In this document: positions 1 through 57,872 of the stretch, one piece after another | Position numbering within the stretch: the stretch's first letter is position 1 | Layout: every line of letters starts with the position of its first letter | DNA from: Garicola koreensis | GTDB taxonomy: Bacteria > Actinomycetota > Actinomycetes > Actinomycetales > Micrococcaceae | Length of the DNA stretch: 57,872 bases | Assembly: GCF_014195445.1 (NCBI RefSeq) | Contig: NZ_JACIBT010000007.1 | Coordinates: forward strand, 1-57,872 | Reading direction: 5' to 3' | Program-made: the position numbers and the translations under genes | Notes under the pieces: generated by a model | Databases searched by the model: none | What the model was told of the DNA's origin: nothing | What the model saw: the letters and a program-made list of their open reading frames with translations, nothing else

Positions 1-371
1 ATCTGCTGGCGGAGGTCCGGCGCCGCGGCGTCGTCGTCGTGCTCATCACCAATTCTCCTGCCGAAGGCTTCGCCCCCTGGCTGCAGATGCTGGGGCTGCG
101 TAACAGCTTCGACGCCGTCATCAACGATGCCCGCAAACCCTTCGGCATGCCGGACGCGCTCCAGCGGGCTCGCAGCGCGGGGCAGACGAGCATCGACGCC
201 GAACACGTGCTCTCAGTGGGCGACATCTGGGGCAACGACCTGGCCCACGTCAGCATCGACGGCGGCACCACCATCCTGTTGGACCGGTTCGGCACGGATG
301 TGGGCACCCCGGACTACCGGGTCTCGGCCTGGGAGAAGGCGGCGCCGATCATACGTCGCTGGGCTGACTGA
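1..371 (+). CDS. HAD-family hydrolase, C-terminal part (5' end outside window)
   Basis: The frame is open from base 3 to the TGA at 369-371, so the N-terminus with the nucleophile Asp motif lies upstream of the window. Three HAD landmarks are visible in order: a motif II-like ITNSP at bases 45-59, a motif III-like Lys in DARKPFG, and the acidic motif IV GDIWGND followed by the usual C-terminal cap strand. The spacing fits phosphoglycolate-phosphatase-like or other small-molecule phosphatases of the HAD superfamily. Substrate cannot be told from this fragment. It is followed by a short tandem repeat and the phn cluster, with no sign of co-transcription. Confidence 0.75.
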   Translation, partial: LLAEVRRRGVVVVLITNSPAEGFAPWLQMLGLRNSFDAVINDARKPFGMPDALQRARSAGQTSIDAEHVLSVGDIWGNDLAHVSIDGGTTILLDRFGTDVGTPDYRVSAWEKAAPIIRRWAD

Positions 372-372
372 G

Positions 373-409
373 CTGGGCTGGGTGCGCTGGACTGGGCTGG
401 GTGCGCTGG
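373..409. repeat. 18-bp GC-rich direct tandem repeat
   Basis: An 18-base unit (CTGGGCTGGGTGCGCTGG) occurs perfectly at 373-390 and 392-409, followed by a degenerate partial third copy to about 425. It starts immediately after the HAD stop codon. No function is evident; slippage is the simplest origin. Confidence 0.75.
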
Positions 410-552
410 GCTGGGTGAGCTGGCTGTATGCCCAGGTCAGGCGGAACTGGGCCGCAGCACATCCTACTGTGAGGTGAGCCACCACGTGTGGACGGCAGTA
501 TGAACAACAGGTGACAGCTTGCCCAACTGGTCGCCCTCAGGTTGTGACCAGG

Positions 553-581
553 TTGAGTTGATCTTAGAGTTTCAGTAGACC
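553..581 (+). promoter_or_regulatory. weak sigma-70-like promoter candidate for phnD
   Basis: TTGAGT (553-558), a 17-base spacer and TAGACC (576-581) lie about 90 bases before phnD in an otherwise empty stretch (372-667) that holds only the tandem repeat above. The -10 match is poor, so this is a low-confidence call. No Pho box is obvious by eye. Confidence 0.25.
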
Positions 582-667
582 GGCGCGCTCGCCCCGGTCA
601 CCGAGCGTGGGCAGAATCGCGCCCGGCACCCGCACTTGCAGCTTGATTGAACCTAAGGACGTTCCAC

Positions 668-1750
668 ATGCGTATTACCCCCAAGTCGGCCTTCGCGCTG
701 GCCAGTGTGCTGACACTCTCGCTCGTCGCCTGCGCAGGCGACGAGGGCGATGTCGCCGACGACGGCGCCGACGATGCCGCAGCAGAGACCGAAGACGGCG
801 CAGACAACGGTGCTGAGGGCAACGGTGAGGACTCCAACGGCGAGGCGGCCGCTCCGATCAGCTCCGTCGACGAGCTGGTCATCGGGCTGGTCCCCTCCAC
901 CGATGAGGACGTCATCGTGGAGAATGCCGACGGCATTGCCGAGCAGCTCTCCGAGGAGCTCGACGGCTTCCCCGTGGCCATCGACGTCTTCGACAACTAC
1001 CTGGGCGTCGTCCAGGGGATGCAGACCGGTGATGTGCACCTGGTGATGTCCGGACCGGTGGGCATGATCCAGGCCGAGGACGAGGCCGGCGGCACTCCGA
1101 TCCTGCAGGCCCTGCGCTACGGCGCGGACACCTACGTCACCCAGTGGTTCACCAACGACCCGGGCACCTACTGCGAGGACGAGCCGGTCACCAACGAGGA
1201 GGGCTACTCGTTCTGCAACGGCATCTACGATGAAGAGACCGGCGAGATGGCCGACTACGGCCCGATGGGCGTCGAGGCCCTGGAGAACATCGAGGAGGGC
1301 ACCACCGTCTCCTACGTGGACGAGGGGTCGGCGTCGGGCTACTACTTCCCGCAGACTCAGCTCAACGAGCTGGGCATTGAGGTCGACGGACAGTTCGCCG
1401 GCGGACACGACCAGTCGGTCCTCAACGTCTACAACGACCAGATGGCCATCGGCACCTCCTTCGACGACGCACGCCAGAACGTGGTCGAGGAGAACCCCGA
1501 CGTGGGCGAGGAGCTTGTGGTCTTCGCCTGGGCGGGCCCGATCCCCAATGACGGCATCGTCGCCTCCGGTGACCTGAGCGAGGAGGACCAGCAGGCGATC
1601 ACCGATGCGTTCCTCGCCTTCTCCAGCGGCGGCGACCTCGACGAGGGCGACCCGCTCTACGACGTCTACGAGATTGAGGGTCTGGTCGAGGCTGACGAGG
1701 AAGCCCTCGACGTCGCCCGCGAGGTGTACAACAACTTCGGCGGCGAGTGA
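668..1750 (+). CDS. phnD: phosphate/phosphite/phosphonate ABC transporter substrate-binding lipoprotein
   Basis: This is a 360-residue PhnD-family periplasmic-type binding protein, anchored outside the membrane as a lipoprotein. The ATG at 668 is preferred over an upstream in-frame TTG (647) because AAGGAC sits 7 bases before it and a clean signal peptide follows, ending in the lipobox LVAC. Next come about 40 residues of a very acidic, low-complexity linker (Asp/Glu/Asn/Gly) and then the binding domain (starting near VIGLVPSTDE), with the family's GDVHLVMSGP stretch. It heads phnD-phnC-phnE-phnE. The ligand could be phosphonate, phosphite or another phosphorus oxyanion. No C-P lyase, phosphonatase or phosphite dehydrogenase gene lies nearby, so the substrate is undecided. 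Confidence 0.88.
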   Translation: MRITPKSAFALASVLTLSLVACAGDEGDVADDGADDAAAETEDGADNGAEGNGEDSNGEAAAPISSVDELVIGLVPSTDEDVIVENADGIAEQLSEELDGFPVAIDVFDNYLGVVQGMQTGDVHLVMSGPVGMIQAEDEAGGTPILQALRYGADTYVTQWFTNDPGTYCEDEPVTNEEGYSFCNGIYDEETGEMADYGPMGVEALENIEEGTTVSYVDEGSASGYYFPQTQLNELGIEVDGQFAGGHDQSVLNVYNDQMAIGTSFDDARQNVVEENPDVGEELVVFAWAGPIPNDGIVASGDLSEEDQQAITDAFLAFSSGGDLDEGDPLYDVYEIEGLVEADEEALDVAREVYNNFGGE

Positions 1751-1751
1751 T

Positions 1752-1775
1752 CCCTCTCCGTTCCTTTCGAGAGGG
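1752..1775 (+). terminator. stem-loop directly after phnD (terminator or mRNA stabiliser)
   Basis: A perfect 7-bp inverted repeat, CCCTCTC (1752-1758) and GAGAGGG (1769-1775), begins one base after the phnD stop codon. It has no U tract. In ABC-transporter operons such hairpins often make the binding protein more abundant than the membrane parts; that role is inferred here. Confidence 0.5.
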
Positions 1776-1799
1776 CAGTCCTCAAACACTGCTCTGGTC

Positions 1800-1845
1800 G
1801 GGGTGCGGATCCTCAGCGTTAGACTGAGCGCCAGATCCGCACCCC
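1800..1845 (+). promoter_or_regulatory. long 12-bp-stem hairpin in the phnD-phnC gap
   Basis: GGGGTGCGGATC (1800-1811) pairs perfectly with GATCCGCACCCC (1834-1845). Inside the 22-base loop a second helix, CTCAG/CTGAG, can form. The structure ends 22 bases before the phnC start and about 10 bases before its Shine-Dalgarno GGAG (1856-1859). It may act as an attenuator or RNA-processing barrier, or be a repressor site. Confidence 0.6.
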
Positions 1846-1867
1846 GGTTCGGCATGGAGTCCACATC

Positions 1868-2785
1868 ATGATTACTTTCGAAAACGTCGACGTCGTCTTC
1901 CCCAACGGTTTCCAGGGGCTGAAGGGCATCGACCTGACGATCAACCAGGGGGAGTTCGTCGGGATCGTCGGCCTCTCCGGGGCCGGCAAATCGACCCTGA
2001 TCCGCGCCGTCAACGGCCTGGTGCCCTACACCTCCGGGTCCCTGAGCGTCGGCGAGACCGTGGTGGATCCCAAGTCCAAGACCAAGCTGCGCAGGCTGCG
2101 CTCCAAAGTCGGCATGATCTTCCAGTCCTTCAACCTGGTGAACCGGATCAGCGTGCTGAACAACGTGCTCACCGGCCGCTCGGCCTACACCCCCACCTGG
2201 CGTTCGATGCTGGGCTGGTACCGGGCTGCGGACAAGGAGCTCGCCTTCCAGTGCCTGGAGCGGGTCGGCATTGTGGAAAAGGCCTACGAGAGAGCCTCCT
2301 CGCTCTCCGGCGGACAGCAGCAGCGAGTGGCGATCGCCCGCGTGCTCGCCCAGGATCCTGAGGTGATGCTCGCCGATGAGCCGGTGGCTGCCCTGGATCC
2401 GCCGACCGCCCACCGGGTGATGCGAGACCTGCGCCGCATCCAGCGCGAACTGGGCATGACCTGCATCGTCAACATGCACCACTTGGACCTGGCCCGCAGC
2501 TACGCGGACCGCATCATCGGTATGCGCGCCGGCGAGGTCGTCTTCGACGGACCGGTGGCCGAAGCCACCGATGCGGTGATCGAGGAGGTCTACCAGCGGT
2601 CGATGACCGCCGAGGACGTGGTCGCCGACGACGTGCCGGTCAGTGTGGAAGAGACCGCCGACGCCACCGAGCACGACCCCGACAACGACGACGCCCACCA
2701 CGACGACGACCCGGCTGTGCTCGGCAGTGATGACCCCGGCAGCAATGACCCCGGCAGCAATAACGCAGAACAGGCCCGGCTGTGA
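1868..2785 (+). CDS. phnC: phosphonate-type ABC transporter ATP-binding protein
   Basis: This 305-residue cytoplasmic ATPase powers the PhnDCE importer. Walker A GLSGAGKS is at residues 35-42, the signature LSGGQ at 146-150 and Walker B VMLADE at 166-171, with the D-loop and switch His region following. PhnC proteins are usually about 250-270 residues. The extra 45 or so C-terminal residues are a His/Asp/Ser-rich tail containing a repeated Asp-Pro-Gly-Ser-Asn unit, encoded by a short DNA repeat near 2733-2762. GGAG at 1856-1859 sets the ATG. The stop codon overlaps the GTG start of the next gene, showing translational coupling. Confidence 0.92.
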   Translation: MITFENVDVVFPNGFQGLKGIDLTINQGEFVGIVGLSGAGKSTLIRAVNGLVPYTSGSLSVGETVVDPKSKTKLRRLRSKVGMIFQSFNLVNRISVLNNVLTGRSAYTPTWRSMLGWYRAADKELAFQCLERVGIVEKAYERASSLSGGQQQRVAIARVLAQDPEVMLADEPVAALDPPTAHRVMRDLRRIQRELGMTCIVNMHHLDLARSYADRIIGMRAGEVVFDGPVAEATDAVIEEVYQRSMTAEDVVADDVPVSVEETADATEHDPDNDDAHHDDDPAVLGSDDPGSNDPGSNNAEQARL

Positions 2786-3849
2786 CTGCCGTCGCCGAAT
2801 CGGACTCATCTGCCGGGTCACCAGGCACCGGCGTCGGCACAGGCAGCTCCGGAACCGGCCGCTCCAGCACTGAGCGGCCCAAGCAGCCCAGGCCCAGCGC
2901 GCTGGCCTACCTCGGCCTGCTCGGCCTCGCGGCGGCCGCGTTCGCCTTCTTCTGGTGGAGCCGGGAGTCCACCGACGTGCTCTTCCTGCCGCTGGGCGGC
3001 GTCACCCTGTGGGCCCCGCAGAATCCGCTGATCGGGCTGCTGATCATGCTCGGGCTGCTGATCGTGTGCTGGCGGGTGCGCATCGGGGAGATGGCCGCCT
3101 TCGGCGCACTGACGTTCGTGATCGTCACCTACTGGGCCGGGGAGAACATCGACTTCACCTTGGCCTCCATCTGGGAGCGCTGGGACAACCTGGCCGGGCA
3201 GCTGGCGGCCTTCTTCAACCCCAACTGGTCCTATGTGTTCGGTGTCTGGGACGAGTGGCTGGTCACCCTGAACATGGCGATCGTCGCCACCATCATCGGC
3301 TGTTCCATCGGTCTGGTGCTGGCGATGTTCGCCTCCCCGGTGTCCAGCCCCAATAAGGCCACCAGCCAGACCATCAAAGCGCTGAACTCAGTCATCCGCT
3401 CCATCCCCGACGTCGGCTGGGCGCTGCTGTTCGTGGCGATGATCGGTGGCACCGCCTACGGCTTGGGGCCGCTGGCCGGTGTGCTGGCGCTGCTGATGTT
3501 CAACATCGGCATCGTCGCCAAACTGCTGGGCGAAACGATCGACGCCGCCAGCCCCGGCCCCATTGAGGCAGCGGATTCCACCGGGGCAAACCTGACTCAG
3601 CGCAACCGGATCGCCGTGCTGCCCCAGGTGCTGCCCGGCTTCACCTCCTACAGCCTGTATGTCTTCGAACTGAACATTCGCGCCTCCACCGCCATCGGCA
3701 TCGTCGGCGTCGGCGGCATCGGCCACGAGCTGAACCTGCAGATGAACCGCTTCGCCTGGGAGAACGTGGCCAGCATTCTCTACATGCTCATCATCGTGGT
3801 GCTGCTGGTGGACCTGTTCTCCCTGTGGATCCGAAGGAGGCTGATGTGA
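2782..3849 (+). CDS. phnE: phosphonate-type ABC transporter permease (first PhnE)
   Basis: This is a 355-residue inner-membrane permease. The GTG start overlaps the phnC stop by four bases. The first 45 residues are Ser/Thr/Gly/Pro-rich and probably cytoplasmic. Hydrophobic segments follow (for example LAYLGLLGLAAAAFAFFW), and the EAA-type coupling loop with the core LPQVLPG lies in the C-terminal third. It is paired with a second, distinct PhnE immediately downstream, a two-permease layout common in actinobacterial phosphonate/phosphite importers. It shares its terminal ATGTGA with the next start codon. Confidence 0.88.
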   Translation: MTAVAESDSSAGSPGTGVGTGSSGTGRSSTERPKQPRPSALAYLGLLGLAAAAFAFFWWSRESTDVLFLPLGGVTLWAPQNPLIGLLIMLGLLIVCWRVRIGEMAAFGALTFVIVTYWAGENIDFTLASIWERWDNLAGQLAAFFNPNWSYVFGVWDEWLVTLNMAIVATIIGCSIGLVLAMFASPVSSPNKATSQTIKALNSVIRSIPDVGWALLFVAMIGGTAYGLGPLAGVLALLMFNIGIVAKLLGETIDAASPGPIEAADSTGANLTQRNRIAVLPQVLPGFTSYSLYVFELNIRASTAIGIVGVGGIGHELNLQMNRFAWENVASILYMLIIVVLLVDLFSLWIRRRLM

Positions 3850-4937
3850 GCCGCAAGCACTCCCACCACGCCGGCGGTCCTCACCGGCGCAGCGTCAACG
3901 CCGGTCCCGGAAGCTCCTCCCGCAGCAGCGCAGACAGCAACAACGCACACCGCGACGCCGCCGGCAGCCCCACCTATAAGCCGGACCTGTTCGACCGCCC
4001 GGTGCGACCCTCCAAGCTGGGGTACAACTTCGCCCTCATCCTGGTGGGCGTCATCTTCATCGCCGCGTTCTACGGTGCGGGCATGGACTTGGGCGCGCTG
4101 CTGCGGATGCCGGCCAACATCTGGCAGTACGGCCAGCTGATGACCCAGGGCGTGTTCCAGACCTTCGACATCACCAACCCGGAGGACCCGGTGCGCGGCT
4201 ACTGGGTCCAGTCCTTCACCGCGATGATCGAATCAGTGGCCATCGCCTGGATCGGCACGGTGATCGGCGCGCTGTTCTCGCTGCCGATGGGGTTCTTGGC
4301 CGCACGCAACATGAGCACGCTGGCGGTTTACATCCCCACCCGGTTCGTGCTGGCGATCGTGCGCGCAGTGCCGGAGATCATCTTCGCCATCGCCATCATG
4401 ATCCCGCTGTTCGGCGTCGGCGGCCGCGGCGGTGCGCTCGCCGGCGCCTTCGCCCTGGGGATCAGCTCCATCGGCACACTGTCGAAGCTGATCTCCGAGG
4501 CGGTCGAAGCGGTGGACGAGGGCCCGCTGGAGTCGGTGCGAGCCTCTGGCGGCAACCAGCTGCAGATGATCCGCTGGGCGGTGCTGCCGCAGGCGATGCC
4601 GGAGGTGATCGCCATCTGGCTCTACCGCTTCGAGGTCAACATCCGCGCCTCAGCCATCCTCGGGGTGCTGGGCGCCGGGGGCATCGGCACACTGCTCTCC
4701 ACGGTGTTCAACGCCCGGGCCTGGGACCGGATCGGCATCGTGCTGGTGGCGATCGTGGTGGTGACCATCATCGTGGATCAGATCTCCGCGTTCATCCGCC
4801 ACCGGGTCATCCACGGCGCCAATGTGCGCACCAAACGCTCCAAGAACGACGACGACGGCGACGGCGAAGCCCCCGACGCCCCCTCCGACCAGCCGGGCGA
4901 ACCCCCGCGCGACAAGGTCGCCGCCGTCCCCATCTAG
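3846..4937 (+). CDS. phnE: phosphonate-type ABC transporter permease (second PhnE)
   Basis: This is a 363-residue integral membrane permease, partner of the preceding PhnE. The GTG at 3846 is preferred because AAGGAGG (3834-3840) is placed ideally and the codon overlaps the upstream stop; an alternative in-frame start at 3825 lies before this Shine-Dalgarno. A hydrophilic N-terminal tail of about 50 residues precedes the membrane segments. The coupling-loop motif is around ASGGNQLQ...VLPQAMPE. The C-terminal 40 residues are charged (Asp/Pro-rich). It is the last gene of the phn operon; no obvious intrinsic terminator follows in the 35-base gap to the convergent fic gene. Confidence 0.88.
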   Translation: MSRKHSHHAGGPHRRSVNAGPGSSSRSSADSNNAHRDAAGSPTYKPDLFDRPVRPSKLGYNFALILVGVIFIAAFYGAGMDLGALLRMPANIWQYGQLMTQGVFQTFDITNPEDPVRGYWVQSFTAMIESVAIAWIGTVIGALFSLPMGFLAARNMSTLAVYIPTRFVLAIVRAVPEIIFAIAIMIPLFGVGGRGGALAGAFALGISSIGTLSKLISEAVEAVDEGPLESVRASGGNQLQMIRWAVLPQAMPEVIAIWLYRFEVNIRASAILGVLGAGGIGTLLSTVFNARAWDRIGIVLVAIVVVTIIVDQISAFIRHRVIHGANVRTKRSKNDDDGDGEAPDAPSDQPGEPPRDKVAAVPI

Positions 4938-4972
4938 CCTCAGCTGTTATAGAGCACGATCTGCCGGCTTCC

Positions 4973-6076
4973 CTAGGCTTCCGCGAGGACGCGGAGATAG
5001 CGATCGTTGAGGTAGAGAACGTTCCTGCCTACATCAAGCCTGCGCAGGATCCCAGCGGATGCCAGTGCTGTAAGCCATTTTCGGGCGGTCGGGCGAGAGA
5101 CGCTACACCGATGTTCGACTGTGGTGATGCGTGTGTAAGGCTGCAGCATGAGAGTTTCCACTAGGGCGAGGTTCCCACCGCCGGGCAGGGCTGACGAGGC
5201 GGCCTCCTTCAGCTCCCGCTCTATGTCTTGCAGCCGGTCTATCAGTTCCAGGGTCGACTCAGCGGTGGCTCGGACGGCTTCGAGCATGTACTCCACCCAG
5301 GAGATGAAGTCTCCGTCACTGGTCACTCGCCGTAGGAGCCGATAGTAGTCATTCTTGTGCGCGATGATGTACCGCGACAGGTACAGAACGGGACTCGACA
5401 GCACTCCGTCATTTATGGTCTGGAGTATGTTGAGAATTCTGCCGGTGCGTCCGTTGCCATCGTCGAACGGATGAATGGCCTCGAACTGATAGTGGGCAAG
5501 GCTCATCCGCACCAGGGGGTCGTGCAGCTGTGGGGAGTTGACGTAGGTCTCCCATTCGGCCATCTTGCGATCCAGAGTCTCGTAACCGGTGGGAGGCGTG
5601 TAGACGGCCTGGCCGGTGCGGGGGTTGGCAATGACGGTTCCAGGGGTTCGCCGCAGCGACACTTCACGTCCGGATAATTGCGTGCAGATCTCTTCGGCCG
5701 TGGTTCGGGTGATCAACCCTCGGTTCTGGACGAACCTCAGCCCGGCGAAGAGGCCGGTCCTGTAGCGAAGCGCTTCTTTGACATCAGGGGAGGCGCCCTC
5801 CTGTGCCTCCAGATGTCGAAACAGTTCATCTGTTGTTGTGACGACGTTTTCGATCTCGGAGCTGGCCTGGGCTTCTAGGACAGTGAGGGTGCTGAGGAGA
5901 ATTTCCGGGTTGGGCAGCCGTTGGGCTGCCTGGTCCATAGCGGCCAATGCCGCCCGTGCTGCAATCGTTTTCCGCAGAACAGTGACGGTTTCAACATCCT
6001 GCCTTGGAGGCAAGGGCGGAAGCTCTTGAAAAGGTTGCGTGGGGTCCCACTCGCCATGACGTGTCTGCGCGGACAT
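4973..6076 (-). CDS. Fic-family AMP-transferase with own inhibitory helix and winged-helix tail
   Basis: The frame is open up to 6133, but the ATG at 6076 (MSAQTRHGE, 367 residues) is preferred because the longer form would read through an inverted repeat that looks like an operator. The Fic_N region carries the class II autoinhibitory motif (S/T)xxxE(G/N), seen as SSEIEN at residues 72-77. The full active-site motif HPFDDGNGRTGR is at 202-213, with the catalytic His intact. The last 60 residues resemble a winged helix (TTVEHRCSVSRPTARKWL). The family transfers AMP from ATP to protein hydroxyls; the target is unknown. It is a solitary gene, convergent with phn. It could be an orphan regulatory Fic or a remnant toxin. 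Confidence 0.88.
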   Translation of the reverse strand: MSAQTRHGEWDPTQPFQELPPLPPRQDVETVTVLRKTIAARAALAAMDQAAQRLPNPEILLSTLTVLEAQASSEIENVVTTTDELFRHLEAQEGASPDVKEALRYRTGLFAGLRFVQNRGLITRTTAEEICTQLSGREVSLRRTPGTVIANPRTGQAVYTPPTGYETLDRKMAEWETYVNSPQLHDPLVRMSLAHYQFEAIHPFDDGNGRTGRILNILQTINDGVLSSPVLYLSRYIIAHKNDYYRLLRRVTSDGDFISWVEYMLEAVRATAESTLELIDRLQDIERELKEAASSALPGGGNLALVETLMLQPYTRITTVEHRCSVSRPTARKWLTALASAGILRRLDVGRNVLYLNDRYLRVLAEA

Positions 6077-6103
6077 GGCACCTATCGTGCCATATACGAG
6101 GAT

Positions 6104-6136
6104 ACCTTGAAAAAATTCGACGATTATTTTCAAGGT
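6104..6136 (-). promoter_or_regulatory. inverted repeat, candidate operator of the fic gene
   Basis: ACCTTGAAAA (6104-6113) and TTTTCAAGGT (6127-6136) are perfect 10-bp inverted arms around a 13-base AT-rich centre. This is far more AT-rich than the surroundings. It lies 28-60 bases upstream of the preferred fic start, where a promoter/operator would be expected. The Fic protein's own winged helix makes autoregulation a possibility, which is inference. Confidence 0.55.
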
Positions 6137-6361
6137 CGGTAGGTGGGTGGCAAAGATGTTTCAGGGTCGAGATCGCCCGAACCATCCCACGTGGGGCAAT
6201 TCCCGGCCTTCTTTGCTGTTCCCATGGAAATTCGTCGGGGAACCGCCAATACGGCTGGGAACAGGACGGGGGTGGGCGAAGAAAGAAGAGAGACCGGAGG
6301 AGCGCGGCGTCCAAAAGACACGGCCCGCGGGGGCGGCCGGCGGACCGATAGGATGGGACCC

Positions 6362-6787
6362 ATGAGCATGGTTGGTCGAAATCTGATGGAGCCCGAGCCC
6401 ACACTGCTGCCCAACGAACCGGAGGTAGAAGAGTCGCTGGCCGCCGGCGAGGAGCCGGTGGATCTGGCAGCCAAGCACCCGACGTCGTCGTTGGTGTGGG
6501 CACTGTTGGCCGAGGAGGCGTTGGACTCCGGCTACACCGTAGAGGGCTACGCCTACGCCCGGGTGGGCTACCACCGCGGACTCGATGCACTGCGGGCCAA
6601 CGGGTGGCGCGGAGCCGGGCCGGTGCCCTGGAGCCACGAACCCAACCGTGGCTTCCTACGCGCAGTGGCTGCCCTGGGTCAGGCCGCAGCCTCCATCGGG
6701 GAGGAGAACGAGGTCACACGCATCACCAAACTGCTCAACGACTCTGACCCGGACGCTGCAGGTGACATCGCGAAGCTGCGCGGCTGA
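6362..6787 (+). CDS. DUF3151 family protein
   Basis: This 141-residue soluble protein has the DUF3151 pattern: an EPTLLP entry, the AAKHPTSSLVWALLAE block and the Tyr-rich YTVEGYAYARVGYHRGLD segment. The helical composition resembles a TPR-like fold. The function of the family is not known to me. The ATG at 6362 is chosen because the similarity starts there; an ATG at 6353 would add three residues. It is typically found near purA in actinobacteria, as here. The 228-base gap to fic (6134-6361) holds no other gene I can support. Confidence 0.8.
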   Translation: MSMVGRNLMEPEPTLLPNEPEVEESLAAGEEPVDLAAKHPTSSLVWALLAEEALDSGYTVEGYAYARVGYHRGLDALRANGWRGAGPVPWSHEPNRGFLRAVAALGQAAASIGEENEVTRITKLLNDSDPDAAGDIAKLRG

Positions 6788-6800
6788 GCCGTAGTCCGCT

Positions 6801-7424
6801 GTGGCCAAGCTGTATTTCCGCTACGGGGCGATGAACTCCGGCAAATCCACCAGTATGCTGCAGGCGGCCTTCAACTATGAGGAGCGCGACCAGCGCGTGC
6901 TGCTGGCCAAACCTCAGATCGACACCAAGGGCAGCGATGAGATTGTCTCTCGGCTGGGAGTCACCCGCACGGTCGATTTCCTCATCCCGGACCAGGCGCA
7001 GCTGCGGGACCTGTTCATCCGTTATGCCCGGGCGGAGACGGCTGAGGCGCTGTTCACCCCGCCCCATGTGAAGCCGGTGGCCTGCCTGCTGGTGGACGAA
7101 GCCCAATTCCTCACCCCCGAACACGTTGATGACCTGCTGCGCATCGCCGTGTTCGACGACGTCCCAGTGCTGGCCTACGGGATTCGCACTGACTTTCGCA
7201 CCCGGGCCTTCCCCGGCTCAGCACGGCTGATGGACTTAGCCCACACCTTGGAGGAGCTGAAGACGATCTGTCGCTGCGGCCGGAAAGCACTGTTCAACAC
7301 CCGGCGTCAGGGTGAGAGTTTCGTGTTCGACGGCGACCAGGTGGCCATCGACGGTGAGGAGGTCACCTACGAATCGCTGTGCGCCTCCTGCTATCTGGAA
7401 GCCAGCGGCGGCCGCCTGGGCTGA
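6801..7424 (+). CDS. tdk: thymidine kinase (type II)
   Basis: This 207-residue enzyme phosphorylates thymidine to dTMP with ATP (salvage pathway, cytoplasm). The P-loop GAMNSGKST is at residues 9-17, the catalytic Glu sits in VDEAQF (Glu100), and the structural zinc ligands are CxC at 157/159 and CxxC at 194/197. The length is normal for bacterial type II enzymes (about 190-210). The GTG start follows the DUF3151 stop by 13 bases, so the two are probably co-transcribed. A hairpin after the stop may end the transcript before purA. Confidence 0.95.
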   Translation: MAKLYFRYGAMNSGKSTSMLQAAFNYEERDQRVLLAKPQIDTKGSDEIVSRLGVTRTVDFLIPDQAQLRDLFIRYARAETAEALFTPPHVKPVACLLVDEAQFLTPEHVDDLLRIAVFDDVPVLAYGIRTDFRTRAFPGSARLMDLAHTLEELKTICRCGRKALFNTRRQGESFVFDGDQVAIDGEEVTYESLCASCYLEASGGRLG

Positions 7425-7440
7425 GTCGCTCGTTGCCTGA

Positions 7441-7464
7441 AAGCCCGCCTCTTGGGCCGGGTTT
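7441..7464 (+). terminator. possible terminator hairpin after tdk
   Basis: AAGCCCG (7441-7447) pairs with CGGGTTT (7458-7464) through one G-U wobble, with a 10-base loop. Only three T residues follow the stem, so termination efficiency is uncertain. Confidence 0.4.
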
Positions 7465-7518
7465 CCTCGGTGACCGCGAGTCTAAAGCGCAAGCGTGAAG
7501 CACCTTAAGCTGGCGTCG

Positions 7519-7537
7519 TGAGTCGTTGGTAGACTCA
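7519..7537 (+). promoter_or_regulatory. short hairpin in the purA leader
   Basis: TGAGTC (7519-7524) and GACTCA (7532-7537) form a perfect 6-bp stem with a 7-base loop, 45 bases before the purA ATG. It could be a repressor half-site pair or a small leader structure; it matches no riboswitch class I know. Confidence 0.35.
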
Positions 7538-7582
7538 GTGCGGCCTGCGAAACCCGTATTGCCCGTCGTCGAGAGGACATCC

Positions 7583-8869
7583 ATGCCAGCCGTCGTGATC
7601 GTTGGTGCCCAGTGGGGTGACGAGGGCAAAGGCAAAGCCACTGACCTCCTCGGTTCCCGAGTGGACTATGTGGTCAAGCCCAACGGGGGCAACAACGCCG
7701 GGCACACAGTCGTCGTCGGTGGTGAGAAGTTTGAACTCAAGCTGCTGCCGGCCGGGATCCTCTCACCCAATGCCACCCCGGTGATTGGCAACGGGGTGGT
7801 GGTCAACCTGGAGGCGCTCTTCGAAGAGATCGACGGCCTCGAAGCCCGCGGCGGGGACACCTCCCGGCTGAAGGTCAGCGCCAACGCACACCTGGTGGCC
7901 CCTTACCACCAGACCATGGACAAGGTCACCGAACGGTTCCTGGGCAAGCGCGCCATCGGCACCACCGGCCGGGGCATCGGGCCGGCGTACATGGACAAGG
8001 TCGGCCGGCTGGGCATCCGAGTCCAGGACATCTTCGATGAGTCCATCCTGCGGCAGAAGATCGAAGGTGCGCTGCGGCAGAAGAACGAGCTGCTGGTCAA
8101 GCTCTACAACCGCCGGGACATCAGCGTCGATGAGATCGCCGAGTATTTCTTGAGCTTCTGCGACCGGCTGCGGCCCATGGTGGTGGACTCCACGATCCTG
8201 CTCAACGACGCACTGGACCGCGACGACGTGGTGCTCATGGAGGGCGGGCAGGCCACCTATCTCGACGTCGACCACGGCACCTACCCGTTTGTGACCTCGT
8301 CGAATCCCACTGCCGGCGGTGCCTCCGTGGGAAGTGGCATCGGCCCCACGCGCATCAACCGTTCCATCGGGGTGATCAAGGCCTACACCACTCGGGTGGG
8401 GGCAGGACCCTTCCCCACGGAGCTGTTCGATGAGTGGGGCGAGTACCTGCAGAAGACCGGTGGCGAGTTCGGTGTGAACACCGGCCGTCCCCGCCGCTGC
8501 GGGTGGTACGACGCCGTCATGGCCCGCTACGCCTCACGCATCAACGGGTTCACTGACTACTTCATGACCAAATTGGATGTGCTCACCGGTATCGAGCGGA
8601 TCCCGGTGTGCGTGGGGTACCAGATCAACGGCGACCGCTACGACCAGATGCCGATGACCCAGACCGAGTTCCACCACGCCACACCGATCTATGAGCACTT
8701 CGACGGGTGGACCGAAGACATCACCGGCGCTCGCAGATTCGAAGATCTGCCCGCCAACGCACAGAACTACGTCCGCGCCTTGGAGGACCTCTCCGGTACC
8801 AGGTTCTCCGCCATCGGCGTCGGCCCCGGCCGCGATCAGGTCGTCCAGATCCACGACCTGATCGACTGA
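7583..8869 (+). CDS. purA: adenylosuccinate synthetase
   Basis: This 428-residue enzyme joins IMP and aspartate with GTP to give adenylosuccinate, the first committed step from IMP to AMP. From the ATG at 7583 the N-terminal GTP-binding segment [11 protein letters not shown] begins at residue 8. The catalytic Asp13 and His41 (NNAGHTVV) fall in their usual positions, and the length is typical. An upstream in-frame GTG (7526) would add 19 unrelated residues and is rejected. It appears to be a single-gene transcript ended by a double hairpin. Confidence 0.96.
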
Positions 8870-8889
8870 GGTCCCTGTCCGGCCACGAC

Positions 8890-8928
8890 AGCTGCCGTTG
8901 GTGCAGCTGAAGAGTCCCCATTTCGGGG
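8890..8928 (+). terminator. double hairpin after purA, probable terminator
   Basis: AGCTGC/GCAGCT (8890-8895 with 8903-8908) is followed by CCCC-ATTTC-GGGG (8916-8928) and then a T-rich stretch near 8940-8950. It starts 20 bases after the purA stop codon and fits a transcript end. Confidence 0.5.
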
Positions 8929-9024
8929 CCATGGCGCCGTCTTTCTTCTGTTCAGACTTGCCTCAGGCCGGGCGAAGTGGCGGCCGTGCCGCCTCTACCG
9001 TGCAGCAGAGGTGCCTTCTGGTCC

Positions 9025-9426
9025 ATGATGGAGAACATGGATATCCTTTCCAGCCGTGTGCTGCTGCGACCGGTTGACTTGGCTGCGGTCCAGTCGTTCT
9101 ACCGCGACGTGCTGAAGCTTGGTGTCGCCCGCGAATTCGGTTCCGGCGACCACGCCGGCGTCGTCTTCTTCCTCGGCAGCGGCACGCTGGAGGTCTCCGG
9201 CACTCGGGAGCCGGGCCCCTCCACGCTGAAGCTGTGGCTGCAGGTCCGCGACGTGCACGCCGAGGTGCAGCGCCTGGCGCAGCTGGGTGTGACGGTGACG
9301 CGTGAGGCCCGTGAGGAGCTCTGGGGGCTGATCGAAGCCTGGATCGAAGATCCCGACGGCACCCAGATCGTGCTGGTCGAAGTGCCGACCGATCACCCAA
9401 TGCGCCGCGACCAGCGGCAGCTCTGA
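9025..9426 (+). CDS. VOC-superfamily (glyoxalase/bleomycin-resistance fold) protein
   Basis: About 130 residues form one vicinal-oxygen-chelate module pair: an opening beta strand (LSSRVLLRPVD), the FYRDVLKLG helix that is a hallmark of the fold, then VHAEVQRLAQLGV and the closing DPDGTQIVLVE strand. Proteins of this type bind a metal and include glyoxalases, dioxygenases and antibiotic-binding proteins; the substrate cannot be predicted. The start is ambiguous among ATG 9025, 9028 and 9037; the upstream AGAGG favours the earlier ones. No operon partner is clear. Confidence 0.75.
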   Translation: MMENMDILSSRVLLRPVDLAAVQSFYRDVLKLGVAREFGSGDHAGVVFFLGSGTLEVSGTREPGPSTLKLWLQVRDVHAEVQRLAQLGVTVTREAREELWGLIEAWIEDPDGTQIVLVEVPTDHPMRRDQRQL

Positions 9427-9512
9427 GACGTCGATGGGCTGGTGCACTGCTCATCTCCGGCTTCGTCTGAGACTCGTCGACAGCCGGGAGCGTGCGTGAG
9501 AGAGTTCTCCGC

Positions 9513-10085
9513 ATGGATATGACGCAGTTCTGGGACGGATGGGAACCCATCGTCCACACTCTGATCACCGTGACCGCCGGCTACCTGGCCCTGCTTGTGC
9601 TGCTGCGGGTGACCGGCCCGCGCACTACCGCCGCGATGACTCCGCTGGACCTGATTATGGCGGTGACCATCGGTTCGGCCTTCGGACGCACGGTCACCGC
9701 CGTCGACGTTCCGCTTGCCCAGGCGCTGCTCACGATGGCGATGCTGGTGACACTGTGCTGGGTGCTGGCCTGGGTGAGGCGCCGGTCGCCGAAGGTGCGG
9801 CGTTTCGTCGACTCGCAGCCGGTGCTCGTCTACTACCACGGTGAGTTCCAGTCGCGGACCATGCGCAAGCACCAGTTGGTGGAGGACGACATCCATACCG
9901 CCGCCCGGCAGTCCGGCCACGGCTGCATGGATGAGGTTGAGGCGGTCATCCTGCAGCAGGACGGCAGCCTCGGACTCATCACCTCCGGGAACTTCGGCAG
10001 CGGGGAGACCGTGCTTCCCTACACCGGGGAGCCGGAACGCCCAGGCAGCTCTGGTGGTTCGCGACCCGCTGGCGATTCCCGCTGA
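9513..10085 (+). CDS. DUF421-family membrane protein (YetF-like)
   Basis: This 190-residue protein has three predicted membrane helices in its first 90 residues (including VHTLITVTAGYLALLVLL and MAMLVTLCWVLAWV), followed by a soluble domain with the DUF421 pattern: a QPVLVYYHGEF strand, a KHQLVEDDIHTAARQ helix and the EAVILQQDGSLGLI hairpin. Family members are integral membrane proteins of unknown role, some linked to spore or stress functions in Firmicutes. The ATG at 9513 is preferred to an upstream GTG at 9492 because MDMTQFWDGW aligns with the expected amphipathic start. Confidence 0.75.
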   Translation: MDMTQFWDGWEPIVHTLITVTAGYLALLVLLRVTGPRTTAAMTPLDLIMAVTIGSAFGRTVTAVDVPLAQALLTMAMLVTLCWVLAWVRRRSPKVRRFVDSQPVLVYYHGEFQSRTMRKHQLVEDDIHTAARQSGHGCMDEVEAVILQQDGSLGLITSGNFGSGETVLPYTGEPERPGSSGGSRPAGDSR

Positions 10086-10179
10086 ACTGTGAGTTTTTGA
10101 AGTGCGATTCAGGATGATGACTCGAGGCTACTGGCTGGTAGGGTGAACCAAGTCACATATCGCGAATGAGGAGCTCGCC

Positions 10180-11778
10180 ATTATCGCCATCCCAAGCCCC
10201 CACGCACCGGTCACGATCCCCGACGTCAGCATCTACCAGCTGCTGTTCGGCTCACTGTCGACAGAAGATTCCGAACGTACTGCCCTCGTCCAGGGCGAGA
10301 CTGGGCGCGAGGTCAGCTATGGGGCGTTGAAGCACCAGGTCGACTTCTTCGCCGGGGCGCTGGCAGCTCGTGGCATCGGAACCGGCGACGTCGTCGCGCT
10401 GCAGGCGCCCAACATTCCAGAGTTCGTCACCGCCTTCCACGGGATTCTGCGCTCAGGGGCCACCGCCACAACCGTGAACTCCATGTACACAGCGGAGGAA
10501 GTAGCGCGACAGCTCACCGCCGCCGAAGCCACCATGATGGTCACTGTCTCCGCGCTCGCGGACAACGCCGTTGCGGGTGCGGAGCAAGCCGGACTGAGCA
10601 CCGATCGGATCGTTGTGATCGACGACGACGGCGTGCACCCCGCCTTGACCGGGATGCTCGGTGAGGCTCACCCCGCGCCTGAGGTGGATATCGACCCCGC
10701 TGAGCACGTGGCGGTGCTGCCGTTTTCCTCAGGCACCACCGGCACCCCCAAGGCCGCAAGGCTGACCCACCGGAACCTGGTCGCCAATACCTGCCAGATC
10801 CAGGACCTTCTGCCTGTCCACCCCGGTGTCCCGATGCAGGCGGTGCTGCCGATGTTCCATATCTACGGCCTCACCGTGCTGATGAACTTCGGCCTCTACC
10901 GCCGGGCGCAGGTGGTCACCATGGCTAAGTTTGACCTGGAGGAGTTTCTGCGGATCGTTCAAGACCATAGGATTCAGGCCTCCTTCATCGCGCCACCTAT
11001 AGCTGTGGCCCTGGCTAAGCACCCGTTGGTGGACAAGTACAACACGGACTCGCTGATCAGCATGCTCAGTGGAGCCGCACCCCTGGACGGAACCACCGCA
11101 CAGGCGGTCGCCGATCGTCTGGGCTGCGAGGTGGGCCAGGGCTTCGGAATGACAGAACTCTCACCGGTCTCGCACCTGTCCCCGTTCGGTCAGCACATCT
11201 ACCCGCACGGCTCCATCGGGCCAGCGGTCCCGAATGTGGAGACCAAACTGGTGGACCCAGCCTCTGGTGAGGACATTGATGTCCCCTCCGACGAAGAATC
11301 TCCGGCTGGGGAAATGTGGGTGCGTGGCCCCATGGTGATGAAGGGCTATCTCAACAATCCGCAGGCCACCGAGGCCACCATTGTGGATGAGGAGTGGCTT
11401 CGCACTGGTGACATTGCCACCTACAACCCGGGAGGGTGGTTCACCGTTGTGGACCGGCTCAAAGAGCTCATCAAGTACAAGGGCTTCCAGGTGGCTCCGG
11501 CCGAGCTGGAGGCGCTGCTGCTGGAGCATGAGAAGATCGCCGACGCGGCGGTCATCGGTGTCCCCGCCGACGATGGCAATGAGATTCCCAAGGCATTCAT
11601 CGTTCCGCAGGTCGATGCTGAGGGGGTGACCGCCCAGCTCAGCGCGGAGGAGGTCATCGAGTACGTCACCTCGCGGGTCGCACACTTCAAGAAGGTTCGT
11701 GAGGTGGAGTTCATCGATGAGGTGCCCAAATCGCGTACCGGAAAGATCCTGCGCCGCGAACTGAAGCACAGCGCGTAG
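10180..11778 (+). CDS. AMP-binding acyl-CoA ligase (4-coumarate-CoA ligase-like), non-AUG start
   Basis: This adenylate-forming ligase activates a carboxylic acid with ATP and joins it to CoA. The phosphate-binding loop SSGTTGTPKA, the A5-like GFGMTELSPV region, the A8 hinge RLKELIKYKGFQ and the catalytic Lys in KSRTGKILRREL are all present. The frame carries clear family sequence upstream of the first TTG (10327): VTIPDVSIYQLLFGSL. No ATG, GTG or TTG exists between the in-frame stop at 10144 and 10327. GAGGAG (10168-10173) sits 6 bases before an ATT (10180) and 9 before an ATC (10183), so initiation at one of these is likely, giving about 532 residues, the normal family length. Substrate unknown. 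Confidence 0.8.
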   Translation: MIAIPSPHAPVTIPDVSIYQLLFGSLSTEDSERTALVQGETGREVSYGALKHQVDFFAGALAARGIGTGDVVALQAPNIPEFVTAFHGILRSGATATTVNSMYTAEEVARQLTAAEATMMVTVSALADNAVAGAEQAGLSTDRIVVIDDDGVHPALTGMLGEAHPAPEVDIDPAEHVAVLPFSSGTTGTPKAARLTHRNLVANTCQIQDLLPVHPGVPMQAVLPMFHIYGLTVLMNFGLYRRAQVVTMAKFDLEEFLRIVQDHRIQASFIAPPIAVALAKHPLVDKYNTDSLISMLSGAAPLDGTTAQAVADRLGCEVGQGFGMTELSPVSHLSPFGQHIYPHGSIGPAVPNVETKLVDPASGEDIDVPSDEESPAGEMWVRGPMVMKGYLNNPQATEATIVDEEWLRTGDIATYNPGGWFTVVDRLKELIKYKGFQVAPAELEALLLEHEKIADAAVIGVPADDGNEIPKAFIVPQVDAEGVTAQLSAEEVIEYVTSRVAHFKKVREVEFIDEVPKSRTGKILRRELKHSA

Positions 11779-11814
11779 CCACCCTGGCGCCTCGGTGGGG
11801 TCCAAGACAAACGT

Positions 11815-11988
11815 GTGGTGATTGACGGACTCGCTCTCCGACTCAAAGTCACTCCGAGTGGTATCCAGACGTTTTATCCTCACTTCGGCCCCGGCGTCAT
11901 GTGGTGCTGGGACGGCATCGCTTACCGTCAGGAAACCTTTGAGCAGATGATAGAAAACCAGCGACGCGTGGCTGGGCAGGCGGAGTAG
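11815..11988 (+). CDS. small unrecognised protein (57 aa), coupled to the next gene
   Basis: An open frame from GTG 11815 to TAG 11988 encodes 57 residues rich in aromatic residues (IQTFYPHFGPGVMWCWDG, then a charged helix FEQMIENQRR). It ends one base before the ATG of the next gene, so the pair is probably translated together. The frame is open back to the ligase stop at 11776, but no other start is visible, so this might be the surviving tail of a longer gene. I recognise no domain. Codon use resembles that of the neighbours. Confidence 0.4.
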   Translation: MVIDGLALRLKVTPSGIQTFYPHFGPGVMWCWDGIAYRQETFEQMIENQRRVAGQAE

Positions 11989-11989
11989 G

Positions 11990-12271
11990 ATGAACTATAC
12001 GGACATCCAGCAAGAGCTCGCTCAGAGGCTCGTGTTCCACTATGAGGACGTGTGGCCAACCGAGGCCTGGGCCGATTTCGCCGGTGACGTCGGCGCGGGC
12101 GAACATGAGACGGCTGTGTGGATATTTCTGATCAATTCGGTGGAGCAGGACCTTCCGGTGGAGACCAGCCACCTCAACGAGATCAGCGGAGTCTTTGGTC
12201 CTGACGAAGGGCTTGAGCAGTTCCGCAGCTATATCCAGACCTTGCGGAAGCGGCAGCTCACCGCCGCGTGA
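11990..12271 (+). CDS. small unrecognised acidic protein (93 aa)
   Basis: The 93-residue protein is acidic overall, largely helical, with aromatic patches (LVFHYEDVWPTEAWADF) and a basic C-terminus (LRKRQLTAA). There is no signal peptide or membrane segment. A start overlapping the TAGGATG junction with the preceding 57-residue frame suggests a two-gene unit. Size and acidity would fit an immunity or antitoxin-like protein, but nothing in the sequence proves this. Family unknown to me. Confidence 0.55.
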   Translation: MNYTDIQQELAQRLVFHYEDVWPTEAWADFAGDVGAGEHETAVWIFLINSVEQDLPVETSHLNEISGVFGPDEGLEQFRSYIQTLRKRQLTAA

Positions 12272-12286
12272 ACTGCTGGCGGGTGA

Positions 12287-12301
12287 GCGGCGGGCTGCCG
12301 C
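12287..12301 (+). terminator. GC hairpin after the small gene pair
   Basis: GCGGC (12287-12291), loop GGGCT, GCCGC (12297-12301) begins 15 bases after the stop at 12271. There is no U tract. The remaining gap to 12452, where the convergent operon ends, shows nothing else I can identify. Confidence 0.3.
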
Positions 12302-12451
12302 CGTCGGTGTCGGCTCAGCCCGTGAGGCTGCACGACTCTCCCAGGGCTGTTCAGATCACACAGCCTGAGGAGGCGCAGATCCTTCACAGCGCTGGGAAGA
12401 TTTGTGGTGGAGGGCTGGGTTGGTAAGCGGCGCGGATGAGTGCTGGACTGC

Positions 12452-12991
12452 CTAGCGGTCGATGAGTTGGCGCTTGGCGCTGATGATTCCGGTGTCGAAG
12501 CCGCCCAAGTGCAGGTTGCCGTGGAAGCGGCCGTGCTCAATCTTGATGCACCGGTTCTGCACCGCGTTCAGCCCCAGGTCGGTAGCCCGCTGCATGGCGT
12601 CTTCGTTCTTCAGGCCCAGCTGGGCCCACATGGTCTTCGCACCCACCGCAGCGGCATCCTCGGCCACGGCCGGCAGGTCGGCCGGCTTGCGGAAGGCCAC
12701 CACAATATCGGGCACCTCCGGAAGGTCCTGCAGCGAGGCGTAGCCGGGCCGGCCCAGCACGGTCTTGCCCACCAGGCCCGGGTTGACCCAGTAGAGCCGG
12801 TAGCTGGAGTCGGAGTTCAGATAGGTGCCCACAAAGTAGCTGGACCGGGAGGGCTTATCGCTCATCCCGATGATCGCCACCGACTCAGCACTGCGCAGCA
12901 GCTGCAGGCGGCGGGCGGCACCCGGCTCCTCCCAGAGGCCGTGCGGATGCTCAGCGCTCGTGGTTGTGCTGGTGGTCGGCGTCGCGCTCAT
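12452..12991 (-). CDS. CoA-binding (Rossmann-fold) protein
   Basis: This 179-residue CoA_binding_2 protein (YccU-like) has an Ala/Thr/Ser-rich N-terminal tail and then the Rossmann start SVAIIGMSDKPSRSS, the VNPGLVGKTVLG turn and the conserved WAQLGLKNEDA block, ending with NRCIKIEH. Family members bind CoA or nucleotides; their reaction is not established. The start codon overlaps the metY stop by four bases, so it belongs to the acsA-metY operon and should share its SAM riboswitch. This context suggests a role linked to acyl-CoA or sulfur-amino-acid metabolism. Confidence 0.85.
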   Translation of the reverse strand: MSATPTTSTTTSAEHPHGLWEEPGAARRLQLLRSAESVAIIGMSDKPSRSSYFVGTYLNSDSSYRLYWVNPGLVGKTVLGRPGYASLQDLPEVPDIVVAFRKPADLPAVAEDAAAVGAKTMWAQLGLKNEDAMQRATDLGLNAVQNRCIKIEHGRFHGNLHLGGFDTGIISAKRQLIDR

Positions 12992-14289
12992 TTTGAGTCT
13001 CCTTTGGTCGCAGCCTCCAGGGCCTGGTCCAGGTCCCAGATAATATCGTCAACGTCTTCTAGGCCCACAGAAATCCTGACCAGGTCCTCGCCGATTCCGG
13101 CGGCCTGAAGCTGCGCGGCGTTCAGCTGCTGGTGGGTGGTGGACCCCGGGTGCAGGATCAGGGTGCGGGCGTCGCCCACATTGGCTAAGTGGCTGGCCAG
13201 CTGCAGCGACTCAATGAAGGTGGCCCCATTTTCACGTCCGCCGGCGATGCCGAAGCTGAACACCGAGCTGACGCCGTCTGGCAGCAGCTCCTTAGCACGC
13301 TCGTGGTGCGGGTGGCTGGGCAGCCCGGCAAAGTTGACGTAGCTGACCCGATCATCGGTGTCCAGCCATTCGGCGATGCGCTGCGCGTTGATGGTGTGCT
13401 CGGCCATGCGTTGGGGCAGGGTTTCCACCCCCTGGATCAGCTGGAAGGCCGCCTGCGGGGTGAGGCTGGGCCCGAAGTCGCGCAGCTGTTCGGCGCGGAT
13501 CTTGGTGAGGAAGCCGTACTCGCCGAAGTTGCCCCACCAGGAGAGTCCGCCGTAGGAGTCCACCGGCTCGGTCATCTGCGGGAACTTGCCGTTGGCCCAG
13601 TCGAAGGTGCCCGCCTCCACGATCGCCCCGCCCAGAGTGGTGCCGTGGCCGCCGAGGAACTTGGTCACCGAATGGGTGACGATGTCTGCGCCGTGCTCAA
13701 TGGGCCGCAGCAGATACGGGGTGGTCAGCGTGGAATCGACCACCAGCGGGATGCCGTGCTCATGGGCCACCTCAGCGATGCCGGGAAGATCCACGACGTC
13801 GGAGCTGGGGTTGGTGACCACCTCGGTGAAGATCAGCTTGGTGTTCTCCTGGAGCGCGGCTTTGAAATCAGCGGCCTCATCGGAGTCCACGAACGTGGTC
13901 TCAATGCCGAACCGGCGCAGAGAAACGTCCAGCTGGGTGACGGTGCCGCCGTAGAGCTTGGAGCTGGCCACAATGTGGTCACCCTGCTCGCACAGCGCTG
14001 CGAACACCAAGAACTCCGCGCTCATGCCCGAGGCGGTGGCCACTGCGCCGATGCCGCCCTCCAGCGAGGCTAGGCGCTCCTCCAACGCGGCCACAGTGGG
14101 GTTGCCGATGCGCGAGTAGATGTTGCCGTACTTCTGCAGGGCGAACAGGTTGGCGGCGTCGCCGGTGTCCTTGAACACGAACGACGTCGACTGGTGGATC
14201 GGCACCGCCCGGGAGCCGTGGATGGCATCGGGCACCGTGCCGGCGTGCAGGGCGCGGGTGCGGAACCCGAACTGGCGGTCACTGGTCAT
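12988..14289 (-). CDS. metY: O-acetylhomoserine sulfhydrylase (aminocarboxypropyltransferase)
   Basis: This 433-residue PLP enzyme of the Cys/Met-metabolism family makes homocysteine and acetate from O-acetylhomoserine and sulfide (or methionine from methanethiol). The family opening TRALHAG, the SRIGNPT motif and the PLP lysine in THSVTKFLGG (Lys210) are present, and the inserted segment typical of MetY (around GENGATFIESLQLASHLAN) is kept, which separates it from MetB/MetC. It lies 16 bases after acsA and overlaps the CoA-binding gene, so SAM control of the acsA leader should extend to it through the operon. This is direct support for reading the leader as a SAM sensor. Confidence 0.93.
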   Translation of the reverse strand: MTSDRQFGFRTRALHAGTVPDAIHGSRAVPIHQSTSFVFKDTGDAANLFALQKYGNIYSRIGNPTVAALEERLASLEGGIGAVATASGMSAEFLVFAALCEQGDHIVASSKLYGGTVTQLDVSLRRFGIETTFVDSDEAADFKAALQENTKLIFTEVVTNPSSDVVDLPGIAEVAHEHGIPLVVDSTLTTPYLLRPIEHGADIVTHSVTKFLGGHGTTLGGAIVEAGTFDWANGKFPQMTEPVDSYGGLSWWGNFGEYGFLTKIRAEQLRDFGPSLTPQAAFQLIQGVETLPQRMAEHTINAQRIAEWLDTDDRVSYVNFAGLPSHPHHERAKELLPDGVSSVFSFGIAGGRENGATFIESLQLASHLANVGDARTLILHPGSTTHQQLNAAQLQAAGIGEDLVRISVGLEDVDDIIWDLDQALEAATKGDSK

Positions 14290-14305
14290 GGGATGGGTAC
14301 CTCTC

Positions 14306-16426
14306 TCAGGGTGTGGGGGTCGTCGCGGGGGTCGTCGCGGGGGTCGGTGCGGGGGACATCGTCCCGCGCGCCCGGCAGATTTCGGTGATCTGGGCTACGC
14401 AAGGTTCGTTCTGCAGGCTGGTGGTATCGCCCAGGGGCTCGCCGTCGTGAATCTGGGCCAGCAGCCGGCGCATGATTTTGCCTGAACGGGTCTTGGGCAC
14501 CTCCGGCACCGCAATGACCGCCCGAGGCTTGGCCACCGGGCCGATCACTTGGCCCACGTGGGCGCGCAATTCCTCGTTGAGTCCGGATTCGGCCTCCGCA
14601 TCCTCGGCAGTGCGTTCAGCGGCTGCGGCGCTGAGCACGGTGAAGGCCACCGCGGCCTGGCCGGTTGTGGGGTCGCTGACACCGGCCACCCCGGCTTCGA
14701 CCACGTCCGGGTGGGAGATCAGGGCGGATTCGATCTCGATGGTGGAGAGCAGGTGCCCCGAGACGTTGATCGCATCATCGATGCGCCCCAGGATCCAGAT
14801 GTCGTCCTCGGCGTCGTACTGGGCGCCGTCGCCGGCTAAGAACCAGCCCTGCTGAGCGTAGTCCTGCCAGTAGCTGGTGTAGAAGCGCTCCGGGTTTCCC
14901 CACACGGTGCGCGCCATCGACGGGCCCGACTTGGTGATCACAATATTGCCCTGCACCCCGGGCGCGGTGGGGGCCCCGGCATCATTGACGACGGCGACCT
15001 CCCAGCCGGGCATCGCACCTGCCACGCTGCCGGGCTTGAACCGTGTGGTTTCGGGTCTGGGGGAGAGCACCGTGGAGCCGGATTCGGACTGCCACCAGGT
15101 GTCCACCAGCGGCAGGGTGGGGTTCCCGTCGTCGTCGTGGGTGTCGCGGCCGATCTGGGAGCGCAGCCAGCTGGCAGCCTCCGGGTTGACGGCCTCCCCG
15201 ACGGTGCCGGCCAGCCGGATGGAGCGCAGGTCGTAGTGTTCCGGAACCCCGTCGGGGAACCAACCCATCAGTGACCTGACCAGGGTGGGGGCGGTGTAGT
15301 AGCTGGTCACCCGGTGTCGGTCGATGATCTCGAAGTGCCGCCCCGGGTGCGGCACATTGGGCACGCCCTCGTAGATCACTTGGGTGGCCCCGGCGGCCAG
15401 CGGCCCGTAGATCTCGTAGGTGTGGGCGGTGACCCAGGCCAGGTCGGCGGTGCACCAGTGGACGTCGGCGTCGCGCTTGGTCGGATCCGGGTGGGCGAAG
15501 AGCCGCAGGTAGCTGAACAGGGTGCCGGTGAGGTAGCCGCCGGTGGTGTGCACCAGGCCCTTGGGCTTGCCGGTGGTGCCGGAGGTGTACATGATGAACA
15601 GCGGGTGCTCGGCGTCGAAGAACTCCGGGGTGTGCTCTGCGGAAGCGGTGTCGACCACCTCGTGCCACCACAGGTCGCGGCCCAGGCCGTCACCGTTGAG
15701 ATCATCGCTGACCCAGCGGATGTCACTTCCGGTGCGGCGGATGACCAGCACGTGTTCGATGCTGTTGTCACCGGAGACCGCTTCGTCAGCGTTCGCTTTC
15801 ACGGGGACGGCTTTGCCGCGGCGGAACTGGCCGTCGGTGGTGACCAGCAGCTTCGCACCGGTGTCTTCGATCCGGAAGCGCAGCGCCTCGGCGGAGAACC
15901 CGCCGAAGACCAGCTGGTGCACCGCGCCGATGCGGGCGCAGGCCAGGGTGATCACAATGGTCTCCACCAGCACCGGCAGGTAGATGACCACCCGGTCGCC
16001 GGGACCGATGCCCAGAGACTCCAGTGCGTTGGCCGCGCGGTTGACCCGGTCCTGCAGATCGGCGTAGGTGACCTCGGCGCGGTCGCCGGGCTCGCCCTCG
16101 AAGTGCAGGGCGGTGCGCTCGCCGCGGCCGGCGGCCACATGGCGGTCCACGCAGTTGACCGAGGCGTTGAGCGTGCCGCCGCTGAACCAGCTGATCTGCG
16201 GTCCGCGCTTGGCCTGCGGGTCTGCCGGACTCCAGGTGTGGGTGGTGTGCCACGGGGCCTCCCAGTCCAGCAGGCCGGCGGCGCGCTCCCAGAACTCAAT
16301 GCGCTGAGACTCTGTGGCCGGATCTGCCCAGTTGTGGACATCGGCGTCACAGGGGTGTGTGGTCTTCGGTGTGGGTGTGTTCTGGCCCGCCGCAGCGGCG
16401 GCACCGGTGGTTGGTGCAGCAGTCAT
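14306..16426 (-). CDS. acsA: acetyl-CoA synthetase-type acyl-CoA ligase
   Basis: This 706-residue AMP-forming ligase, probably acetate-CoA ligase, shows the Acs N-terminal domain (FWERAAGLLDWEAPW), the phosphate loop YTSGTTGKPKG, the WWQSESG motif (WWQTETG in most Acs) and the catalytic Lys in KTRSGKIMRRLL. The ATG at 16426 follows the riboswitch and its GGAGG; the frame is open further up but that would read through the aptamer. It is somewhat longer than the usual 650 because of a Pro/Thr-repeat C-terminal tail. It leads the operon with metY; since MetY releases acetate, an acetate-recycling role is plausible. A propionate- or other short-chain-specific enzyme cannot be excluded. Confidence 0.87.
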   Translation of the reverse strand: MTAAPTTGAAAAAGQNTPTPKTTHPCDADVHNWADPATESQRIEFWERAAGLLDWEAPWHTTHTWSPADPQAKRGPQISWFSGGTLNASVNCVDRHVAAGRGERTALHFEGEPGDRAEVTYADLQDRVNRAANALESLGIGPGDRVVIYLPVLVETIVITLACARIGAVHQLVFGGFSAEALRFRIEDTGAKLLVTTDGQFRRGKAVPVKANADEAVSGDNSIEHVLVIRRTGSDIRWVSDDLNGDGLGRDLWWHEVVDTASAEHTPEFFDAEHPLFIMYTSGTTGKPKGLVHTTGGYLTGTLFSYLRLFAHPDPTKRDADVHWCTADLAWVTAHTYEIYGPLAAGATQVIYEGVPNVPHPGRHFEIIDRHRVTSYYTAPTLVRSLMGWFPDGVPEHYDLRSIRLAGTVGEAVNPEAASWLRSQIGRDTHDDDGNPTLPLVDTWWQSESGSTVLSPRPETTRFKPGSVAGAMPGWEVAVVNDAGAPTAPGVQGNIVITKSGPSMARTVWGNPERFYTSYWQDYAQQGWFLAGDGAQYDAEDDIWILGRIDDAINVSGHLLSTIEIESALISHPDVVEAGVAGVSDPTTGQAAVAFTVLSAAAAERTAEDAEAESGLNEELRAHVGQVIGPVAKPRAVIAVPEVPKTRSGKIMRRLLAQIHDGEPLGDTTSLQNEPCVAQITEICRARGTMSPAPTPATTPATTPTP
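14317..14352. repeat. 12-bp tandem repeat encoding the acsA C-terminal tail
   Basis: Three 12-base units (GGGTCGTCGCGG at 14317-14328 and 14329-14340, one mismatch in 14341-14352) keep the acsA frame and encode a short Pro-Ala-Thr-Thr repeat just before its stop. This looks like a minisatellite that can change in steps of four residues without frameshift. Confidence 0.7.
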
Positions 16427-16437
16427 CGGTGAGCAAA

Positions 16438-16534
16438 CCCTCCCATCGGTTCTGGCGTTAGCACCTTGTCCCACGGGGTGAGGGGTGGTTGCTGCGGCGT
16501 CGTCGAGCCAGATCTCTCAGCCGCTCCGGATGGA
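16438..16534 (-). ncRNA. SAM-I (S-box)-like riboswitch, copy 1, before acsA-metY
   Basis: Read on the minus strand: P1 UCCAUC (16534-16529) with GAUGGG (16447-16442); P2 GCGGC/GCCGC with a UGA...GACGA kink-turn and a GAG/CUC inner helix; loop AUCUGG; the core GCAACC...GGUGC (P3); then UAACGCCAG, whose CCAG pairs with the loop CUGG. No P4 helix lies between CCAG and P1. P1 runs into the GGGAGGG Shine-Dalgarno (16444-16438), about 12 bases before the acsA ATG. SAM is the expected ligand; translational control is inferred. Confidence 0.88.
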
Positions 16535-16544
16535 TACAGCTACC

Positions 16545-16574
16545 AGCCTAAGGCGTCGAAGGACGCGGCACCAA
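16545..16574 (-). promoter_or_regulatory. promoter candidate for the acsA-metY operon
   Basis: On the minus strand, TTGGTG (16574-16569), an 18-base spacer and TAGGCT (16550-16545) would start transcription a few bases before the aptamer P1. Both boxes are weak; position is the main argument. Confidence 0.3.
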
Positions 16575-16604
16575 GCTGTGTTGCGGATTGTGAGGTTTCT
16601 GGGG

Positions 16605-17120
16605 TCAGTCCAGGATCGGCAGCCGCTTGAAGGTGCTGTTGTGGAAAACCAGGCCGGGTTTGGTCTGGTCAGCCCCCAGGTCCAGAATCTCCAGGACGAC
16701 GACGTCGTGGTCGCCGGCGGTGAACTGGTTGTAGATCCGGGTCTTCAGCCACATCGGAGTGGCCCCCAGGGTCAGGGCGCCGTCGTCGTCGGTGCTGTAG
16801 TCCACGCCGGTGAAACGGTTGGCGCGGTCCTTCGATGCGATCTGACGGCACAGGCCCTCATGGTCGGCGCCGATCACCGAGACCCCCAGGTGGGAGGCCG
16901 CCTCGCGCAGCCGCGGCCAGGTGTTGGAGGTGTGCTGCACCGCGACCGTCGCCAGCGGCGGATCCAGTGAAACGCCGGCGGTGAAGGTGGAGGCGACCAA
17001 GGCTTCGGGGGCGCCGTTGATCTCGGCACCGATGGCCACCACCCCCTGGGGGAACTGGGCGAAGGCCTGGCGGAGGTCCAGGGCGGTGACTGCTGCGGCC
17101 GGTGCGGGGGATAAGCTCAT
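16605..17120 (-). CDS. flavin reductase (FMN/FAD:NAD(P)H oxidoreductase)
   Basis: This 171-residue flavin reductase domain protein has the FMN-binding stretch VASTFTAGVSLDPPL and the conserved GDHDVVVLEI block; the length is typical. It would supply reduced FMN by diffusion to two-component monooxygenases. The island next door encodes four candidate partners (two DszC/SfnB-type, two NtaA/DmoA-type), so this is probably their shared reductase. The ATG at 17120 follows a riboswitch-embedded GGAG by 9 bases; the frame opens further upstream but would translate the aptamer. Confidence 0.88.
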   Translation of the reverse strand: MSLSPAPAAAVTALDLRQAFAQFPQGVVAIGAEINGAPEALVASTFTAGVSLDPPLATVAVQHTSNTWPRLREAASHLGVSVIGADHEGLCRQIASKDRANRFTGVDYSTDDDGALTLGATPMWLKTRIYNQFTAGDHDVVVLEILDLGADQTKPGLVFHNSTFKRLPILD

Positions 17121-17129
17121 ACGAAACGA

Positions 17130-17215
17130 CTCCCATCGATCCTGGCGGTAGCACCCGGCTGCATCCGGGTTGCTGCGGCGTCGCTGAGCCAGTTCTCTCG
17201 GCCGCTCGGGATAGG
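17130..17215 (-). ncRNA. SAM-I (S-box)-like riboswitch, copy 2, before flavin reductase
   Basis: Minus strand: P1 CCUAUC (17215-17210) with GAUGGG (17137-17132), which keeps pairing through a U-G change relative to the other copies. P2 is GCGGC/GCCGC, the inner helix GAG/CUC, the loop AACUGG. P3 is a strong ACCCGG/CCGGGU helix inside the GCAACC/GGUGC core, and GCCAG forms the pseudoknot strand. P4 is absent. GGAG (17133-17130) overlaps the end of P1 and lies 9 bases before the ATG. Confidence 0.9.
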
Positions 17216-17223
17216 ACCTCTCC

Positions 17224-17253
17224 ACTGTAGAAGCCCGGTCAGCCGGTGAGCAA
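17224..17253 (-). promoter_or_regulatory. promoter candidate for the flavin reductase gene
   Basis: Minus strand TTGCTC (17253-17248), an 18-base spacer and TACAGT (17229-17224) place the start a few bases upstream of riboswitch copy 2. The region 17254-17525 between the divergent promoters contains a short GC repeat (GAGTGGCGCGGG twice near 17410-17437) and nothing else I can identify. Confidence 0.4.
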
Positions 17254-17525
17254 AATCCGTGTCACATGGCGAGATCTTCGCCGCGAGACCTCAAGAGACA
17301 CTGCGGATCGTCACCGGCGGCAGCACGTGCGAGGAGAGCCCCGGCTGTGTTTCATCCGCCGCGCCTAAGGAGCCGCCGATGAAACAGGGACGGGGACTCT
17401 TGTGCGGGACGAGTGGCGCGGGGCGAGTGGCGCGGGTGGGACCGCGCAGCGCAGGTGCGGGCCCATTGCGTCGCAGTCGGTGCCACAGCCAATGTTGCTC
17501 CGGGTGACGTGGATGCAGCCGCGAT

Positions 17526-17554
17526 TTGACGCGCAGCGGCGAAACCCGCATAAG
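17526..17554 (+). promoter_or_regulatory. promoter of the ssu-like operon
   Basis: TTGACG (17526-17531), a 17-base spacer and CATAAG (17549-17554) give a good sigma-70-type match with a predicted start about 10 bases before riboswitch copy 3. Confidence 0.55.
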
Positions 17555-17570
17555 CTTGACCCTAGATTGA

Positions 17571-17655
17571 CCATCCAGAGCGACTGAGGGATCTGGCCCG
17601 ACGACGTCGCAGCAACCGGCCTGAGGCAAGGTGCTAACGCCAGAGTCGATGGGAG
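17571..17655 (+). ncRNA. SAM-I (S-box)-like riboswitch, copy 3, before ssuBAC
   Basis: P1 CCAUC (17571-17575) with GAUGG (17648-17652). P2 is GCGAC/GUCGC and the inner helix GGG/CCC, both covarying against copies 1, 2 and 5. Kink-turn UGA/GACGA, loop AUCUGG, P3 core GCAACC/GGUGC, then UAACGCCAG with the CCAG pseudoknot strand. Only four bases separate CCAG from P1, so P4 is absent. GGGAG (17651-17655) overlaps P1 and lies 9 bases before the ATG at 17665. Confidence 0.92.
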
Positions 17656-17664
17656 TGATTCACC

Positions 17665-18507
17665 ATGTCAGCTGCGCCCACCCTCGAGCGGTCCACCGCC
17701 GCAATTGAGGATCCGCAGCCGCAGGCTTCAGCCCCGAGGCTCGAGGCCCGGTCGCTGAGTGTCAGCTTCGACGCGGTCGGCCGAGCATTCGAGGCGGCCC
17801 CCGTGCTGCGCGATATCAGCTTCGACGTCACCCCCGGTGAGGTCGTGGCGATCCTCGGCGCATCCGGCTGCGGCAAGTCCACGCTGCTGCGCGCCGTCGG
17901 GGGCCTGGACACCGGAAACTCCGGACAGATCAGAATCGGGGGCAACCCGGTGACCGCCTATGACCCGCGCACTGCCGTCGGCTTCCAGGAGCCCCGACTG
18001 CTGCCGTGGCGCTCTGTGCGCAAGAACATTGAGCTGGGTCTGCCGCGCGAGCTGTCCAGGGCCGCAGGCGCCGCCCGCGTTGATGAGCTGCTGGAGCTGG
18101 TCGGTCTGGCCGACCGGGCAGAGCTGCGCCCCCGCGAGATCTCCGGGGGCATGGCCCAGCGCACATCCCTTGCCCGTGCCCTGGCGCGCCGCCCCGGAGT
18201 GCTGCTGCTGGACGAACCCTTCGGCGCCCTGGACGCGCTGACCCGGCTGAAGATGCAGGACCTGCTGCTGGAGGTCCACGCCCAGACCGGCACCACCGTG
18301 CTGCTGGTCACCCACGACGTCGACGAAGCCCTTCAGCTGGCCGACCGGATCCTGCTGCTGGGGGCCGAGGACTCCTCGACCCAGGCCGGGGCAACGGTCA
18401 AGCAGCTGCTCACGATTCCAGGGCGACGCCCCCGCGATCGCGGCTCGGCTGAGCTGGTGCGACTGCGCAGCCAGCTCTATGCCGGCCTCGGCGTCGACTC
18501 CCACTGA
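17665..18507 (+). CDS. ssuB: sulfonate/nitrate-type ABC transporter ATP-binding protein
   Basis: This 280-residue ATPase of the SsuB/TauB/NrtD family has Walker A GASGCGKS at 65-72, the signature ISGGMAQR at 159-166 and Walker B VLLLDEP at 179-185. The Gly-Phe-Gln-Glu Q-loop and RLLPWRSV segment are typical of this family. The first 30 residues are an Ala/Pro/Glu-rich extension. It directly follows a SAM riboswitch and is the first gene of ssuB-ssuA-ssuC, so it should power uptake of an organosulfur compound, most likely an alkanesulfonate; the exact ligand cannot be read. Confidence 0.9.
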   Translation: MSAAPTLERSTAAIEDPQPQASAPRLEARSLSVSFDAVGRAFEAAPVLRDISFDVTPGEVVAILGASGCGKSTLLRAVGGLDTGNSGQIRIGGNPVTAYDPRTAVGFQEPRLLPWRSVRKNIELGLPRELSRAAGAARVDELLELVGLADRAELRPREISGGMAQRTSLARALARRPGVLLLDEPFGALDALTRLKMQDLLLEVHAQTGTTVLLVTHDVDEALQLADRILLLGAEDSSTQAGATVKQLLTIPGRRPRDRGSAELVRLRSQLYAGLGVDSH

Positions 18508-18576
18508 CCCAGGATCCTGCAGCCGCGTTCCTACCGGCCTGCCCGATCCGCTCGCACCCTCTACGAAAGGTCTCCT

Positions 18577-19635
18577 ATGTCCCTTGCCGCCCATAAGAAG
18601 TCCACTGCCGCAATGGCGACTGTGGCTGCTGCCGCCCTGGTGGCCAGCACCGCCTGCAGTGCAGCCTCCGGCAGTGAAGAGCTGGAGACCCTGAACATCG
18701 ATTTCGCCACCTACAACCCGCTGTCCCTGGTGATACTGGAGAATGGATGGCTCGAAGAGGAGCTCGCAGATCAGGGCGTCGAGGTGGAGTGGACCCAGTC
18801 GCATGGCTCCAACCGGGCCAATGAGAACCTACGTGCTGGCAACATCGACGTCGGCTCCACTGCCGGATCGGCCGCGCTGCTCAACCGTGCAGTCGGGGCC
18901 GATACCCACACAATCCTGATCGAATCTCAGCCGGAGTGGTCTGCGATGGTGGTGGGCGAGGACTCCAGCATCGAGTCAGCTGAAGACCTCGAAGGCGCCA
19001 GCGTGGCCGCCACCTTGGCCACCGACCCCTTCTTCTTCTTTGCCCGCACCCTGGATGAACATGGGATCTCACTGGACGACGTCGAAGTCCAGAACCTGCA
19101 GCACGCCGACGGCCGACAGGCCCTGTCCACCGGCGAGGTCGACGCCTGGGCCGGGTTGGACCCGATCATGGCCAGCGCCGAGTTCGACGGCGCCGAACTG
19201 ATCTACCGCAACGTGGACTTCAACACCTACAGCGTGATCAACGCCACCGGCGACTTTCTGGACAACCACCCGGAGACCGCGCAGGTCGTCGTCGACGTCT
19301 ACGAACAGGCCCGCAAATGGGCGCAGGAGAACCCCGAGGAGACAGTGGACATTCTGGCCGACTACGCCGGTCTGGAGACTGAGGTCGCCGAACGGGTGCT
19401 GGATGAACGGGTGGACTTCGACATCGACCCGGTCCCCGGCGAGCAGCTGCGCTCCTCGATCGAACCCACCGGGCCCATCTTTGTGGACAACGGCGACGTC
19501 GACTCCCAGGAGGCGGTTGATGAGGCCATGGAGTCGCTGTTCCGCCCCGAATTCGCTGAAGACCGGCAGGCCACCGACGCCGAAGGCAGCGACGACGCCG
19601 CCGACGAGGCCAACATCAACCAGGACGAGGAATAA
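18577..19635 (+). CDS. ssuA: sulfonate-type ABC transporter substrate-binding lipoprotein
   Basis: This 352-residue extracellular binding protein of the SsuA/NrtA/ThiY superfamily has a Sec signal with a lipobox (ASTAC) near residue 27. The start of the mature domain is LNIDFATYNPLSLVI, and the segments SVAATLATDP and DAWAGLDPIMASA match the aliphatic-sulfonate binders. The C-terminal tail is very acidic (Asp/Glu/Ala). AAAGG at 18567-18571 sets the ATG. Its stop overlaps the permease start (TAATG). Substrate inferred as a sulfonate from the family and the SAM-responsive leader. Confidence 0.87.
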   Translation: MSLAAHKKSTAAMATVAAAALVASTACSAASGSEELETLNIDFATYNPLSLVILENGWLEEELADQGVEVEWTQSHGSNRANENLRAGNIDVGSTAGSAALLNRAVGADTHTILIESQPEWSAMVVGEDSSIESAEDLEGASVAATLATDPFFFFARTLDEHGISLDDVEVQNLQHADGRQALSTGEVDAWAGLDPIMASAEFDGAELIYRNVDFNTYSVINATGDFLDNHPETAQVVVDVYEQARKWAQENPEETVDILADYAGLETEVAERVLDERVDFDIDPVPGEQLRSSIEPTGPIFVDNGDVDSQEAVDEAMESLFRPEFAEDRQATDAEGSDDAADEANINQDEE

Positions 19636-20456
19636 TGAGCGCCCCAGCCCAGGACACAGCGGCACCAACCCAGCCTCCGACGACGGGGAAGAAGCCTGCC
19701 GGACTGCCCGGGGGCAAACTGCTGCTGGGCCTGATCGTCCCGGCGGCTGTGCTGCTGGCCTGGTGGCTGGTCACCGACGTGTTCGGGGTCTTCACCGCGA
19801 CCCAGCTGCCCGCACCGCAGGCGGTCCTGGAGGCCGGCCTCGGGCTGATGAGCTCCGGAGACCTCTGGGGGCATATGGGCATCTCCGTGCAGCGGGTGCT
19901 GCTGGGGTTCCTTGCCGGGTCCGCCGCCGGACTGCTGCTGGGCTCGCTGCTGGGCCTGTCTGGCCTCGCCGACCGGCTGCTCAACCCGACTGTAGGAGCC
20001 TTTCGGGCCGTACCCTCGCTGGCCTGGGTGCCGTTGATCCTGCTCTGGGTCGGCCTGGGTGAGGACGGCAAAGTCCTGCTGATCGCCATCGGCGCCTTCT
20101 TCCCAGTCTTCACCTCCATACACTCGGCCCTGCGTCATGTGGATCCGCACCTGGTCGAGGCCGGCCGAGCCTTCGGATTCCACGGTATCCGGCTGCTGAC
20201 AACCGTCCAGCTGCCCGCTGTGGTGCCCCCGGTCTTCTCCGGACTGCGCCTCGCCCTGGCCCAAGCCTGGTTATTCCTGGTCGCCTCCGAACTGCTCGGC
20301 GCCTCCGAGGGCCTCGGATTCCTTCTGACCGAATCCCAGAACAATGGGCGCACCGACCGGCTGCTGCTGGCGATCGTGATGCTCGCACTGCTGGGCAAAC
20401 TCACGGACGCGCTGCTCGGCATGCTCGAACGAAAAGCCCTCAAAACCTGGGCGTAA
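19635..20456 (+). CDS. ssuC: sulfonate-type ABC transporter permease
   Basis: This 273-residue BPD_transp_1 permease has about six membrane helices and the EAA loop around EAGRAFGFHGIRLLTTVQLPAVVP, characteristic of SsuC/TauC. It overlaps ssuA by one base. The stop codon is only 12 bases before riboswitch copy 4, so downstream genes may be reached by readthrough of the same transcript. Confidence 0.88.
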   Translation: MSAPAQDTAAPTQPPTTGKKPAGLPGGKLLLGLIVPAAVLLAWWLVTDVFGVFTATQLPAPQAVLEAGLGLMSSGDLWGHMGISVQRVLLGFLAGSAAGLLLGSLLGLSGLADRLLNPTVGAFRAVPSLAWVPLILLWVGLGEDGKVLLIAIGAFFPVFTSIHSALRHVDPHLVEAGRAFGFHGIRLLTTVQLPAVVPPVFSGLRLALAQAWLFLVASELLGASEGLGFLLTESQNNGRTDRLLLAIVMLALLGKLTDALLGMLERKALKTWA

Positions 20457-20468
20457 CTGACCGACCAA

Positions 20469-20571
20469 CCATCCAGAGCGACTGAGGGACCTGGCCCGAC
20501 GACGTCGCAGCAACCAACCGAACAGGACAAACCTGCAGCGGGACAAGGTGCTAACGCCAGAGACGATGGAG
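20469..20571 (+). ncRNA. SAM-I (S-box)-like riboswitch, copy 4, inside the gene string
   Basis: P1 CCAUC (20469-20473) with GAUGG (20565-20569); P2 GCGAC/GUCGC with GGG/CCC inner helix; loop ACCUGG; core GCAACC...GGUGC with a longer P3 arm than the other copies; CCAG pseudoknot strand; no P4. GGAG (20568-20571) overlaps P1 and precedes the ATG at 20579 by 7 bases. It begins 12 bases after ssuC, leaving little room for a separate promoter outside the ssuC coding region. The sequence of its first 45 bases is almost identical to copy 3. Confidence 0.9.
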
Positions 20572-20578
20572 AAAATAC

Positions 20579-21793
20579 ATGGTATACAACTCAGCCGTAC
20601 CCGCGGCCCTGCTCACCGCTATCACCGCTGCCGGGGAGAACGCGCTCAACCGGGAACTGGAGCGCAGCCTGCCGCATGAGGAGATCCGCTCTCTAGTCGA
20701 GGCCGGAATCGGCAGGCTGCGAGTGCCAACAGAGTATGGCGGCCTGGGACTGAACTGGGTGGAGGCCACCGAAGTGCTCGTGGAGCTCGCCGCTCAGGAC
20801 AGCAATATTGTGCAGGCGCTGCGCGGGCACCTGGCCATTCAGGAGGATGCGATCTTTCGCCCGGATGACCAGGCCGCCGCCCAACACTGGCTGCATCGCC
20901 TGGCTGCCGGCCAGCTTGCCGGAAACGCGTGGACTGAACCGGGCACCGGCGGCTACCAGCGCTCCGGAACCGTGGTGACCTCCACCGAGAACGGACTGGT
21001 GGTCAACGGCACCAAGTACTACACCACCGGTTCCATTTTTGCCGATTGGCTGGATGTCACCGCCCGCGATGAGCAGGGCAACGAACTGGCCGTGCTCGTC
21101 GCCGGTGACCAGGCTGGGGTGCAGATCTCCGATGACTGGAGCGGGTTCGGTCAGCGCACCACGGGTTCAGGCACCACCACGTTGACCGATGCGGCTGTGG
21201 CCGATTACGAGTCTCGGCTGCTCACTGACCGGTTCCCCTACCAGACCGCGCTCTACCAGCATGTGCTGTTGGTTGTGCTGACCGGCATCGTCGAGGCCGC
21301 CGCCGGTGAGATCGCTGCGGCACTGTCCACGCGCAGCCGCACCTACAGCCACGCCAACACTGTGCAGCCGAGTACGGACCCCCAGCTGCTGCAGGCAGTA
21401 GGGGAAGTCGACGCCGTGGCCGCTCTAGCCCGCGCCCAGGTGCTGGAGACCGCCCGAACTTTGGACACCGCCTTCGCCGCACGTCACGCGGACCCCGCCG
21501 GACAGCTGCAGGCTGCCGAAGCCGCAGAACTGGCCACCGGACGCGCTCAAGTGGCTCTGCACCGACCGGTGCTGGAAGCAGTATCGAGAACCTTTGACGC
21601 ACTGGGCGCCTCCGGCGTAGACGCCGGACGTGGGCTGGATCGGCACTGGCGCAACGCGCGCACTGTCACCAGCCACAACCCGTGGGTGTACAAGGCCCGC
21701 ATTGCCGGCGACCACCGGGTCAACGGCACTGCGCCGGTGCGGCTGTGGAGTGTAGGAGTGCCCGAGCCGGAGCTCTCCGCTGCCACCAGCTGA
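20579..21793 (+). CDS. acyl-CoA-dehydrogenase-fold FMN-dependent monooxygenase (SfnB/DszC-like)
   Basis: This 404-residue protein has the acyl-CoA dehydrogenase fold: an N-terminal helical domain (IGRLRVPTEYGGLGLNWVEA), a central beta domain (GNAWTEPGTGG, then NGTKYYTTGS) and a C-terminal four-helix bundle ending near RHWRNARTVTSHNPWVYK. The TGS and R-x-x-R-T-x-x-HNP features are those of the DszC/SfnB flavin monooxygenase branch rather than true dehydrogenases. The probable reaction is oxygenation of an organosulfur substrate with FMNH2 and O2. It is directly behind riboswitch copy 4 and 32 bases before a paralogue. Confidence 0.82.
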   Translation: MVYNSAVPAALLTAITAAGENALNRELERSLPHEEIRSLVEAGIGRLRVPTEYGGLGLNWVEATEVLVELAAQDSNIVQALRGHLAIQEDAIFRPDDQAAAQHWLHRLAAGQLAGNAWTEPGTGGYQRSGTVVTSTENGLVVNGTKYYTTGSIFADWLDVTARDEQGNELAVLVAGDQAGVQISDDWSGFGQRTTGSGTTTLTDAAVADYESRLLTDRFPYQTALYQHVLLVVLTGIVEAAAGEIAAALSTRSRTYSHANTVQPSTDPQLLQAVGEVDAVAALARAQVLETARTLDTAFAARHADPAGQLQAAEAAELATGRAQVALHRPVLEAVSRTFDALGASGVDAGRGLDRHWRNARTVTSHNPWVYKARIAGDHRVNGTAPVRLWSVGVPEPELSAATS

Positions 21794-21825
21794 ACCACCC
21801 CAGAACTCTGAGAAGGACACACGAG

Positions 21826-23058
21826 ATGACACAGACCACAACTGAAGCGGCACCCCGCTCGCACTGGGAGGATGGAGCCAGCCCCGCGGAACTCGCCCAC
21901 TGGTCCGGTATCGCCCAACAGGTCGCCGACCAGCTGGGCGCTGACGCTGTGGCTCGCGACCGGGCCAATGAGACTCCCTTCGCAGAGGCGCAGCTGCTCA
22001 AAGACTCCGGATTGGTCACCCTGCTAGTACCGAAACTGCACGGAGGAGGTGGCGGTCATTGGGCCTCCGCTTTGGCCGCAGTGCGCATTATCGCCAGTGC
22101 CGATGCCTCCATCGCCCAGCTGTTGGCTTACCACTACATCAATGAGGGCAACATCGTCTTCACCATTCCCGAGGAGGCAGACCGGCGCCGATGGTTTGAC
22201 GCCACCGTTTCCGGACGGTGGATCTGGGGGGATTCGGTCAACCCCACTGACCCAGACCTGACGCTGGTCCCCAATGAGCATGGTTGGGTGCTCAACGGTC
22301 GCAAACGGTACTCCACCGGCTCCGCCGTGGGAGACGCACTGCTGGTCAATGCCCGCATCACAGCTGGTGAGGACGAAGGGAAGATCCTCGCCTTCGTGCT
22401 TGATGAGAACCGCGACGGTGTGGAGTACCTCGACGATTGGGACTTTCTCGGTCAGCGGCTCTCTTCCTCGAACTCCGTGGTGTATCGCGATGTGCAAGTC
22501 GGCTGCGAGGATGTGCTGGGCCACCTGATCGATGAGCCCTACTCCACGCTGGTGACCGCCGGAATTCAGCTGGCCTTCGGCAACCTGTACCTGGGCATCG
22601 CCGAGGGGGCACTGGCCAAGGCTCGGGATCTGATCAATGCTCGGCCGAACGCCTGGTTCCTCTCTCCGGCGGAGAAGTATCGCCATGATCCATTCGTGCA
22701 GCGCCTGGTGGGGGACTTCAAAGCCCGTACCGCCGCCGTTGCCGCGCTGGCGGAGAAGGTCAACCGCAACTTCGAACACGTACTGACCCTTGGTCACGAT
22801 GTCACAGCTGAGGTCCGCGGCGAACTGGCTGTCGAGATCGCCGAGCTGAAAGTCATCTCCTCCGATGTGGCCACCCAGCTGACTCATCAGATCTTTGAAG
22901 CCACCGGCACCTCCTCGACCGCCTCCAAGCACGGCTTCGACCTGTACTGGCGCAATATTCGAACCCACTCGCTCCACGACCCGGTCGATTACAAGAAGTT
23001 GGAGGTCGGAGCCCACTACCTCAACGGCGAGCTGCAGCCGCTCTCCCTCTACACCTGA
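21826..23058 (+). CDS. second acyl-CoA-dehydrogenase-fold monooxygenase (SfnB/DszC-like)
   Basis: This 410-residue paralogue of the preceding protein has the same layout: VTLLVPKLHGGGGGHW in the N-terminal domain, NGRKRYSTGSAVGD in the beta domain and YWRNIRTHSLHDPVDYKK at the end. The ATG at 21826 follows AGAAGGA; an earlier in-frame start at 21682 would overlap the previous gene. The two may act on different substrates or form a heteromer. They are followed within 15 bases by an aldo/keto reductase, so one transcript is likely. Confidence 0.84.
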   Translation: MTQTTTEAAPRSHWEDGASPAELAHWSGIAQQVADQLGADAVARDRANETPFAEAQLLKDSGLVTLLVPKLHGGGGGHWASALAAVRIIASADASIAQLLAYHYINEGNIVFTIPEEADRRRWFDATVSGRWIWGDSVNPTDPDLTLVPNEHGWVLNGRKRYSTGSAVGDALLVNARITAGEDEGKILAFVLDENRDGVEYLDDWDFLGQRLSSSNSVVYRDVQVGCEDVLGHLIDEPYSTLVTAGIQLAFGNLYLGIAEGALAKARDLINARPNAWFLSPAEKYRHDPFVQRLVGDFKARTAAVAALAEKVNRNFEHVLTLGHDVTAEVRGELAVEIAELKVISSDVATQLTHQIFEATGTSSTASKHGFDLYWRNIRTHSLHDPVDYKKLEVGAHYLNGELQPLSLYT

Positions 23059-23073
23059 GAAAGGACCCGAATC

Positions 23074-24144
23074 ATGAGCTTCTCCGTCGACGCCTCCGCT
23101 TGGGGCTCCGAGACGCACACCCCCTACGCGGCAGCGGACTCTCGCTACTCGAACTTCACCTATCGACGGGTCGGGTTCAGCGGACTCGTGCTGCCGCCCA
23201 TTTCCTTGGGACTGTGGTGGAACTTCGGTGACGCGACCCCGTTTGCCGATCAGCGCACCATTATTCGGCATGCGTTCGACACTGGAATCACCCATTTCGA
23301 CCTTGCGAACAACTACGGCCCGCCTGCAGGTGCGGCCGAGGAGAACTTCGGCCGAGCGCTCGCCAAGGACCTGGCTCCGTACCGCAATGAGCTGATCATC
23401 TCTTCAAAAGCAGGGTGGGACCACTGGCGCGGCCCCTATGGAAACTACGGTTCGCGCAAGTACTTGCTGGCCAGCTTGGATGAGTCCCTGAAACGGCTGG
23501 GAACCGACTACGTCGACATCTTCTACTCTCACCGAGTGGACCCAGAGACACCGTTGGAAGAGACGATCGGGGCCCTGGACACTGCAGTGCGCTCCGGTAA
23601 GGCGCTGTATGCCGGCATCTCTTCCTACTCGGCCGAGCGCACCCGCGACGCCAAGCAGATCGCCGACTCGCTGGGCACGCCGCTGGTGATTCACCAGCCG
23701 GCCTACTCGCTGCTGAACCGGTGGGTCGAAGACGGGCTGCTGGAGACTCTGTCTGACACCGGTATGGGATCGATCGCCTTTACACCGTTGGCCCAGGGAC
23801 TGCTGACCAGTAAGTACCTCGATGACCCCGACGCCAGGCCCTCGGGTAAACGCAGTTCTCTGCTGAACCGCCACCTCAGCGATGAGAATCTGTCCCGGCT
23901 GCGGCAGCTCAACGAAGTCGCCGACCGTCGAGACCAGAGCCTGGCACAGCTGGCTATCGCCTGGCTGCTGCGCGATGGCGGGGCCACCTCAGTGCTGATG
24001 GGCGCATCGTCGACTGCCCAGCTGGATGAGAACCTCGCCGCGGTCACCAACACCTCATTCACCGCTGAGGAACTGACTGAGATTGACCAGATCACCCGAG
24101 GTGAATCCGGTATCAACATCTGGTCCGTCTCATCCGATCTCTAG
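23074..24144 (+). CDS. aldo/keto reductase (YghZ/MgrA-like)
   Basis: This 356-residue NADPH-dependent aldo/keto reductase has the N-terminal GFSGLVLPPISLGLWWNFG, the catalytic Asp/Tyr region (FDLANNYGPPAGAAEENFG), Lys in SSKAGWDHWRGPYG and the YVDIFYSHRVDPETPLEET segment characteristic of the YghZ (glyceraldehyde-3-phosphate/methylglyoxal reductase) subgroup. AAAGGA precedes the ATG. In this operon it could reduce the aldehyde left when a monooxygenase cleaves a C-S bond; that is inference from position. A general detoxification enzyme is the alternative. Confidence 0.88.
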   Translation: MSFSVDASAWGSETHTPYAAADSRYSNFTYRRVGFSGLVLPPISLGLWWNFGDATPFADQRTIIRHAFDTGITHFDLANNYGPPAGAAEENFGRALAKDLAPYRNELIISSKAGWDHWRGPYGNYGSRKYLLASLDESLKRLGTDYVDIFYSHRVDPETPLEETIGALDTAVRSGKALYAGISSYSAERTRDAKQIADSLGTPLVIHQPAYSLLNRWVEDGLLETLSDTGMGSIAFTPLAQGLLTSKYLDDPDARPSGKRSSLLNRHLSDENLSRLRQLNEVADRRDQSLAQLAIAWLLRDGGATSVLMGASSTAQLDENLAAVTNTSFTAEELTEIDQITRGESGINIWSVSSDL

Positions 24145-24181
24145 ACCACCCGACACCGAGCTCACCGGAGAATACCTGCAC

Positions 24182-25618
24182 ATGCCGCCCAAACCCCTGA
24201 TACTGTCGGCCTTTCTGATGAACACCACCAGCCACATCATCGGTGGTGCCTGGCGTCGTGACGAGGCCCAGCAGCACCGTTTCAACCAGCTGCCGCACTG
24301 GGTATCACTGGTGAAGACGTTGGAGAACGAAGGCTTCGACATCGCTTTCTTCGCTGATGTGGTGGGTCTCTACGGCGATCACGAGGGCGGCTGGGCCTCC
24401 CATGTCCGCAAAGGTCTGCAGATCCCCTCCAACGACCCGCTGGTGCTCATCTCCGCCCTGGCCGCCGTCACCGACCGGATCGGGCTGGCTCTGACCTCAT
24501 CTGTGGTTCAGGCTCATCCCTTCACCTTCGCCCGCCAGCTCTCTACTCTGGACCACCTCTCCGGGGGTCGCGTGGGTTGGAACGTCGTCACCACGGCTCA
24601 GGAGAACGCCCACCGCAACTATGGTGCCGATGAACTGGCCCGCCACTCTGAGCGCTACTCCTGGGCAGAGGAATACCTGGAGGTCTGCTACAAACTGTGG
24701 GAGGGCTCCTGGAGCGACCAGGCGCTGAGAGTGGACAAAACCCATGAGGACGAGCGCGGCGGCGGGCTGCACGCGGATCCGGCGGGTGTCTCGAAAATCC
24801 ATCACGACGGCGACCGCTACCGCGTGGAGGGTCCACATCTGTCCTCCCCCTCGCCTCAGCGCACCCCCTATCTCTTCCAGGCCGGCTCCTCTGACCGCGG
24901 CCGCGACGTGGCTGCGGCCCACGCGGAGGCCACCTTCTCGATGGCGCCGAACCGAGAGATCGCCGCCGCGCACGCCGCTGACGTCAAGGAACGCACCAAA
25001 AAATTCGGGCGCCGCCCGGAGGATTTGGCGTTCATCCAGGGGCTCTCCTTCGTCATCGGCTCCACGGAGACTGAGGCCCGCGCCAAGGCCGAAGATCTGG
25101 ATACTTCCATCGACGACCATGCACTGATCGCCCACACAGCCGGCTCGCTGGGAGTGGACGTAGGCTACCTGCCTATCGATACACCGCTGGAGGACCTGGA
25201 GCACACCGAGGGGGCGCAGGGCCACTTGGCCGAGATCAAGAAGATGGCACCCAACGGCAAGGTCACACTGCGGGATTTAGCGCGCTTCCGGGCCCAGTCC
25301 ACCCGCGTGGTCGGCACCCCGGAACAGATCGCCGATGAGTTGGAGGCGTGGCAGGCGGCCGGAATCGACGGCGTCAACGTCATCAACTCCACCCTTCCGG
25401 GCAGCTACGTCGAGTTCATCGACCACGTGCTGCCAGTGCTGCGCGCCCGCGGTTTGGCCCGTCACCCCCAGGATGCAGCCCCCGGAACTCTGCGCGGGTC
25501 GCTCACCGGCGAAGACCGGCTGCCGGCCAGCCACCCGGCCGCCACCCACCGTGACGCCTTCACCCAGTACAGCGCCGCCGCCACAGAGACGCCAAAGGAG
25601 CTGCTGCACTCCCACTGA
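24182..25618 (+). CDS. LLM-class FMN-dependent monooxygenase (NtaA/SnaA/DszA/DmoA family)
   Basis: This 478-residue TIM-barrel flavin monooxygenase opens with LILSAFLMNTTSHIIGGAWR and carries the family blocks FFADVVGLYG, STLDHLSGGRVGWNVVTT and RTPYLFQAGSSDRGRDVAA. Relatives oxidise EDTA/NTA, dibenzothiophene sulfone or dimethyl sulfide using FMNH2 from a separate reductase. The ATG at 24182 is preferred (GGAG upstream, family start); the frame is open from 24083 but overlaps the reductase gene. It is the last gene of the copy-4 unit. Confidence 0.87.
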   Translation: MPPKPLILSAFLMNTTSHIIGGAWRRDEAQQHRFNQLPHWVSLVKTLENEGFDIAFFADVVGLYGDHEGGWASHVRKGLQIPSNDPLVLISALAAVTDRIGLALTSSVVQAHPFTFARQLSTLDHLSGGRVGWNVVTTAQENAHRNYGADELARHSERYSWAEEYLEVCYKLWEGSWSDQALRVDKTHEDERGGGLHADPAGVSKIHHDGDRYRVEGPHLSSPSPQRTPYLFQAGSSDRGRDVAAAHAEATFSMAPNREIAAAHAADVKERTKKFGRRPEDLAFIQGLSFVIGSTETEARAKAEDLDTSIDDHALIAHTAGSLGVDVGYLPIDTPLEDLEHTEGAQGHLAEIKKMAPNGKVTLRDLARFRAQSTRVVGTPEQIADELEAWQAAGIDGVNVINSTLPGSYVEFIDHVLPVLRARGLARHPQDAAPGTLRGSLTGEDRLPASHPAATHRDAFTQYSAAATETPKELLHSH

Positions 25619-25643
25619 ACTCTCACGAACCTCACTAGGCAAT

Positions 25644-25658
25644 CGAGGAACCTCCTCG
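25644..25658 (+). terminator. short hairpin after the first LLM gene
   Basis: CGAGGA (25644-25649), loop ACC, TCCTCG (25653-25658) is a perfect 6-bp stem in the 105-base gap before riboswitch copy 5. No U tract follows. It may mark a transcript end. Confidence 0.35.
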
Positions 25659-25723
25659 CAGCTGTCCTGCCCAAGCAGAACCTCGAACGACCAATGACAA
25701 CCGAATACCGCCAGAAGCACCTA

Positions 25724-25806
25724 TCCATCCCGAGCGGCCGAGAGATCTGGCTCACCGACGCCGCGGCAACCCGAGCGCCGGGTGCTACCGCCAGAATCGA
25801 TGGGAG
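25724..25806 (+). ncRNA. SAM-I (S-box)-like riboswitch, copy 5, before the CUT1-type transporter
   Basis: P1 UCCAUC (25724-25729) with GAUGGG (25799-25804); P2 GCGGC/GCCGC with GAG/CUC inner helix and kink-turn; loop AUCUGG; P3 ACCCG/CGGGU inside the GCAACC/GGUGC core; UACCGCCAG supplies the pseudoknot strand. There is no P4. GGAG (25803-25806) overlaps P1 and precedes the ATG at 25813 by 6 bases. In its helices it is closer to copies 1 and 2 than to copies 3 and 4. Confidence 0.9.
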
Positions 25807-25812
25807 AAACCT

Positions 25813-27171
25813 ATGAACACCCCGCCTCCTGCCCACCACAACCGGCGATCGATGGGCATCCAGATCACCTCCGCCGCCGCGGTCGTCACCCTGCTCGCCA
25901 CATCCTGCGGCTCCGCAGCGGCAGACAGCACCGAAGGTGACGCTTTCGCCGGTGACTATGAGGGCGAAAGCCTCGAGCTGCTGATGAACGTCTCCCATGA
26001 GGGAGCCGGCGAATGGCTCTCCGAGCGGTTCGAGGCTGAGACCGGGGTGGAGGTCACCATCACCACCGTCCCCTATGACGAGATTGCCTCCCAGCTGAGC
26101 CTAGACCAGCAGTCCGGCGCCAACGTCTACGACGTTGCCGCCCCCTGGTATGTCTCCCTGGGGGACCTTGCCGCCGACGGCAGCATCCAGCCGATCACCG
26201 AACTGGTCGAAAGCAGCGAGAACATCGACGTGGACGACTTCATCCCCAGTATCTGGGAGCCCTACTCGCATGTGGACGATGAGATCTACGGGCTCCCCTT
26301 CGACGGCGACATACACGCGCTGTTCTACAACACCGAGATTCTGGAGCGCAACGGCTTCGACGAACCTCCGACCACCTGGGACGAGTACGCCGAACAGGTG
26401 CAGACCATCACAGAGAACGAATCAGCAGACGGAGTCTATGGAGCCGCGGTCTTCGGGCAGCAGTCCCCGGTGATCCTCGGCGCCAGCTTCGCAAACCGTC
26501 TGGCCGGATTCGGCGGCGATTTCCTCAACGAAGACGGTCAGCCGGTCATCAACTCCGAGGAGGCTGTGGCCTCCCTGGAGGCGCTGGAAGAAGTCTGGGA
26601 CGACGCGCTGCCCACTCCCGCCGAGACCGACTTTGGAGCGGGAAACTCCGCCTGGTTCGCCGGCAACGTGGCATTCATCGAGAACTGGACAGACCTGGGC
26701 GTGCGCTCTCAGGCCCCGGCTAGCGGCTCCGAGGTGACCGACAGCTGGGGTGTGACCTACCTGCCGCGAGAGAACTCCGACGACGAGCCGCGCGCCTCCC
26801 TCGTGGCGGGCTACTCGTGGACTGTGACCGGCAACACCGACCAGACGCACCTGGCCCGGGAGTTTATCGAATGGGCCGCCAGCTCCGAGGTCAACGCCGA
26901 ACTGCTCACCGCTCTGCCGCCCACCGGAATCGACCCCAACCGCATCTCATCGCTGGAGGACGAGACCTACGGCACCAGCTTCCCCAAGCTCCAGGAGGTC
27001 AACTCCACCACGCTCAACGGGGCATTGGCCTGGCCTACCGGCCAGAACGCCACGGAGGCCGCGCAGATCCTTACTGATGAACTGGCCGCCTATCTCTCCG
27101 GACAGCGGTCCTCCGCCCAGGATGCCCTGGACACGGTGCAAGCCGAGTGGGAGCAGCTCCTTGGCGGCTGA
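25813..27171 (+). CDS. CUT1-type ABC transporter substrate-binding lipoprotein
   Basis: This 452-residue extracellular solute-binding protein of family 1 (MalE-like) has a signal peptide ending in the lipobox ATSC and a mature domain with VSHEGAGEWLSERFEAETGV, the YDVAAPWYVSLGDL strand and the pocket segment GLPFDGDIHALFYNTEILERNG. Such proteins usually bind sugars or polyols. A SAM riboswitch immediately upstream and flavin monooxygenases on both sides point to a sulfur-containing ligand, possibly a sulfo-sugar or thioglycoside. No sulfoquinovosidase or other glycosidase is nearby, so the ligand stays open. Confidence 0.86.
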   Translation: MNTPPPAHHNRRSMGIQITSAAAVVTLLATSCGSAAADSTEGDAFAGDYEGESLELLMNVSHEGAGEWLSERFEAETGVEVTITTVPYDEIASQLSLDQQSGANVYDVAAPWYVSLGDLAADGSIQPITELVESSENIDVDDFIPSIWEPYSHVDDEIYGLPFDGDIHALFYNTEILERNGFDEPPTTWDEYAEQVQTITENESADGVYGAAVFGQQSPVILGASFANRLAGFGGDFLNEDGQPVINSEEAVASLEALEEVWDDALPTPAETDFGAGNSAWFAGNVAFIENWTDLGVRSQAPASGSEVTDSWGVTYLPRENSDDEPRASLVAGYSWTVTGNTDQTHLAREFIEWAASSEVNAELLTALPPTGIDPNRISSLEDETYGTSFPKLQEVNSTTLNGALAWPTGQNATEAAQILTDELAAYLSGQRSSAQDALDTVQAEWEQLLGG

Positions 27172-28138
27172 CACCCTCGAACGCAAACAGCCCGAGTCGG
27201 TACCGGGACGTGTCTTGCGTCTGCCTGCGCAGCAGAGGCCGCCCAGGCGGATACGGGGTGGACGACGACGGCGGGACCGCCTCTACCACCGGGCATTCAT
27301 CGCGCCCGCCGTCGTGGTGCTGCTTGTTCTGGCGGCCTACCCGCTGCTGTTCATCGTCTCCGCGTCTCTGACCCGCTCCAGTCTGGGTCAGCCGTTCCAA
27401 GAGTTCCTCGGCACAGAGAATCTCCGGGCCACGATCGGCTCTGCTGCTGTGCAGAACTCTCTTCTCTTGGGCACCGGGTATGCAATCGGCGTTGCCCTGG
27501 CCAGCACTGTGCTGGGCACGGCCACTGCAGTGGCGCTCTGGCGATCTCTGAAGTCCGGGGTGATTATCCGCACTGTGCTGCTGCTGCCGATGATTGTGCC
27601 GCCTGTTGTTGTCGGGATCCTGTTCAGCTTCATCTTCTCGCCCTCCGGCGGGCTGATCGACACGCTGATCAAGATCGTCAGCCCCGGCTCTGGCACCTAC
27701 GCGATCCTCTCCGACACCACGTGGGCCATCTTTGGCGTCGCATTGGCCGACGTCTGGGAGTGGACTCCCCTGGTGGTGCTGCTGGTGTTCACGGCGCTGC
27801 TGGGACAGGACCAGGAAATCACGGAGGCCGCCCAGCTGGACGGAGCCAACGGGCTGCAGCTCTTCGGCCACATCACTCTTCCGATGGTGGCCGGCACAAT
27901 CGCGGCAGCCTTCCTGATCCGGCTCATCCTGGCGTTCAAAGTCTTCGACCTGGTGTATGTGATGACCGCCGGGGGGCCCGGATCCTCCACTGAGGTGCCG
28001 GCATATCTCATCTGGCGTTCGGCGCTGCAGAACTTCGACGTCGGCACAGCCGCCTCGATCACGCTGCTGCTGGCCGTAGTCGCCACGATTGTGACCTTGC
28101 CCGTCTTCTGGATCACTAAGAGGCACCGTCATGACTGA
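27161..28138 (+). CDS. CUT1-type ABC transporter permease (MalF-like)
   Basis: This permease has about 325 residues and six or more membrane segments. The EAA loop is EAAQLDGANGLQLFGHITLP. The TTG at 27161 is the best start: GGGAG lies 7 bases upstream and the overlap with the preceding gene is 11 bases, whereas the first ATG of the frame (27077) would overlap by 95 bases. A short Arg-rich N-terminus precedes the first helix (FIAPAVVVLLVLAAYPLLF). It forms a pair with the next permease. Confidence 0.82.
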   Translation: MAADTLERKQPESVPGRVLRLPAQQRPPRRIRGGRRRRDRLYHRAFIAPAVVVLLVLAAYPLLFIVSASLTRSSLGQPFQEFLGTENLRATIGSAAVQNSLLLGTGYAIGVALASTVLGTATAVALWRSLKSGVIIRTVLLLPMIVPPVVVGILFSFIFSPSGGLIDTLIKIVSPGSGTYAILSDTTWAIFGVALADVWEWTPLVVLLVFTALLGQDQEITEAAQLDGANGLQLFGHITLPMVAGTIAAAFLIRLILAFKVFDLVYVMTAGGPGSSTEVPAYLIWRSALQNFDVGTAASITLLLAVVATIVTLPVFWITKRHRHD

Positions 28139-29030
28139 CACGCTCACCCATCAGCAGGCGATCCCTGCGGCCACGGCAACGAAGGCCCCCCGCCCCAGCA
28201 CGCTGACCCGGCAGGGCCGTCGCAGCCGAGCCGGCTCACTGCTGGCCAGTGGCTGGGTGCTCGGCGCTGCCGTCGTCGTGGTGGTTCCCCTGCTGTATCT
28301 GGTCTCCATTTCCGTTATGACGCAGGCACAGATCGCCTCCGGAATCTTAGTCCCCACTGACCCGGCTTGGCAGAACTGGGCTGATGCCTGGAACTCACCG
28401 TTGCCGCGCGGAGTGCTGAATTCGCTGATCGCTGCCTTCGGCGGGGCGGTGCTGAGCCTGGCGCTAGCGGTCCCAGGTGCCTGGACTATCGCTCGGCACC
28501 GCACTGGCGGCAAGACACTGAGCGGACTCATCCTGAGTCCTTGGCTGCTGCCGCCGATCGTGGCGATCGTACCGCTGCTGACCCTGCTGCGTATGGTGGG
28601 TCTGAGCAATACGCTCACCGGGCTGACACTGGTCTACGCGCTGATGAACGTGCCGGTGGCCATCTGGCTGCTGGACGGTTTCATCCGGCGTATCCCGGTG
28701 GACATCGAAGAGTCGGGTCGGATCGACGGCGCCAATGAGCTGCAGCTGCTGTGCCGGATCGTCGTGCCGCTGCTGGTGCCCGCTCTGATCGCCGTCGGCG
28801 TCATTATCGCCATCCTGAACTACAACGAGTTCCTCTTCGCCACTTTTCTCACCCAGAGCGAGGAAAGCCAGACGGTCACTGTGCTGCTGGCCGGCATGCT
28901 CAGCGAACGAGTGCAGGATTTTGGACGTATGGCCGCTTCCTCGCTCATCGCTGTGATCCCGATCTTCACCATTGCGGTGCTGCTGCAACGGTGGCTGGTC
29001 GAAGGTCTGACCACAGGCGCGGTGAAGTAA
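28131..29030 (+). CDS. CUT1-type ABC transporter permease (MalG-like)
   Basis: This 299-residue permease has the EAA loop DIEESGRIDGANELQLLCRIVVP and a C-terminus ending WLVEGLTTGAVK, which is typical of MalG-type proteins. Its ATG overlaps the previous stop by eight bases. No ATP-binding gene follows; a shared ATPase such as an MsiK/UgpC-type protein encoded elsewhere is required, as is common in actinobacteria. Confidence 0.88.
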   Translation: MTDTLTHQQAIPAATATKAPRPSTLTRQGRRSRAGSLLASGWVLGAAVVVVVPLLYLVSISVMTQAQIASGILVPTDPAWQNWADAWNSPLPRGVLNSLIAAFGGAVLSLALAVPGAWTIARHRTGGKTLSGLILSPWLLPPIVAIVPLLTLLRMVGLSNTLTGLTLVYALMNVPVAIWLLDGFIRRIPVDIEESGRIDGANELQLLCRIVVPLLVPALIAVGVIIAILNYNEFLFATFLTQSEESQTVTVLLAGMLSERVQDFGRMAASSLIAVIPIFTIAVLLQRWLVEGLTTGAVK

Positions 29031-29084
29031 GAGTCACCGCCGGTTGCGATGACGCCGTTGTTTCCACTAGGAAAGGAGACCACC

Positions 29085-30491
29085 ATGTCCCCAAATATCC
29101 CCACCACTGGACCCGCCCAGCGCGAGATCCTGTTCAACGCCTTCGACATGAACTGCGTGGTGCACCAGTCGCCGGGCCTCTGGCGCCACCCCGAGGACCG
29201 CGCCCGGGAGTACAACACCATCAGCTACTGGACCGACCTCGCCCAGACCCTGGAGCGCGGGCTGTTCGACGGGCTGTTCATCGCCGATGTGCTTGGCCCC
29301 TACGACGTCTTCGGGGACTCGCCCGAGGCCGCACTGCGCTCCGGGGCACAGATCCCGGTCCAGGACCCTTTCCTGCTGGTCGCCGCTATGGCCGCGGTCA
29401 CCGAGCACCTCGGCTTCGGCCTGACCGCCGGCACCGCCTACGAACACCCCTACCCGTTCTCCCGCCGGCTGGGAACCCTGGACCACCTCACCGGCGGGCG
29501 TGTGGGCTGGAACGTGGTGACCGGCTACCTGCCCTCGGCAGCGCAGAACATGGGCCAGGAGGACCAGCTGGAGCACGACGCGCGCTACGACCACGCCGAT
29601 GAGTACCTGGATGTGGTCTATAAGCTGCTGGAGGGCTCCTGGGAGGACGACGCCGTCGTCGCCGATAAGGAATCCGGGGTCTTCACCGACCCAGCCAAGG
29701 TTCACCGGATCGATCACCACGGCGAGCACTTCAAGACTCCGGGCATCGGCGTCGTCGAACCCTCCCCGCAGCGCACCCCGGTCATCTACCAGGCCGGCGC
29801 CTCCACCCGCGGCCGCGCCTTCGCCGGCAAGCACGCCGAGGCGGTGTTCATCAACCCGCCCACCAAAGAGCTGGCGGCCGAATCGGTCAGACGCATCCGC
29901 CAGGCCACCGCCGATGCCGGCCGTGACCCCTACAGCGTGCGGATCTTCGCGATGCAGACCGTGGTCACCGGGCCCAGCGACGAGGCCGCCCAAGCCAAGT
30001 ACGACGACCTCGCCCAGTACGTGGACCCCGAGGGCTCCCTGGTGCTGATGTCCGGGTGGATGGGCATCGACCTCAGCCAGTTCGAGCTGGACGAGCCCAT
30101 CGGCGACGTGGAGTCCAACGCGATCCAGTCCACAGTGGAGACCTTCAAGAAGGCCTCCGGACGCGAGGACGAAGTCTGGACGGTGCGGCAGCTGGCCGAG
30201 TGGGTCGGCGTCGGCGGCTTCGGCCCGGTGATCGTCGGCGACGGGCCCAGCGCTGCCGCCCAGCTGGCCGAATGGCAGGACGAGACCGACGTGGACGGGT
30301 TCAACCTGGCCTACCACATCACCCCGGGAACCTTTGAGGACATCGTCGACTACGTGGTCCCCGAGCTGCAGAAGCTGGGCCGCTACAAGACCGAGTACAC
30401 CTCGGGCACACTGCGGCACAAGCTCTTCGGCGCCGGCGACCACCTGCCCGCCGAGCACCACGGGGCACAGTTCCAGCTGCGCCGTCGCTGA
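29085..30491 (+). CDS. second LLM-class FMN-dependent monooxygenase (NtaA/SnaA/DmoA family)
   Basis: This 468-residue protein is homologous to the LLM protein at 24182-25618. It opens with ILFNAFDMNCVVHQSPGLW and carries LGTLDHLTGGRVGWNVVTG, RTPVIYQAGASTRGRAFAG and a C-terminal NLAYHITPGTFEDIVDYVVP. AAAGGAG precedes the ATG at 29085. It follows the CUT1 permeases by 54 bases, suggesting that the imported compound is its substrate. The expected reaction is FMNH2/O2-dependent C-S (or C-N) cleavage; sulfur is favoured by the SAM-responsive leader at the head of the unit. Confidence 0.88.
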   Translation: MSPNIPTTGPAQREILFNAFDMNCVVHQSPGLWRHPEDRAREYNTISYWTDLAQTLERGLFDGLFIADVLGPYDVFGDSPEAALRSGAQIPVQDPFLLVAAMAAVTEHLGFGLTAGTAYEHPYPFSRRLGTLDHLTGGRVGWNVVTGYLPSAAQNMGQEDQLEHDARYDHADEYLDVVYKLLEGSWEDDAVVADKESGVFTDPAKVHRIDHHGEHFKTPGIGVVEPSPQRTPVIYQAGASTRGRAFAGKHAEAVFINPPTKELAAESVRRIRQATADAGRDPYSVRIFAMQTVVTGPSDEAAQAKYDDLAQYVDPEGSLVLMSGWMGIDLSQFELDEPIGDVESNAIQSTVETFKKASGREDEVWTVRQLAEWVGVGGFGPVIVGDGPSAAAQLAEWQDETDVDGFNLAYHITPGTFEDIVDYVVPELQKLGRYKTEYTSGTLRHKLFGAGDHLPAEHHGAQFQLRRR

Positions 30492-30552
30492 GCGGCACCC
30501 CGGGAAAGGGTCGGCGGCGGCTGCTGCGGGCAGCTACCTCATCGCGTGCCAA

Positions 30553-30612
30553 TTGATGGATTATTGGTGGAATGGCGTCGAAATGTCGCTCGGAGCGCCG
30601 AAAATCCATCAA
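30553..30612. repeat. 10-bp inverted repeat in the intergenic region
   Basis: TTGATGGATT (30553-30562) and AATCCATCAA (30603-30612) are perfect inverted arms with a 40-base interior that can form weaker internal pairs (GGCG/CGCC). The arms are markedly AT-rich compared with the surroundings. It may be a terminator-associated structure or a small mobile-element relic; no transposase is nearby. Confidence 0.5.
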
Positions 30613-30622
30613 CCGATGGTGT

Positions 30623-30640
30623 GCGGGGCTGGTTCCCCGC
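30623..30640. terminator. GC-rich hairpin between convergent genes
   Basis: GCGGGG (30623-30628) and CCCCGC (30635-30640) flank a 6-base loop between the LLM gene and the convergent ATP-grasp gene. It could serve both transcripts; there is no U tract. Confidence 0.4.
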
Positions 30641-30664
30641 CCGGCGTTGCGAAGCGGGCTGGGT

Positions 30665-31840
30665 CTACCGGGAGGCGCGTTCGAGGACTTCCTCGAGCAC
30701 CGCATCGTTGACCTTCCGCGGCTCGCCGTAGCTGGGGTAGTGGAACTGCATGATGTTCGCGTAGGCGCTGACCTCCAGCACCACCGCGCCCTCGGCGGTG
30801 CCCAGCTGGGGAACCACCAGGTCCACCGCAGCCGCACCCAGGCCCGGGATCGCCCAGAGCCCATCAACGGCGAGGTCCTCCAGCTCCTCACCCAGAAGGT
30901 CCAGCACGTCCACGGCGATTCCGCCGCCGCGGGCGGTGTCGGCGACCGGGGTGAGGAACTGCAGCCTCCCCTCCGGCAGCACCGAGAGCCGGGTGAGCCC
31001 CATCGGCTCCAAGAAGGCGTCGGTGACCTCCGGCTGGCGGGGCTTGAGGTACTCATTGGGGCTGCGGCGGGCGATTTCATCATCGGCGAGCTGCCCCACT
31101 GAGGTGATGCCGTCGCCGACCACATAGAACGGCAGCCGGGCGACGGCGCCGACCACCCGGGAACCGACCACGTAGGCTCGCACATCAAGTCCGGGCACGT
31201 ACTGCTCCATCAGGATCAGATACCGCGACTCCAGGGTGACCGGTCGGGCCGCCATCGCCTCCTGCCATGCGGCGCGCAGCTGGGATTCGCCGGTGACGTT
31301 GATGGTGATGCCCTTGGCCGTCCGGCCCGAGGAGGGCTTCACAGTGACCGGCTTGCCCAGCAGCCTCATGTACTTCACCGCCCGCGAGTAGTTCGTCGGC
31401 GACAGTGCCCGGCCCTTGGGAGTGGGAACCTCCGCAGCGGCGAGATACCGTTTGGTCGCTGCCTTGGAGCGCGAGACGCGTCGCGCCTGGTGGGACACCA
31501 GCGAGGTGATCACCCCGTCCATGCCCCCGACGACGACGCCGGAGAGGAAGAACAGCTGATTGGAGTCGGTGATCTTCTTAATCGTGATCCGCTTGCGCTG
31601 GGCGGCGCGCTGCAGCAGCTTCTCGTGGGCCAACGTGGAGCTCCACCGGCGCAGCTGCTGGTGCTGAGGCACCACGTGCTCGGCGATGAACCGTTCGGTG
31701 GCCGAGGCGCCCTCCTCCAGACTCACATGCGGCTGCGGCTGCCCGACCGGGGGCGGCGGAGGCGGCCCGGCGTCAGATTCATCGGCCTGGGAACCTGGTC
31801 TGGGCTCCTTTCCGGCGGCGGGGAAGTAGGTGGCGGACAT
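30665..31840 (-). CDS. ATP-grasp family ligase, specific substrate unknown
   Basis: This 391-residue protein has a Pro/Gly/Asp-rich N-terminal 40 residues, a helical region (FIAEHVVPQHQQLRRW), then an ATP-grasp core: KPVTVKPSSGRTAKG with the first nucleotide Lys, LMEQYVPGLDVRAYVVG with the Glu of the adenine site, and a metal-binding end around LEVSAYANIMQFHYP. The pattern resembles the cyanophycin-synthetase/RimK-like group that ligates amino acids or peptides. It is downstream of a shorter paralogue (next entry) in the same orientation, 48 bases away. The substrate cannot be deduced. Confidence 0.75.
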   Translation of the reverse strand: MSATYFPAAGKEPRPGSQADESDAGPPPPPPVGQPQPHVSLEEGASATERFIAEHVVPQHQQLRRWSSTLAHEKLLQRAAQRKRITIKKITDSNQLFFLSGVVVGGMDGVITSLVSHQARRVSRSKAATKRYLAAAEVPTPKGRALSPTNYSRAVKYMRLLGKPVTVKPSSGRTAKGITINVTGESQLRAAWQEAMAARPVTLESRYLILMEQYVPGLDVRAYVVGSRVVGAVARLPFYVVGDGITSVGQLADDEIARRSPNEYLKPRQPEVTDAFLEPMGLTRLSVLPEGRLQFLTPVADTARGGGIAVDVLDLLGEELEDLAVDGLWAIPGLGAAAVDLVVPQLGTAEGAVVLEVSAYANIMQFHYPSYGEPRKVNDAVLEEVLERASR

Positions 31841-31888
31841 GGGGATCAGGATATAGCAGATCAGGAGGTCAGCACGGCAGCAGCGGCG

Positions 31889-32698
31889 TCAGAGGGCGGC
31901 GGTGAACAGGATCTGTTCGGCAATGGCATCGGCGACCGGTTGGCCGCGCCCCACCTGCGGAAAGTGGTGGGGGGTGATGCTGGCGGCCTCGTCGATGCCC
32001 ACGACCTCAGCGCCCTGTGAGCTGTCCAGCGACGGGGTCTCCAGCGCCACGGAGGCGCAGAGCAGCCCCGGTATGGCGCGCATCGCGTCCACGGCCAGCG
32101 TCCGCAGCTCATCGGAGACGAGGCCGGTGGCCTCCACGCTCACCGCCCGGCCGGAATCATCGGGCACGATCGCCAGCACGCTGATTGCCTCGCGGCCGAC
32201 CACATAGGCGCGCAGCAGTAGGACCGTACCGCTGGGCTTCGGCGCGAGCACCTCGGGACCGAAAAGTGGGGGAGTGGGGTCCTCCGGGCTGGTCTCCGGC
32301 AGCGGTGCGGGGTGGGGGACATCCACCAGGTCCAAGTGGGTGCGCACTTTGGCCGCATCGCGCAGCACCCGGCGGGCATGGGCGGAGACCAGTGTGGTCA
32401 CTCCGGCGCCTGCGGGTTGGCCCGCTCCGTTGGGGCTCAGCGAGTATCCGCCGATGATGGTGGAGGCGAACTCGAACACCCAACGCCCCTCGGTGACCTT
32501 CTTCACCGCGATCCGCCGGGCGGCAAGCGCCTCACCCAACAGTCGCGAGGGTGTGGGCAGCGGATCCGGGCGCGCTGCCTCAACAGCGGCCTGCTGGGCA
32601 CGAAGTGGCTCCACGTGCTCGGTGAGGAACCGGGCGACGACGTCGTGGCCTGTGGTGTCGTGGGAAGGCTCCGCCGCCTCCGGCTCAGAAGTCTGCAT
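31889..32698 (-). CDS. truncated paralogue of the ATP-grasp protein, lacking the ATP-binding core
   Basis: This roughly 269-residue protein matches its neighbour in two blocks. N-terminal: FLTEHVEP, RRIAVKKVTEG and VTTLVSAHARRV, against FIAEHVVP, KRITIKKITDS and ITSLVSHQARRV. C-terminal: LLLRAYVVG and DELRTLAVDAMRAIPGL, against DVRAYVVG and EELEDLAVDGLWAIPGL. The stretch containing the ATP-binding lysine and Gly loop is deleted, and the metal-binding Asn region is altered, so it is unlikely to be catalytic. It may be a regulatory or scaffold partner. The frame is intact, which argues against a pseudogene. Confidence 0.65.
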   Translation of the reverse strand: MQTSEPEAAEPSHDTTGHDVVARFLTEHVEPLRAQQAAVEAARPDPLPTPSRLLGEALAARRIAVKKVTEGRWVFEFASTIIGGYSLSPNGAGQPAGAGVTTLVSAHARRVLRDAAKVRTHLDLVDVPHPAPLPETSPEDPTPPLFGPEVLAPKPSGTVLLLRAYVVGREAISVLAIVPDDSGRAVSVEATGLVSDELRTLAVDAMRAIPGLLCASVALETPSLDSSQGAEVVGIDEAASITPHHFPQVGRGQPVADAIAEQILFTAAL

Positions 32699-32725
32699 CA
32701 CCGATCCAGGATAAGCGCTGCGGCC

Positions 32726-33118
32726 TCAGGTTCGGGGGTCTGACCCGCCCTCATTGGACCAGTCGGCGCCGCTGGACTCCGTGGACTGGGCCGGATCGGA
32801 GACGACGTCGCCGTCGTAGGTGGTCTCCGTCTCAGGTGAGACGAACTCATCGGTGGCTTCGTTGACCTTCTGCTCGGCCCGCTTCACCGCGTCACTGGCC
32901 ACAGCGACAGCCCTTTTGGCGCCGTCGGCGAGGTCCTGGCGCAGCTGATACGTGGACTCGGTGGTCTTCTCGACGAACTCTTGGACGTCGGGACGGTTCC
33001 ACGTCTCCTCAGCGTTCTTGCGCACGTTGTCGAAGCTGGCGTCGAACGTCTTCCGACCGGTCTTGGTGCCGATCACATAGCCGATGGCCACTCCGGTGCC
33101 CAGGGAAAGCAGTCCCAT
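32726..33118 (-). CDS. small YtxH-like membrane-anchored protein
   Basis: About 130 residues: a single glycine-rich hydrophobic N-terminal helix (LSLGTGVAIGYVIGTKTG) of the type seen in YtxH-like proteins, then a long charged helical region (KRAVAVASDAVKRAEQ) and an acidic, disordered tail. The ATG at 33118 is chosen because GGGAG lies 5 bases upstream. Function unknown; related proteins are general-stress associated. It may be co-transcribed with the ATP-grasp pair. Confidence 0.65.
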   Translation of the reverse strand: MGLLSLGTGVAIGYVIGTKTGRKTFDASFDNVRKNAEETWNRPDVQEFVEKTTESTYQLRQDLADGAKRAVAVASDAVKRAEQKVNEATDEFVSPETETTYDGDVVSDPAQSTESSGADWSNEGGSDPRT

Positions 33119-33276
33119 GATCACTCCCGTATCAGTAGGTTCAGGCGGATACCTTCAACCTAATCAGCTCCCGGTGGTCCTGTCACCAGGGGGATGCCCG
33201 GATCCGTCCCTGATCCGGCCCTGAAGCTCCCCTGTCTTCAGGGGTCGGCGCCAGCAGTCTCTGAGATGCTGGGACC

Positions 33277-33789
33277 ATGGTTGAATCTGCTGCCGCCGAG
33301 ATCATCGTGACCCTGGTGACCGGCCTGGTGCTGCTGGTGGGGCTGATCAGTCTGGTGCTGCCGATCCTTCCCGGCAGCCTGGTGGTGATCATCGGGCTGC
33401 TGGTGTGGGCGGTGCTGCTGGGCGCTCCCGTGGTGTGGGCGGCAGCGGCGGCAGGCATGGTGCTGACGCTGATCGGCTGGAGCGCCTCCACGGTGCTGAC
33501 CGGCCGGGTGCTGCACCGTGAGCGGATCCCCAGAGGCCCGATTCTCATAGCACTGGGGGCAGCGCTGGTGGGTCTGGTCGTCCTCCCGCCGCTGGGGCTG
33601 TTCCTGGGCTTCGCTCTCGGGCTCTTCGGTGCGGAGTACTTCCGGCGCGGCAAAGACTGGCGAGCCGCCGGCTCAGCGAGCCTGCAGGCGCTGCGGGCCG
33701 TGGGGATCGGACTGCTGATGGAGTTCTTCTTCGCCGGCACCGCCGTCTCCCTGTTCGTGCTGGGGTCTGTGATTCACCTGATCTTCTGA
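33277..33789 (+). CDS. DUF456 family membrane protein
   Basis: This 170-residue, very hydrophobic protein with four to five membrane segments has the DUF456 pattern: an early Pro break (LVLPILPGSLVVIIGLLVWA), a middle GWSASTVLTGRVLHRE, then LGLFLGFALGLFGAEYFR. Function unknown. The ATG follows GCTGGGACC without a strong Shine-Dalgarno. It stands alone between divergent and convergent genes. Confidence 0.8.
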   Translation: MVESAAAEIIVTLVTGLVLLVGLISLVLPILPGSLVVIIGLLVWAVLLGAPVVWAAAAAGMVLTLIGWSASTVLTGRVLHRERIPRGPILIALGAALVGLVVLPPLGLFLGFALGLFGAEYFRRGKDWRAAGSASLQALRAVGIGLLMEFFFAGTAVSLFVLGSVIHLIF

Positions 33790-33849
33790 GCCTGCTCACG
33801 CAGCCGGGCGGCGCCGCGGCTCAGGTGGGCTCGAGGCGAGGCGGTGCTG

Positions 33850-36387
33850 CTATGCCGCTTGCGGTTCGCGAACGGCCCTCAGGTAGAGGCGGTGGCCCAG
33901 ATCCACCAGGCCGCAGCCTGCCAGTGAGGCTACGAAGGTCGCAGCCAGCAGCTCCGCACCGGGCATTTCGAACAGGTGGTAGTGCTGGGAGACCGGCACC
34001 AGCAGAACTGCTGCCAGCAGCAGATACATCCCCGCGATCAGGGTGATGCGGACGGCGTTGAGCGGGCGCAGCACCACGTTTAGCACCCACAGTCCCACCA
34101 GGGCGAGGCAGATGAAGCTGGCCGTCTGGATCTCGGGGTCGCCGGCGCCGAAGCGGCGGCCGAAGATGGTCACCGCGACCAGGCTCCCACCGATCGCCAG
34201 GGTGGGCGGCAGGGAGAACAGCGTTGAGCGTTTCAGGAAACCGCTGCGGTACTTCTGCACATTGGGCATCAGCGCGAGGAAGAACGCGGGGAAGCCGATC
34301 ATCAGGAAGTCTGCGGTGGAGAACTGCCGGGGCAGGAACGGGAACGGCCAGAACATCAGGGCGAAGACCAGGCCCACCAGGATGGCGTAGGCCGTCTTGG
34401 TCAGGAACAGGTGCGCCACCCGTTCGGTGTTGGCGATGACCTTGCGGCCCTCGCGCAGCACACTGGGCAGTCGGGAGAACTTGCCGTCCAGCAGCACCAT
34501 CCGTGAGACCGCTTTGGTGGCCGGGGCCCCGGAGCCCATGGCGATACCCAGATCGGCCCTCTTCACCGCCAGCGCGTCGTTGATGCCGTCACCGGTCATG
34601 GCCACCACGTGGCCGTTGGCCTTCAGCGCATCGACCATCGCGGCCTTCTGCTGCGGTGAGACCCGGCCGAACACCTGGTGGGTGGCCAGTGCGGAGCGCA
34701 GCGCCTCGGGGTCCTCGGGCAGGGTGGAGGCGTCCACACCCTCGCCGTCGAACTCCAGGCCGACTTCCCGGGCCGCTGCGGCCGCGGTCTTCGGGTTGTC
34801 CCCAGAGATGACCTTCAGGGTGATGTGCTGTTTGCGGAAGTACTCCAGCGTCTCAGCCGCATCCCGGCGCACATTCTCCTTGAAGGTCAGCAGCGCCACC
34901 GGCTGCAGGCCATCGGGCAGCGGCTCCCCGCGCTGCAGCGGACGGGTCGCGGCCCCGCCCTCGGGTGCGGCGGCAGGCGCCCAGGTGAGCAGCATCGTGC
35001 GCAGCCCCTGGGCGGCTATCGAGTCGGTGTGGGCCAGCAGCTGGGTGACCGATTCATCCTGCTCGGCGTCGGGGCTGCGCATGATCTCCGGGGCGCCCAG
35101 GACCCAGTGGCCCGCCAACGGGCCGGCATCCTGGGCGAAGGTCACCGCAGACCAGCGGCGCACCGAGGAGAACTGGACCTGGTGGGCCGGCCGGTGCCGG
35201 GGCAGAGCGGTGAAGGGAACGGTCAGCGCGGCCGCAGTCGGGTTGGCCTGCTCATCGGCGCCGAAGTGCGCCAGCACCTGCTGCCAGGGCGCAGTACCCT
35301 CCACAGCGGTGGAACTGGGATCATGATGCCATCCGGTGGGTCTGCCCGAAGCGTCCAGCGCCGAGGCTCCGTTGAACACGATGGTCCCATCCGTCAGGGT
35401 GCCGGTCTTATCCAGGCAGACCACATCGACGCGGGCCAGCACCTCCACCGCCGGCTGCTCCTGGATGAGCACCGACTGCTGGGCCAGCTTCACCGCTGCC
35501 ACAGCGAAGGCGATCGTGGTCATCAGCGCCAGCCCCTGGGGGATCATCGCCGTCACCGAGGAGACCGCTGTGACCAGCGCATCCCGCCAGGCGCCGCTGC
35601 TGAAGGCCTGCGTCCACCCGCCGTGGGCCTGCATCTGGCCGTTGAACACCACAGCGGCGATCGGCAGCAGCACCACTGACAGCCAGAACGCGATGCGCTC
35701 CAGCGCACGCCGGATCTCTGAGTTGATCTTCAGGTACTTCTTCGCCTCAGCCGCCAGTCTGACCGCGTGGGCCTTCTCGCCGACTGCGGTCACCACGAAC
35801 CGCCCGTAGCCCGCCAGCACCCCGGTGCCGGAGAGGATCGGGCTTCCGCGGCGTTTGGAGACCGCCTCGGACTCCCCGGTGAGCATGGATTCGTCGAGGT
35901 CCAGCCCCTCGGCAGAGAGCACGACGCCGTCGGCGGGCACCTGATCACCGCGGCGCAGCTCTACGACGTCGTCGAGCACCACCTGCTCGCGGTGGACCTC
36001 AATGATCATGCCGTCGCGCAGCACCCGAATGTAGTCCTGATGCAGCAGGGCGATGGCATCCAGCTTGCGCTTGGCGCCGTACTCCTGGACCAGGCCGATG
36101 ATCACATTGGCCACCGCTGCCACGGCGAAGAGCAGATCCAGCCACCGGCCCAGGACGATGATGATCAGCGCACAGACCCCAATGATCAGGTTGAACAGCG
36201 TCATCAGGTGGGTGCGCAGAATCTCGGCGATGGAGCGAGAGGTGGTGTTCGGCTGGACATTTGCCAGCTGCAGCCGCATCCGCTCAGAGACCTGCACCGA
36301 GTTCAGTCCCTTGTCCTCCAGGACGGTGGGGTCAGGGGCAGCCCTCAGCTCCGCAGGATCGCGGACCTCCGTCTTCTCATCAGGCAC
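33850..36387 (-). CDS. cation-transporting P-type ATPase (CtpE-like)
   Basis: This 845-residue P-type ATPase has the A-domain TGES (MLTGESEAVSK), the phosphorylation motif DKTGTLTDG, the hinge GDGINDALAVKRADLGIAMG and about ten membrane helices. There are no N-terminal heavy-metal (CxxC) domains, so a P1B copper/zinc pump is unlikely. Length and the region around LTWAPAAAPEGG fit the actinobacterial HAD-IC/CtpE group, implicated in calcium transport in mycobacteria. The start is GTG at 36387, without an evident Shine-Dalgarno. The ion is inferred only from family resemblance. Confidence 0.85.
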   Translation of the reverse strand: MPDEKTEVRDPAELRAAPDPTVLEDKGLNSVQVSERMRLQLANVQPNTTSRSIAEILRTHLMTLFNLIIGVCALIIIVLGRWLDLLFAVAAVANVIIGLVQEYGAKRKLDAIALLHQDYIRVLRDGMIIEVHREQVVLDDVVELRRGDQVPADGVVLSAEGLDLDESMLTGESEAVSKRRGSPILSGTGVLAGYGRFVVTAVGEKAHAVRLAAEAKKYLKINSEIRRALERIAFWLSVVLLPIAAVVFNGQMQAHGGWTQAFSSGAWRDALVTAVSSVTAMIPQGLALMTTIAFAVAAVKLAQQSVLIQEQPAVEVLARVDVVCLDKTGTLTDGTIVFNGASALDASGRPTGWHHDPSSTAVEGTAPWQQVLAHFGADEQANPTAAALTVPFTALPRHRPAHQVQFSSVRRWSAVTFAQDAGPLAGHWVLGAPEIMRSPDAEQDESVTQLLAHTDSIAAQGLRTMLLTWAPAAAPEGGAATRPLQRGEPLPDGLQPVALLTFKENVRRDAAETLEYFRKQHITLKVISGDNPKTAAAAAREVGLEFDGEGVDASTLPEDPEALRSALATHQVFGRVSPQQKAAMVDALKANGHVVAMTGDGINDALAVKRADLGIAMGSGAPATKAVSRMVLLDGKFSRLPSVLREGRKVIANTERVAHLFLTKTAYAILVGLVFALMFWPFPFLPRQFSTADFLMIGFPAFFLALMPNVQKYRSGFLKRSTLFSLPPTLAIGGSLVAVTIFGRRFGAGDPEIQTASFICLALVGLWVLNVVLRPLNAVRITLIAGMYLLLAAVLLVPVSQHYHLFEMPGAELLAATFVASLAGCGLVDLGHRLYLRAVREPQAA

Positions 36388-36422
36388 GCAGAGAGTCTAC
36401 CGACCTTGAGGGGCAGCGGTGA

Positions 36423-37517
36423 CTATCCGCCGGCGACCGAGACGAGGAGATCTTCGCCACTGGCCCCCAGCTGGATATCGAGGTCGAAGGGGACCTGCTC
36501 AGTCTGGGTGAGCTGCTCACCGCTGAAGTGGTGCACGGCCTCGAAGCTGACCTCGGCCACCAGCTCCTCGTGGCCGACGCTCCAGCCCTCCTGGTCGAAG
36601 GAGAGGCTGAACTCTTCGGGTTCGGGGAAGGTCCATTCGATGGAGTCCGAATCTGGCACCCGGTGTGGGGTGGTGGTGCCCACAGGGCAGCCGGTGGGCA
36701 TCAGCACCGGCTGATCGCAGTCGCTGAAGTATTGGCCGATCTCCTCGTGCAGCACATCTGTGGCGTCCTGGGAGGCTTCCAGATCCAGGGTGACCCGCTC
36801 GGCGGTGCTCTGCTCGTCCTGTGGTGCGGTGACCACATGGGAGGCGCTTCCGACCAGCCACTGGGAGTCGACGGTGATCTCCGCGGCTGAGGGCACGAAG
36901 GCTGAGAGCTGGGCGGTCTCCTCCTCCAGGTTGACCGGCACACCGTTGAGCTGCACCTGGTGGATGCCGCCCTGCGGGGCACCGGGAACAGCAACTTCGA
37001 ACCAGGTCAGCGCGTTGGTGGAGACTGCCCACGTGTCGAAGAAGCCCCAGGCGGTGCCGCTGTGGCTGGCCGGCACGGTGGTGGCATAGTCTTCTCCGCC
37101 GACGGTGAAGTCCAGCTGGGCGGCAGTCTCATCGCCGCTGATGCTCGCATCCTCGATCAGTTCGGTGGAGCGGGCCAGGCCCTGACCATCAAGCAGCAGG
37201 TGGTCCATCCCCTCTTCGGCCAGGAAGTCCGGGGTCTCGGTGAGGTGTCCCATCGCCTCGGCACCGGAGCCGGCAGCCATCGCCTCCCAATACTGCTCCA
37301 CCGTGGATTCGGGAGTGTAGAGCTGCTCATTGACCTGCCAGATCGCCACCACCACGGCCACCGCCGTCAGCACCAGAACGGCGGCCCAGCCCGCTGCGGC
37401 ACCGAAGCGCGAGGTCGAGCGCGAGCCCTGCTGGTCATCGGGGGTCTGATCATCGGCGTGCCTGCCGTGCGACTGCGGGTCGGGGTGCTCGTCGTCAGCC
37501 TGCGCGAAGATGCTCAT
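36423..37517 (-). CDS. unrecognised single-pass membrane protein with large extracytoplasmic part
   Basis: About 364 residues: a hydrophilic cytoplasmic head of 38 residues, one membrane helix at about 40-60 ([18 protein letters not shown]), and a roughly 300-residue extracytoplasmic region rich in Glu/Asp/Thr with a possible NTF2-like start ([21 protein letters not shown]) and two Cys near residues 300-310. The ATG at 37517 overlaps the dcd stop (ATGA), which is why the long upstream extension of this frame is rejected. No domain is recognised; a cell-envelope lipid or peptidoglycan role would be a guess. Confidence 0.65.
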
Positions 37518-38095
37518 GAGGGGATGATGGTCCGGTGGAAGTTCTCGTGGCCCAGCGACGGCGTCGGCCCCCGCTGGCCCTGATACCGCGACTGGTGCAC
37601 GGCGGTGCCGTAGCCGTGCTGGGCGGGGGAGGAGAGTCGGAAGAAGCACAGCTGACCGACCTTGGACCCCGGCCAGAGTTTGATCGGCAGCGTAGCCATA
37701 TTCGACAGTTCCAGAGTCACCTGCCCGCTGAACCCGGGATCGATGAACCCAGCGGTGGAGTGCGTCAGCAGCCCCAGGCGCCCCAGCGAGGACTTGCCCT
37801 CCAGCCGGGCAGCGATGTCGGCCGGAAGCGTCACCGTCTCGTAGGTGGCCCCGAGCACGAACTCCCCGGGGTGCAGCATGAACGGCTCATCAGGGTCCAC
37901 CTCCACCAGGCGGGTAAGATCCGGCTGCGGGACTGAGGGGTCGATATGGGCATACTTGTGGTTGTCGAAGAGCCGGAACATCCGTTCCATGCGCACATCG
38001 ACGCTGGAGGGCTGAATCATCGAATCAGTCAGCGGATCCAGCTGGATGCGACCGGCGTCCAGCTCGGCGCGGATGTCGGTGTCGGAAAGCAGCAC
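37514..38095 (-). CDS. dcd: dCTP deaminase
   Basis: This 193-residue enzyme converts dCTP to dUTP (or to dUMP in the bifunctional form). The family start [11 protein letters not shown], the SSVDVRM segment, the active-site block [24 protein letters not shown] with its catalytic Glu, and the C-terminal [10 protein letters not shown] nucleotide lid are all present. Actinobacterial Dcd is often the dUMP-forming type. The GTG at 38095 gives the normal length; the frame opens upstream at 38155 without family sequence. It overlaps the next gene by four bases. Confidence 0.93.
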
Positions 38096-38231
38096 GCGTT
38101 CAAAACTATCACCGCAGCCGCGCAGTATCGTGGTGCCGGGCTGTTTCGCCCACAATCACGGCACGACGACGACGTACGGCACCGTGCGCCGCCGCGGCTG
38201 AACGCGCCGTCAAGGGTGAAGGAGTACCGAC

Positions 38232-39191
38232 ATGTGGGATGTGCTGGCCGGATTCGCGGTGGTCTGGCTGATCATCGCCGTCGGCTACCTCCTGGGCCGC
38301 TTCGGGGTGCTCAAGCCGGAGGCGCGGATCGTGATGAGCCGCACCGCGTTCTTCGTCGCCTCACCGTGCCTGCTGTTCATCACCATCTCCGGCTCCCCGA
38401 TCAGCGAAGTGATCGGCCCGCAGTTCGGTGTTGCGGCGATCAGCGCCTTCATCACCCTGTTCATGTTCCTGCTGCTGGGCCGCTTTCTGCTGCGCGGGCG
38501 CCGCTTCGCTGAGCAGATGATCGCCGCACAGAGTGCCGCCCAGGTCAACGGAGCGAACTTGGGGTTCCCGATCGCCGCCTACGTGCTGGGCGACGTCGCC
38601 CTGGCCGCCCCGGTGGTCATGTTCCAGCTGGCCCTGTTCATGCCCATCATGGTGGCCTCCCTGGATCAGGCGACCATCGGGACGACCACCACCAGTTCGG
38701 TGCGGCCCAGCACCACACGCTCCGTGCTGCGGCGGATCCTCCAGACGGTGGGCAACCCGGTGATCCTTGGCTCGCTGCTGGGGCTGCTGTTCTCCTGGCA
38801 GCAGTGGAGCGTGGTCGGCCCGGTGGCCGAATCCGTCGAACTGCTGGCTGGGGCGGCCATCCCCCTGCTGCTGCTGTCCTTCGGGCTCTCCCTGGTGGGC
38901 AACTATCCGTTGGACAAGGCTGCGGGGCGCCGTCGTGATGTGCTTCTGGCGACGGCTGTGAAACTCATTGTTCACCCGGTCCTGGCGTATCTGGTGGCCG
39001 TCTACCTCTTCGACCTGGACGGTCTGATGCTCTATGCCGCGGTGGTGATGGCCTCGCTGCCCACCGCGCAGAACGTGCTGGTGACTGCGGTGCGCTACCA
39101 GACCGGGGAGGTCATCGCCCGGGACACAGTGCTGATCACCACCCTGCTGGGCATCCCGTCCATGGTCGTGGTGGCGCTGCTGATGACGTAG
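38232..39191 (+). CDS. AEC-family (auxin efflux carrier-type) transporter
   Basis: This 319-residue membrane protein has two bundles of five helices, as in the AEC/BART superfamily. It opens with VLAGFAVVWLIIAVGYLLGR, has the conserved VNGANLGFPIAAYVLG in the first half and VMASLPTAQNVLVTA in the second. GAAGGAG precedes the ATG (38220-38226). Relatives export malate, malonate or other organic acids; substrate unknown. It is divergent from dcd and ends 22 bases before the stop of the convergent MFS gene. Confidence 0.85.
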   Translation: MWDVLAGFAVVWLIIAVGYLLGRFGVLKPEARIVMSRTAFFVASPCLLFITISGSPISEVIGPQFGVAAISAFITLFMFLLLGRFLLRGRRFAEQMIAAQSAAQVNGANLGFPIAAYVLGDVALAAPVVMFQLALFMPIMVASLDQATIGTTTTSSVRPSTTRSVLRRILQTVGNPVILGSLLGLLFSWQQWSVVGPVAESVELLAGAAIPLLLLSFGLSLVGNYPLDKAAGRRRDVLLATAVKLIVHPVLAYLVAVYLFDLDGLMLYAAVVMASLPTAQNVLVTAVRYQTGEVIARDTVLITTLLGIPSMVVVALLMT

Positions 39192-39212
39192 GCGGCGGAC
39201 CGGCCGGCAGGC

Positions 39213-40634
39213 TCAACTGCTGTGGTGCTCTGCCATCGCGGCCGGTCCGGTGGGGTCGTGGACCCGGGCCAGCAGCAGACCCAGCCCCGCAGCGAGCACG
39301 ATGATGATCCCGGGAATGGCCATGACCTGGCCGCCGAAGACGGCGATGAGCCCGCCGATGAGCGCCGGGGTCAGAAACGACATGCCGCGGCCGGCGGTGG
39401 CGTAGAGGCCGAACAGCTCACCGGCCCGGTCCGGGGGAGCCAGCCGCCCCAGAAAGGCCCGCGAGGAGGCCTGAGCCGGGCCCACGAACAGGCACAGCAG
39501 CAGCCCGAACAGCCAGAAGGCCTGCACCGGTGTCATGGTGAAGATTCCGACGTCGACGGGGCGCACCATGCTCCACATGATCACCGCAATGATCAGCAGG
39601 CTGGACAGGCTGATGGCGATCACCCGGCGCGGGCCGATGCGATCGTCGAACCAGCCGCCGATGAAGGCCCCCAGTGCGGCGATCACATTGCCGGCGACGC
39701 CGAACAGCAGCACGCTGCCGGCCACTTGGGTGAAGGGGATGCTGGCATTTTCGATGTGGTAGACGTGTACCCCCAACACGGCGCCCCAGGTGAACACCGC
39801 GGAGAGGCCGTCGCGGTAGATCGCCGAGGAGACCAGAAACCACAGGGTGTTCCGGTCCTGCTTCCACAGCCCCGCGAGTACCAGGAACAGTCGGCGGTAC
39901 GATTCTGCGACGGAGACCTTCTCCTCCACCGTGTCCTGATCTGCAGTGGGCAGCCGGGTCAGCAGCAGCGGCAGCGCGAAGATCAGGTGCCAGAGCGCCC
40001 CCACCAGCGCGACGGCGCGGATGTTCACCGCCTCATCGGTGCCGATGCCCAACCAGTCGCCTTCGATCATGCCCACATAGACCACCAGCAGCAGCACAAT
40101 GCCGCCCAGATAGCCCGCGCCCCAGCCGATGCCGGAGACCCGGCCCATGCGCTGGTGATCGGAGATATCGGTGATCATCGCGTTGTAGTTCAGATTGGCG
40201 AACTCATCGAAGAGGCCCATCAGCGCCATCAGCGTCACGCCCAGCAGCAGATAGCCCTCTTCGGGCCGGACGAAGAAGCAGGCGGCGACCATGATGATCA
40301 CCATCACGGTGTTGATGCTCAGCCAGAGCCTGCGTCGGCCGGCCTTATCAGTGCGCTGGCCGATCACCGGGGCAGTCAGGGCGATGATCGCACCGGCGAC
40401 GGCGGTGGCCACCGCCAGATACTGGGCGCCGCGATCGCCGGGGCCGAACGCCTCGGAGGTGATGTAGGTGCCGAAGACGAACGTCGTCATCACCGCCGAA
40501 ACGGTCGCATTGCCCCAGCTCCACATGCTCCACTTGATGATCAGCGACCTGCTCAGCGGCCCGGCGGAGGATCGCGTGGACCCACCATCGCCGGCGGCGC
40601 GGGACGATTCGCTGTGCCCGGCGGCGTCAGTCAT
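39213..40634 (-). CDS. MFS transporter (UMF1/Atg22-like)
   Basis: This 473-residue major facilitator has about 12 helices. Typical features are WSMWSWGNATVSAVMTTFVFGTY at the start, the loop PVIGQRTDKAGRRRLWL between helices 2 and 3, and DEFANLNYNAMITDISDHQRMGRVSG, which is characteristic of the UMF1/Atg22 branch. GGGGGAA precedes the ATG. The transported compound is unknown; yeast Atg22 exports amino acids from the vacuole. It is divergent from the mrp operon. Confidence 0.85.
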   Translation of the reverse strand: MTDAAGHSESSRAAGDGGSTRSSAGPLSRSLIIKWSMWSWGNATVSAVMTTFVFGTYITSEAFGPGDRGAQYLAVATAVAGAIIALTAPVIGQRTDKAGRRRLWLSINTVMVIIMVAACFFVRPEEGYLLLGVTLMALMGLFDEFANLNYNAMITDISDHQRMGRVSGIGWGAGYLGGIVLLLVVYVGMIEGDWLGIGTDEAVNIRAVALVGALWHLIFALPLLLTRLPTADQDTVEEKVSVAESYRRLFLVLAGLWKQDRNTLWFLVSSAIYRDGLSAVFTWGAVLGVHVYHIENASIPFTQVAGSVLLFGVAGNVIAALGAFIGGWFDDRIGPRRVIAISLSSLLIIAVIMWSMVRPVDVGIFTMTPVQAFWLFGLLLCLFVGPAQASSRAFLGRLAPPDRAGELFGLYATAGRGMSFLTPALIGGLIAVFGGQVMAIPGIIIVLAAGLGLLLARVHDPTGPAAMAEHHSS

Positions 40635-40804
40635 AGTATGTTCCCCCGTGAGTCGGCTCGATAGGCGGATCGTAACCCGTTTCTGTTAACATTAGGGGAA
40701 CTGTCACGTGGGCAGCCCTGGATCGGCGCAGGATGATGCCGCACAGCGCTCCCGCGGTGAGTAGCGGTCCATGGTCCACAGCTGGAGAGTGAGAGGGTAC
40801 GTTT

Positions 40805-43800
40805 ATGCTCACTGTGCTCGCTGTACTGTTCGCAGTGAGCATCGTGGCACCCGTCCTCCACGCCTGGTGGGGACGGAGCGCCTTCTACATCCTTGCTGGT
40901 GTTCTTGCCGCGGCCTTCGGCTGGGTCCTGTTCCATATCCCACAGGTCGTCGGCGCCGACCAGGCGGCCACCAATGATGCCCCGAATGCGGTGCCGGCAT
41001 ACGTGGTGGAGTGGATCCCGCAGCTCGGCGTCGAGCTGGCCTTCCGCATGGACGCCCTGGGGCTGATCATGGCGCTGCTGGTCACCGGGGTCGGTGCCCT
41101 GGTGATGCTCTACTGCGCCCGCTACTTCCCTGCCACTGAGCGTTCGGCCGGGCCCTTCGCCGCCCAGCTGTTCGCCTTCGCCGCAGCCATGCTGGGCCTG
41201 GTGGTCTCCGATGACCTGGTGATGCTCTTCATCTTCTGGGAGCTCACCACGGTGCTGTCATTTCTGCTGATCGGCTACTCCGCCCACCGAGTCTTTGCCC
41301 GCCGCTCAGCGATCCAGGCGCTGGTGGTCACCACCTTCGGCGGTCTGGCGATGCTGGTGGGTCTGCTGTGGATCGGCCAGCTGGCCGGCTCCTACCGACT
41401 CTCCGACATCCTCGCCGCGGCCCCGGAGCTCTCCGGCACGGCCGTGGATGTGGCCATAGTGCTGATTCTGGTCGGGGCGGTGTCGAAGTCAGCGCTGGTG
41501 CCCTTCCACTTCTGGCTGCCGGCGGCCATGGCGGCTCCGACCCCCGTGTCCGCGTACCTGCACGCTGCGGCGATGGTCAAGGCCGGCGTCTACCTGGTGG
41601 CTCGTTTCGCCCCGGGCTTCCACGACACCACATTCTGGCTGCCGCTGGTGCTCATCCTGGGCCTGGCCACTATGCTCATCGGCGCCTACCGGGCGCTGCG
41701 CCAGACGGACATCAAACTGGTTCTGGCCTACGGCACCGTCTCCCAGCTGGGCTTCCTCATTATGGTCAACGGCCTGGGCACCGAGGACGCCGCGGTGGCC
41801 GGGCTTGCCATGCTGCTCGCCCACGGGCTGTTCAAGGCGGCGCTGTTCATGGTGGTCGGCATCATCGACAAGCAGACGGGAAGTCGCGACCTGCGCACGC
41901 TGTCAGGCATCGGCCGGGCCCAGCGGCCGCTGCTGATCATCTCGATCGTCGCCGCGGCCTCTATGGCCGGGCTGCCGCCGCTGTTCGGGTTCGTCGCCAA
42001 AGAGGTCGTCTTCGAGTCCTTCTACAGCTACGCAGAGGTCAACGGTGGAGCCAGCTGGGCAGTGCTGATCGGGGTGGTCATCGGTTCCGCAGCCACGGTG
42101 GCCTACTCCGCCCGCTTCATCTGGGGCACTTTTGGCAGCAAACGGGACAACAACGGCCAACCGCTGGCGCCCACCACGATCCACGCAACGCCCGACGCCG
42201 TATTCCTCGCCGCTCCGGCAGCGCTGGGTGTGTTCACGCTGCTGTTTGCTGCAGCACCCGGACTCGTCCAGCACCTGGTTGAGCCCTTCTCGACCCTGTT
42301 CGATCCGGCAGCCCCCGGCGTCGAGCCCACATACCTTGCTTTGTGGCACGGGCTGACCCCGGTGCTGGGTCTTTCAGCGCTCACCTGGGTGCTGGGCCTG
42401 GGCCTCTTCTGGCTGCTGGGCACCAGGGACGAGGTCCCGCGAGCGGTTCCGGTCGTGTTCGACGCCGAACGGATCTACCGCAGCAGCATCCGGGCGCTCG
42501 ATAACTTCTCCGCATGGCTGACGTCCAACACCCAGCGCGGCTCGCTGGGCTGGTACCTGTTCATCATCGTCGCCGTGGCCACCGCAGCCCCGGCCGGGGT
42601 GATCGCGCTGACCGGTCAAGCGGTTCCCGGTCACATGATCCTGGCCGAGGAACCGATGCAGATGGTGCTGGCAGCGGTGATCATAGCCGGCGGCCTCGGC
42701 GCAGTCTGGGCGCCCAAACGGTTCATGGCGGTGCTGATGGTCTCACTGTGCGGCTGGGGGATCGCCGGGATCTTTGCTCTGCAGGGCGCCCCGGATCTGG
42801 CGCTGACGCTGCTGCTGGTCGAATCCATCATCCTGGTGGTGTTCGTGCTGGCACTTCGCACCCTGCCGGCCGGAATCTGGACCCTGAACCCCACGCGCTT
42901 CAAATTCGGCCGGGCCCTGCTGGGCGGGGCCTTCGGGCTGGTGATCATGGCCGCAGTGGCGATCTCCATGGATTCACGCACCCATGAGCCGGTCAGCCTC
43001 GAATACTCATGGATGGCCTATGACGTCGGCAACGGCTCCAACATTGTCAACGTGACTCTGGTCGACATCCGAGTCTGGGACACCTTCGGAGAGATCACCG
43101 TGCTGGCCGCGGCCGCCACCGGTGTGGCCAGCCTGATCTTCGTCAAACGCCGAGACGTCCGGCGCCGACAGCTCCACGAGGTGCCCACCGGGTCGGTGGG
43201 GCGCATTCTCTCCGACAAGGCGCTCTCGCCGCGGCAGGTCCAGGAGGTCAAGGTCGCCCGCAGCTTTGCCACCGTCGCCCGCGAAGCCTGGCTGGTGGCC
43301 GGCCGCACTCTGGCACCTGAGCACCGCTCCATCATCTTCGAAGTCGTGACCCGACTGATGTTCCACGCGACCATTATGCTCTCGATCTACCTGCTGCTGG
43401 CCGGGCACAACTCGCCCGGCGGCGGATTCGCCGGAGGCCTGCTTGCCGGGCTCGCGTTCCTGCTGCGCTACCTGGCCGGCGGCCGCTACGAGCTGGAGGC
43501 GGCGATACCCTTCTCCGCGGGGGCGCTGATGGGGTGGGGCCTCGCCGTGGCATGCTTCACCGGCATCTTCCCGCTCATCGTGGGCGGTCAGACCTTCCAG
43601 AGCTTCGTGGTGGACCTCAGCCTGCCGCTGTTCGGAGAGCATCACCTGGTCTCCAGTGTGCTCTTCGACGTGGGCGTCTACCTGGTGGTGATCGGGCTCA
43701 TCGTCGATGTGCTGCGCAGCCTCGGTTCGGAGATCGATGTGCGCAGCGAAGAAGAGCCCAAGAGCTCCTCGGCGCTGGGGCACAGCATCCACGCACAGAC

Positions 43801-43822
43801 CACAGTGGGGGTAGCGCGATGA
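40805..43822 (+). CDS. mrpA: Mrp Na+/H+ antiporter subunit A with fused subunit B domain
   Basis: This 1005-residue membrane protein is homologous to NuoL-type proton channels. The NADH-dehydrogenase-like core has the key helix motifs around KSALVPFHFWLPAAMAAPTP and HGLFKAALFMVVG. A C-terminal domain of about 140 residues (VTRLMFHATIMLSIYLLLAG onward, residues about 850-980) is the MnhB/MrpB subunit. No separate mrpB follows, so A and B are fused. GAGAGGG precedes the ATG. It heads the mrpA-C-D-E-F-G operon, which exports Na+ in exchange for protons and supports pH and salt tolerance. Confidence 0.93.
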   Translation: MLTVLAVLFAVSIVAPVLHAWWGRSAFYILAGVLAAAFGWVLFHIPQVVGADQAATNDAPNAVPAYVVEWIPQLGVELAFRMDALGLIMALLVTGVGALVMLYCARYFPATERSAGPFAAQLFAFAAAMLGLVVSDDLVMLFIFWELTTVLSFLLIGYSAHRVFARRSAIQALVVTTFGGLAMLVGLLWIGQLAGSYRLSDILAAAPELSGTAVDVAIVLILVGAVSKSALVPFHFWLPAAMAAPTPVSAYLHAAAMVKAGVYLVARFAPGFHDTTFWLPLVLILGLATMLIGAYRALRQTDIKLVLAYGTVSQLGFLIMVNGLGTEDAAVAGLAMLLAHGLFKAALFMVVGIIDKQTGSRDLRTLSGIGRAQRPLLIISIVAAASMAGLPPLFGFVAKEVVFESFYSYAEVNGGASWAVLIGVVIGSAATVAYSARFIWGTFGSKRDNNGQPLAPTTIHATPDAVFLAAPAALGVFTLLFAAAPGLVQHLVEPFSTLFDPAAPGVEPTYLALWHGLTPVLGLSALTWVLGLGLFWLLGTRDEVPRAVPVVFDAERIYRSSIRALDNFSAWLTSNTQRGSLGWYLFIIVAVATAAPAGVIALTGQAVPGHMILAEEPMQMVLAAVIIAGGLGAVWAPKRFMAVLMVSLCGWGIAGIFALQGAPDLALTLLLVESIILVVFVLALRTLPAGIWTLNPTRFKFGRALLGGAFGLVIMAAVAISMDSRTHEPVSLEYSWMAYDVGNGSNIVNVTLVDIRVWDTFGEITVLAAAATGVASLIFVKRRDVRRRQLHEVPTGSVGRILSDKALSPRQVQEVKVARSFATVAREAWLVAGRTLAPEHRSIIFEVVTRLMFHATIMLSIYLLLAGHNSPGGGFAGGLLAGLAFLLRYLAGGRYELEAAIPFSAGALMGWGLAVACFTGIFPLIVGGQTFQSFVVDLSLPLFGEHHLVSSVLFDVGVYLVVIGLIVDVLRSLGSEIDVRSEEEPKSSSALGHSIHAQTTVGVAR

Positions 43823-43850
43823 GCGCAGCTGAACCCCAGGAGGTGGCCCT

Positions 43851-44360
43851 ATGACCATCAACCTGACTCTTCTGGTGCTGATGGGGGTGATGCTCGCAGT
43901 GGGGATCTACCTCATGCTGGAGCGGTCCCTGACCCGCGTGGTGCTGGGCATCATCCTGCTCTCCAACGGGGTGAACCTGCTGCTGCTGCAGACCGGCGGG
44001 CGAGCCGGGCGCGCACCCCTGGTTCAGGATGGGATCGACGCGCAGGAGTACTTCGACCCGCTGCCGCAGGCACTGTTGCTCACCGCGATCGTCATCGCCT
44101 TCGCACTGGTTGCCTTCATGCTTGCCCTGATCTATCGCTCCTGGGTCCTGGCGCGCCAGGATGAGGTCACCGACGACGAGGAGGACCGCCGGGTGGCCCA
44201 GGCCGTCGGCGCCTACGACCCCGAGGAGGATGCTGAGGTCGACACCGAGACCTCTGAGTTCAGCGACCCCTCCCCGGACTCGGCCTCCGACTTACCGCCG
44301 GTGATCAGCCCCGCCGAGCACTTCAGGGGCCACAATGATGAGCCGGAGGAGGACCGCTGA
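43851..44360 (+). CDS. mrpC: Mrp antiporter subunit C
   Basis: This 169-residue NuoK-like subunit has three membrane helices: LTLLVLMGVMLAVGIYLML, VLGIILLSNGVNLLLL and LLTAIVIAFALVAFMLALIY. The sequence QALLLTAIVIAFA is the family hallmark. About 60 acidic C-terminal residues extend beyond the usual length. AGGAGG lies 7 bases before the ATG. A tiny frame (11 codons) between mrpA and mrpC is considered noise. It shares its last base with mrpD. Confidence 0.92.
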   Translation: MTINLTLLVLMGVMLAVGIYLMLERSLTRVVLGIILLSNGVNLLLLQTGGRAGRAPLVQDGIDAQEYFDPLPQALLLTAIVIAFALVAFMLALIYRSWVLARQDEVTDDEEDRRVAQAVGAYDPEEDAEVDTETSEFSDPSPDSASDLPPVISPAEHFRGHNDEPEEDR

Positions 44361-46069
44361 TGGAGATCGACATCATCGAGTTCGTGCCCCTGGCGGTGCT
44401 GCTGCCGCTCTTCGGCGCTGCTTTCACCTTCGCCTTCTACCGCAACCGGGCGACGCAGAGAGCCATCGCGATCGGCACGCTGATCATCACCGCGCTGCTG
44501 CAGATCGTGCTGCTCTCCGAAGTCTGGACCGGTGGGGCGTATGCGGTGAACCTGGCCGGATGGCCGGCCCCCTACGGCATTGCCATGGTCATCGACCGGT
44601 TGTCCGCGCTGGTGCTGGTGATCTCATCGATCATCACCCTGGCCGTTCTGCTCTACGCAGTGGGCCAGGGTGCCGCCGAGGAGCGCGACGACGCAGGCCC
44701 GGTCTCCATCTTCTTCCCCACCTACCTGATCCTGGTCGCCGGGATCTCAAACGCGTTCCTCGCCGGAGACCTCTTCAACCTCTACGTGGGCTTCGAAATC
44801 TTCCTCACCGCCTCCTATGTGCTGCTCACGATGGGAGGAGGGGAGGCGCGCATCCGCGCCGGCGTCACCTATGTGGTGGTCTCCATCCTGTCCTCGATGC
44901 TGTTCCTGATCACCATCGGTCTGATCTACGCGGCCACCGGCACGGTCAACCTGGCCGATATTGCGCTGAAGGTCAGCGAGCTGGACCCGGGGATGCAGCT
45001 GATGCTGCACGTGCTGCTGCTGGTGGCCTTCGGCATCAAGGCCGCCGTCTTCCCCCTGGCGTTCTGGCTGCCCGATTCCTATCCCACCGCACCGGCACCG
45101 GTCACTGCGGTGTTCGCCGGACTGCTGACCAAAGTCGGCATCTACGCGATGATCCGCACTGAGACGCTGCTCTTCCCCGGTGATCGGATCAACACCGGGC
45201 TGATGATCGTGGCGGCGCTGACCATGATCGTCGGCATCCTGGGCGCTCTGGCCCAGACAGACATCAAACGAATGCTCAGCTTCACCCTGATCAGCCACAT
45301 CGGCTACCTGGTGTTCGGTCTCGCGCTGAGCAGCATCGCCGGCATGGCCGCCACGATCTACTATGTGGCCCACCACATCACCATTCAGACCACACTGTTC
45401 CTGGTCACCGGACTGATTGAACGCCGCGCCGGCACCGCGAACGTGGACCGGCTCGGCGGGTTGGCGAAGATCTCGCCGCTGCTGGGAATCCTCTTCTTCA
45501 TACCCGCGATGAACCTGGCGGGGATCCCGCCGTTCAGCGGATTCCTCGGCAAGATGGGCATCATGCAGGGAGGCATCGCGGAGAACACCTGGATTACCTG
45601 GACGCTGGTCACCGCCTCCGTGGTGACCTCGCTGCTGACCCTGCTGGCGGTCTCGCGCATCTGGTCCCGCGGGTTCTGGCGTCGTGCTGAGGACGTCGAA
45701 GACTGTGAGCCGATCCTGCAGCAGAAGACGTTGGCCCACACAAGGGCGGCGAACAAGCGACTGCTGCCGGCGAGCATGGTGCTGCCCACTGCGACCCTGG
45801 TGACGATGAGCCTGGCCTTCACCGTGCTGGCCGGCCCACTGATGGACTTCTCCCGGACTGCCGCCCAGGACCTCTACGAACGCACCCCCTACCTGGAGGC
45901 GGTGCTCGGGGAGGGGCGCATCGACAGTGTGCGCGAGGACCTGCACGAGTTCACCCTGGACAACATGATTGACGTAGACACCGGCGACGACGGCGCTGCC
46001 GAGTTCGCGCCGGTGGAGACGTCCCTGCAGCCCGAGTCCGAGGACCCTGAGCCGGGAGGTGATCAGTGA
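44360..46069 (+). CDS. mrpD: Mrp antiporter subunit D
   Basis: This 569-residue NuoN/NuoM-like subunit has about 14 helices. The ion-pathway motifs FGIKAAVFPLAFWLPDSYPTAPAPV and LAQTDIKRMLSFTLISHIGY are intact, and YNLYVGFE-like FNLYVGFEIFLTASYV carries the conserved Glu. The C-terminal 70 residues are hydrophilic and acidic. It overlaps mrpC by one base and mrpE by one base. Confidence 0.93.
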   Translation: MEIDIIEFVPLAVLLPLFGAAFTFAFYRNRATQRAIAIGTLIITALLQIVLLSEVWTGGAYAVNLAGWPAPYGIAMVIDRLSALVLVISSIITLAVLLYAVGQGAAEERDDAGPVSIFFPTYLILVAGISNAFLAGDLFNLYVGFEIFLTASYVLLTMGGGEARIRAGVTYVVVSILSSMLFLITIGLIYAATGTVNLADIALKVSELDPGMQLMLHVLLLVAFGIKAAVFPLAFWLPDSYPTAPAPVTAVFAGLLTKVGIYAMIRTETLLFPGDRINTGLMIVAALTMIVGILGALAQTDIKRMLSFTLISHIGYLVFGLALSSIAGMAATIYYVAHHITIQTTLFLVTGLIERRAGTANVDRLGGLAKISPLLGILFFIPAMNLAGIPPFSGFLGKMGIMQGGIAENTWITWTLVTASVVTSLLTLLAVSRIWSRGFWRRAEDVEDCEPILQQKTLAHTRAANKRLLPASMVLPTATLVTMSLAFTVLAGPLMDFSRTAAQDLYERTPYLEAVLGEGRIDSVREDLHEFTLDNMIDVDTGDDGAAEFAPVETSLQPESEDPEPGGDQ

Positions 46070-46743
46070 TGCGCAGGCCCAAGACTCCGCTGAAGCTGGA
46101 GCTGCCGCTCATCGTCTTCCTGGGCTTCTTCTGGATGGCGGTGTGGCAGAGCTTCACCATTGGCACCTTCATCCTGGGCGCCGTCTACGGAGCGATCGTG
46201 GTGCGGGTGTTCTACCTGCCCCCGCTGCGCCGCAGCGGGCGGATCAACCTCTTCTGGGGCCTGGTGCAGCTGCTCCGGTTCCTGGGCAAGATGTTCCTCG
46301 CCAGCTTTCAGGTGGCCTGGCTCGCTGTGGTCAAGGGGCCGCGCATCAGGAACTCGATCATCGCCATTCAGCTGCGCAGCCACGATGACCTCATCATCAC
46401 CCTCACCGGCCACTTCTTAGCGCTGGTGCCCGGCTCGCTGGTGGTGGACGTGGACCGCACCACTGCCACCCTCTACCTGCATGTCATCAACATCTCCGAC
46501 GACGCCGCAGTCGAGGCCATTCGTGCAGATGCGATGCGCACGGAGAATCTGTTCATCCGCACCATAGGAGGCCGTTCAGACCTTGCGGTCGTCAAAGCCG
46601 AGTCCAGACTGCAGCGCACCGCCGGCCTGACCAAGGCTGAGCGCGAGACTCCGGCGGCGCGCGGGACCAGAGCCCCCGGGGCTCGGATGCCCCGCCTGCC
46701 GCAGGGCGCCGCTGATTCACCCGGAAGGCAGGAGGCACCATGA
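46069..46743 (+). CDS. mrpE: Mrp antiporter subunit E
   Basis: This 224-residue protein has two N-terminal membrane helices (LIVFLGFFWMAVWQSF, FILGAVYGAIVVRVFYLPP), then the MnhE domain with LVQLLRFLGKMFLASFQVAWLAV and the cytoplasmic end (SLVVDVDRTTATLYLHV). The ATG at 46069 overlaps the mrpD stop; a GTG at 46066 is an alternative. The C-terminal 45 residues are Arg/Ala-rich and probably disordered. It needs the other Mrp subunits for complex assembly. Confidence 0.9.
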   Translation: MRRPKTPLKLELPLIVFLGFFWMAVWQSFTIGTFILGAVYGAIVVRVFYLPPLRRSGRINLFWGLVQLLRFLGKMFLASFQVAWLAVVKGPRIRNSIIAIQLRSHDDLIITLTGHFLALVPGSLVVDVDRTTATLYLHVINISDDAAVEAIRADAMRTENLFIRTIGGRSDLAVVKAESRLQRTAGLTKAERETPAARGTRAPGARMPRLPQGAADSPGRQEAP

Positions 46744-47225
46744 TGCTCGACTACGCCTACTGGATCACCCAGGCGCTGCTGGCCGCCGGCGCCCTGTGCG
46801 CGGTCTACCGCGTCTACCGGGGCCCCTCGGTGCTGGACCGAGTGATCAGCGTCGACGTCATCCTGATCATCGTCGGTTCGGTCATGCTGGCTGATATGGC
46901 CTACAACGGCCATCAGGACTACATCATGTTCGTGGTGATCTCCGCTGTCATCGGCTTCCTCGGTGCTGTGGCCATCGCCCGCTACGTCGTCACCGGCGGC
47001 ACGGCCCCCCAGGACAGCGCGAAGGAGGCGGAGAAGCAGGCCGCCGGCATCGCCTGGGAGCCGGCACCGGAGCCGGAGATTCCGGCCTCGCCGTTCGCTC
47101 CGACTGAAGGTTCGGGTGCGCAGACGGGGTCGGATGAGGACGAGTCGACGTCGTGGTTCGCCGCCCTGACCAAGTCCGGCTTCCGGCCCCAGTCGGAGAA
47201 CCGGACGAAGGGAGATGACTCATGA
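46740..47225 (+). CDS. mrpF: Mrp antiporter subunit F
   Basis: This 161-residue protein has three short helices in the first 90 residues, with the family core VYRGPSVLDRVISVDVILIIVGSV. The remaining 70 residues are a hydrophilic extension not found in shorter MrpF proteins. Start ATG 46740 or 46743. The stop overlaps mrpG. Confidence 0.9.
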   Translation: MMLDYAYWITQALLAAGALCAVYRVYRGPSVLDRVISVDVILIIVGSVMLADMAYNGHQDYIMFVVISAVIGFLGAVAIARYVVTGGTAPQDSAKEAEKQAAGIAWEPAPEPEIPASPFAPTEGSGAQTGSDEDESTSWFAALTKSGFRPQSENRTKGDDS

Positions 47226-47617
47226 GCCCCGAGACGCTGGATGCGGTCCTTGACGGTGTGGCCGCAGTGTTCATGGTGATCGGGGGGCTGATGTCGCTGG
47301 CCGCCGGTCTGGGTCTGGTGCGTTTCCCGGATCTGCACACGCGCATGCATGCGGCTACCAAGCCGCAGGTGCTGGGACTGCTGATGCTGGTGCTCTCCGC
47401 CTCGATCATGTGGCGGTCCTGGGAATGGGCGGCCGTGGCGCTGCTGGCGTGGGGGCTGATGATCCTCACCGCCCCGGTCAGCGCCCATGTGGTGGGCCGT
47501 GCCGGCTACCGGACGAAGCATCTGCGCGCTGATCTGCTGACCCACGACCATCTGGGCCGCACGGTGGATCGGCTCTCCGAGGAGGACAGCGTCCGCCGGG
47601 AGATCACCAACGACTAG
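47222..47617 (+). CDS. mrpG: Mrp antiporter subunit G
   Basis: This 131-residue protein has three membrane helices and the MnhG hallmark GLVRFPDLHTRMHAATKPQVLG. AAGGGAGATG precedes the overlapping ATG. It is the last canonical gene of the operon; a small membrane protein follows after nine bases. Confidence 0.92.
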   Translation: MSPETLDAVLDGVAAVFMVIGGLMSLAAGLGLVRFPDLHTRMHAATKPQVLGLLMLVLSASIMWRSWEWAAVALLAWGLMILTAPVSAHVVGRAGYRTKHLRADLLTHDHLGRTVDRLSEEDSVRREITND

Positions 47618-47626
47618 GCTGGAGCC

Positions 47627-47800
47627 ATGATTCTCAAGATCGTTTTTGGCGCCATCACGATTCTGACCGTTGCCGCTGGAGTCATTGTGCTCACCGGCGA
47701 GCCTGCGGTGGCTGCCGCGTTCGCCTTCGGAGCTGCCGTGGTGGCGGCGGTCTATTTGGCCTACCTGATCGGTCGCGACGCGAAGAAGCGCAGCCTGTAG
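47627..47800 (+). CDS. small membrane protein (57 aa) at the end of the mrp operon
   Basis: ATG 47627 to TAG 47800 encodes 57 residues: two hydrophobic helices (VFGAITILTVAAGVIVL and AAFAFGAAVVAAVYLAYLIG) and a short basic tail (RDAKKRSL). It begins nine bases after mrpG with GGAG upstream, so it is probably part of the operon. No known Mrp subunit is this short; it may be an accessory peptide. Confidence 0.65.
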   Translation: MILKIVFGAITILTVAAGVIVLTGEPAVAAAFAFGAAVVAAVYLAYLIGRDAKKRSL

Positions 47801-47859
47801 ACCACGCAGCCTGTAGACCGCCGTGCTGAGGCGACCGGCCAGGGCGGGCAGAGTGAGGT

Positions 47860-48132
47860 TCAGACCTCGGACTGCTTGCCGTAGGCGCCTCTGATCTTCG
47901 CCGAAGCAGTCTTTGCTCCCCGCTGAGACAGGATCTGCACTGCCGCGCTGATCGCCGCAGAACTTACCGCGAAGACCAGCGCCTTCTGGATGGAGACGTT
48001 GTCCACCTCATCGTGCTTGGGCGCCTCCTCTCCGGTGACCTGCTTCCAGCCGAACTCGAAGACTTTGGTGGCCAGCATGCCGCCGGCCATCGAGACGCCC
48101 ATTGTGACTGCTTTGTCGATCAGCTTGTCCAT
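47860..48132 (-). CDS. DUF4235 family protein
   Basis: This 90-residue protein begins MDKLIDKAVTMGVSMAGG, has the WKQVTGEEAPK motif and a second hydrophobic helix (KALVFAVSSAAISAAVQIL), the pattern of DUF4235. Function unknown. The ATG at 48132 is preferred; the frame continues to 48390 but overlaps the divergent nitrilase gene. It is convergent with the mrp operon. Confidence 0.75.
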   Translation of the reverse strand: MDKLIDKAVTMGVSMAGGMLATKVFEFGWKQVTGEEAPKHDEVDNVSIQKALVFAVSSAAISAAVQILSQRGAKTASAKIRGAYGKQSEV

Positions 48133-48174
48133 GGGCAACAGCCTATCTCCCATCAGCGGGCATAGAGTAGTGCC

Positions 48175-49005
48175 ATGCGTATTGCAGCAGCACAGATTGT
48201 CACGGGGGAGGATCCGCAGCAGAACCTGGAGCTGGTTCGGCAGTGGACAGCCCGGGCCGCAGCGGCCGGCGCCGAGCTGGTGGTCTTCCCCGAAGCCACC
48301 CAGCGAGCCTTCGGCCACCGTCTCACCCCCATCGCCGAAGCCGTCGACGGACCCTGGGCGCAGGAAGTCCACCGCATCGCCAAGCGGCACGGCGTCGTCG
48401 TCGTGGTGGGGATGTTCACCCCCGCATCACCCACAGAGGAGGGAAAGCCCCGGGTGCGGAACACGCTGCTGGGGGTGGGTCCCTCGGTAGTGGTCTCCTA
48501 CGACAAGCTGCACCTCTACGACGCCTTCGGCTTCCAAGAGTCCCAGAACGTCGAAGCCGGCGACCGGGTGGTGCAGTTCCCCACGCGCGGTCTCACCTTC
48601 GGCCTGGCCACCTGCTACGACATTCGCTTCCCGCAGCTGTTCCACGCCCACGCCCGCGCCGGGGCCCATGCCACGCTGGTGCCGACCTCCTGGGCGCCCG
48701 GGCCGGGAAAAGTGGAGCAGTGGCGAACATTGGCCGTCGCTCGAGCACTGGATTCCACGCAGTACATCATCGCCTGCGCCCAGGGGGTGCCCGCTGCGGC
48801 CGGCGTGGACGCGCCGGAGGGAGCACCTACGGGGGTCGGTCACTCGATGATCGTCTCACCGACCGGAGAGATCCTGGCCGAAGCCGGCGAGGAGCCCGAA
48901 CTGCTGGTGGCCGACATCGCGGCCGAGACGGTGGAGAAGGCCCGCAGTGCGCTGCCTGTGCTGGCCAACGCGCGCTCCGACATCGACTATTTCGGTGCCG
49001 CCTAG
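48175..49005 (+). CDS. carbon-nitrogen (nitrilase-family) hydrolase
   Basis: This 276-residue amidase of the nitrilase superfamily has an intact catalytic triad: Glu40 (VVFPEAT), Lys111 (YDKLHLYDAFG) and Cys147 (ATCYDIRFP). Length and the YDKLHLYD and CYDIRFPQLF motifs resemble Nit/omega-amidase and deaminated-glutathione amidase types. It acts on small amides in the cytoplasm. The ATG lies 42 bases from the divergent DUF4235 start. It ends 4 bases into the convergent ECF gene (stop at 49003-49005). Confidence 0.9.
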   Translation: MRIAAAQIVTGEDPQQNLELVRQWTARAAAAGAELVVFPEATQRAFGHRLTPIAEAVDGPWAQEVHRIAKRHGVVVVVGMFTPASPTEEGKPRVRNTLLGVGPSVVVSYDKLHLYDAFGFQESQNVEAGDRVVQFPTRGLTFGLATCYDIRFPQLFHAHARAGAHATLVPTSWAPGPGKVEQWRTLAVARALDSTQYIIACAQGVPAAAGVDAPEGAPTGVGHSMIVSPTGEILAEAGEEPELLVADIAAETVEKARSALPVLANARSDIDYFGAA

Positions 49006-51365
49006 GTCCACACCAGGTTCCAGGTGCCAGCCGCGAAAGCCGTGCCGGTGGCCGCTGCTGCGATTGCTGCGCCGCCGATCAGCACCAAAGCGTCGGCACC
49101 GCTGAAGCTGGCCGCCCGTGCCCAGGTGCGCTCACCGGCGCCGAACCCGCGGGACTCCATGGCCACCGCAAGCCGGGTGGCCATCCGGATCGCCTGCACC
49201 AGCAGGCCGAAGGACTGTGACAGGAACTGTCTGCGCAGACCGCGGGCGCGTCGGGCGTGGCCCAAAGTGGTCCAGTGCTGGGCCAGCAGCCCCAGCAGCC
49301 GCAGGGCAGCAAGGGCACCGAGCACAAACCGCGCCGGCAGCCTGAGTTGCTGAGCCAACGCGTCGGCAAGATCGGTAGGATCAGTGGTGGAAAAGACCAG
49401 CACACTGGGCAGCACAATCGCGAAAGCGCGGGCACCCAGAGCAAGCCCCAGCTCCAGAGAGCCGGTGGAAACAGTGGTGACCCCCAGGTTCATCAGAACA
49501 CTTCCGGACTCCTCGGCGGCAAGCGCCGCCCCCCACACTGCAGCTGCTGACGCCGCAGCGAAGATCCAGATGCGCCGCAAGAACGTCCCCAGCCGGATGC
49601 CGGCTGCTGGCAGCAGGGCGAAGCAGGCAGCAGTCACCACGGCCGCCGAGACTGCGTCGATAGTGGCGATCAGCGCCGCGGTGATCAGCAACAGCGCCGC
49701 CAGCTTCCCCACAGGGTTCCGGCGACCCAGCCACGACGCATTGTGGGCGGACGAAAGCAGTGGGCCCATCCCACGCGGTCGAGCTGGCTCTGAGGGAGCA
49801 GACTCCTCCGGGTCGGCGGCGGTGACCGCGAACTCCTCAGCGTGCAGCGCACGGAGAAGCGCCTGGTCGTGTGTGACCGCGACTATGCTGCCACCTGAGG
49901 TCAAGTGCTCGCGCAGCAGTCCGATGAGTTCGGCGAAGGTATGGGCGTCCTGGCCGAATGTCGGCTCATCGAGCATCAACAGCTGCGGTCCGGCCGCCAG
50001 GGCCGTGCCGAGGGAAAGCCTGCGCTTCTCCCCGCCGGACAGCGTGAACGGGTTGACTTCGCTGAGGTGTGCAATGCCCAGCCGGGTCAGCAGCGTATCG
50101 ACCCGGGCGGTGACCTCCCCGTCAGTGAACAGCGGCTCAGCTGTTCCGGGTCGGCGGGCCGCCTGCGCGGATAGGCGAAGCTCACCGGCCACTGTGGAGC
50201 GGACGAACTGGTGCTCAGGTTCCTGGAATACGGTGCCAATCCGTGAACTGAGGTCTGCGGCGCGCCACAAGTGCGGGGAATCACCAAGCCCTCCGCTGGG
50301 ATCGGATTTCAGCACGGTGGCGGCCGTGAGGATGCCACCGTGGGGCTCAAGCAGGCCGGCCAAGGTCAGCAGCAGCGTGGACTTGCCGGCGCCGTTGGGC
50401 CCGGTAATCCCAGTGGCCGAGGATTCCCTGAGCCGGATATCGACTCCGGACAGTGCTGGTCGCGGGGCAACAGCGCCGAGCCGGTGCTTCTTCGGGCGCC
50501 GCCGGTGAACATCCAATCCTGCCGCGCTCAGCAGCGGTTGGCTGTGGTTTGGGGGTGAGGGCCGCCATGCGGGCAGCTGAGCCACCGGGTCGTGACCAGG
50601 CACCCAGAGCCCAGCGGCGATCAGCGCGGCACGCAGCTTCTCGTCCTGATGAATCTCCTGCGCGGGCACACAGTGCCGCAGGCCTCCGCCGGGTTCGACA
50701 ACCAGCAGGGTGTCGACGTGCTCGACCCAGGTCTGCAGCTGATGCTCCACCACGATCAGTGTGGCACCGGTGGCCCGGCACACGTTCAGCACCGCTTCGC
50801 GAACCTGCAGTCGCCCCTGCGGGTCCAAGTGTGCGGTGGGTTCGTCCAGCAGGAGAAGCCCCGGCCGCATCGCGAGCACCCCGGCGAGCGCGAGTCGCTG
50901 CTTCTGGCCGCCGGACAGGTGCGCGGTGGGATGATCATCGCGCAGGGCCCCCAGCCCGACGGCTTTCAGCGCCTGGCTGACTCGGGCTGGGATCTCCTCA
51001 GGAGGTACTGCCAAATTCTCGCAGGAGAAGGCAACGTCGTCTCCGACCCGGGAGAGCATCACCTGAGACTCCGGCTCCTGCTGCACCAGTCCGGCACGAC
51101 CGCGGGTCGCGTCTGGGGAGCGGCCATCGAGCAGCAGGCTGCCGCCGCAGGCAGCATCCTCATCGTGGAGCACACCGGCGACGGCGTGCAGGAGCGTGGA
51201 TTTTCCCGATCCGGAGGCTCCGGCCAGCAGGACGCGTTCCCCGGGGGCAACATCCAGGTCCAGTCCGGAGATGGCGGGATGCGGACGGCCGGGGTGCTGG
51301 TAGGTGAAAGCTGCTGCGCTCAGCTGCACCCCGCGGGTCAGCGTCTGTTGGTCCCCGGCGCTCAC
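49002..51365 (-). CDS. ECF transporter: fused ATPase-ATPase-transmembrane (A-A'-T) protein
   Basis: This 787-residue fusion of the three parts of an energy-coupling-factor module corresponds to YkoD (two ATPase domains) plus YkoC. ATPase 1: Walker A GASGSGKST at 49-57, LSGGQKQR, LLLLDEP. ATPase 2: Walker A GPNGAGKST, LSGGEKRR, LLMLDEP. The C-terminal part (about 260 residues, starting near RRNPVGKL) is an EcfT membrane domain with two Ala-Arg-Gly-type coupling motifs (ARRARG, AMESRGFG). The GTG at 51365 overlaps the ykoE stop; the frame is open to 51710 but that part is antisense-like noise within ykoE. It energises thiamine-precursor uptake with YkoE. Confidence 0.9.
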   Translation of the reverse strand: MSAGDQQTLTRGVQLSAAAFTYQHPGRPHPAISGLDLDVAPGERVLLAGASGSGKSTLLHAVAGVLHDEDAACGGSLLLDGRSPDATRGRAGLVQQEPESQVMLSRVGDDVAFSCENLAVPPEEIPARVSQALKAVGLGALRDDHPTAHLSGGQKQRLALAGVLAMRPGLLLLDEPTAHLDPQGRLQVREAVLNVCRATGATLIVVEHQLQTWVEHVDTLLVVEPGGGLRHCVPAQEIHQDEKLRAALIAAGLWVPGHDPVAQLPAWRPSPPNHSQPLLSAAGLDVHRRRPKKHRLGAVAPRPALSGVDIRLRESSATGITGPNGAGKSTLLLTLAGLLEPHGGILTAATVLKSDPSGGLGDSPHLWRAADLSSRIGTVFQEPEHQFVRSTVAGELRLSAQAARRPGTAEPLFTDGEVTARVDTLLTRLGIAHLSEVNPFTLSGGEKRRLSLGTALAAGPQLLMLDEPTFGQDAHTFAELIGLLREHLTSGGSIVAVTHDQALLRALHAEEFAVTAADPEESAPSEPARPRGMGPLLSSAHNASWLGRRNPVGKLAALLLITAALIATIDAVSAAVVTAACFALLPAAGIRLGTFLRRIWIFAAASAAAVWGAALAAEESGSVLMNLGVTTVSTGSLELGLALGARAFAIVLPSVLVFSTTDPTDLADALAQQLRLPARFVLGALAALRLLGLLAQHWTTLGHARRARGLRRQFLSQSFGLLVQAIRMATRLAVAMESRGFGAGERTWARAASFSGADALVLIGGAAIAAAATGTAFAAGTWNLVWT

Positions 51366-51994
51366 TTTCGCGGGCCCCCAGCACGAAAGAGGCCCTCGGT
51401 GTGGGCCCGTCGTGACCGCAGCGGCCCCAAGACCCCGGCAGCAGCCAGCCCACGCACGGCCATCCAGGGCAGCACACCAGCAATGATGGCTCCGGAGAGT
51501 GTGAACCCGGCGATATGCACCCACGTGCCGGCGGCGTCGTACTGGTAGTAGCTGGCGATCCAGTTCTCGTTGATGCCGCCGGCGACCCCTGCTGCGGCCC
51601 CAGCCAGGACTGCCACATCCACGCTGTACCTGCGGTAGATAAAGACCAAGAGAACCAGCTCGGCTCCCATGCCCTGGAGGAAGCCGGAGAGCAGCACACC
51701 GAGGCCCCACTGTGAACCGAGGATCGCAGAGACTGCGGCGGCGACCATCTCACAGTAGACCGCGGCGCCGGGTTTACGAATGATGAGCGCACCAAGCACA
51801 GCAGGAAAGAGCCACATTCCAGCCACCAGTGAAGCTGCGGGAGGATACGCCAGGAACAGGGTGCTGACTGCGTGGTAGGAGAGGTTCCAGCCCCAGAAGA
51901 TCACTCCTGCGGCCACGGCCAGAGTGGAGGCGACAACGATCTCGGAGACGGACCAGGTGCGGTGGCGCCACGACGGCGCCGCAGAATGAGGCAT
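51362..51994 (-). CDS. ykoE: ECF transporter substrate-binding (S) component, thiamine/HMP type
   Basis: This 210-residue membrane protein has about six helices: SEIVVASTLAVAAGVIFWGWN at the N-terminus and LGVLLSGFLQGMGAELVLLVF in the middle are typical of YkoE, the S component for hydroxymethylpyrimidine/thiamine. The TPP riboswitch just upstream confirms the thiamine link. It overlaps the fused A-A'-T gene by four bases, making a two-gene operon. Confidence 0.9.
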   Translation of the reverse strand: MPHSAAPSWRHRTWSVSEIVVASTLAVAAGVIFWGWNLSYHAVSTLFLAYPPAASLVAGMWLFPAVLGALIIRKPGAAVYCEMVAAAVSAILGSQWGLGVLLSGFLQGMGAELVLLVFIYRRYSVDVAVLAGAAAGVAGGINENWIASYYQYDAAGTWVHIAGFTLSGAIIAGVLPWMAVRGLAAAGVLGPLRSRRAHTEGLFRAGGPRK

Positions 51995-52000
51995 AGTTTC

Positions 52001-52104
52001 GACTTCCTTCGCAGGTTCTAACCTGGTGCAGGTTCAAGGGTCGGGGCCCTCAGCCCCATCTCAGCGCCTGACGAGCCGTACGGCTCCGGGGCGCTCCCCT
52101 GTCG
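52001..52104 (-). ncRNA. TPP riboswitch (THI element)
   Basis: Minus strand: the P1-region GGGGAGCGCCCC, the P2/P3 motif GCUGAGAUGGGG, the sensor GACCCUUGAACCUG, then CCAGGUUAGAACCUGCGAAGGAAGU. All the TPP landmarks (CUGAGA, ACCCUUGAACCUG, GCGAAGGA) are present. The 3' end lies 6 bases from the ykoE ATG (51994), and the AAGGAAG segment can serve as Shine-Dalgarno, so TPP binding probably blocks translation. Confidence 0.95.
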
Positions 52105-52154
52105 GATGATGAGCTATTCGGTTATGGGTGCAGTGTATCGCAGCTGGTGCGGAT

Positions 52155-52510
52155 TCAGGGCTCGGCCGGGTAGGTCTCCGCAAGATCCTGGGCGAGGAAG
52201 TCCATCAGCTGGGAGGTGTAGTGCTCACTCACGTCCTTCGCCGCCTGATCGACCCGGCTGATCGGCGAGGCCAGCCGCACCGAGGAGAGCAGCCAGGCAT
52301 GGTCGGCCGAGCGGACATCCTCTGGAGTCAGCGGCCCGTAGCCCAGCTCCCACCCGGCGCGCTCGGCCCCGGCGAATGCCGCGCCCTGGGTGGTGCCGGG
52401 AAGGATCCCCGTCTTCAACGTCGGAGTGATCAGCTTCGGAGGCCCGTCGGCGGCAACGGTCATCAGCACCAGAGTGGAGGTGGGAGCTTCCAGCACCTTG
52501 TTGTCAGAGG
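52155..52510 (-). pseudogene. aminotransferase class IV (PabC-like), N-terminus lost at a junction
   Basis: About 117 C-terminal residues of a class IV PLP enzyme remain: KVLEAPTSTLVLMT (the usual Glu-x-Pro-Thr-Ser PLP-phosphate segment), LKTGILPGTTQGAAF and the closing helix. 4-Amino-4-deoxychorismate lyase is the likeliest relative; branched-chain aminotransferase is possible. The normal 5' half with the PLP lysine is replaced at about 52511 by mrpA sequence, so this copy cannot encode an active enzyme. If the duplication is real, an intact gene should follow the second copy outside the window. Confidence 0.75.
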
Positions 52511-52935
52511 TGGCCGGGCACAACTCGCCCGGCGGCGGATTCGCCGGAGGCCTGCTTGCCGGGCTCGCGTTCCTGCTGGCGCTACCTGGCCGGCGGCCCG
52601 CTACGAGCTGGAGGCGGCGATACCCTCTCCGCGGGGGCGCTGATGGGGTGGGGCCTCGCCGTGGCATGCTTCACCGCATCTTCCCGCTCATCGTGGGCGG
52701 TCAGACCTTCCAGAGCTTCGTGGTGGACCTCAGCCTGCCGCTGTTCGGAGAGCATCACCTGGTCTCCAGTGTGCTCTTCGACGTGGGCGTCTACCTGGTG
52801 GTGATCGGGCTCATCGTCGATGTGCGAGCAGCCTCGTTCGGAGATCGATGTGCGCAGCGAAGAAGAGCCCAAGAGCTCCTCGGCGCTGGGGCACCAGCAA
52901 TCCACGCACAGACCACAGTGGGGGTAGCGCGATGA
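52511..52935 (+). pseudogene. mrpA: mrpA 3' fragment, second copy, multiply frameshifted
   Basis: This corresponds to 43398-43822, the MrpB-like end of mrpA. At least eight small differences, nearly all one-base indels, occur near 52578, 52598, 52625, 52675, 52826, 52836, 52893 and 52901. The frame is therefore broken repeatedly. There is no start region or promoter. Confidence 0.85.
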
Positions 52936-52963
52936 GCGCAGCTGAACCCCAGGAGGTGGCCCT

Positions 52964-53474
52964 ATGACCATCAACCTGACTCTTTCTGGTGCTGATGGGG
53001 GTGATGCTCGCAGTGGGGATCTACCTCATGCTGGAGCGGTCCCTGACCCGCGTGGTGCTGGGCATCATCCTGCTCTCCAACGGGGTGAACCTGCTGCTGC
53101 TGCAGACCGGCGGGCGAGCCGGGCGCGCACCCCTGGTTCAGGATGGGATCGACGCGCAGGAGTACTTCGACCCGCTGCCGCAGGCACTGTTGCTCACCGC
53201 GATCGTCATCGCCTTCGCACTGGTTGCCTTCATGCTTGCCCTGATCTATCGCTCCTGGGTCCTGGCGCGCCAGGATGAGGTCACCGACGACGAGGAGGAC
53301 CGCCGGGTGGCCCAGGCCGTCGGCGCCTACGACCCCGAGGAGGATGCTGAGGTCGACACCGAGACCTCTGAGTTCAGCGACCCCTCCCCGGACTCGGCCT
53401 CCGACTTACCGCCGGTGATCAGCCCCGCCGAGCACTTCAGGGGCCACAATGATGAGCCGGAGGAGGACCGCTGA
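52964..53474 (+). pseudogene. mrpC: mrpC, second copy, frameshifted near codon 7
   Basis: This copy is identical to 43851-44360 except for an extra T in the run at 52981-52985, which breaks the frame after MTINLTL. The rest could be read from an internal ATG at 52992 inside an otherwise intact frame. The indel is in a short homopolymer, so a sequencing error is possible. Confidence 0.8.
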
Positions 53475-55183
53475 TGGAGATCGACATCATCGAGTTCGTG
53501 CCCCTGGCGGTGCTGCTGCCGCTCTTCGGCGCTGCTTTCACCTTCGCCTTCTACCGCAACCGGGCGACGCAGAGAGCCATCGCGATCGGCACGCTGATCA
53601 TCACCGCGCTGCTGCAGATCGTGCTGCTCTCCGAAGTCTGGACCGGTGGGGCGTATGCGGTGAACCTGGCCGGATGGCCGGCCCCCTACGGCATTGCCAT
53701 GGTCATCGACCGGTTGTCCGCGCTGGTGCTGGTGATCTCATCGATCATCACCCTGGCCGTTCTGCTCTACGCAGTGGGCCAGGGTGCCGCCGAGGAGCGC
53801 GACGACGCAGGCCCGGTCTCCATCTTCTTCCCCACCTACCTGATCCTGGTCGCCGGGATCTCAAACGCGTTCCTCGCCGGAGACCTCTTCAACCTCTACG
53901 TGGGCTTCGAAATCTTCCTCACCGCCTCCTATGTGCTGCTCACGATGGGAGGAGGGGAGGCGCGCATCCGCGCCGGCGTCACCTATGTGGTGGTCTCCAT
54001 CCTGTCCTCGATGCTGTTCCTGATCACCATCGGTCTGATCTACGCGGCCACCGGCACGGTCAACCTGGCCGATATTGCGCTGAAGGTCAGCGAGCTGGAC
54101 CCGGGGATGCAGCTGATGCTGCACGTGCTGCTGCTGGTGGCCTTCGGCATCAAGGCCGCCGTCTTCCCCCTGGCGTTCTGGCTGCCCGATTCCTATCCCA
54201 CCGCACCGGCACCGGTCACTGCGGTGTTCGCCGGACTGCTGACCAAAGTCGGCATCTACGCGATGATCCGCACTGAGACGCTGCTCTTCCCCGGTGATCG
54301 GATCAACACCGGGCTGATGATCGTGGCGGCGCTGACCATGATCGTCGGCATCCTGGGCGCTCTGGCCCAGACAGACATCAAACGAATGCTCAGCTTCACC
54401 CTGATCAGCCACATCGGCTACCTGGTGTTCGGTCTCGCGCTGAGCAGCATCGCCGGCATGGCCGCCACGATCTACTATGTGGCCCACCACATCACCATTC
54501 AGACCACACTGTTCCTGGTCACCGGACTGATTGAACGCCGCGCCGGCACCGCGAACGTGGACCGGCTCGGCGGGTTGGCGAAGATCTCGCCGCTGCTGGG
54601 AATCCTCTTCTTCATACCCGCGATGAACCTGGCGGGGATCCCGCCGTTCAGCGGATTCCTCGGCAAGATGGGCATCATGCAGGGAGGCATCGCGGAGAAC
54701 ACCTGGATTACCTGGACGCTGGTCACCGCCTCCGTGGTGACCTCGCTGCTGACCCTGCTGGCGGTCTCGCGCATCTGGTCCCGCGGGTTCTGGCGTCGTG
54801 CTGAGGACGTCGAAGACTGTGAGCCGATCCTGCAGCAGAAGACGTTGGCCCACACAAGGGCGGCGAACAAGCGACTGCTGCCGGCGAGCATGGTGCTGCC
54901 CACTGCGACCCTGGTGACGATGAGCCTGGCCTTCACCGTGCTGGCCGGCCCACTGATGGACTTCTCCCGGACTGCCGCCCAGGACCTCTACGAACGCACC
55001 CCCTACCTGGAGGCGGTGCTCGGGGAGGGGCGCATCGACAGTGTGCGCGAGGACCTGCACGAGTTCACCCTGGACAACATGATTGACGTAGACACCGGCG
55101 ACGACGGCGCTGCCGAGTTCGCGCCGGTGGAGACGTCCCTGCAGCCCGAGTCCGAGGACCCTGAGCCGGGAGGTGATCAGTGA
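53474..55183 (+). CDS. mrpD: Mrp antiporter subunit D, second copy
   Basis: The encoded 569-residue protein is identical to that of 44360-46069. All motifs noted for the first copy are present. Without an intact mrpA upstream and with a broken mrpC, a functional second complex is unlikely. The existence of this copy depends on the duplication being real. Confidence 0.7.
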   Translation: MEIDIIEFVPLAVLLPLFGAAFTFAFYRNRATQRAIAIGTLIITALLQIVLLSEVWTGGAYAVNLAGWPAPYGIAMVIDRLSALVLVISSIITLAVLLYAVGQGAAEERDDAGPVSIFFPTYLILVAGISNAFLAGDLFNLYVGFEIFLTASYVLLTMGGGEARIRAGVTYVVVSILSSMLFLITIGLIYAATGTVNLADIALKVSELDPGMQLMLHVLLLVAFGIKAAVFPLAFWLPDSYPTAPAPVTAVFAGLLTKVGIYAMIRTETLLFPGDRINTGLMIVAALTMIVGILGALAQTDIKRMLSFTLISHIGYLVFGLALSSIAGMAATIYYVAHHITIQTTLFLVTGLIERRAGTANVDRLGGLAKISPLLGILFFIPAMNLAGIPPFSGFLGKMGIMQGGIAENTWITWTLVTASVVTSLLTLLAVSRIWSRGFWRRAEDVEDCEPILQQKTLAHTRAANKRLLPASMVLPTATLVTMSLAFTVLAGPLMDFSRTAAQDLYERTPYLEAVLGEGRIDSVREDLHEFTLDNMIDVDTGDDGAAEFAPVETSLQPESEDPEPGGDQ

Positions 55184-55857
55184 TGCGCAGGCCCAAGACT
55201 CCGCTGAAGCTGGAGCTGCCGCTCATCGTCTTCCTGGGCTTCTTCTGGATGGCGGTGTGGCAGAGCTTCACCATTGGCACCTTCATCCTGGGCGCCGTCT
55301 ACGGAGCGATCGTGGTGCGGGTGTTCTACCTGCCCCCGCTGCGCCGCAGCGGGCGGATCAACCTCTTCTGGGGCCTGGTGCAGCTGCTCCGGTTCCTGGG
55401 CAAGATGTTCCTCGCCAGCTTTCAGGTGGCCTGGCTCGCTGTGGTCAAGGGGCCGCGCATCAGGAACTCGATCATCGCCATTCAGCTGCGCAGCCACGAT
55501 GACCTCATCATCACCCTCACCGGCCACTTCTTAGCGCTGGTGCCCGGCTCGCTGGTGGTGGACGTGGACCGCACCACTGCCACCCTCTACCTGCATGTCA
55601 TCAACATCTCCGACGACGCCGCAGTCGAGGCCATTCGTGCAGATGCGATGCGCACGGAGAATCTGTTCATCCGCACCATAGGAGGCCGTTCAGACCTTGC
55701 GGTCGTCAAAGCCGAGTCCAGACTGCAGCGCACCGCCGGCCTGACCAAGGCTGAGCGCGAGACTCCGGCGGCGCGCGGGACCAGAGCCCCCGGGGCTCGG
55801 ATGCCCCGCCTGCCGCAGGGCGCCGCTGATTCACCCGGAAGGCAGGAGGCACCATGA
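55183..55857 (+). CDS. mrpE: Mrp antiporter subunit E, second copy
   Basis: This duplicates 46069-46743 and encodes the same 224-residue protein. Overlaps with its neighbours are preserved. Same caveat as for the rest of the second copy. Confidence 0.7.
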   Translation: MRRPKTPLKLELPLIVFLGFFWMAVWQSFTIGTFILGAVYGAIVVRVFYLPPLRRSGRINLFWGLVQLLRFLGKMFLASFQVAWLAVVKGPRIRNSIIAIQLRSHDDLIITLTGHFLALVPGSLVVDVDRTTATLYLHVINISDDAAVEAIRADAMRTENLFIRTIGGRSDLAVVKAESRLQRTAGLTKAERETPAARGTRAPGARMPRLPQGAADSPGRQEAP

Positions 55858-56339
55858 TGCTCGACTACGCCTACTGGATCACCCAGGCGCTGCTGGCCGC
55901 CGGCGCCCTGTGCGCGGTCTACCGCGTCTACCGGGGCCCCTCGGTGCTGGACCGAGTGATCAGCGTCGACGTCATCCTGATCATCGTCGGTTCGGTCATG
56001 CTGGCTGATATGGCCTACAACGGCCATCAGGACTACATCATGTTCGTGGTGATCTCCGCTGTCATCGGCTTCCTCGGTGCTGTGGCCATCGCCCGCTACG
56101 TCGTCACCGGCGGCACGGCCCCCCAGGACAGCGCGAAGGAGGCGGAGAAGCAGGCCGCCGGCATCGCCTGGGAGCCGGCACCGGAGCCGGAGATTCCGGC
56201 CTCGCCGTTCGCTCCGACTGAAGGTTCGGGTGCGCAGACGGGGTCGGATGAGGACGAGTCGACGTCGTGGTTCGCCGCCCTGACCAAGTCCGGCTTCCGG
56301 CCCCAGTCGGAGAACCGGACGAAGGGAGATGACTCATGA
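55854..56339 (+). CDS. mrpF: Mrp antiporter subunit F, second copy
   Basis: This duplicates 46740-47225 and encodes the same 161-residue protein. Same caveat. Confidence 0.7.
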   Translation: MMLDYAYWITQALLAAGALCAVYRVYRGPSVLDRVISVDVILIIVGSVMLADMAYNGHQDYIMFVVISAVIGFLGAVAIARYVVTGGTAPQDSAKEAEKQAAGIAWEPAPEPEIPASPFAPTEGSGAQTGSDEDESTSWFAALTKSGFRPQSENRTKGDDS

Positions 56340-56731
56340 GCCCCGAGACGCTGGATGCGGTCCTTGACGGTGTGGCCGCAGTGTTCATGGTGATCGGGGG
56401 GCTGATGTCGCTGGCCGCCGGTCTGGGTCTGGTGCGTTTCCCGGATCTGCACACGCGCATGCATGCGGCTACCAAGCCGCAGGTGCTGGGACTGCTGATG
56501 CTGGTGCTCTCCGCCTCGATCATGTGGCGGTCCTGGGAATGGGCGGCCGTGGCGCTGCTGGCGTGGGGGCTGATGATCCTCACCGCCCCGGTCAGCGCCC
56601 ATGTGGTGGGCCGTGCCGGCTACCGGACGAAGCATCTGCGCGCTGATCTGCTGACCCACGACCATCTGGGCCGCACGGTGGATCGGCTCTCCGAGGAGGA
56701 CAGCGTCCGCCGGGAGATCACCAACGACTAG
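56336..56731 (+). CDS. mrpG: Mrp antiporter subunit G, second copy
   Basis: This duplicates 47222-47617 and encodes the same 131-residue protein. Same caveat. Confidence 0.7.
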   Translation: MSPETLDAVLDGVAAVFMVIGGLMSLAAGLGLVRFPDLHTRMHAATKPQVLGLLMLVLSASIMWRSWEWAAVALLAWGLMILTAPVSAHVVGRAGYRTKHLRADLLTHDHLGRTVDRLSEEDSVRREITND

Positions 56732-56740
56732 GCTGGAGCC

Positions 56741-56914
56741 ATGATTCTCAAGATCGTTTTTGGCGCCATCACGATTCTGACCGTTGCCGCTGGAGTCATT
56801 GTGCTCACCGGCGAGCCTGCGGTGGCTGCCGCGTTCGCCTTCGGAGCTGCCGTGGTGGCGGCGGTCTATTTGGCCTACCTGATCGGTCGCGACGCGAAGA
56901 AGCGCAGCCTGTAG
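56741..56914 (+). CDS. small membrane protein (57 aa), second copy
   Basis: This duplicates 47627-47800 without visible change, including the GGAG before the ATG. Same caveat. Confidence 0.55.
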   Translation: MILKIVFGAITILTVAAGVIVLTGEPAVAAAFAFGAAVVAAVYLAYLIGRDAKKRSL

Positions 56915-56973
56915 ACCACGCAGCCTGTAGACCGCCGTGCTGAGGCGACCGGCCAGGGCGGGCAGAGTGAGGT

Positions 56974-57246
56974 TCAGACCTCGGACTGCTTGCCGTAGGC
57001 GCCTCTGATCTTCGCCGAAGCAGTCTTTGCTCCCCGCTGAGACAGGATCTGCACTGCCGCGCTGATCGCCGCAGAACTTACCGCGAAGACCAGCGCCTTC
57101 TGGATGGAGACGTTGTCCACCTCATCGTGCTTGGGCGCCTCCTCTCCGGTGACCTGCTTCCAGCCGAACTCGAAGACTTTGGTGGCCAGCATGCCGCCGG
57201 CCATCGAGACGCCCATTGTGACTGCTTTGTCGATCAGCTTGTCCAT
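56974..57246 (-). CDS. DUF4235 family protein, second copy
   Basis: This duplicates 47860-48132 and encodes the same 90 residues. Same caveat. Confidence 0.65.
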   Translation of the reverse strand: MDKLIDKAVTMGVSMAGGMLATKVFEFGWKQVTGEEAPKHDEVDNVSIQKALVFAVSSAAISAAVQILSQRGAKTASAKIRGAYGKQSEV

Positions 57247-57288
57247 GGGCAACAGCCTATCTCCCATCAGCGGGCATAGAGTAGTGCC

Positions 57289-57872
57289 ATGCGTATTGCA
57301 GCAGCACAGATTGTCACGGGGGAGGATCCGCAGCAGAACCTGGAGCTGGTTCGGCAGTGGACAGCCCGGGCCGCAGCGGCCGGCGCCGAGCTGGTGGTCT
57401 TCCCCGAAGCCACCCAGCGAGCCTTCGGCCACCGTCTCACCCCCATCGCCGAAGCCGTCGACGGACCCTGGGCGCAGGAAGTCCACCGCATCGCCAAGCG
57501 GCACGGCGTCGTCGTCGTGGTGGGGATGTTCACCCCCGCATCACCCACAGAGGAGGGAAAGCCCCCGGGTGCGGAACACGCTGCTGGGGGTGGGTCCCTC
57601 GGTAGTGGTCTCCTACGACAAGCTGCACCTCTACGACGCCTTCGGCTTCCAAGAGTCCCAGAACGTCGAAGCCGGCGACCGGGTGGTGCAGTTCCCCACG
57701 CGCGGTCTCACCTTCGGCCTGGCCACCTGCTACGACATTCGCTTCCCGCAGCTGTTCCACGCCCACGCCCGCGCCGGGGCCCATGCCACGCTGGTGCCGA
57801 CCTCCTGGGCGCCCGGGCCGGGAAAAGTGGAGCAGTGGCGAACATTGGCCGTCGCTCGAGCACTGGATTCCA
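57289..57872 (+). pseudogene. nitrilase-family hydrolase, second copy, frameshifted and cut by the window end
   Basis: This copies 48175-48758. An extra C in the run at 57562-57566 (five instead of four) shifts the frame after about residue 92, before the catalytic Lys and Cys. The window ends at the codon for residue 195. The homopolymer indel near the end of the sequence again suggests low-quality consensus. Confidence 0.75.

What the first reader, a model, noticed from the sequence alone, without database searches (positions are those of the whole stretch)
16438..25806. Five copies of a P4-less SAM-I-like riboswitch form one local regulon
At 16438-16534(-), 17130-17215(-), 17571-17655(+), 20469-20571(+) and 25724-25806(+) the same RNA appears: P1, a kink-turn P2, P3 with GCAACC/GGUGC, and a CUGG/CCAG loop pseudoknot. 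These are the ligand-binding hallmarks of the S-box (SAM-I). Canonical S-boxes have a P4 helix between the CCAG strand and P1; here only about 3-5 bases separate them in every copy. SAM-IV and SAM-I/IV classes also depart from SAM-I, but a kink-turn P2 combined with a missing P4 is not a form I can name. One SAM signal would co-regulate methionine synthesis, flavin reduction, two importers and four monooxygenases.
Basis: partly seen in the sequence, partly recalled or inferred. Interest (0 to 1): 0.85.

Follow-up and report, generated by a model that had tools for sequence, protein, structure and literature searches.

The report
P4-less SAM-I riboswitches guard sulfur scavenging
Five copies of an RNA element that matches the SAM-I riboswitch family but lacks its P4 helix sit in front of genes that resemble organic-sulfur scavenging genes, and each is predicted to shut off its gene when the cell has enough S-adenosylmethionine.

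Summary
Observation confirmed. All five elements clear Rfam's SAM-I threshold (49-61 bits, cut-off 44.4); none matches SAM-IV or SAM-I/IV. All keep kink-turn, pseudoknot and SAM-contact bases, and none has a P4 helix: four nucleotides join CCAG to P1. Each precedes an apparent transcription unit of what looks like an organosulfur locus: acyl-CoA synthetase-MetY, flavin reductase, Ssu-like importer, DszC/SfnB- and DmoA-family monooxygenases, second importer. The P1 3' strand is itself the Shine-Dalgarno sequence, with ATG 14-21 nt from its start, so the likely mechanism is direct SAM-dependent blocking of translation, a mode already published for SAM-I. The form is not peculiar to this window: 48 of 49 sampled SAM-I elements of the family lack P4, against 2 of 42 parsed phylum elements; other actinobacteria and some Firmicutes, Fusobacteria and Spirochaetota records have it too. 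A base pair outside P1 survives and covaries (97 G-C, 10 U-A, none broken, 1 gap, of 108), so P4 is replaced by a 1-4 nt linker. SAM-IV occurs in 196 of 197 family genomes, both classes in 161. The open papers I could search gave no description of this form; two key papers and Rfam's seed were out of reach. SAM binding is untested.

The parts
16440..16536 (-). P4-less SAM-I aptamer A, in front of the acyl-CoA synthetase-like gene and MetY
   Evidence: RF00162 59.3 bits; R1 102.0 bits, but R1 was built from it; linker AACC
16424..16447 (-). P1 3' strand/Shine-Dalgarno GATGGGAGG to ATG (16424-16426), offset 21 nt
   Evidence: ATG is in frame with ORF 14306-16474(-)
17130..17217 (-). P4-less SAM-I aptamer B, in front of the flavin reductase gene
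   Evidence: RF00162 55.8 bits; linker GATC
17118..17137 (-). P1 3' strand/Shine-Dalgarno GATGGGAG to ATG (17118-17120), offset 17 nt
17568..17655 (+). P4-less SAM-I aptamer C, in front of the Ssu-like importer genes; divergent to copy B
   Evidence: RF00162 61.1 bits; pseudoknot 3' strand CCAG 17640-17643, cap pair G17639-C17647, linker AGT
17648..17667 (+). P1 3' strand/Shine-Dalgarno GATGGGAG to ATG (17665-17667), offset 17 nt
20466..20572 (+). P4-less SAM-I aptamer D, in front of the monooxygenase-like genes
   Evidence: RF00162 54.9 bits; linker AGAC
20565..20581 (+). P1 3' strand/Shine-Dalgarno GATGGAG to ATG (20579-20581), offset 14 nt
25722..25806 (+). P4-less SAM-I aptamer E, in front of the second importer and a DmoA-like gene
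   Evidence: RF00162 49.0 bits; linker AATC
25799..25815 (+). P1 3' strand/Shine-Dalgarno GATGGGAG to ATG (25813-25815), offset 14 nt
14306..16426 (-). acetate--CoA ligase-like enzyme, first gene behind copy A
   Evidence: NF001208 769 bits, cut-off 657; TIGR02188 723.9, just under its cut-off 724.95
12988..14289 (-). MetY-type O-acetylhomoserine sulfhydrylase
   Evidence: TIGR01326 590 bits, cut-off 495
16605..17120 (-). flavin reductase-like protein behind copy B
   Evidence: PF01613 82 bits, scanned as ORF 16605-17225
17665..18507 (+). SsuB-like ABC ATPase behind copy C
   Evidence: best NCBIfam match is the aliphatic sulfonate ATPase model, 213 bits, below its cut-off 395
18577..19635 (+). 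SsuA-family substrate-binding protein
   Evidence: TIGR01728 189.5 bits, cut-off 163.5
19635..20456 (+). SsuC-like permease
   Evidence: best match SsuC model, 171.5 bits, below its cut-off 347
20579..21793 (+). SfnB/DszC-like flavin monooxygenase 1 behind copy D
   Evidence: TIGR04022 231 bits, below cut-off 430.9; best PDB match methanesulfinate monooxygenase 6u76, 124 bits
21682..23058 (+). SfnB/DszC-like flavin monooxygenase 2 (ORF; true start probably further in)
   Evidence: TIGR04022 233 bits, DszC model 232 bits, both below cut-off; best PDB match 8cda 'probable monooxygenase' 261 bits, then 6u76 220 and DszC about 217
23074..24144 (+). aldo-keto reductase
   Evidence: PF00248 245 bits
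24083..25618 (+). NtaA/DmoA-family FMN monooxygenase 1 (ORF from TTG)
   Evidence: TIGR03860 462 bits, cut-off 279.7; best PDB match hexachlorobenzene oxidative dehalogenase 6lr1 414 bits, dimethyl-sulfide monooxygenase 336, so its substrate is open
25813..27171 (+). solute-binding protein of the second importer behind copy E; substrate unknown
   Evidence: PF01547 111.5 bits; NCBIfam matches are weak and sugar-type, best 42.9 bits
27077..29030 (+). two ABC permeases (27077-28138, 28131-29030)
   Evidence: PF00528 57.7 and 54.9 bits
29049..30491 (+). NtaA/DmoA-family FMN monooxygenase 2, nearest PDB match dimethyl-sulfide monooxygenase
   Evidence: TIGR03860 547 bits; 6ak1 537 bits

Best explanation
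The five elements are SAM-I-type aptamers without a P4 helix that likely bind S-adenosylmethionine and, when bound, would hide the ribosome-binding site that forms the 3' strand of their own P1 helix, so that the genes behind them, predicted to scavenge organic sulfur, would be translated only when SAM is low. Shown: the core, the missing P4, the conserved pocket bases, the Shine-Dalgarno position, and one element in front of each apparent transcription unit. Inferred: SAM as ligand, the OFF direction, translation as the level of control, the operon limits, and sulfur scavenging as the role of the genes. In the structural model, the base 5' of CCAG pairs with the base 5' of the P1 3' strand. 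That cap pair extends P1 and presents CCAG to the P2 loop across a linker of 1-4 nt (3 nt in all five window copies), where most other SAM-I RNAs I sampled have P4. The same genome has a separate SAM-IV element in front of another MetY gene.
For: RF00162 above gathering in 5 of 5. SAM-IV: no RF00634 match at E<=10 among the 150 of 640 candidates scored, and a SAM-IV model from ten family sequences (R2), run unfiltered over 16300-26000, gives nothing on the five copies and at most 9.7 bits anywhere, while it scores the held-out SAM-IV of the same genome 106.5 bits; R1 gives that SAM-IV only 8.7 bits. SAM-I/IV: no match at E<=0.001. SAM-contact residues 6-8, 11-12, 44-47, 57-59 and 87 (list from PMC6890682) are unchanged in 5 of 5, and the kink-turn G.A positions too. 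118 of 120 pair cells standard. P4-less in 48 of 49 sampled family elements against 2 of 42 parsed phylum elements. Cap pair G-C 97, U-A 10, no mismatch, 1 gap in 108 aligned matches. Start codon 14-21 nt from the first base of the P1 3' strand in 5 of 5, where predicted anti-SD pairing overlaps P1; 41 of 65 family sites with a usable ORF have a start codon 10-22 nt away. No terminator-like site near the copies. Nesterenkonia haasae has five copies in 20 kb, four of them in front of genes 72-77% identical to window genes, in a different order. Published: SAM-I with the RBS in the 3' side of P1; [quoted passage not shown]
Against: No binding, expression or transcript data. P1 has only 5-6 standard pairs (7 in copy B), and only 2-3 bases of the SD core lie inside P1, so sequestration may be partial. 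24 of 65 family sites have their start codon elsewhere, so this mode is not universal. MFE folds of the native leaders do not give the aptamer fold and are no more stable than shuffles (z -0.80 to 0.71). Most of the 108 aligned matches were chosen as P4-less, many through a pattern that fixes several core bases, so invariance there is partly by selection. The U-A and G-C cap pairs follow lineages, so the number of independent changes is small. A looser parse found cap positions that do not form a Watson-Crick pair: A-G in 1 of 13 phylum sites called P4-less, and A-A 1, G-U 1, U-G 3 of 105 named-scan sites; several of these are probably P4-bearing. The sulfur role of some genes is weak: one DmoA-family protein is nearest to a hexachlorobenzene dehalogenase and the second importer looks sugar-type.
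Confidence: 0.8

Rival explanations
1. The elements are ordinary SAM-I riboswitches: P4 is a dispensable, variable stem, and its absence has no functional meaning.
For: All five clear the RF00162 cut-off. The P4 stretch varies widely among P4-bearing elements (11-41 nt). P4-less elements turn up in several phyla. One same-genus element (L025) carries a 20-nt hairpin at the same site.
Against: P4 is missing in 48 of 49 sampled family elements but in 2 of 42 parsed phylum elements, so it is a lineage trait rather than scatter. Papers describe the pseudoknot acceptor as lying in helix P4 (PMC3651934, one passage; PMC4316175, passages).
Confidence: 0.45
2. They are degenerate SAM-IV elements that lost P5 and PK-2; SAM-IV also lacks P4 and is nearly universal in this family.
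For: SAM-IV lacks P4 (PMC6890682, passages) and is present in 196 of 197 family genomes.
Against: A family SAM-IV model run without filters gives no match on the five copies but 106.5 bits on the held-out SAM-IV of the same genome; RF00634 agrees (150 of 640 candidates scored). No pairing of the P3 loop with the 3' region beyond shuffles (132-493 of 500 shuffles do as well). Core sequence and kink-turn are SAM-I-like.
Confidence: 0.03
3. The RNA controls transcription (termination or Rho access) rather than, or as well as, translation.
For: Transcription attenuation dominates among Firmicutes riboswitches (PMC2258182, passages). Translational repression can expose Rho sites (established knowledge, recalled). 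Some P4-less elements elsewhere are followed by terminator-like hairpins with T runs (for example L083 and L200, by eye).
Against: No terminator-like site in the three stretches scanned, and the ATG begins 6-13 nt after the end of the aptamer in all five.
Confidence: 0.12
4. The ligand is not SAM but a related molecule such as S-adenosylhomocysteine.
For: The ligand was not tested.
Against: All bases listed as near SAM in SAM-I are unchanged in 5 of 5 copies, and most genes behind the elements fit a sulfur-sufficiency signal.
Confidence: 0.03

Closest known systems
SAM-I riboswitch (S-box, Rfam RF00162)
   Same: P1, kink-turned P2, P3, CUGG/CCAG pseudoknot, all listed SAM-contact bases; scores above the gathering threshold. 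[quoted passage not shown]
   Different: No P4 helix. CCAG is joined to P1 by a 1-4 nt linker plus a cap pair. The cap pair is G-C in the family's 48 P4-less elements and U-A in 38 of 40 P4-bearing ones; four P4-less actinobacterial loci of one other family (L200, L212, L240, L242) also have U-A.
SAM-IV riboswitch (RF00634)
   Same: Same clan; lacks P4 (PMC6890682); present in the same genome.
   Different: SAM-IV has P5 and a second pseudoknot and a 4-nt turn unlike the SAM-I kink-turn (PMC6890682), and different sequence; the five copies do not match SAM-IV models.
SAM-I/IV variant (RF01725)
   Same: Same clan and binding core.
   Different: SAM-I/IV lacks the internal loop of P2 (PMC2864571) and PK-1 but has a P4 (PMC6890682). 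The window copies show the reverse on each point and do not match the model.
Riboswitches with the ribosome-binding site inside the aptamer (TPP, preQ1 and SAM-I examples in PMC2258182)
   Same: Predicted to work the same way: ligand binding hides the SD without a separate expression platform.
   Different: Different fold from the preQ1 and TPP examples.

Membership tests
SAM-I (RF00162) | score above the curated gathering threshold | tested here: met
   49.0-61.1 bits against 44.4, 5 of 5
SAM-I (RF00162) | P1, P2a/P2b and P3 helices with junction bases | tested here: met
   118 of 120 pair cells standard including the pseudoknot
SAM-I (RF00162) | kink-turn G.A positions in P2 | tested here: met
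   G19, A20, G35, A36 equivalents kept in 5 of 5 (column mapping partly from recall)
SAM-I (RF00162) | P2 loop pseudoknot with the strand 3' of P3 | tested here: met
   CUGG/CCAG in 5 of 5; over A4, 11 sequences change both sides of one pseudoknot pair and 4 break it
SAM-I (RF00162) | SAM-contact bases | tested here: met
   all positions listed in PMC6890682 unchanged in 5 of 5
SAM-I (RF00162) | P4 helix between the pseudoknot strand and P1 | tested here: not met
   4 nt in 5 of 5, hence described as a P4-less variant, not filed as a canonical SAM-I
SAM-I (RF00162) | binds SAM | not testable with these tools
   needs in-line probing or ITC
SAM-IV (RF00634) | matches a SAM-IV model | tested here: not met
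   no match on the five copies with an unfiltered family SAM-IV model (held-out positive 106.5 bits); RF00634 none at E<=10, 150 of 640 candidates scored
SAM-IV (RF00634) | P5 and PK-2 | tested here: not met
   no pairing of the P3 loop with the 50 nt downstream beyond shuffles; ATG begins 6-13 nt after the aptamer
SAM-I/IV (RF01725) | score above threshold | tested here: not met
   no match at E<=0.001, 42 of 42 candidates scored
SAM-I/IV (RF01725) | P2 without internal loop | tested here: not met
   P2 has the kink-turn internal loop in 5 of 5

The most novel reading that the evidence does not exclude
P4-less SAM-I is a fourth architectural branch of the SAM clan: a minimal aptamer with kink-turn and PK-1 but neither P4 nor PK-2. 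In it a covarying cap pair on P1 takes over the job of P4 as platform for the pseudoknot, and the ribosome-binding site is part of the aptamer. In Actinomycetales this minimal form was multiplied across organosulfur scavenging loci while SAM-IV kept core methionine synthesis.
Probability: 0.45. Interest if true: 0.62.

Novelty: new variant of a known kind. Interest (0 to 1): 0.45.

Why it matters
In the published SAM-I structure the pseudoknot acceptor is described as lying in helix P4 (PMC3651934, passage). A natural, lineage-wide form without P4 asks directly whether P4 is needed for SAM binding, and offers an aptamer of 85-107 nt (the five window copies) that already contains the ribosome-binding site. 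It would also mark a sulfur-scavenging regulon in actinobacteria such as Arthrobacter, Kocuria and Nesterenkonia, and shows two SAM-clan classes living together in one genome, perhaps with different gene sets.

Tried and rejected
SAM-IV and SAM-I/IV membership: tested by model and rejected. A hidden P4: measured in every copy and rejected. Energy folding of single leaders: MFE structures miss the aptamer and no z-score is notable; not used as support. Consensus promoter scan: nothing found, uninformative in a GC-rich actinobacterium. The lax 'P4-less' pattern also catches elements whose P4 holds a GAT; a script moved 26 of 122 sites to 'P4+/ambiguous', some of them probably P4-less, and at least one of the other 96 (L099) shows a short P4-like hairpin by eye. 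In one search, 8 of 50 phylum elements could not be parsed by rule; by eye all eight carry a hairpin; they are outside the 42. Both samples come from the best 150 listed matches (the 29 or 30 best loci plus 20 picked by me for spread), so they are not random. R1 hit counts over the phylum (185 of 396) mix P4-less and P4-bearing elements and are not used as a P4-less count. One search stopped with an error after its tallies; one search replaced it for family and phylum, and repeats its other tallies. Of 65 ORF references, 62 were scanned (three short ones dropped).

Literature: ten searches (listings and abstract starts seen) gave no paper that I could tell describes a P4-less SAM-I or SAM-I control of dsz/sfn/ssu-type genes. 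Passages only were read in PMC2258182, PMC2864571, PMC6890682, PMC3766115, PMC3764141, PMC8250186, PMC4316175, PMC2211319, PMC5393176 and PMC3651934. Two central papers (Weinberg 2008, Trausch 2014) are not held, and Rfam's seed could not be inspected, so absence from print is not shown.
Full report
OBSERVATION. Five SAM-I (RF00162) elements lie at 16440-16536(-), 17130-17217(-), 17568-17655(+), 20466-20572(+) and 25722-25806(+), with 49.0-61.1 bits against a gathering score of 44.4. They are the only RF00162 matches at E<=0.001 in the host assembly, which is 2.25 Mb, 27 contigs and 80% complete (150 of 191 candidates scored). A P4-less pattern, written after seeing the copies, occurs exactly five times in the window and never in 100 shuffles. 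Aligned, the five copies form 118 of 120 standard pair cells over P1, P2a, P2b, P3 and the CUGG/CCAG pseudoknot; slid controls fall to 28-50%. Two pairs (one in P2a, one in P2b) change on both sides, a number that 314 of 500 column shuffles also reach; the covariation score is reached by 2 of 500.

P4 IS REALLY ABSENT. Between CCAG and the P1 3' strand there are 4 nt in every copy. To see whether this is a local oddity I measured the same stretch in RF00162 hits of other genomes, using the hit coordinates. In the window's own family 48 of 49 sampled elements have 4 or 5 nt (46 and 2); one (L025, same genus) has 20 nt forming a small hairpin. In a phylum sample of 50, 42 could be parsed: 40 have 11-41 nt and 2 have 3 nt. 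The remaining 8 show a hairpin by eye. Both samples come from the best 150 listed matches, and ranking by RF00162 favours P4-bearing elements in the phylum, so the phylum figure is not a frequency. A covariance model of the five copies (R1) scores the 30 family matches 65.7-96.3 bits and the 30 phylum matches 26.6-47.5; the lowest family score is L025, the one with a hairpin. R1 also reflects lineage sequence, not P4 alone.

HOW WIDESPREAD. RF00162 rings in 162 of 197 genomes of the family; only the 49 above were checked for P4. R1 rings in 128 of 297 genomes of the order, and the 150 matches listed score 80 bits or more. Of the eight new loci returned (L271-L278), the six that my regex caught are P4-less; two were not caught and not checked. 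There, 96 of 122 sites have no alternative hairpin followed by a second P1. The host is probably a Nesterenkonia: genome G178, tagged same genus, has a contig of the same length and the same riboswitch tail and gene start as a named N. haasae record.

STRUCTURE THAT REPLACES P4. In Rfam's alignment the base 5' of CCNG pairs with the base just 5' of the P1 3' strand (structure line). P4-bearing elements have U-A there in 38 of 40; family P4-less elements have G-C in 48 of 48. Over 108 R1 matches from 94 sources that I chose, one of them weak (L162:4068, 38 bits), this cap pair is G-C 97 times and U-A 10 times, never broken, with 1 gap. It was not part of model R1, so the alignment was not fitted to it. 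The linker between CCAG and the cap is 3 nt in 87, 2 in 17, 1 in 3 and 4 in 1. The rows that are not G-C are Firmicutes bins (L082, L083), Fusobacteria (L073, L142 twice, one of these the gapped row), a Spirochaetota bin (L098), two actinobacterial loci (L200, L212) and three records not named in the listing (L149, L178, L180), so independent changes are few. A looser parse gave some cap positions without a Watson-Crick pair: 1 of 13 phylum and 5 of 105 named-scan sites, four of those five being G-U type. My reading is that P1 is extended by the cap pair and the pseudoknot strand loops directly off it. SAM-contact positions given in PMC6890682 are unchanged in all five copies, as are the kink-turn G.A positions (numbering mapped partly from recall).

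WHICH CLASS. RF00634 (SAM-IV) gives no match on the five copies at E<=10 while the genome's own SAM-IV scores 103 bits, but that search scored 150 of 640 candidates. I therefore built a SAM-IV model from ten family sequences (R2) and ran it without filters: none of its 37 matches in 16300-26000 touches the five copies and the best anywhere is 9.7 bits, whereas the own-genome SAM-IV, held out of the model, scores 106.5. In return R1 gives that SAM-IV 8.7 bits. SAM-I/IV is not matched at E<=0.001. The P3 loop shows no pairing with the 3' region beyond shuffles, so there is no sign of PK-2. PMC6890682 (passages) states that SAM-IV lacks P4 but has PK-2 and P5, and that SAM-I/IV lacks PK-1 but has P4. 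The present form has PK-1 and kink-turn without P4 or PK-2, so it is a P4-less SAM-I.

MECHANISM. The P1 3' strand reads GATGGGAG (GATGGAGA in copy D) and is the only Shine-Dalgarno-like sequence between P1 and each start codon. ATG lies 21, 17, 17, 14 and 14 nt from its first base, and predicted pairing with the anti-SD (recalled sequence) overlaps P1 bases. No terminator-like site is near. [quoted passage not shown] So the mode is known; the aptamer form is the unusual part. Across the family 41 of 65 sites with a usable ORF have an ATG, GTG or TTG 10-22 nt away and 24 do not (three more sites had no ORF of 55 codons). Overlap of P1 with the SD core is only 2-3 bases, so repression may be incomplete.

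REGULON. Copy A precedes an acetate--CoA ligase-like gene and a MetY; B a flavin reductase; C an SsuB-like ATPase, SsuA-family binding protein and SsuC-like permease; D two SfnB/DszC-like monooxygenases, an aldo-keto reductase and a DmoA-family monooxygenase; E a second importer and a DmoA-like protein. Several names rest on best matches below the curated cut-off. Two points weaken the sulfur reading: the first DmoA-family protein is nearest to a hexachlorobenzene dehalogenase, and the second importer's binding protein looks sugar-type. N. haasae carries five copies in 20 kb. Four precede genes 72-77% identical to window genes (SsuB, DmoA-family 1, DszC-like 1, flavin reductase) in a different order, and the fifth precedes another ABC ATPase; there the synthetase gene follows the flavin reductase without a copy of its own. 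Six further relatives' regions (five genomes of other genera and one of the same genus) show two to five copies within 10-20 kb near homologues of these genes. First genes behind 62 family elements most often match ABC ATPase (17), luciferase-like monooxygenase (15), acyl-CoA-dehydrogenase-like (7), acyl-CoA synthetase (6) and SBP_bac_5 (5) families; 14 match the MetN model and 14 the NtaA/DmoA model at E<=1e-30, but MetN is one of many ABC models hit.

TWO SAM CLASSES TOGETHER. In the same 197 genomes SAM-IV is found in 196 and RF00162 in 162; the one genome without SAM-IV (G139) has RF00162, so both occur in 161. In the own genome and the ten best-scoring SAM-IV loci the longest nearby ORF starts 38-89 nt downstream; three of these eleven were scanned and are MetY, the others start with similar sequence. 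The own-genome MetY behind SAM-IV is 49% identical to the window's MetY behind copy A. A division of labour (SAM-IV on core methionine synthesis, P4-less SAM-I on scavenging and uptake) is suggested but rests on the best-scoring loci only, and MetY is under both classes here.

VERDICT. A real, well-supported, P4-less variant of SAM-I, common in actinobacteria, probably working by a known mode. I did not find it described in the open papers searched, but two central papers and the Rfam seed were out of reach. The ligand, the direction of control and the role of the genes are inferred.

Noticed in passing
window 43398-48757 and 52511-57872: A 5.4-kb direct repeat of 99.8% identity, 9.1 kb apart, holding Mrp-type antiporter-like genes; the second copy ends at the end of the contig, so a tandem duplication or an assembly artefact.
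   Followed up: partly
window 51987-52110(-): TPP riboswitch (55.2 bits, cut-off 54.3) in front of what looks like an ECF-type transporter (ABC_cobalt permease, double ABC ATPase with a CbiQ domain).
   Followed up: partly
L006, G000:C4:16488-16604(-): A true SAM-IV riboswitch (103 bits) in the same genome in front of a second MetY, showing two SAM-clan classes in one cell.
   Followed up: yes
L025 (G165:C1:133294-133404): One same-genus element has a small hairpin at the P4 site, while another element of the same genome is only 90 nt long and may lack it.
   Followed up: partly
order search, genome G655: A single genome has 13 matches to the P4-less model; which genes they control was not looked at.
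   Followed up: no
L083, L082, L170, L178 and similar: P4-less SAM-I elements in Firmicutes bins and unnamed records are followed by terminator-like hairpins with T runs by eye, so the P4-less aptamer is probably not tied to translational control.
   Followed up: no
loci L214-L218 (other genomes): Divergently transcribed genes each with their own P4-less element about 330-360 bp apart, like copies B and C in the window.
   Followed up: no
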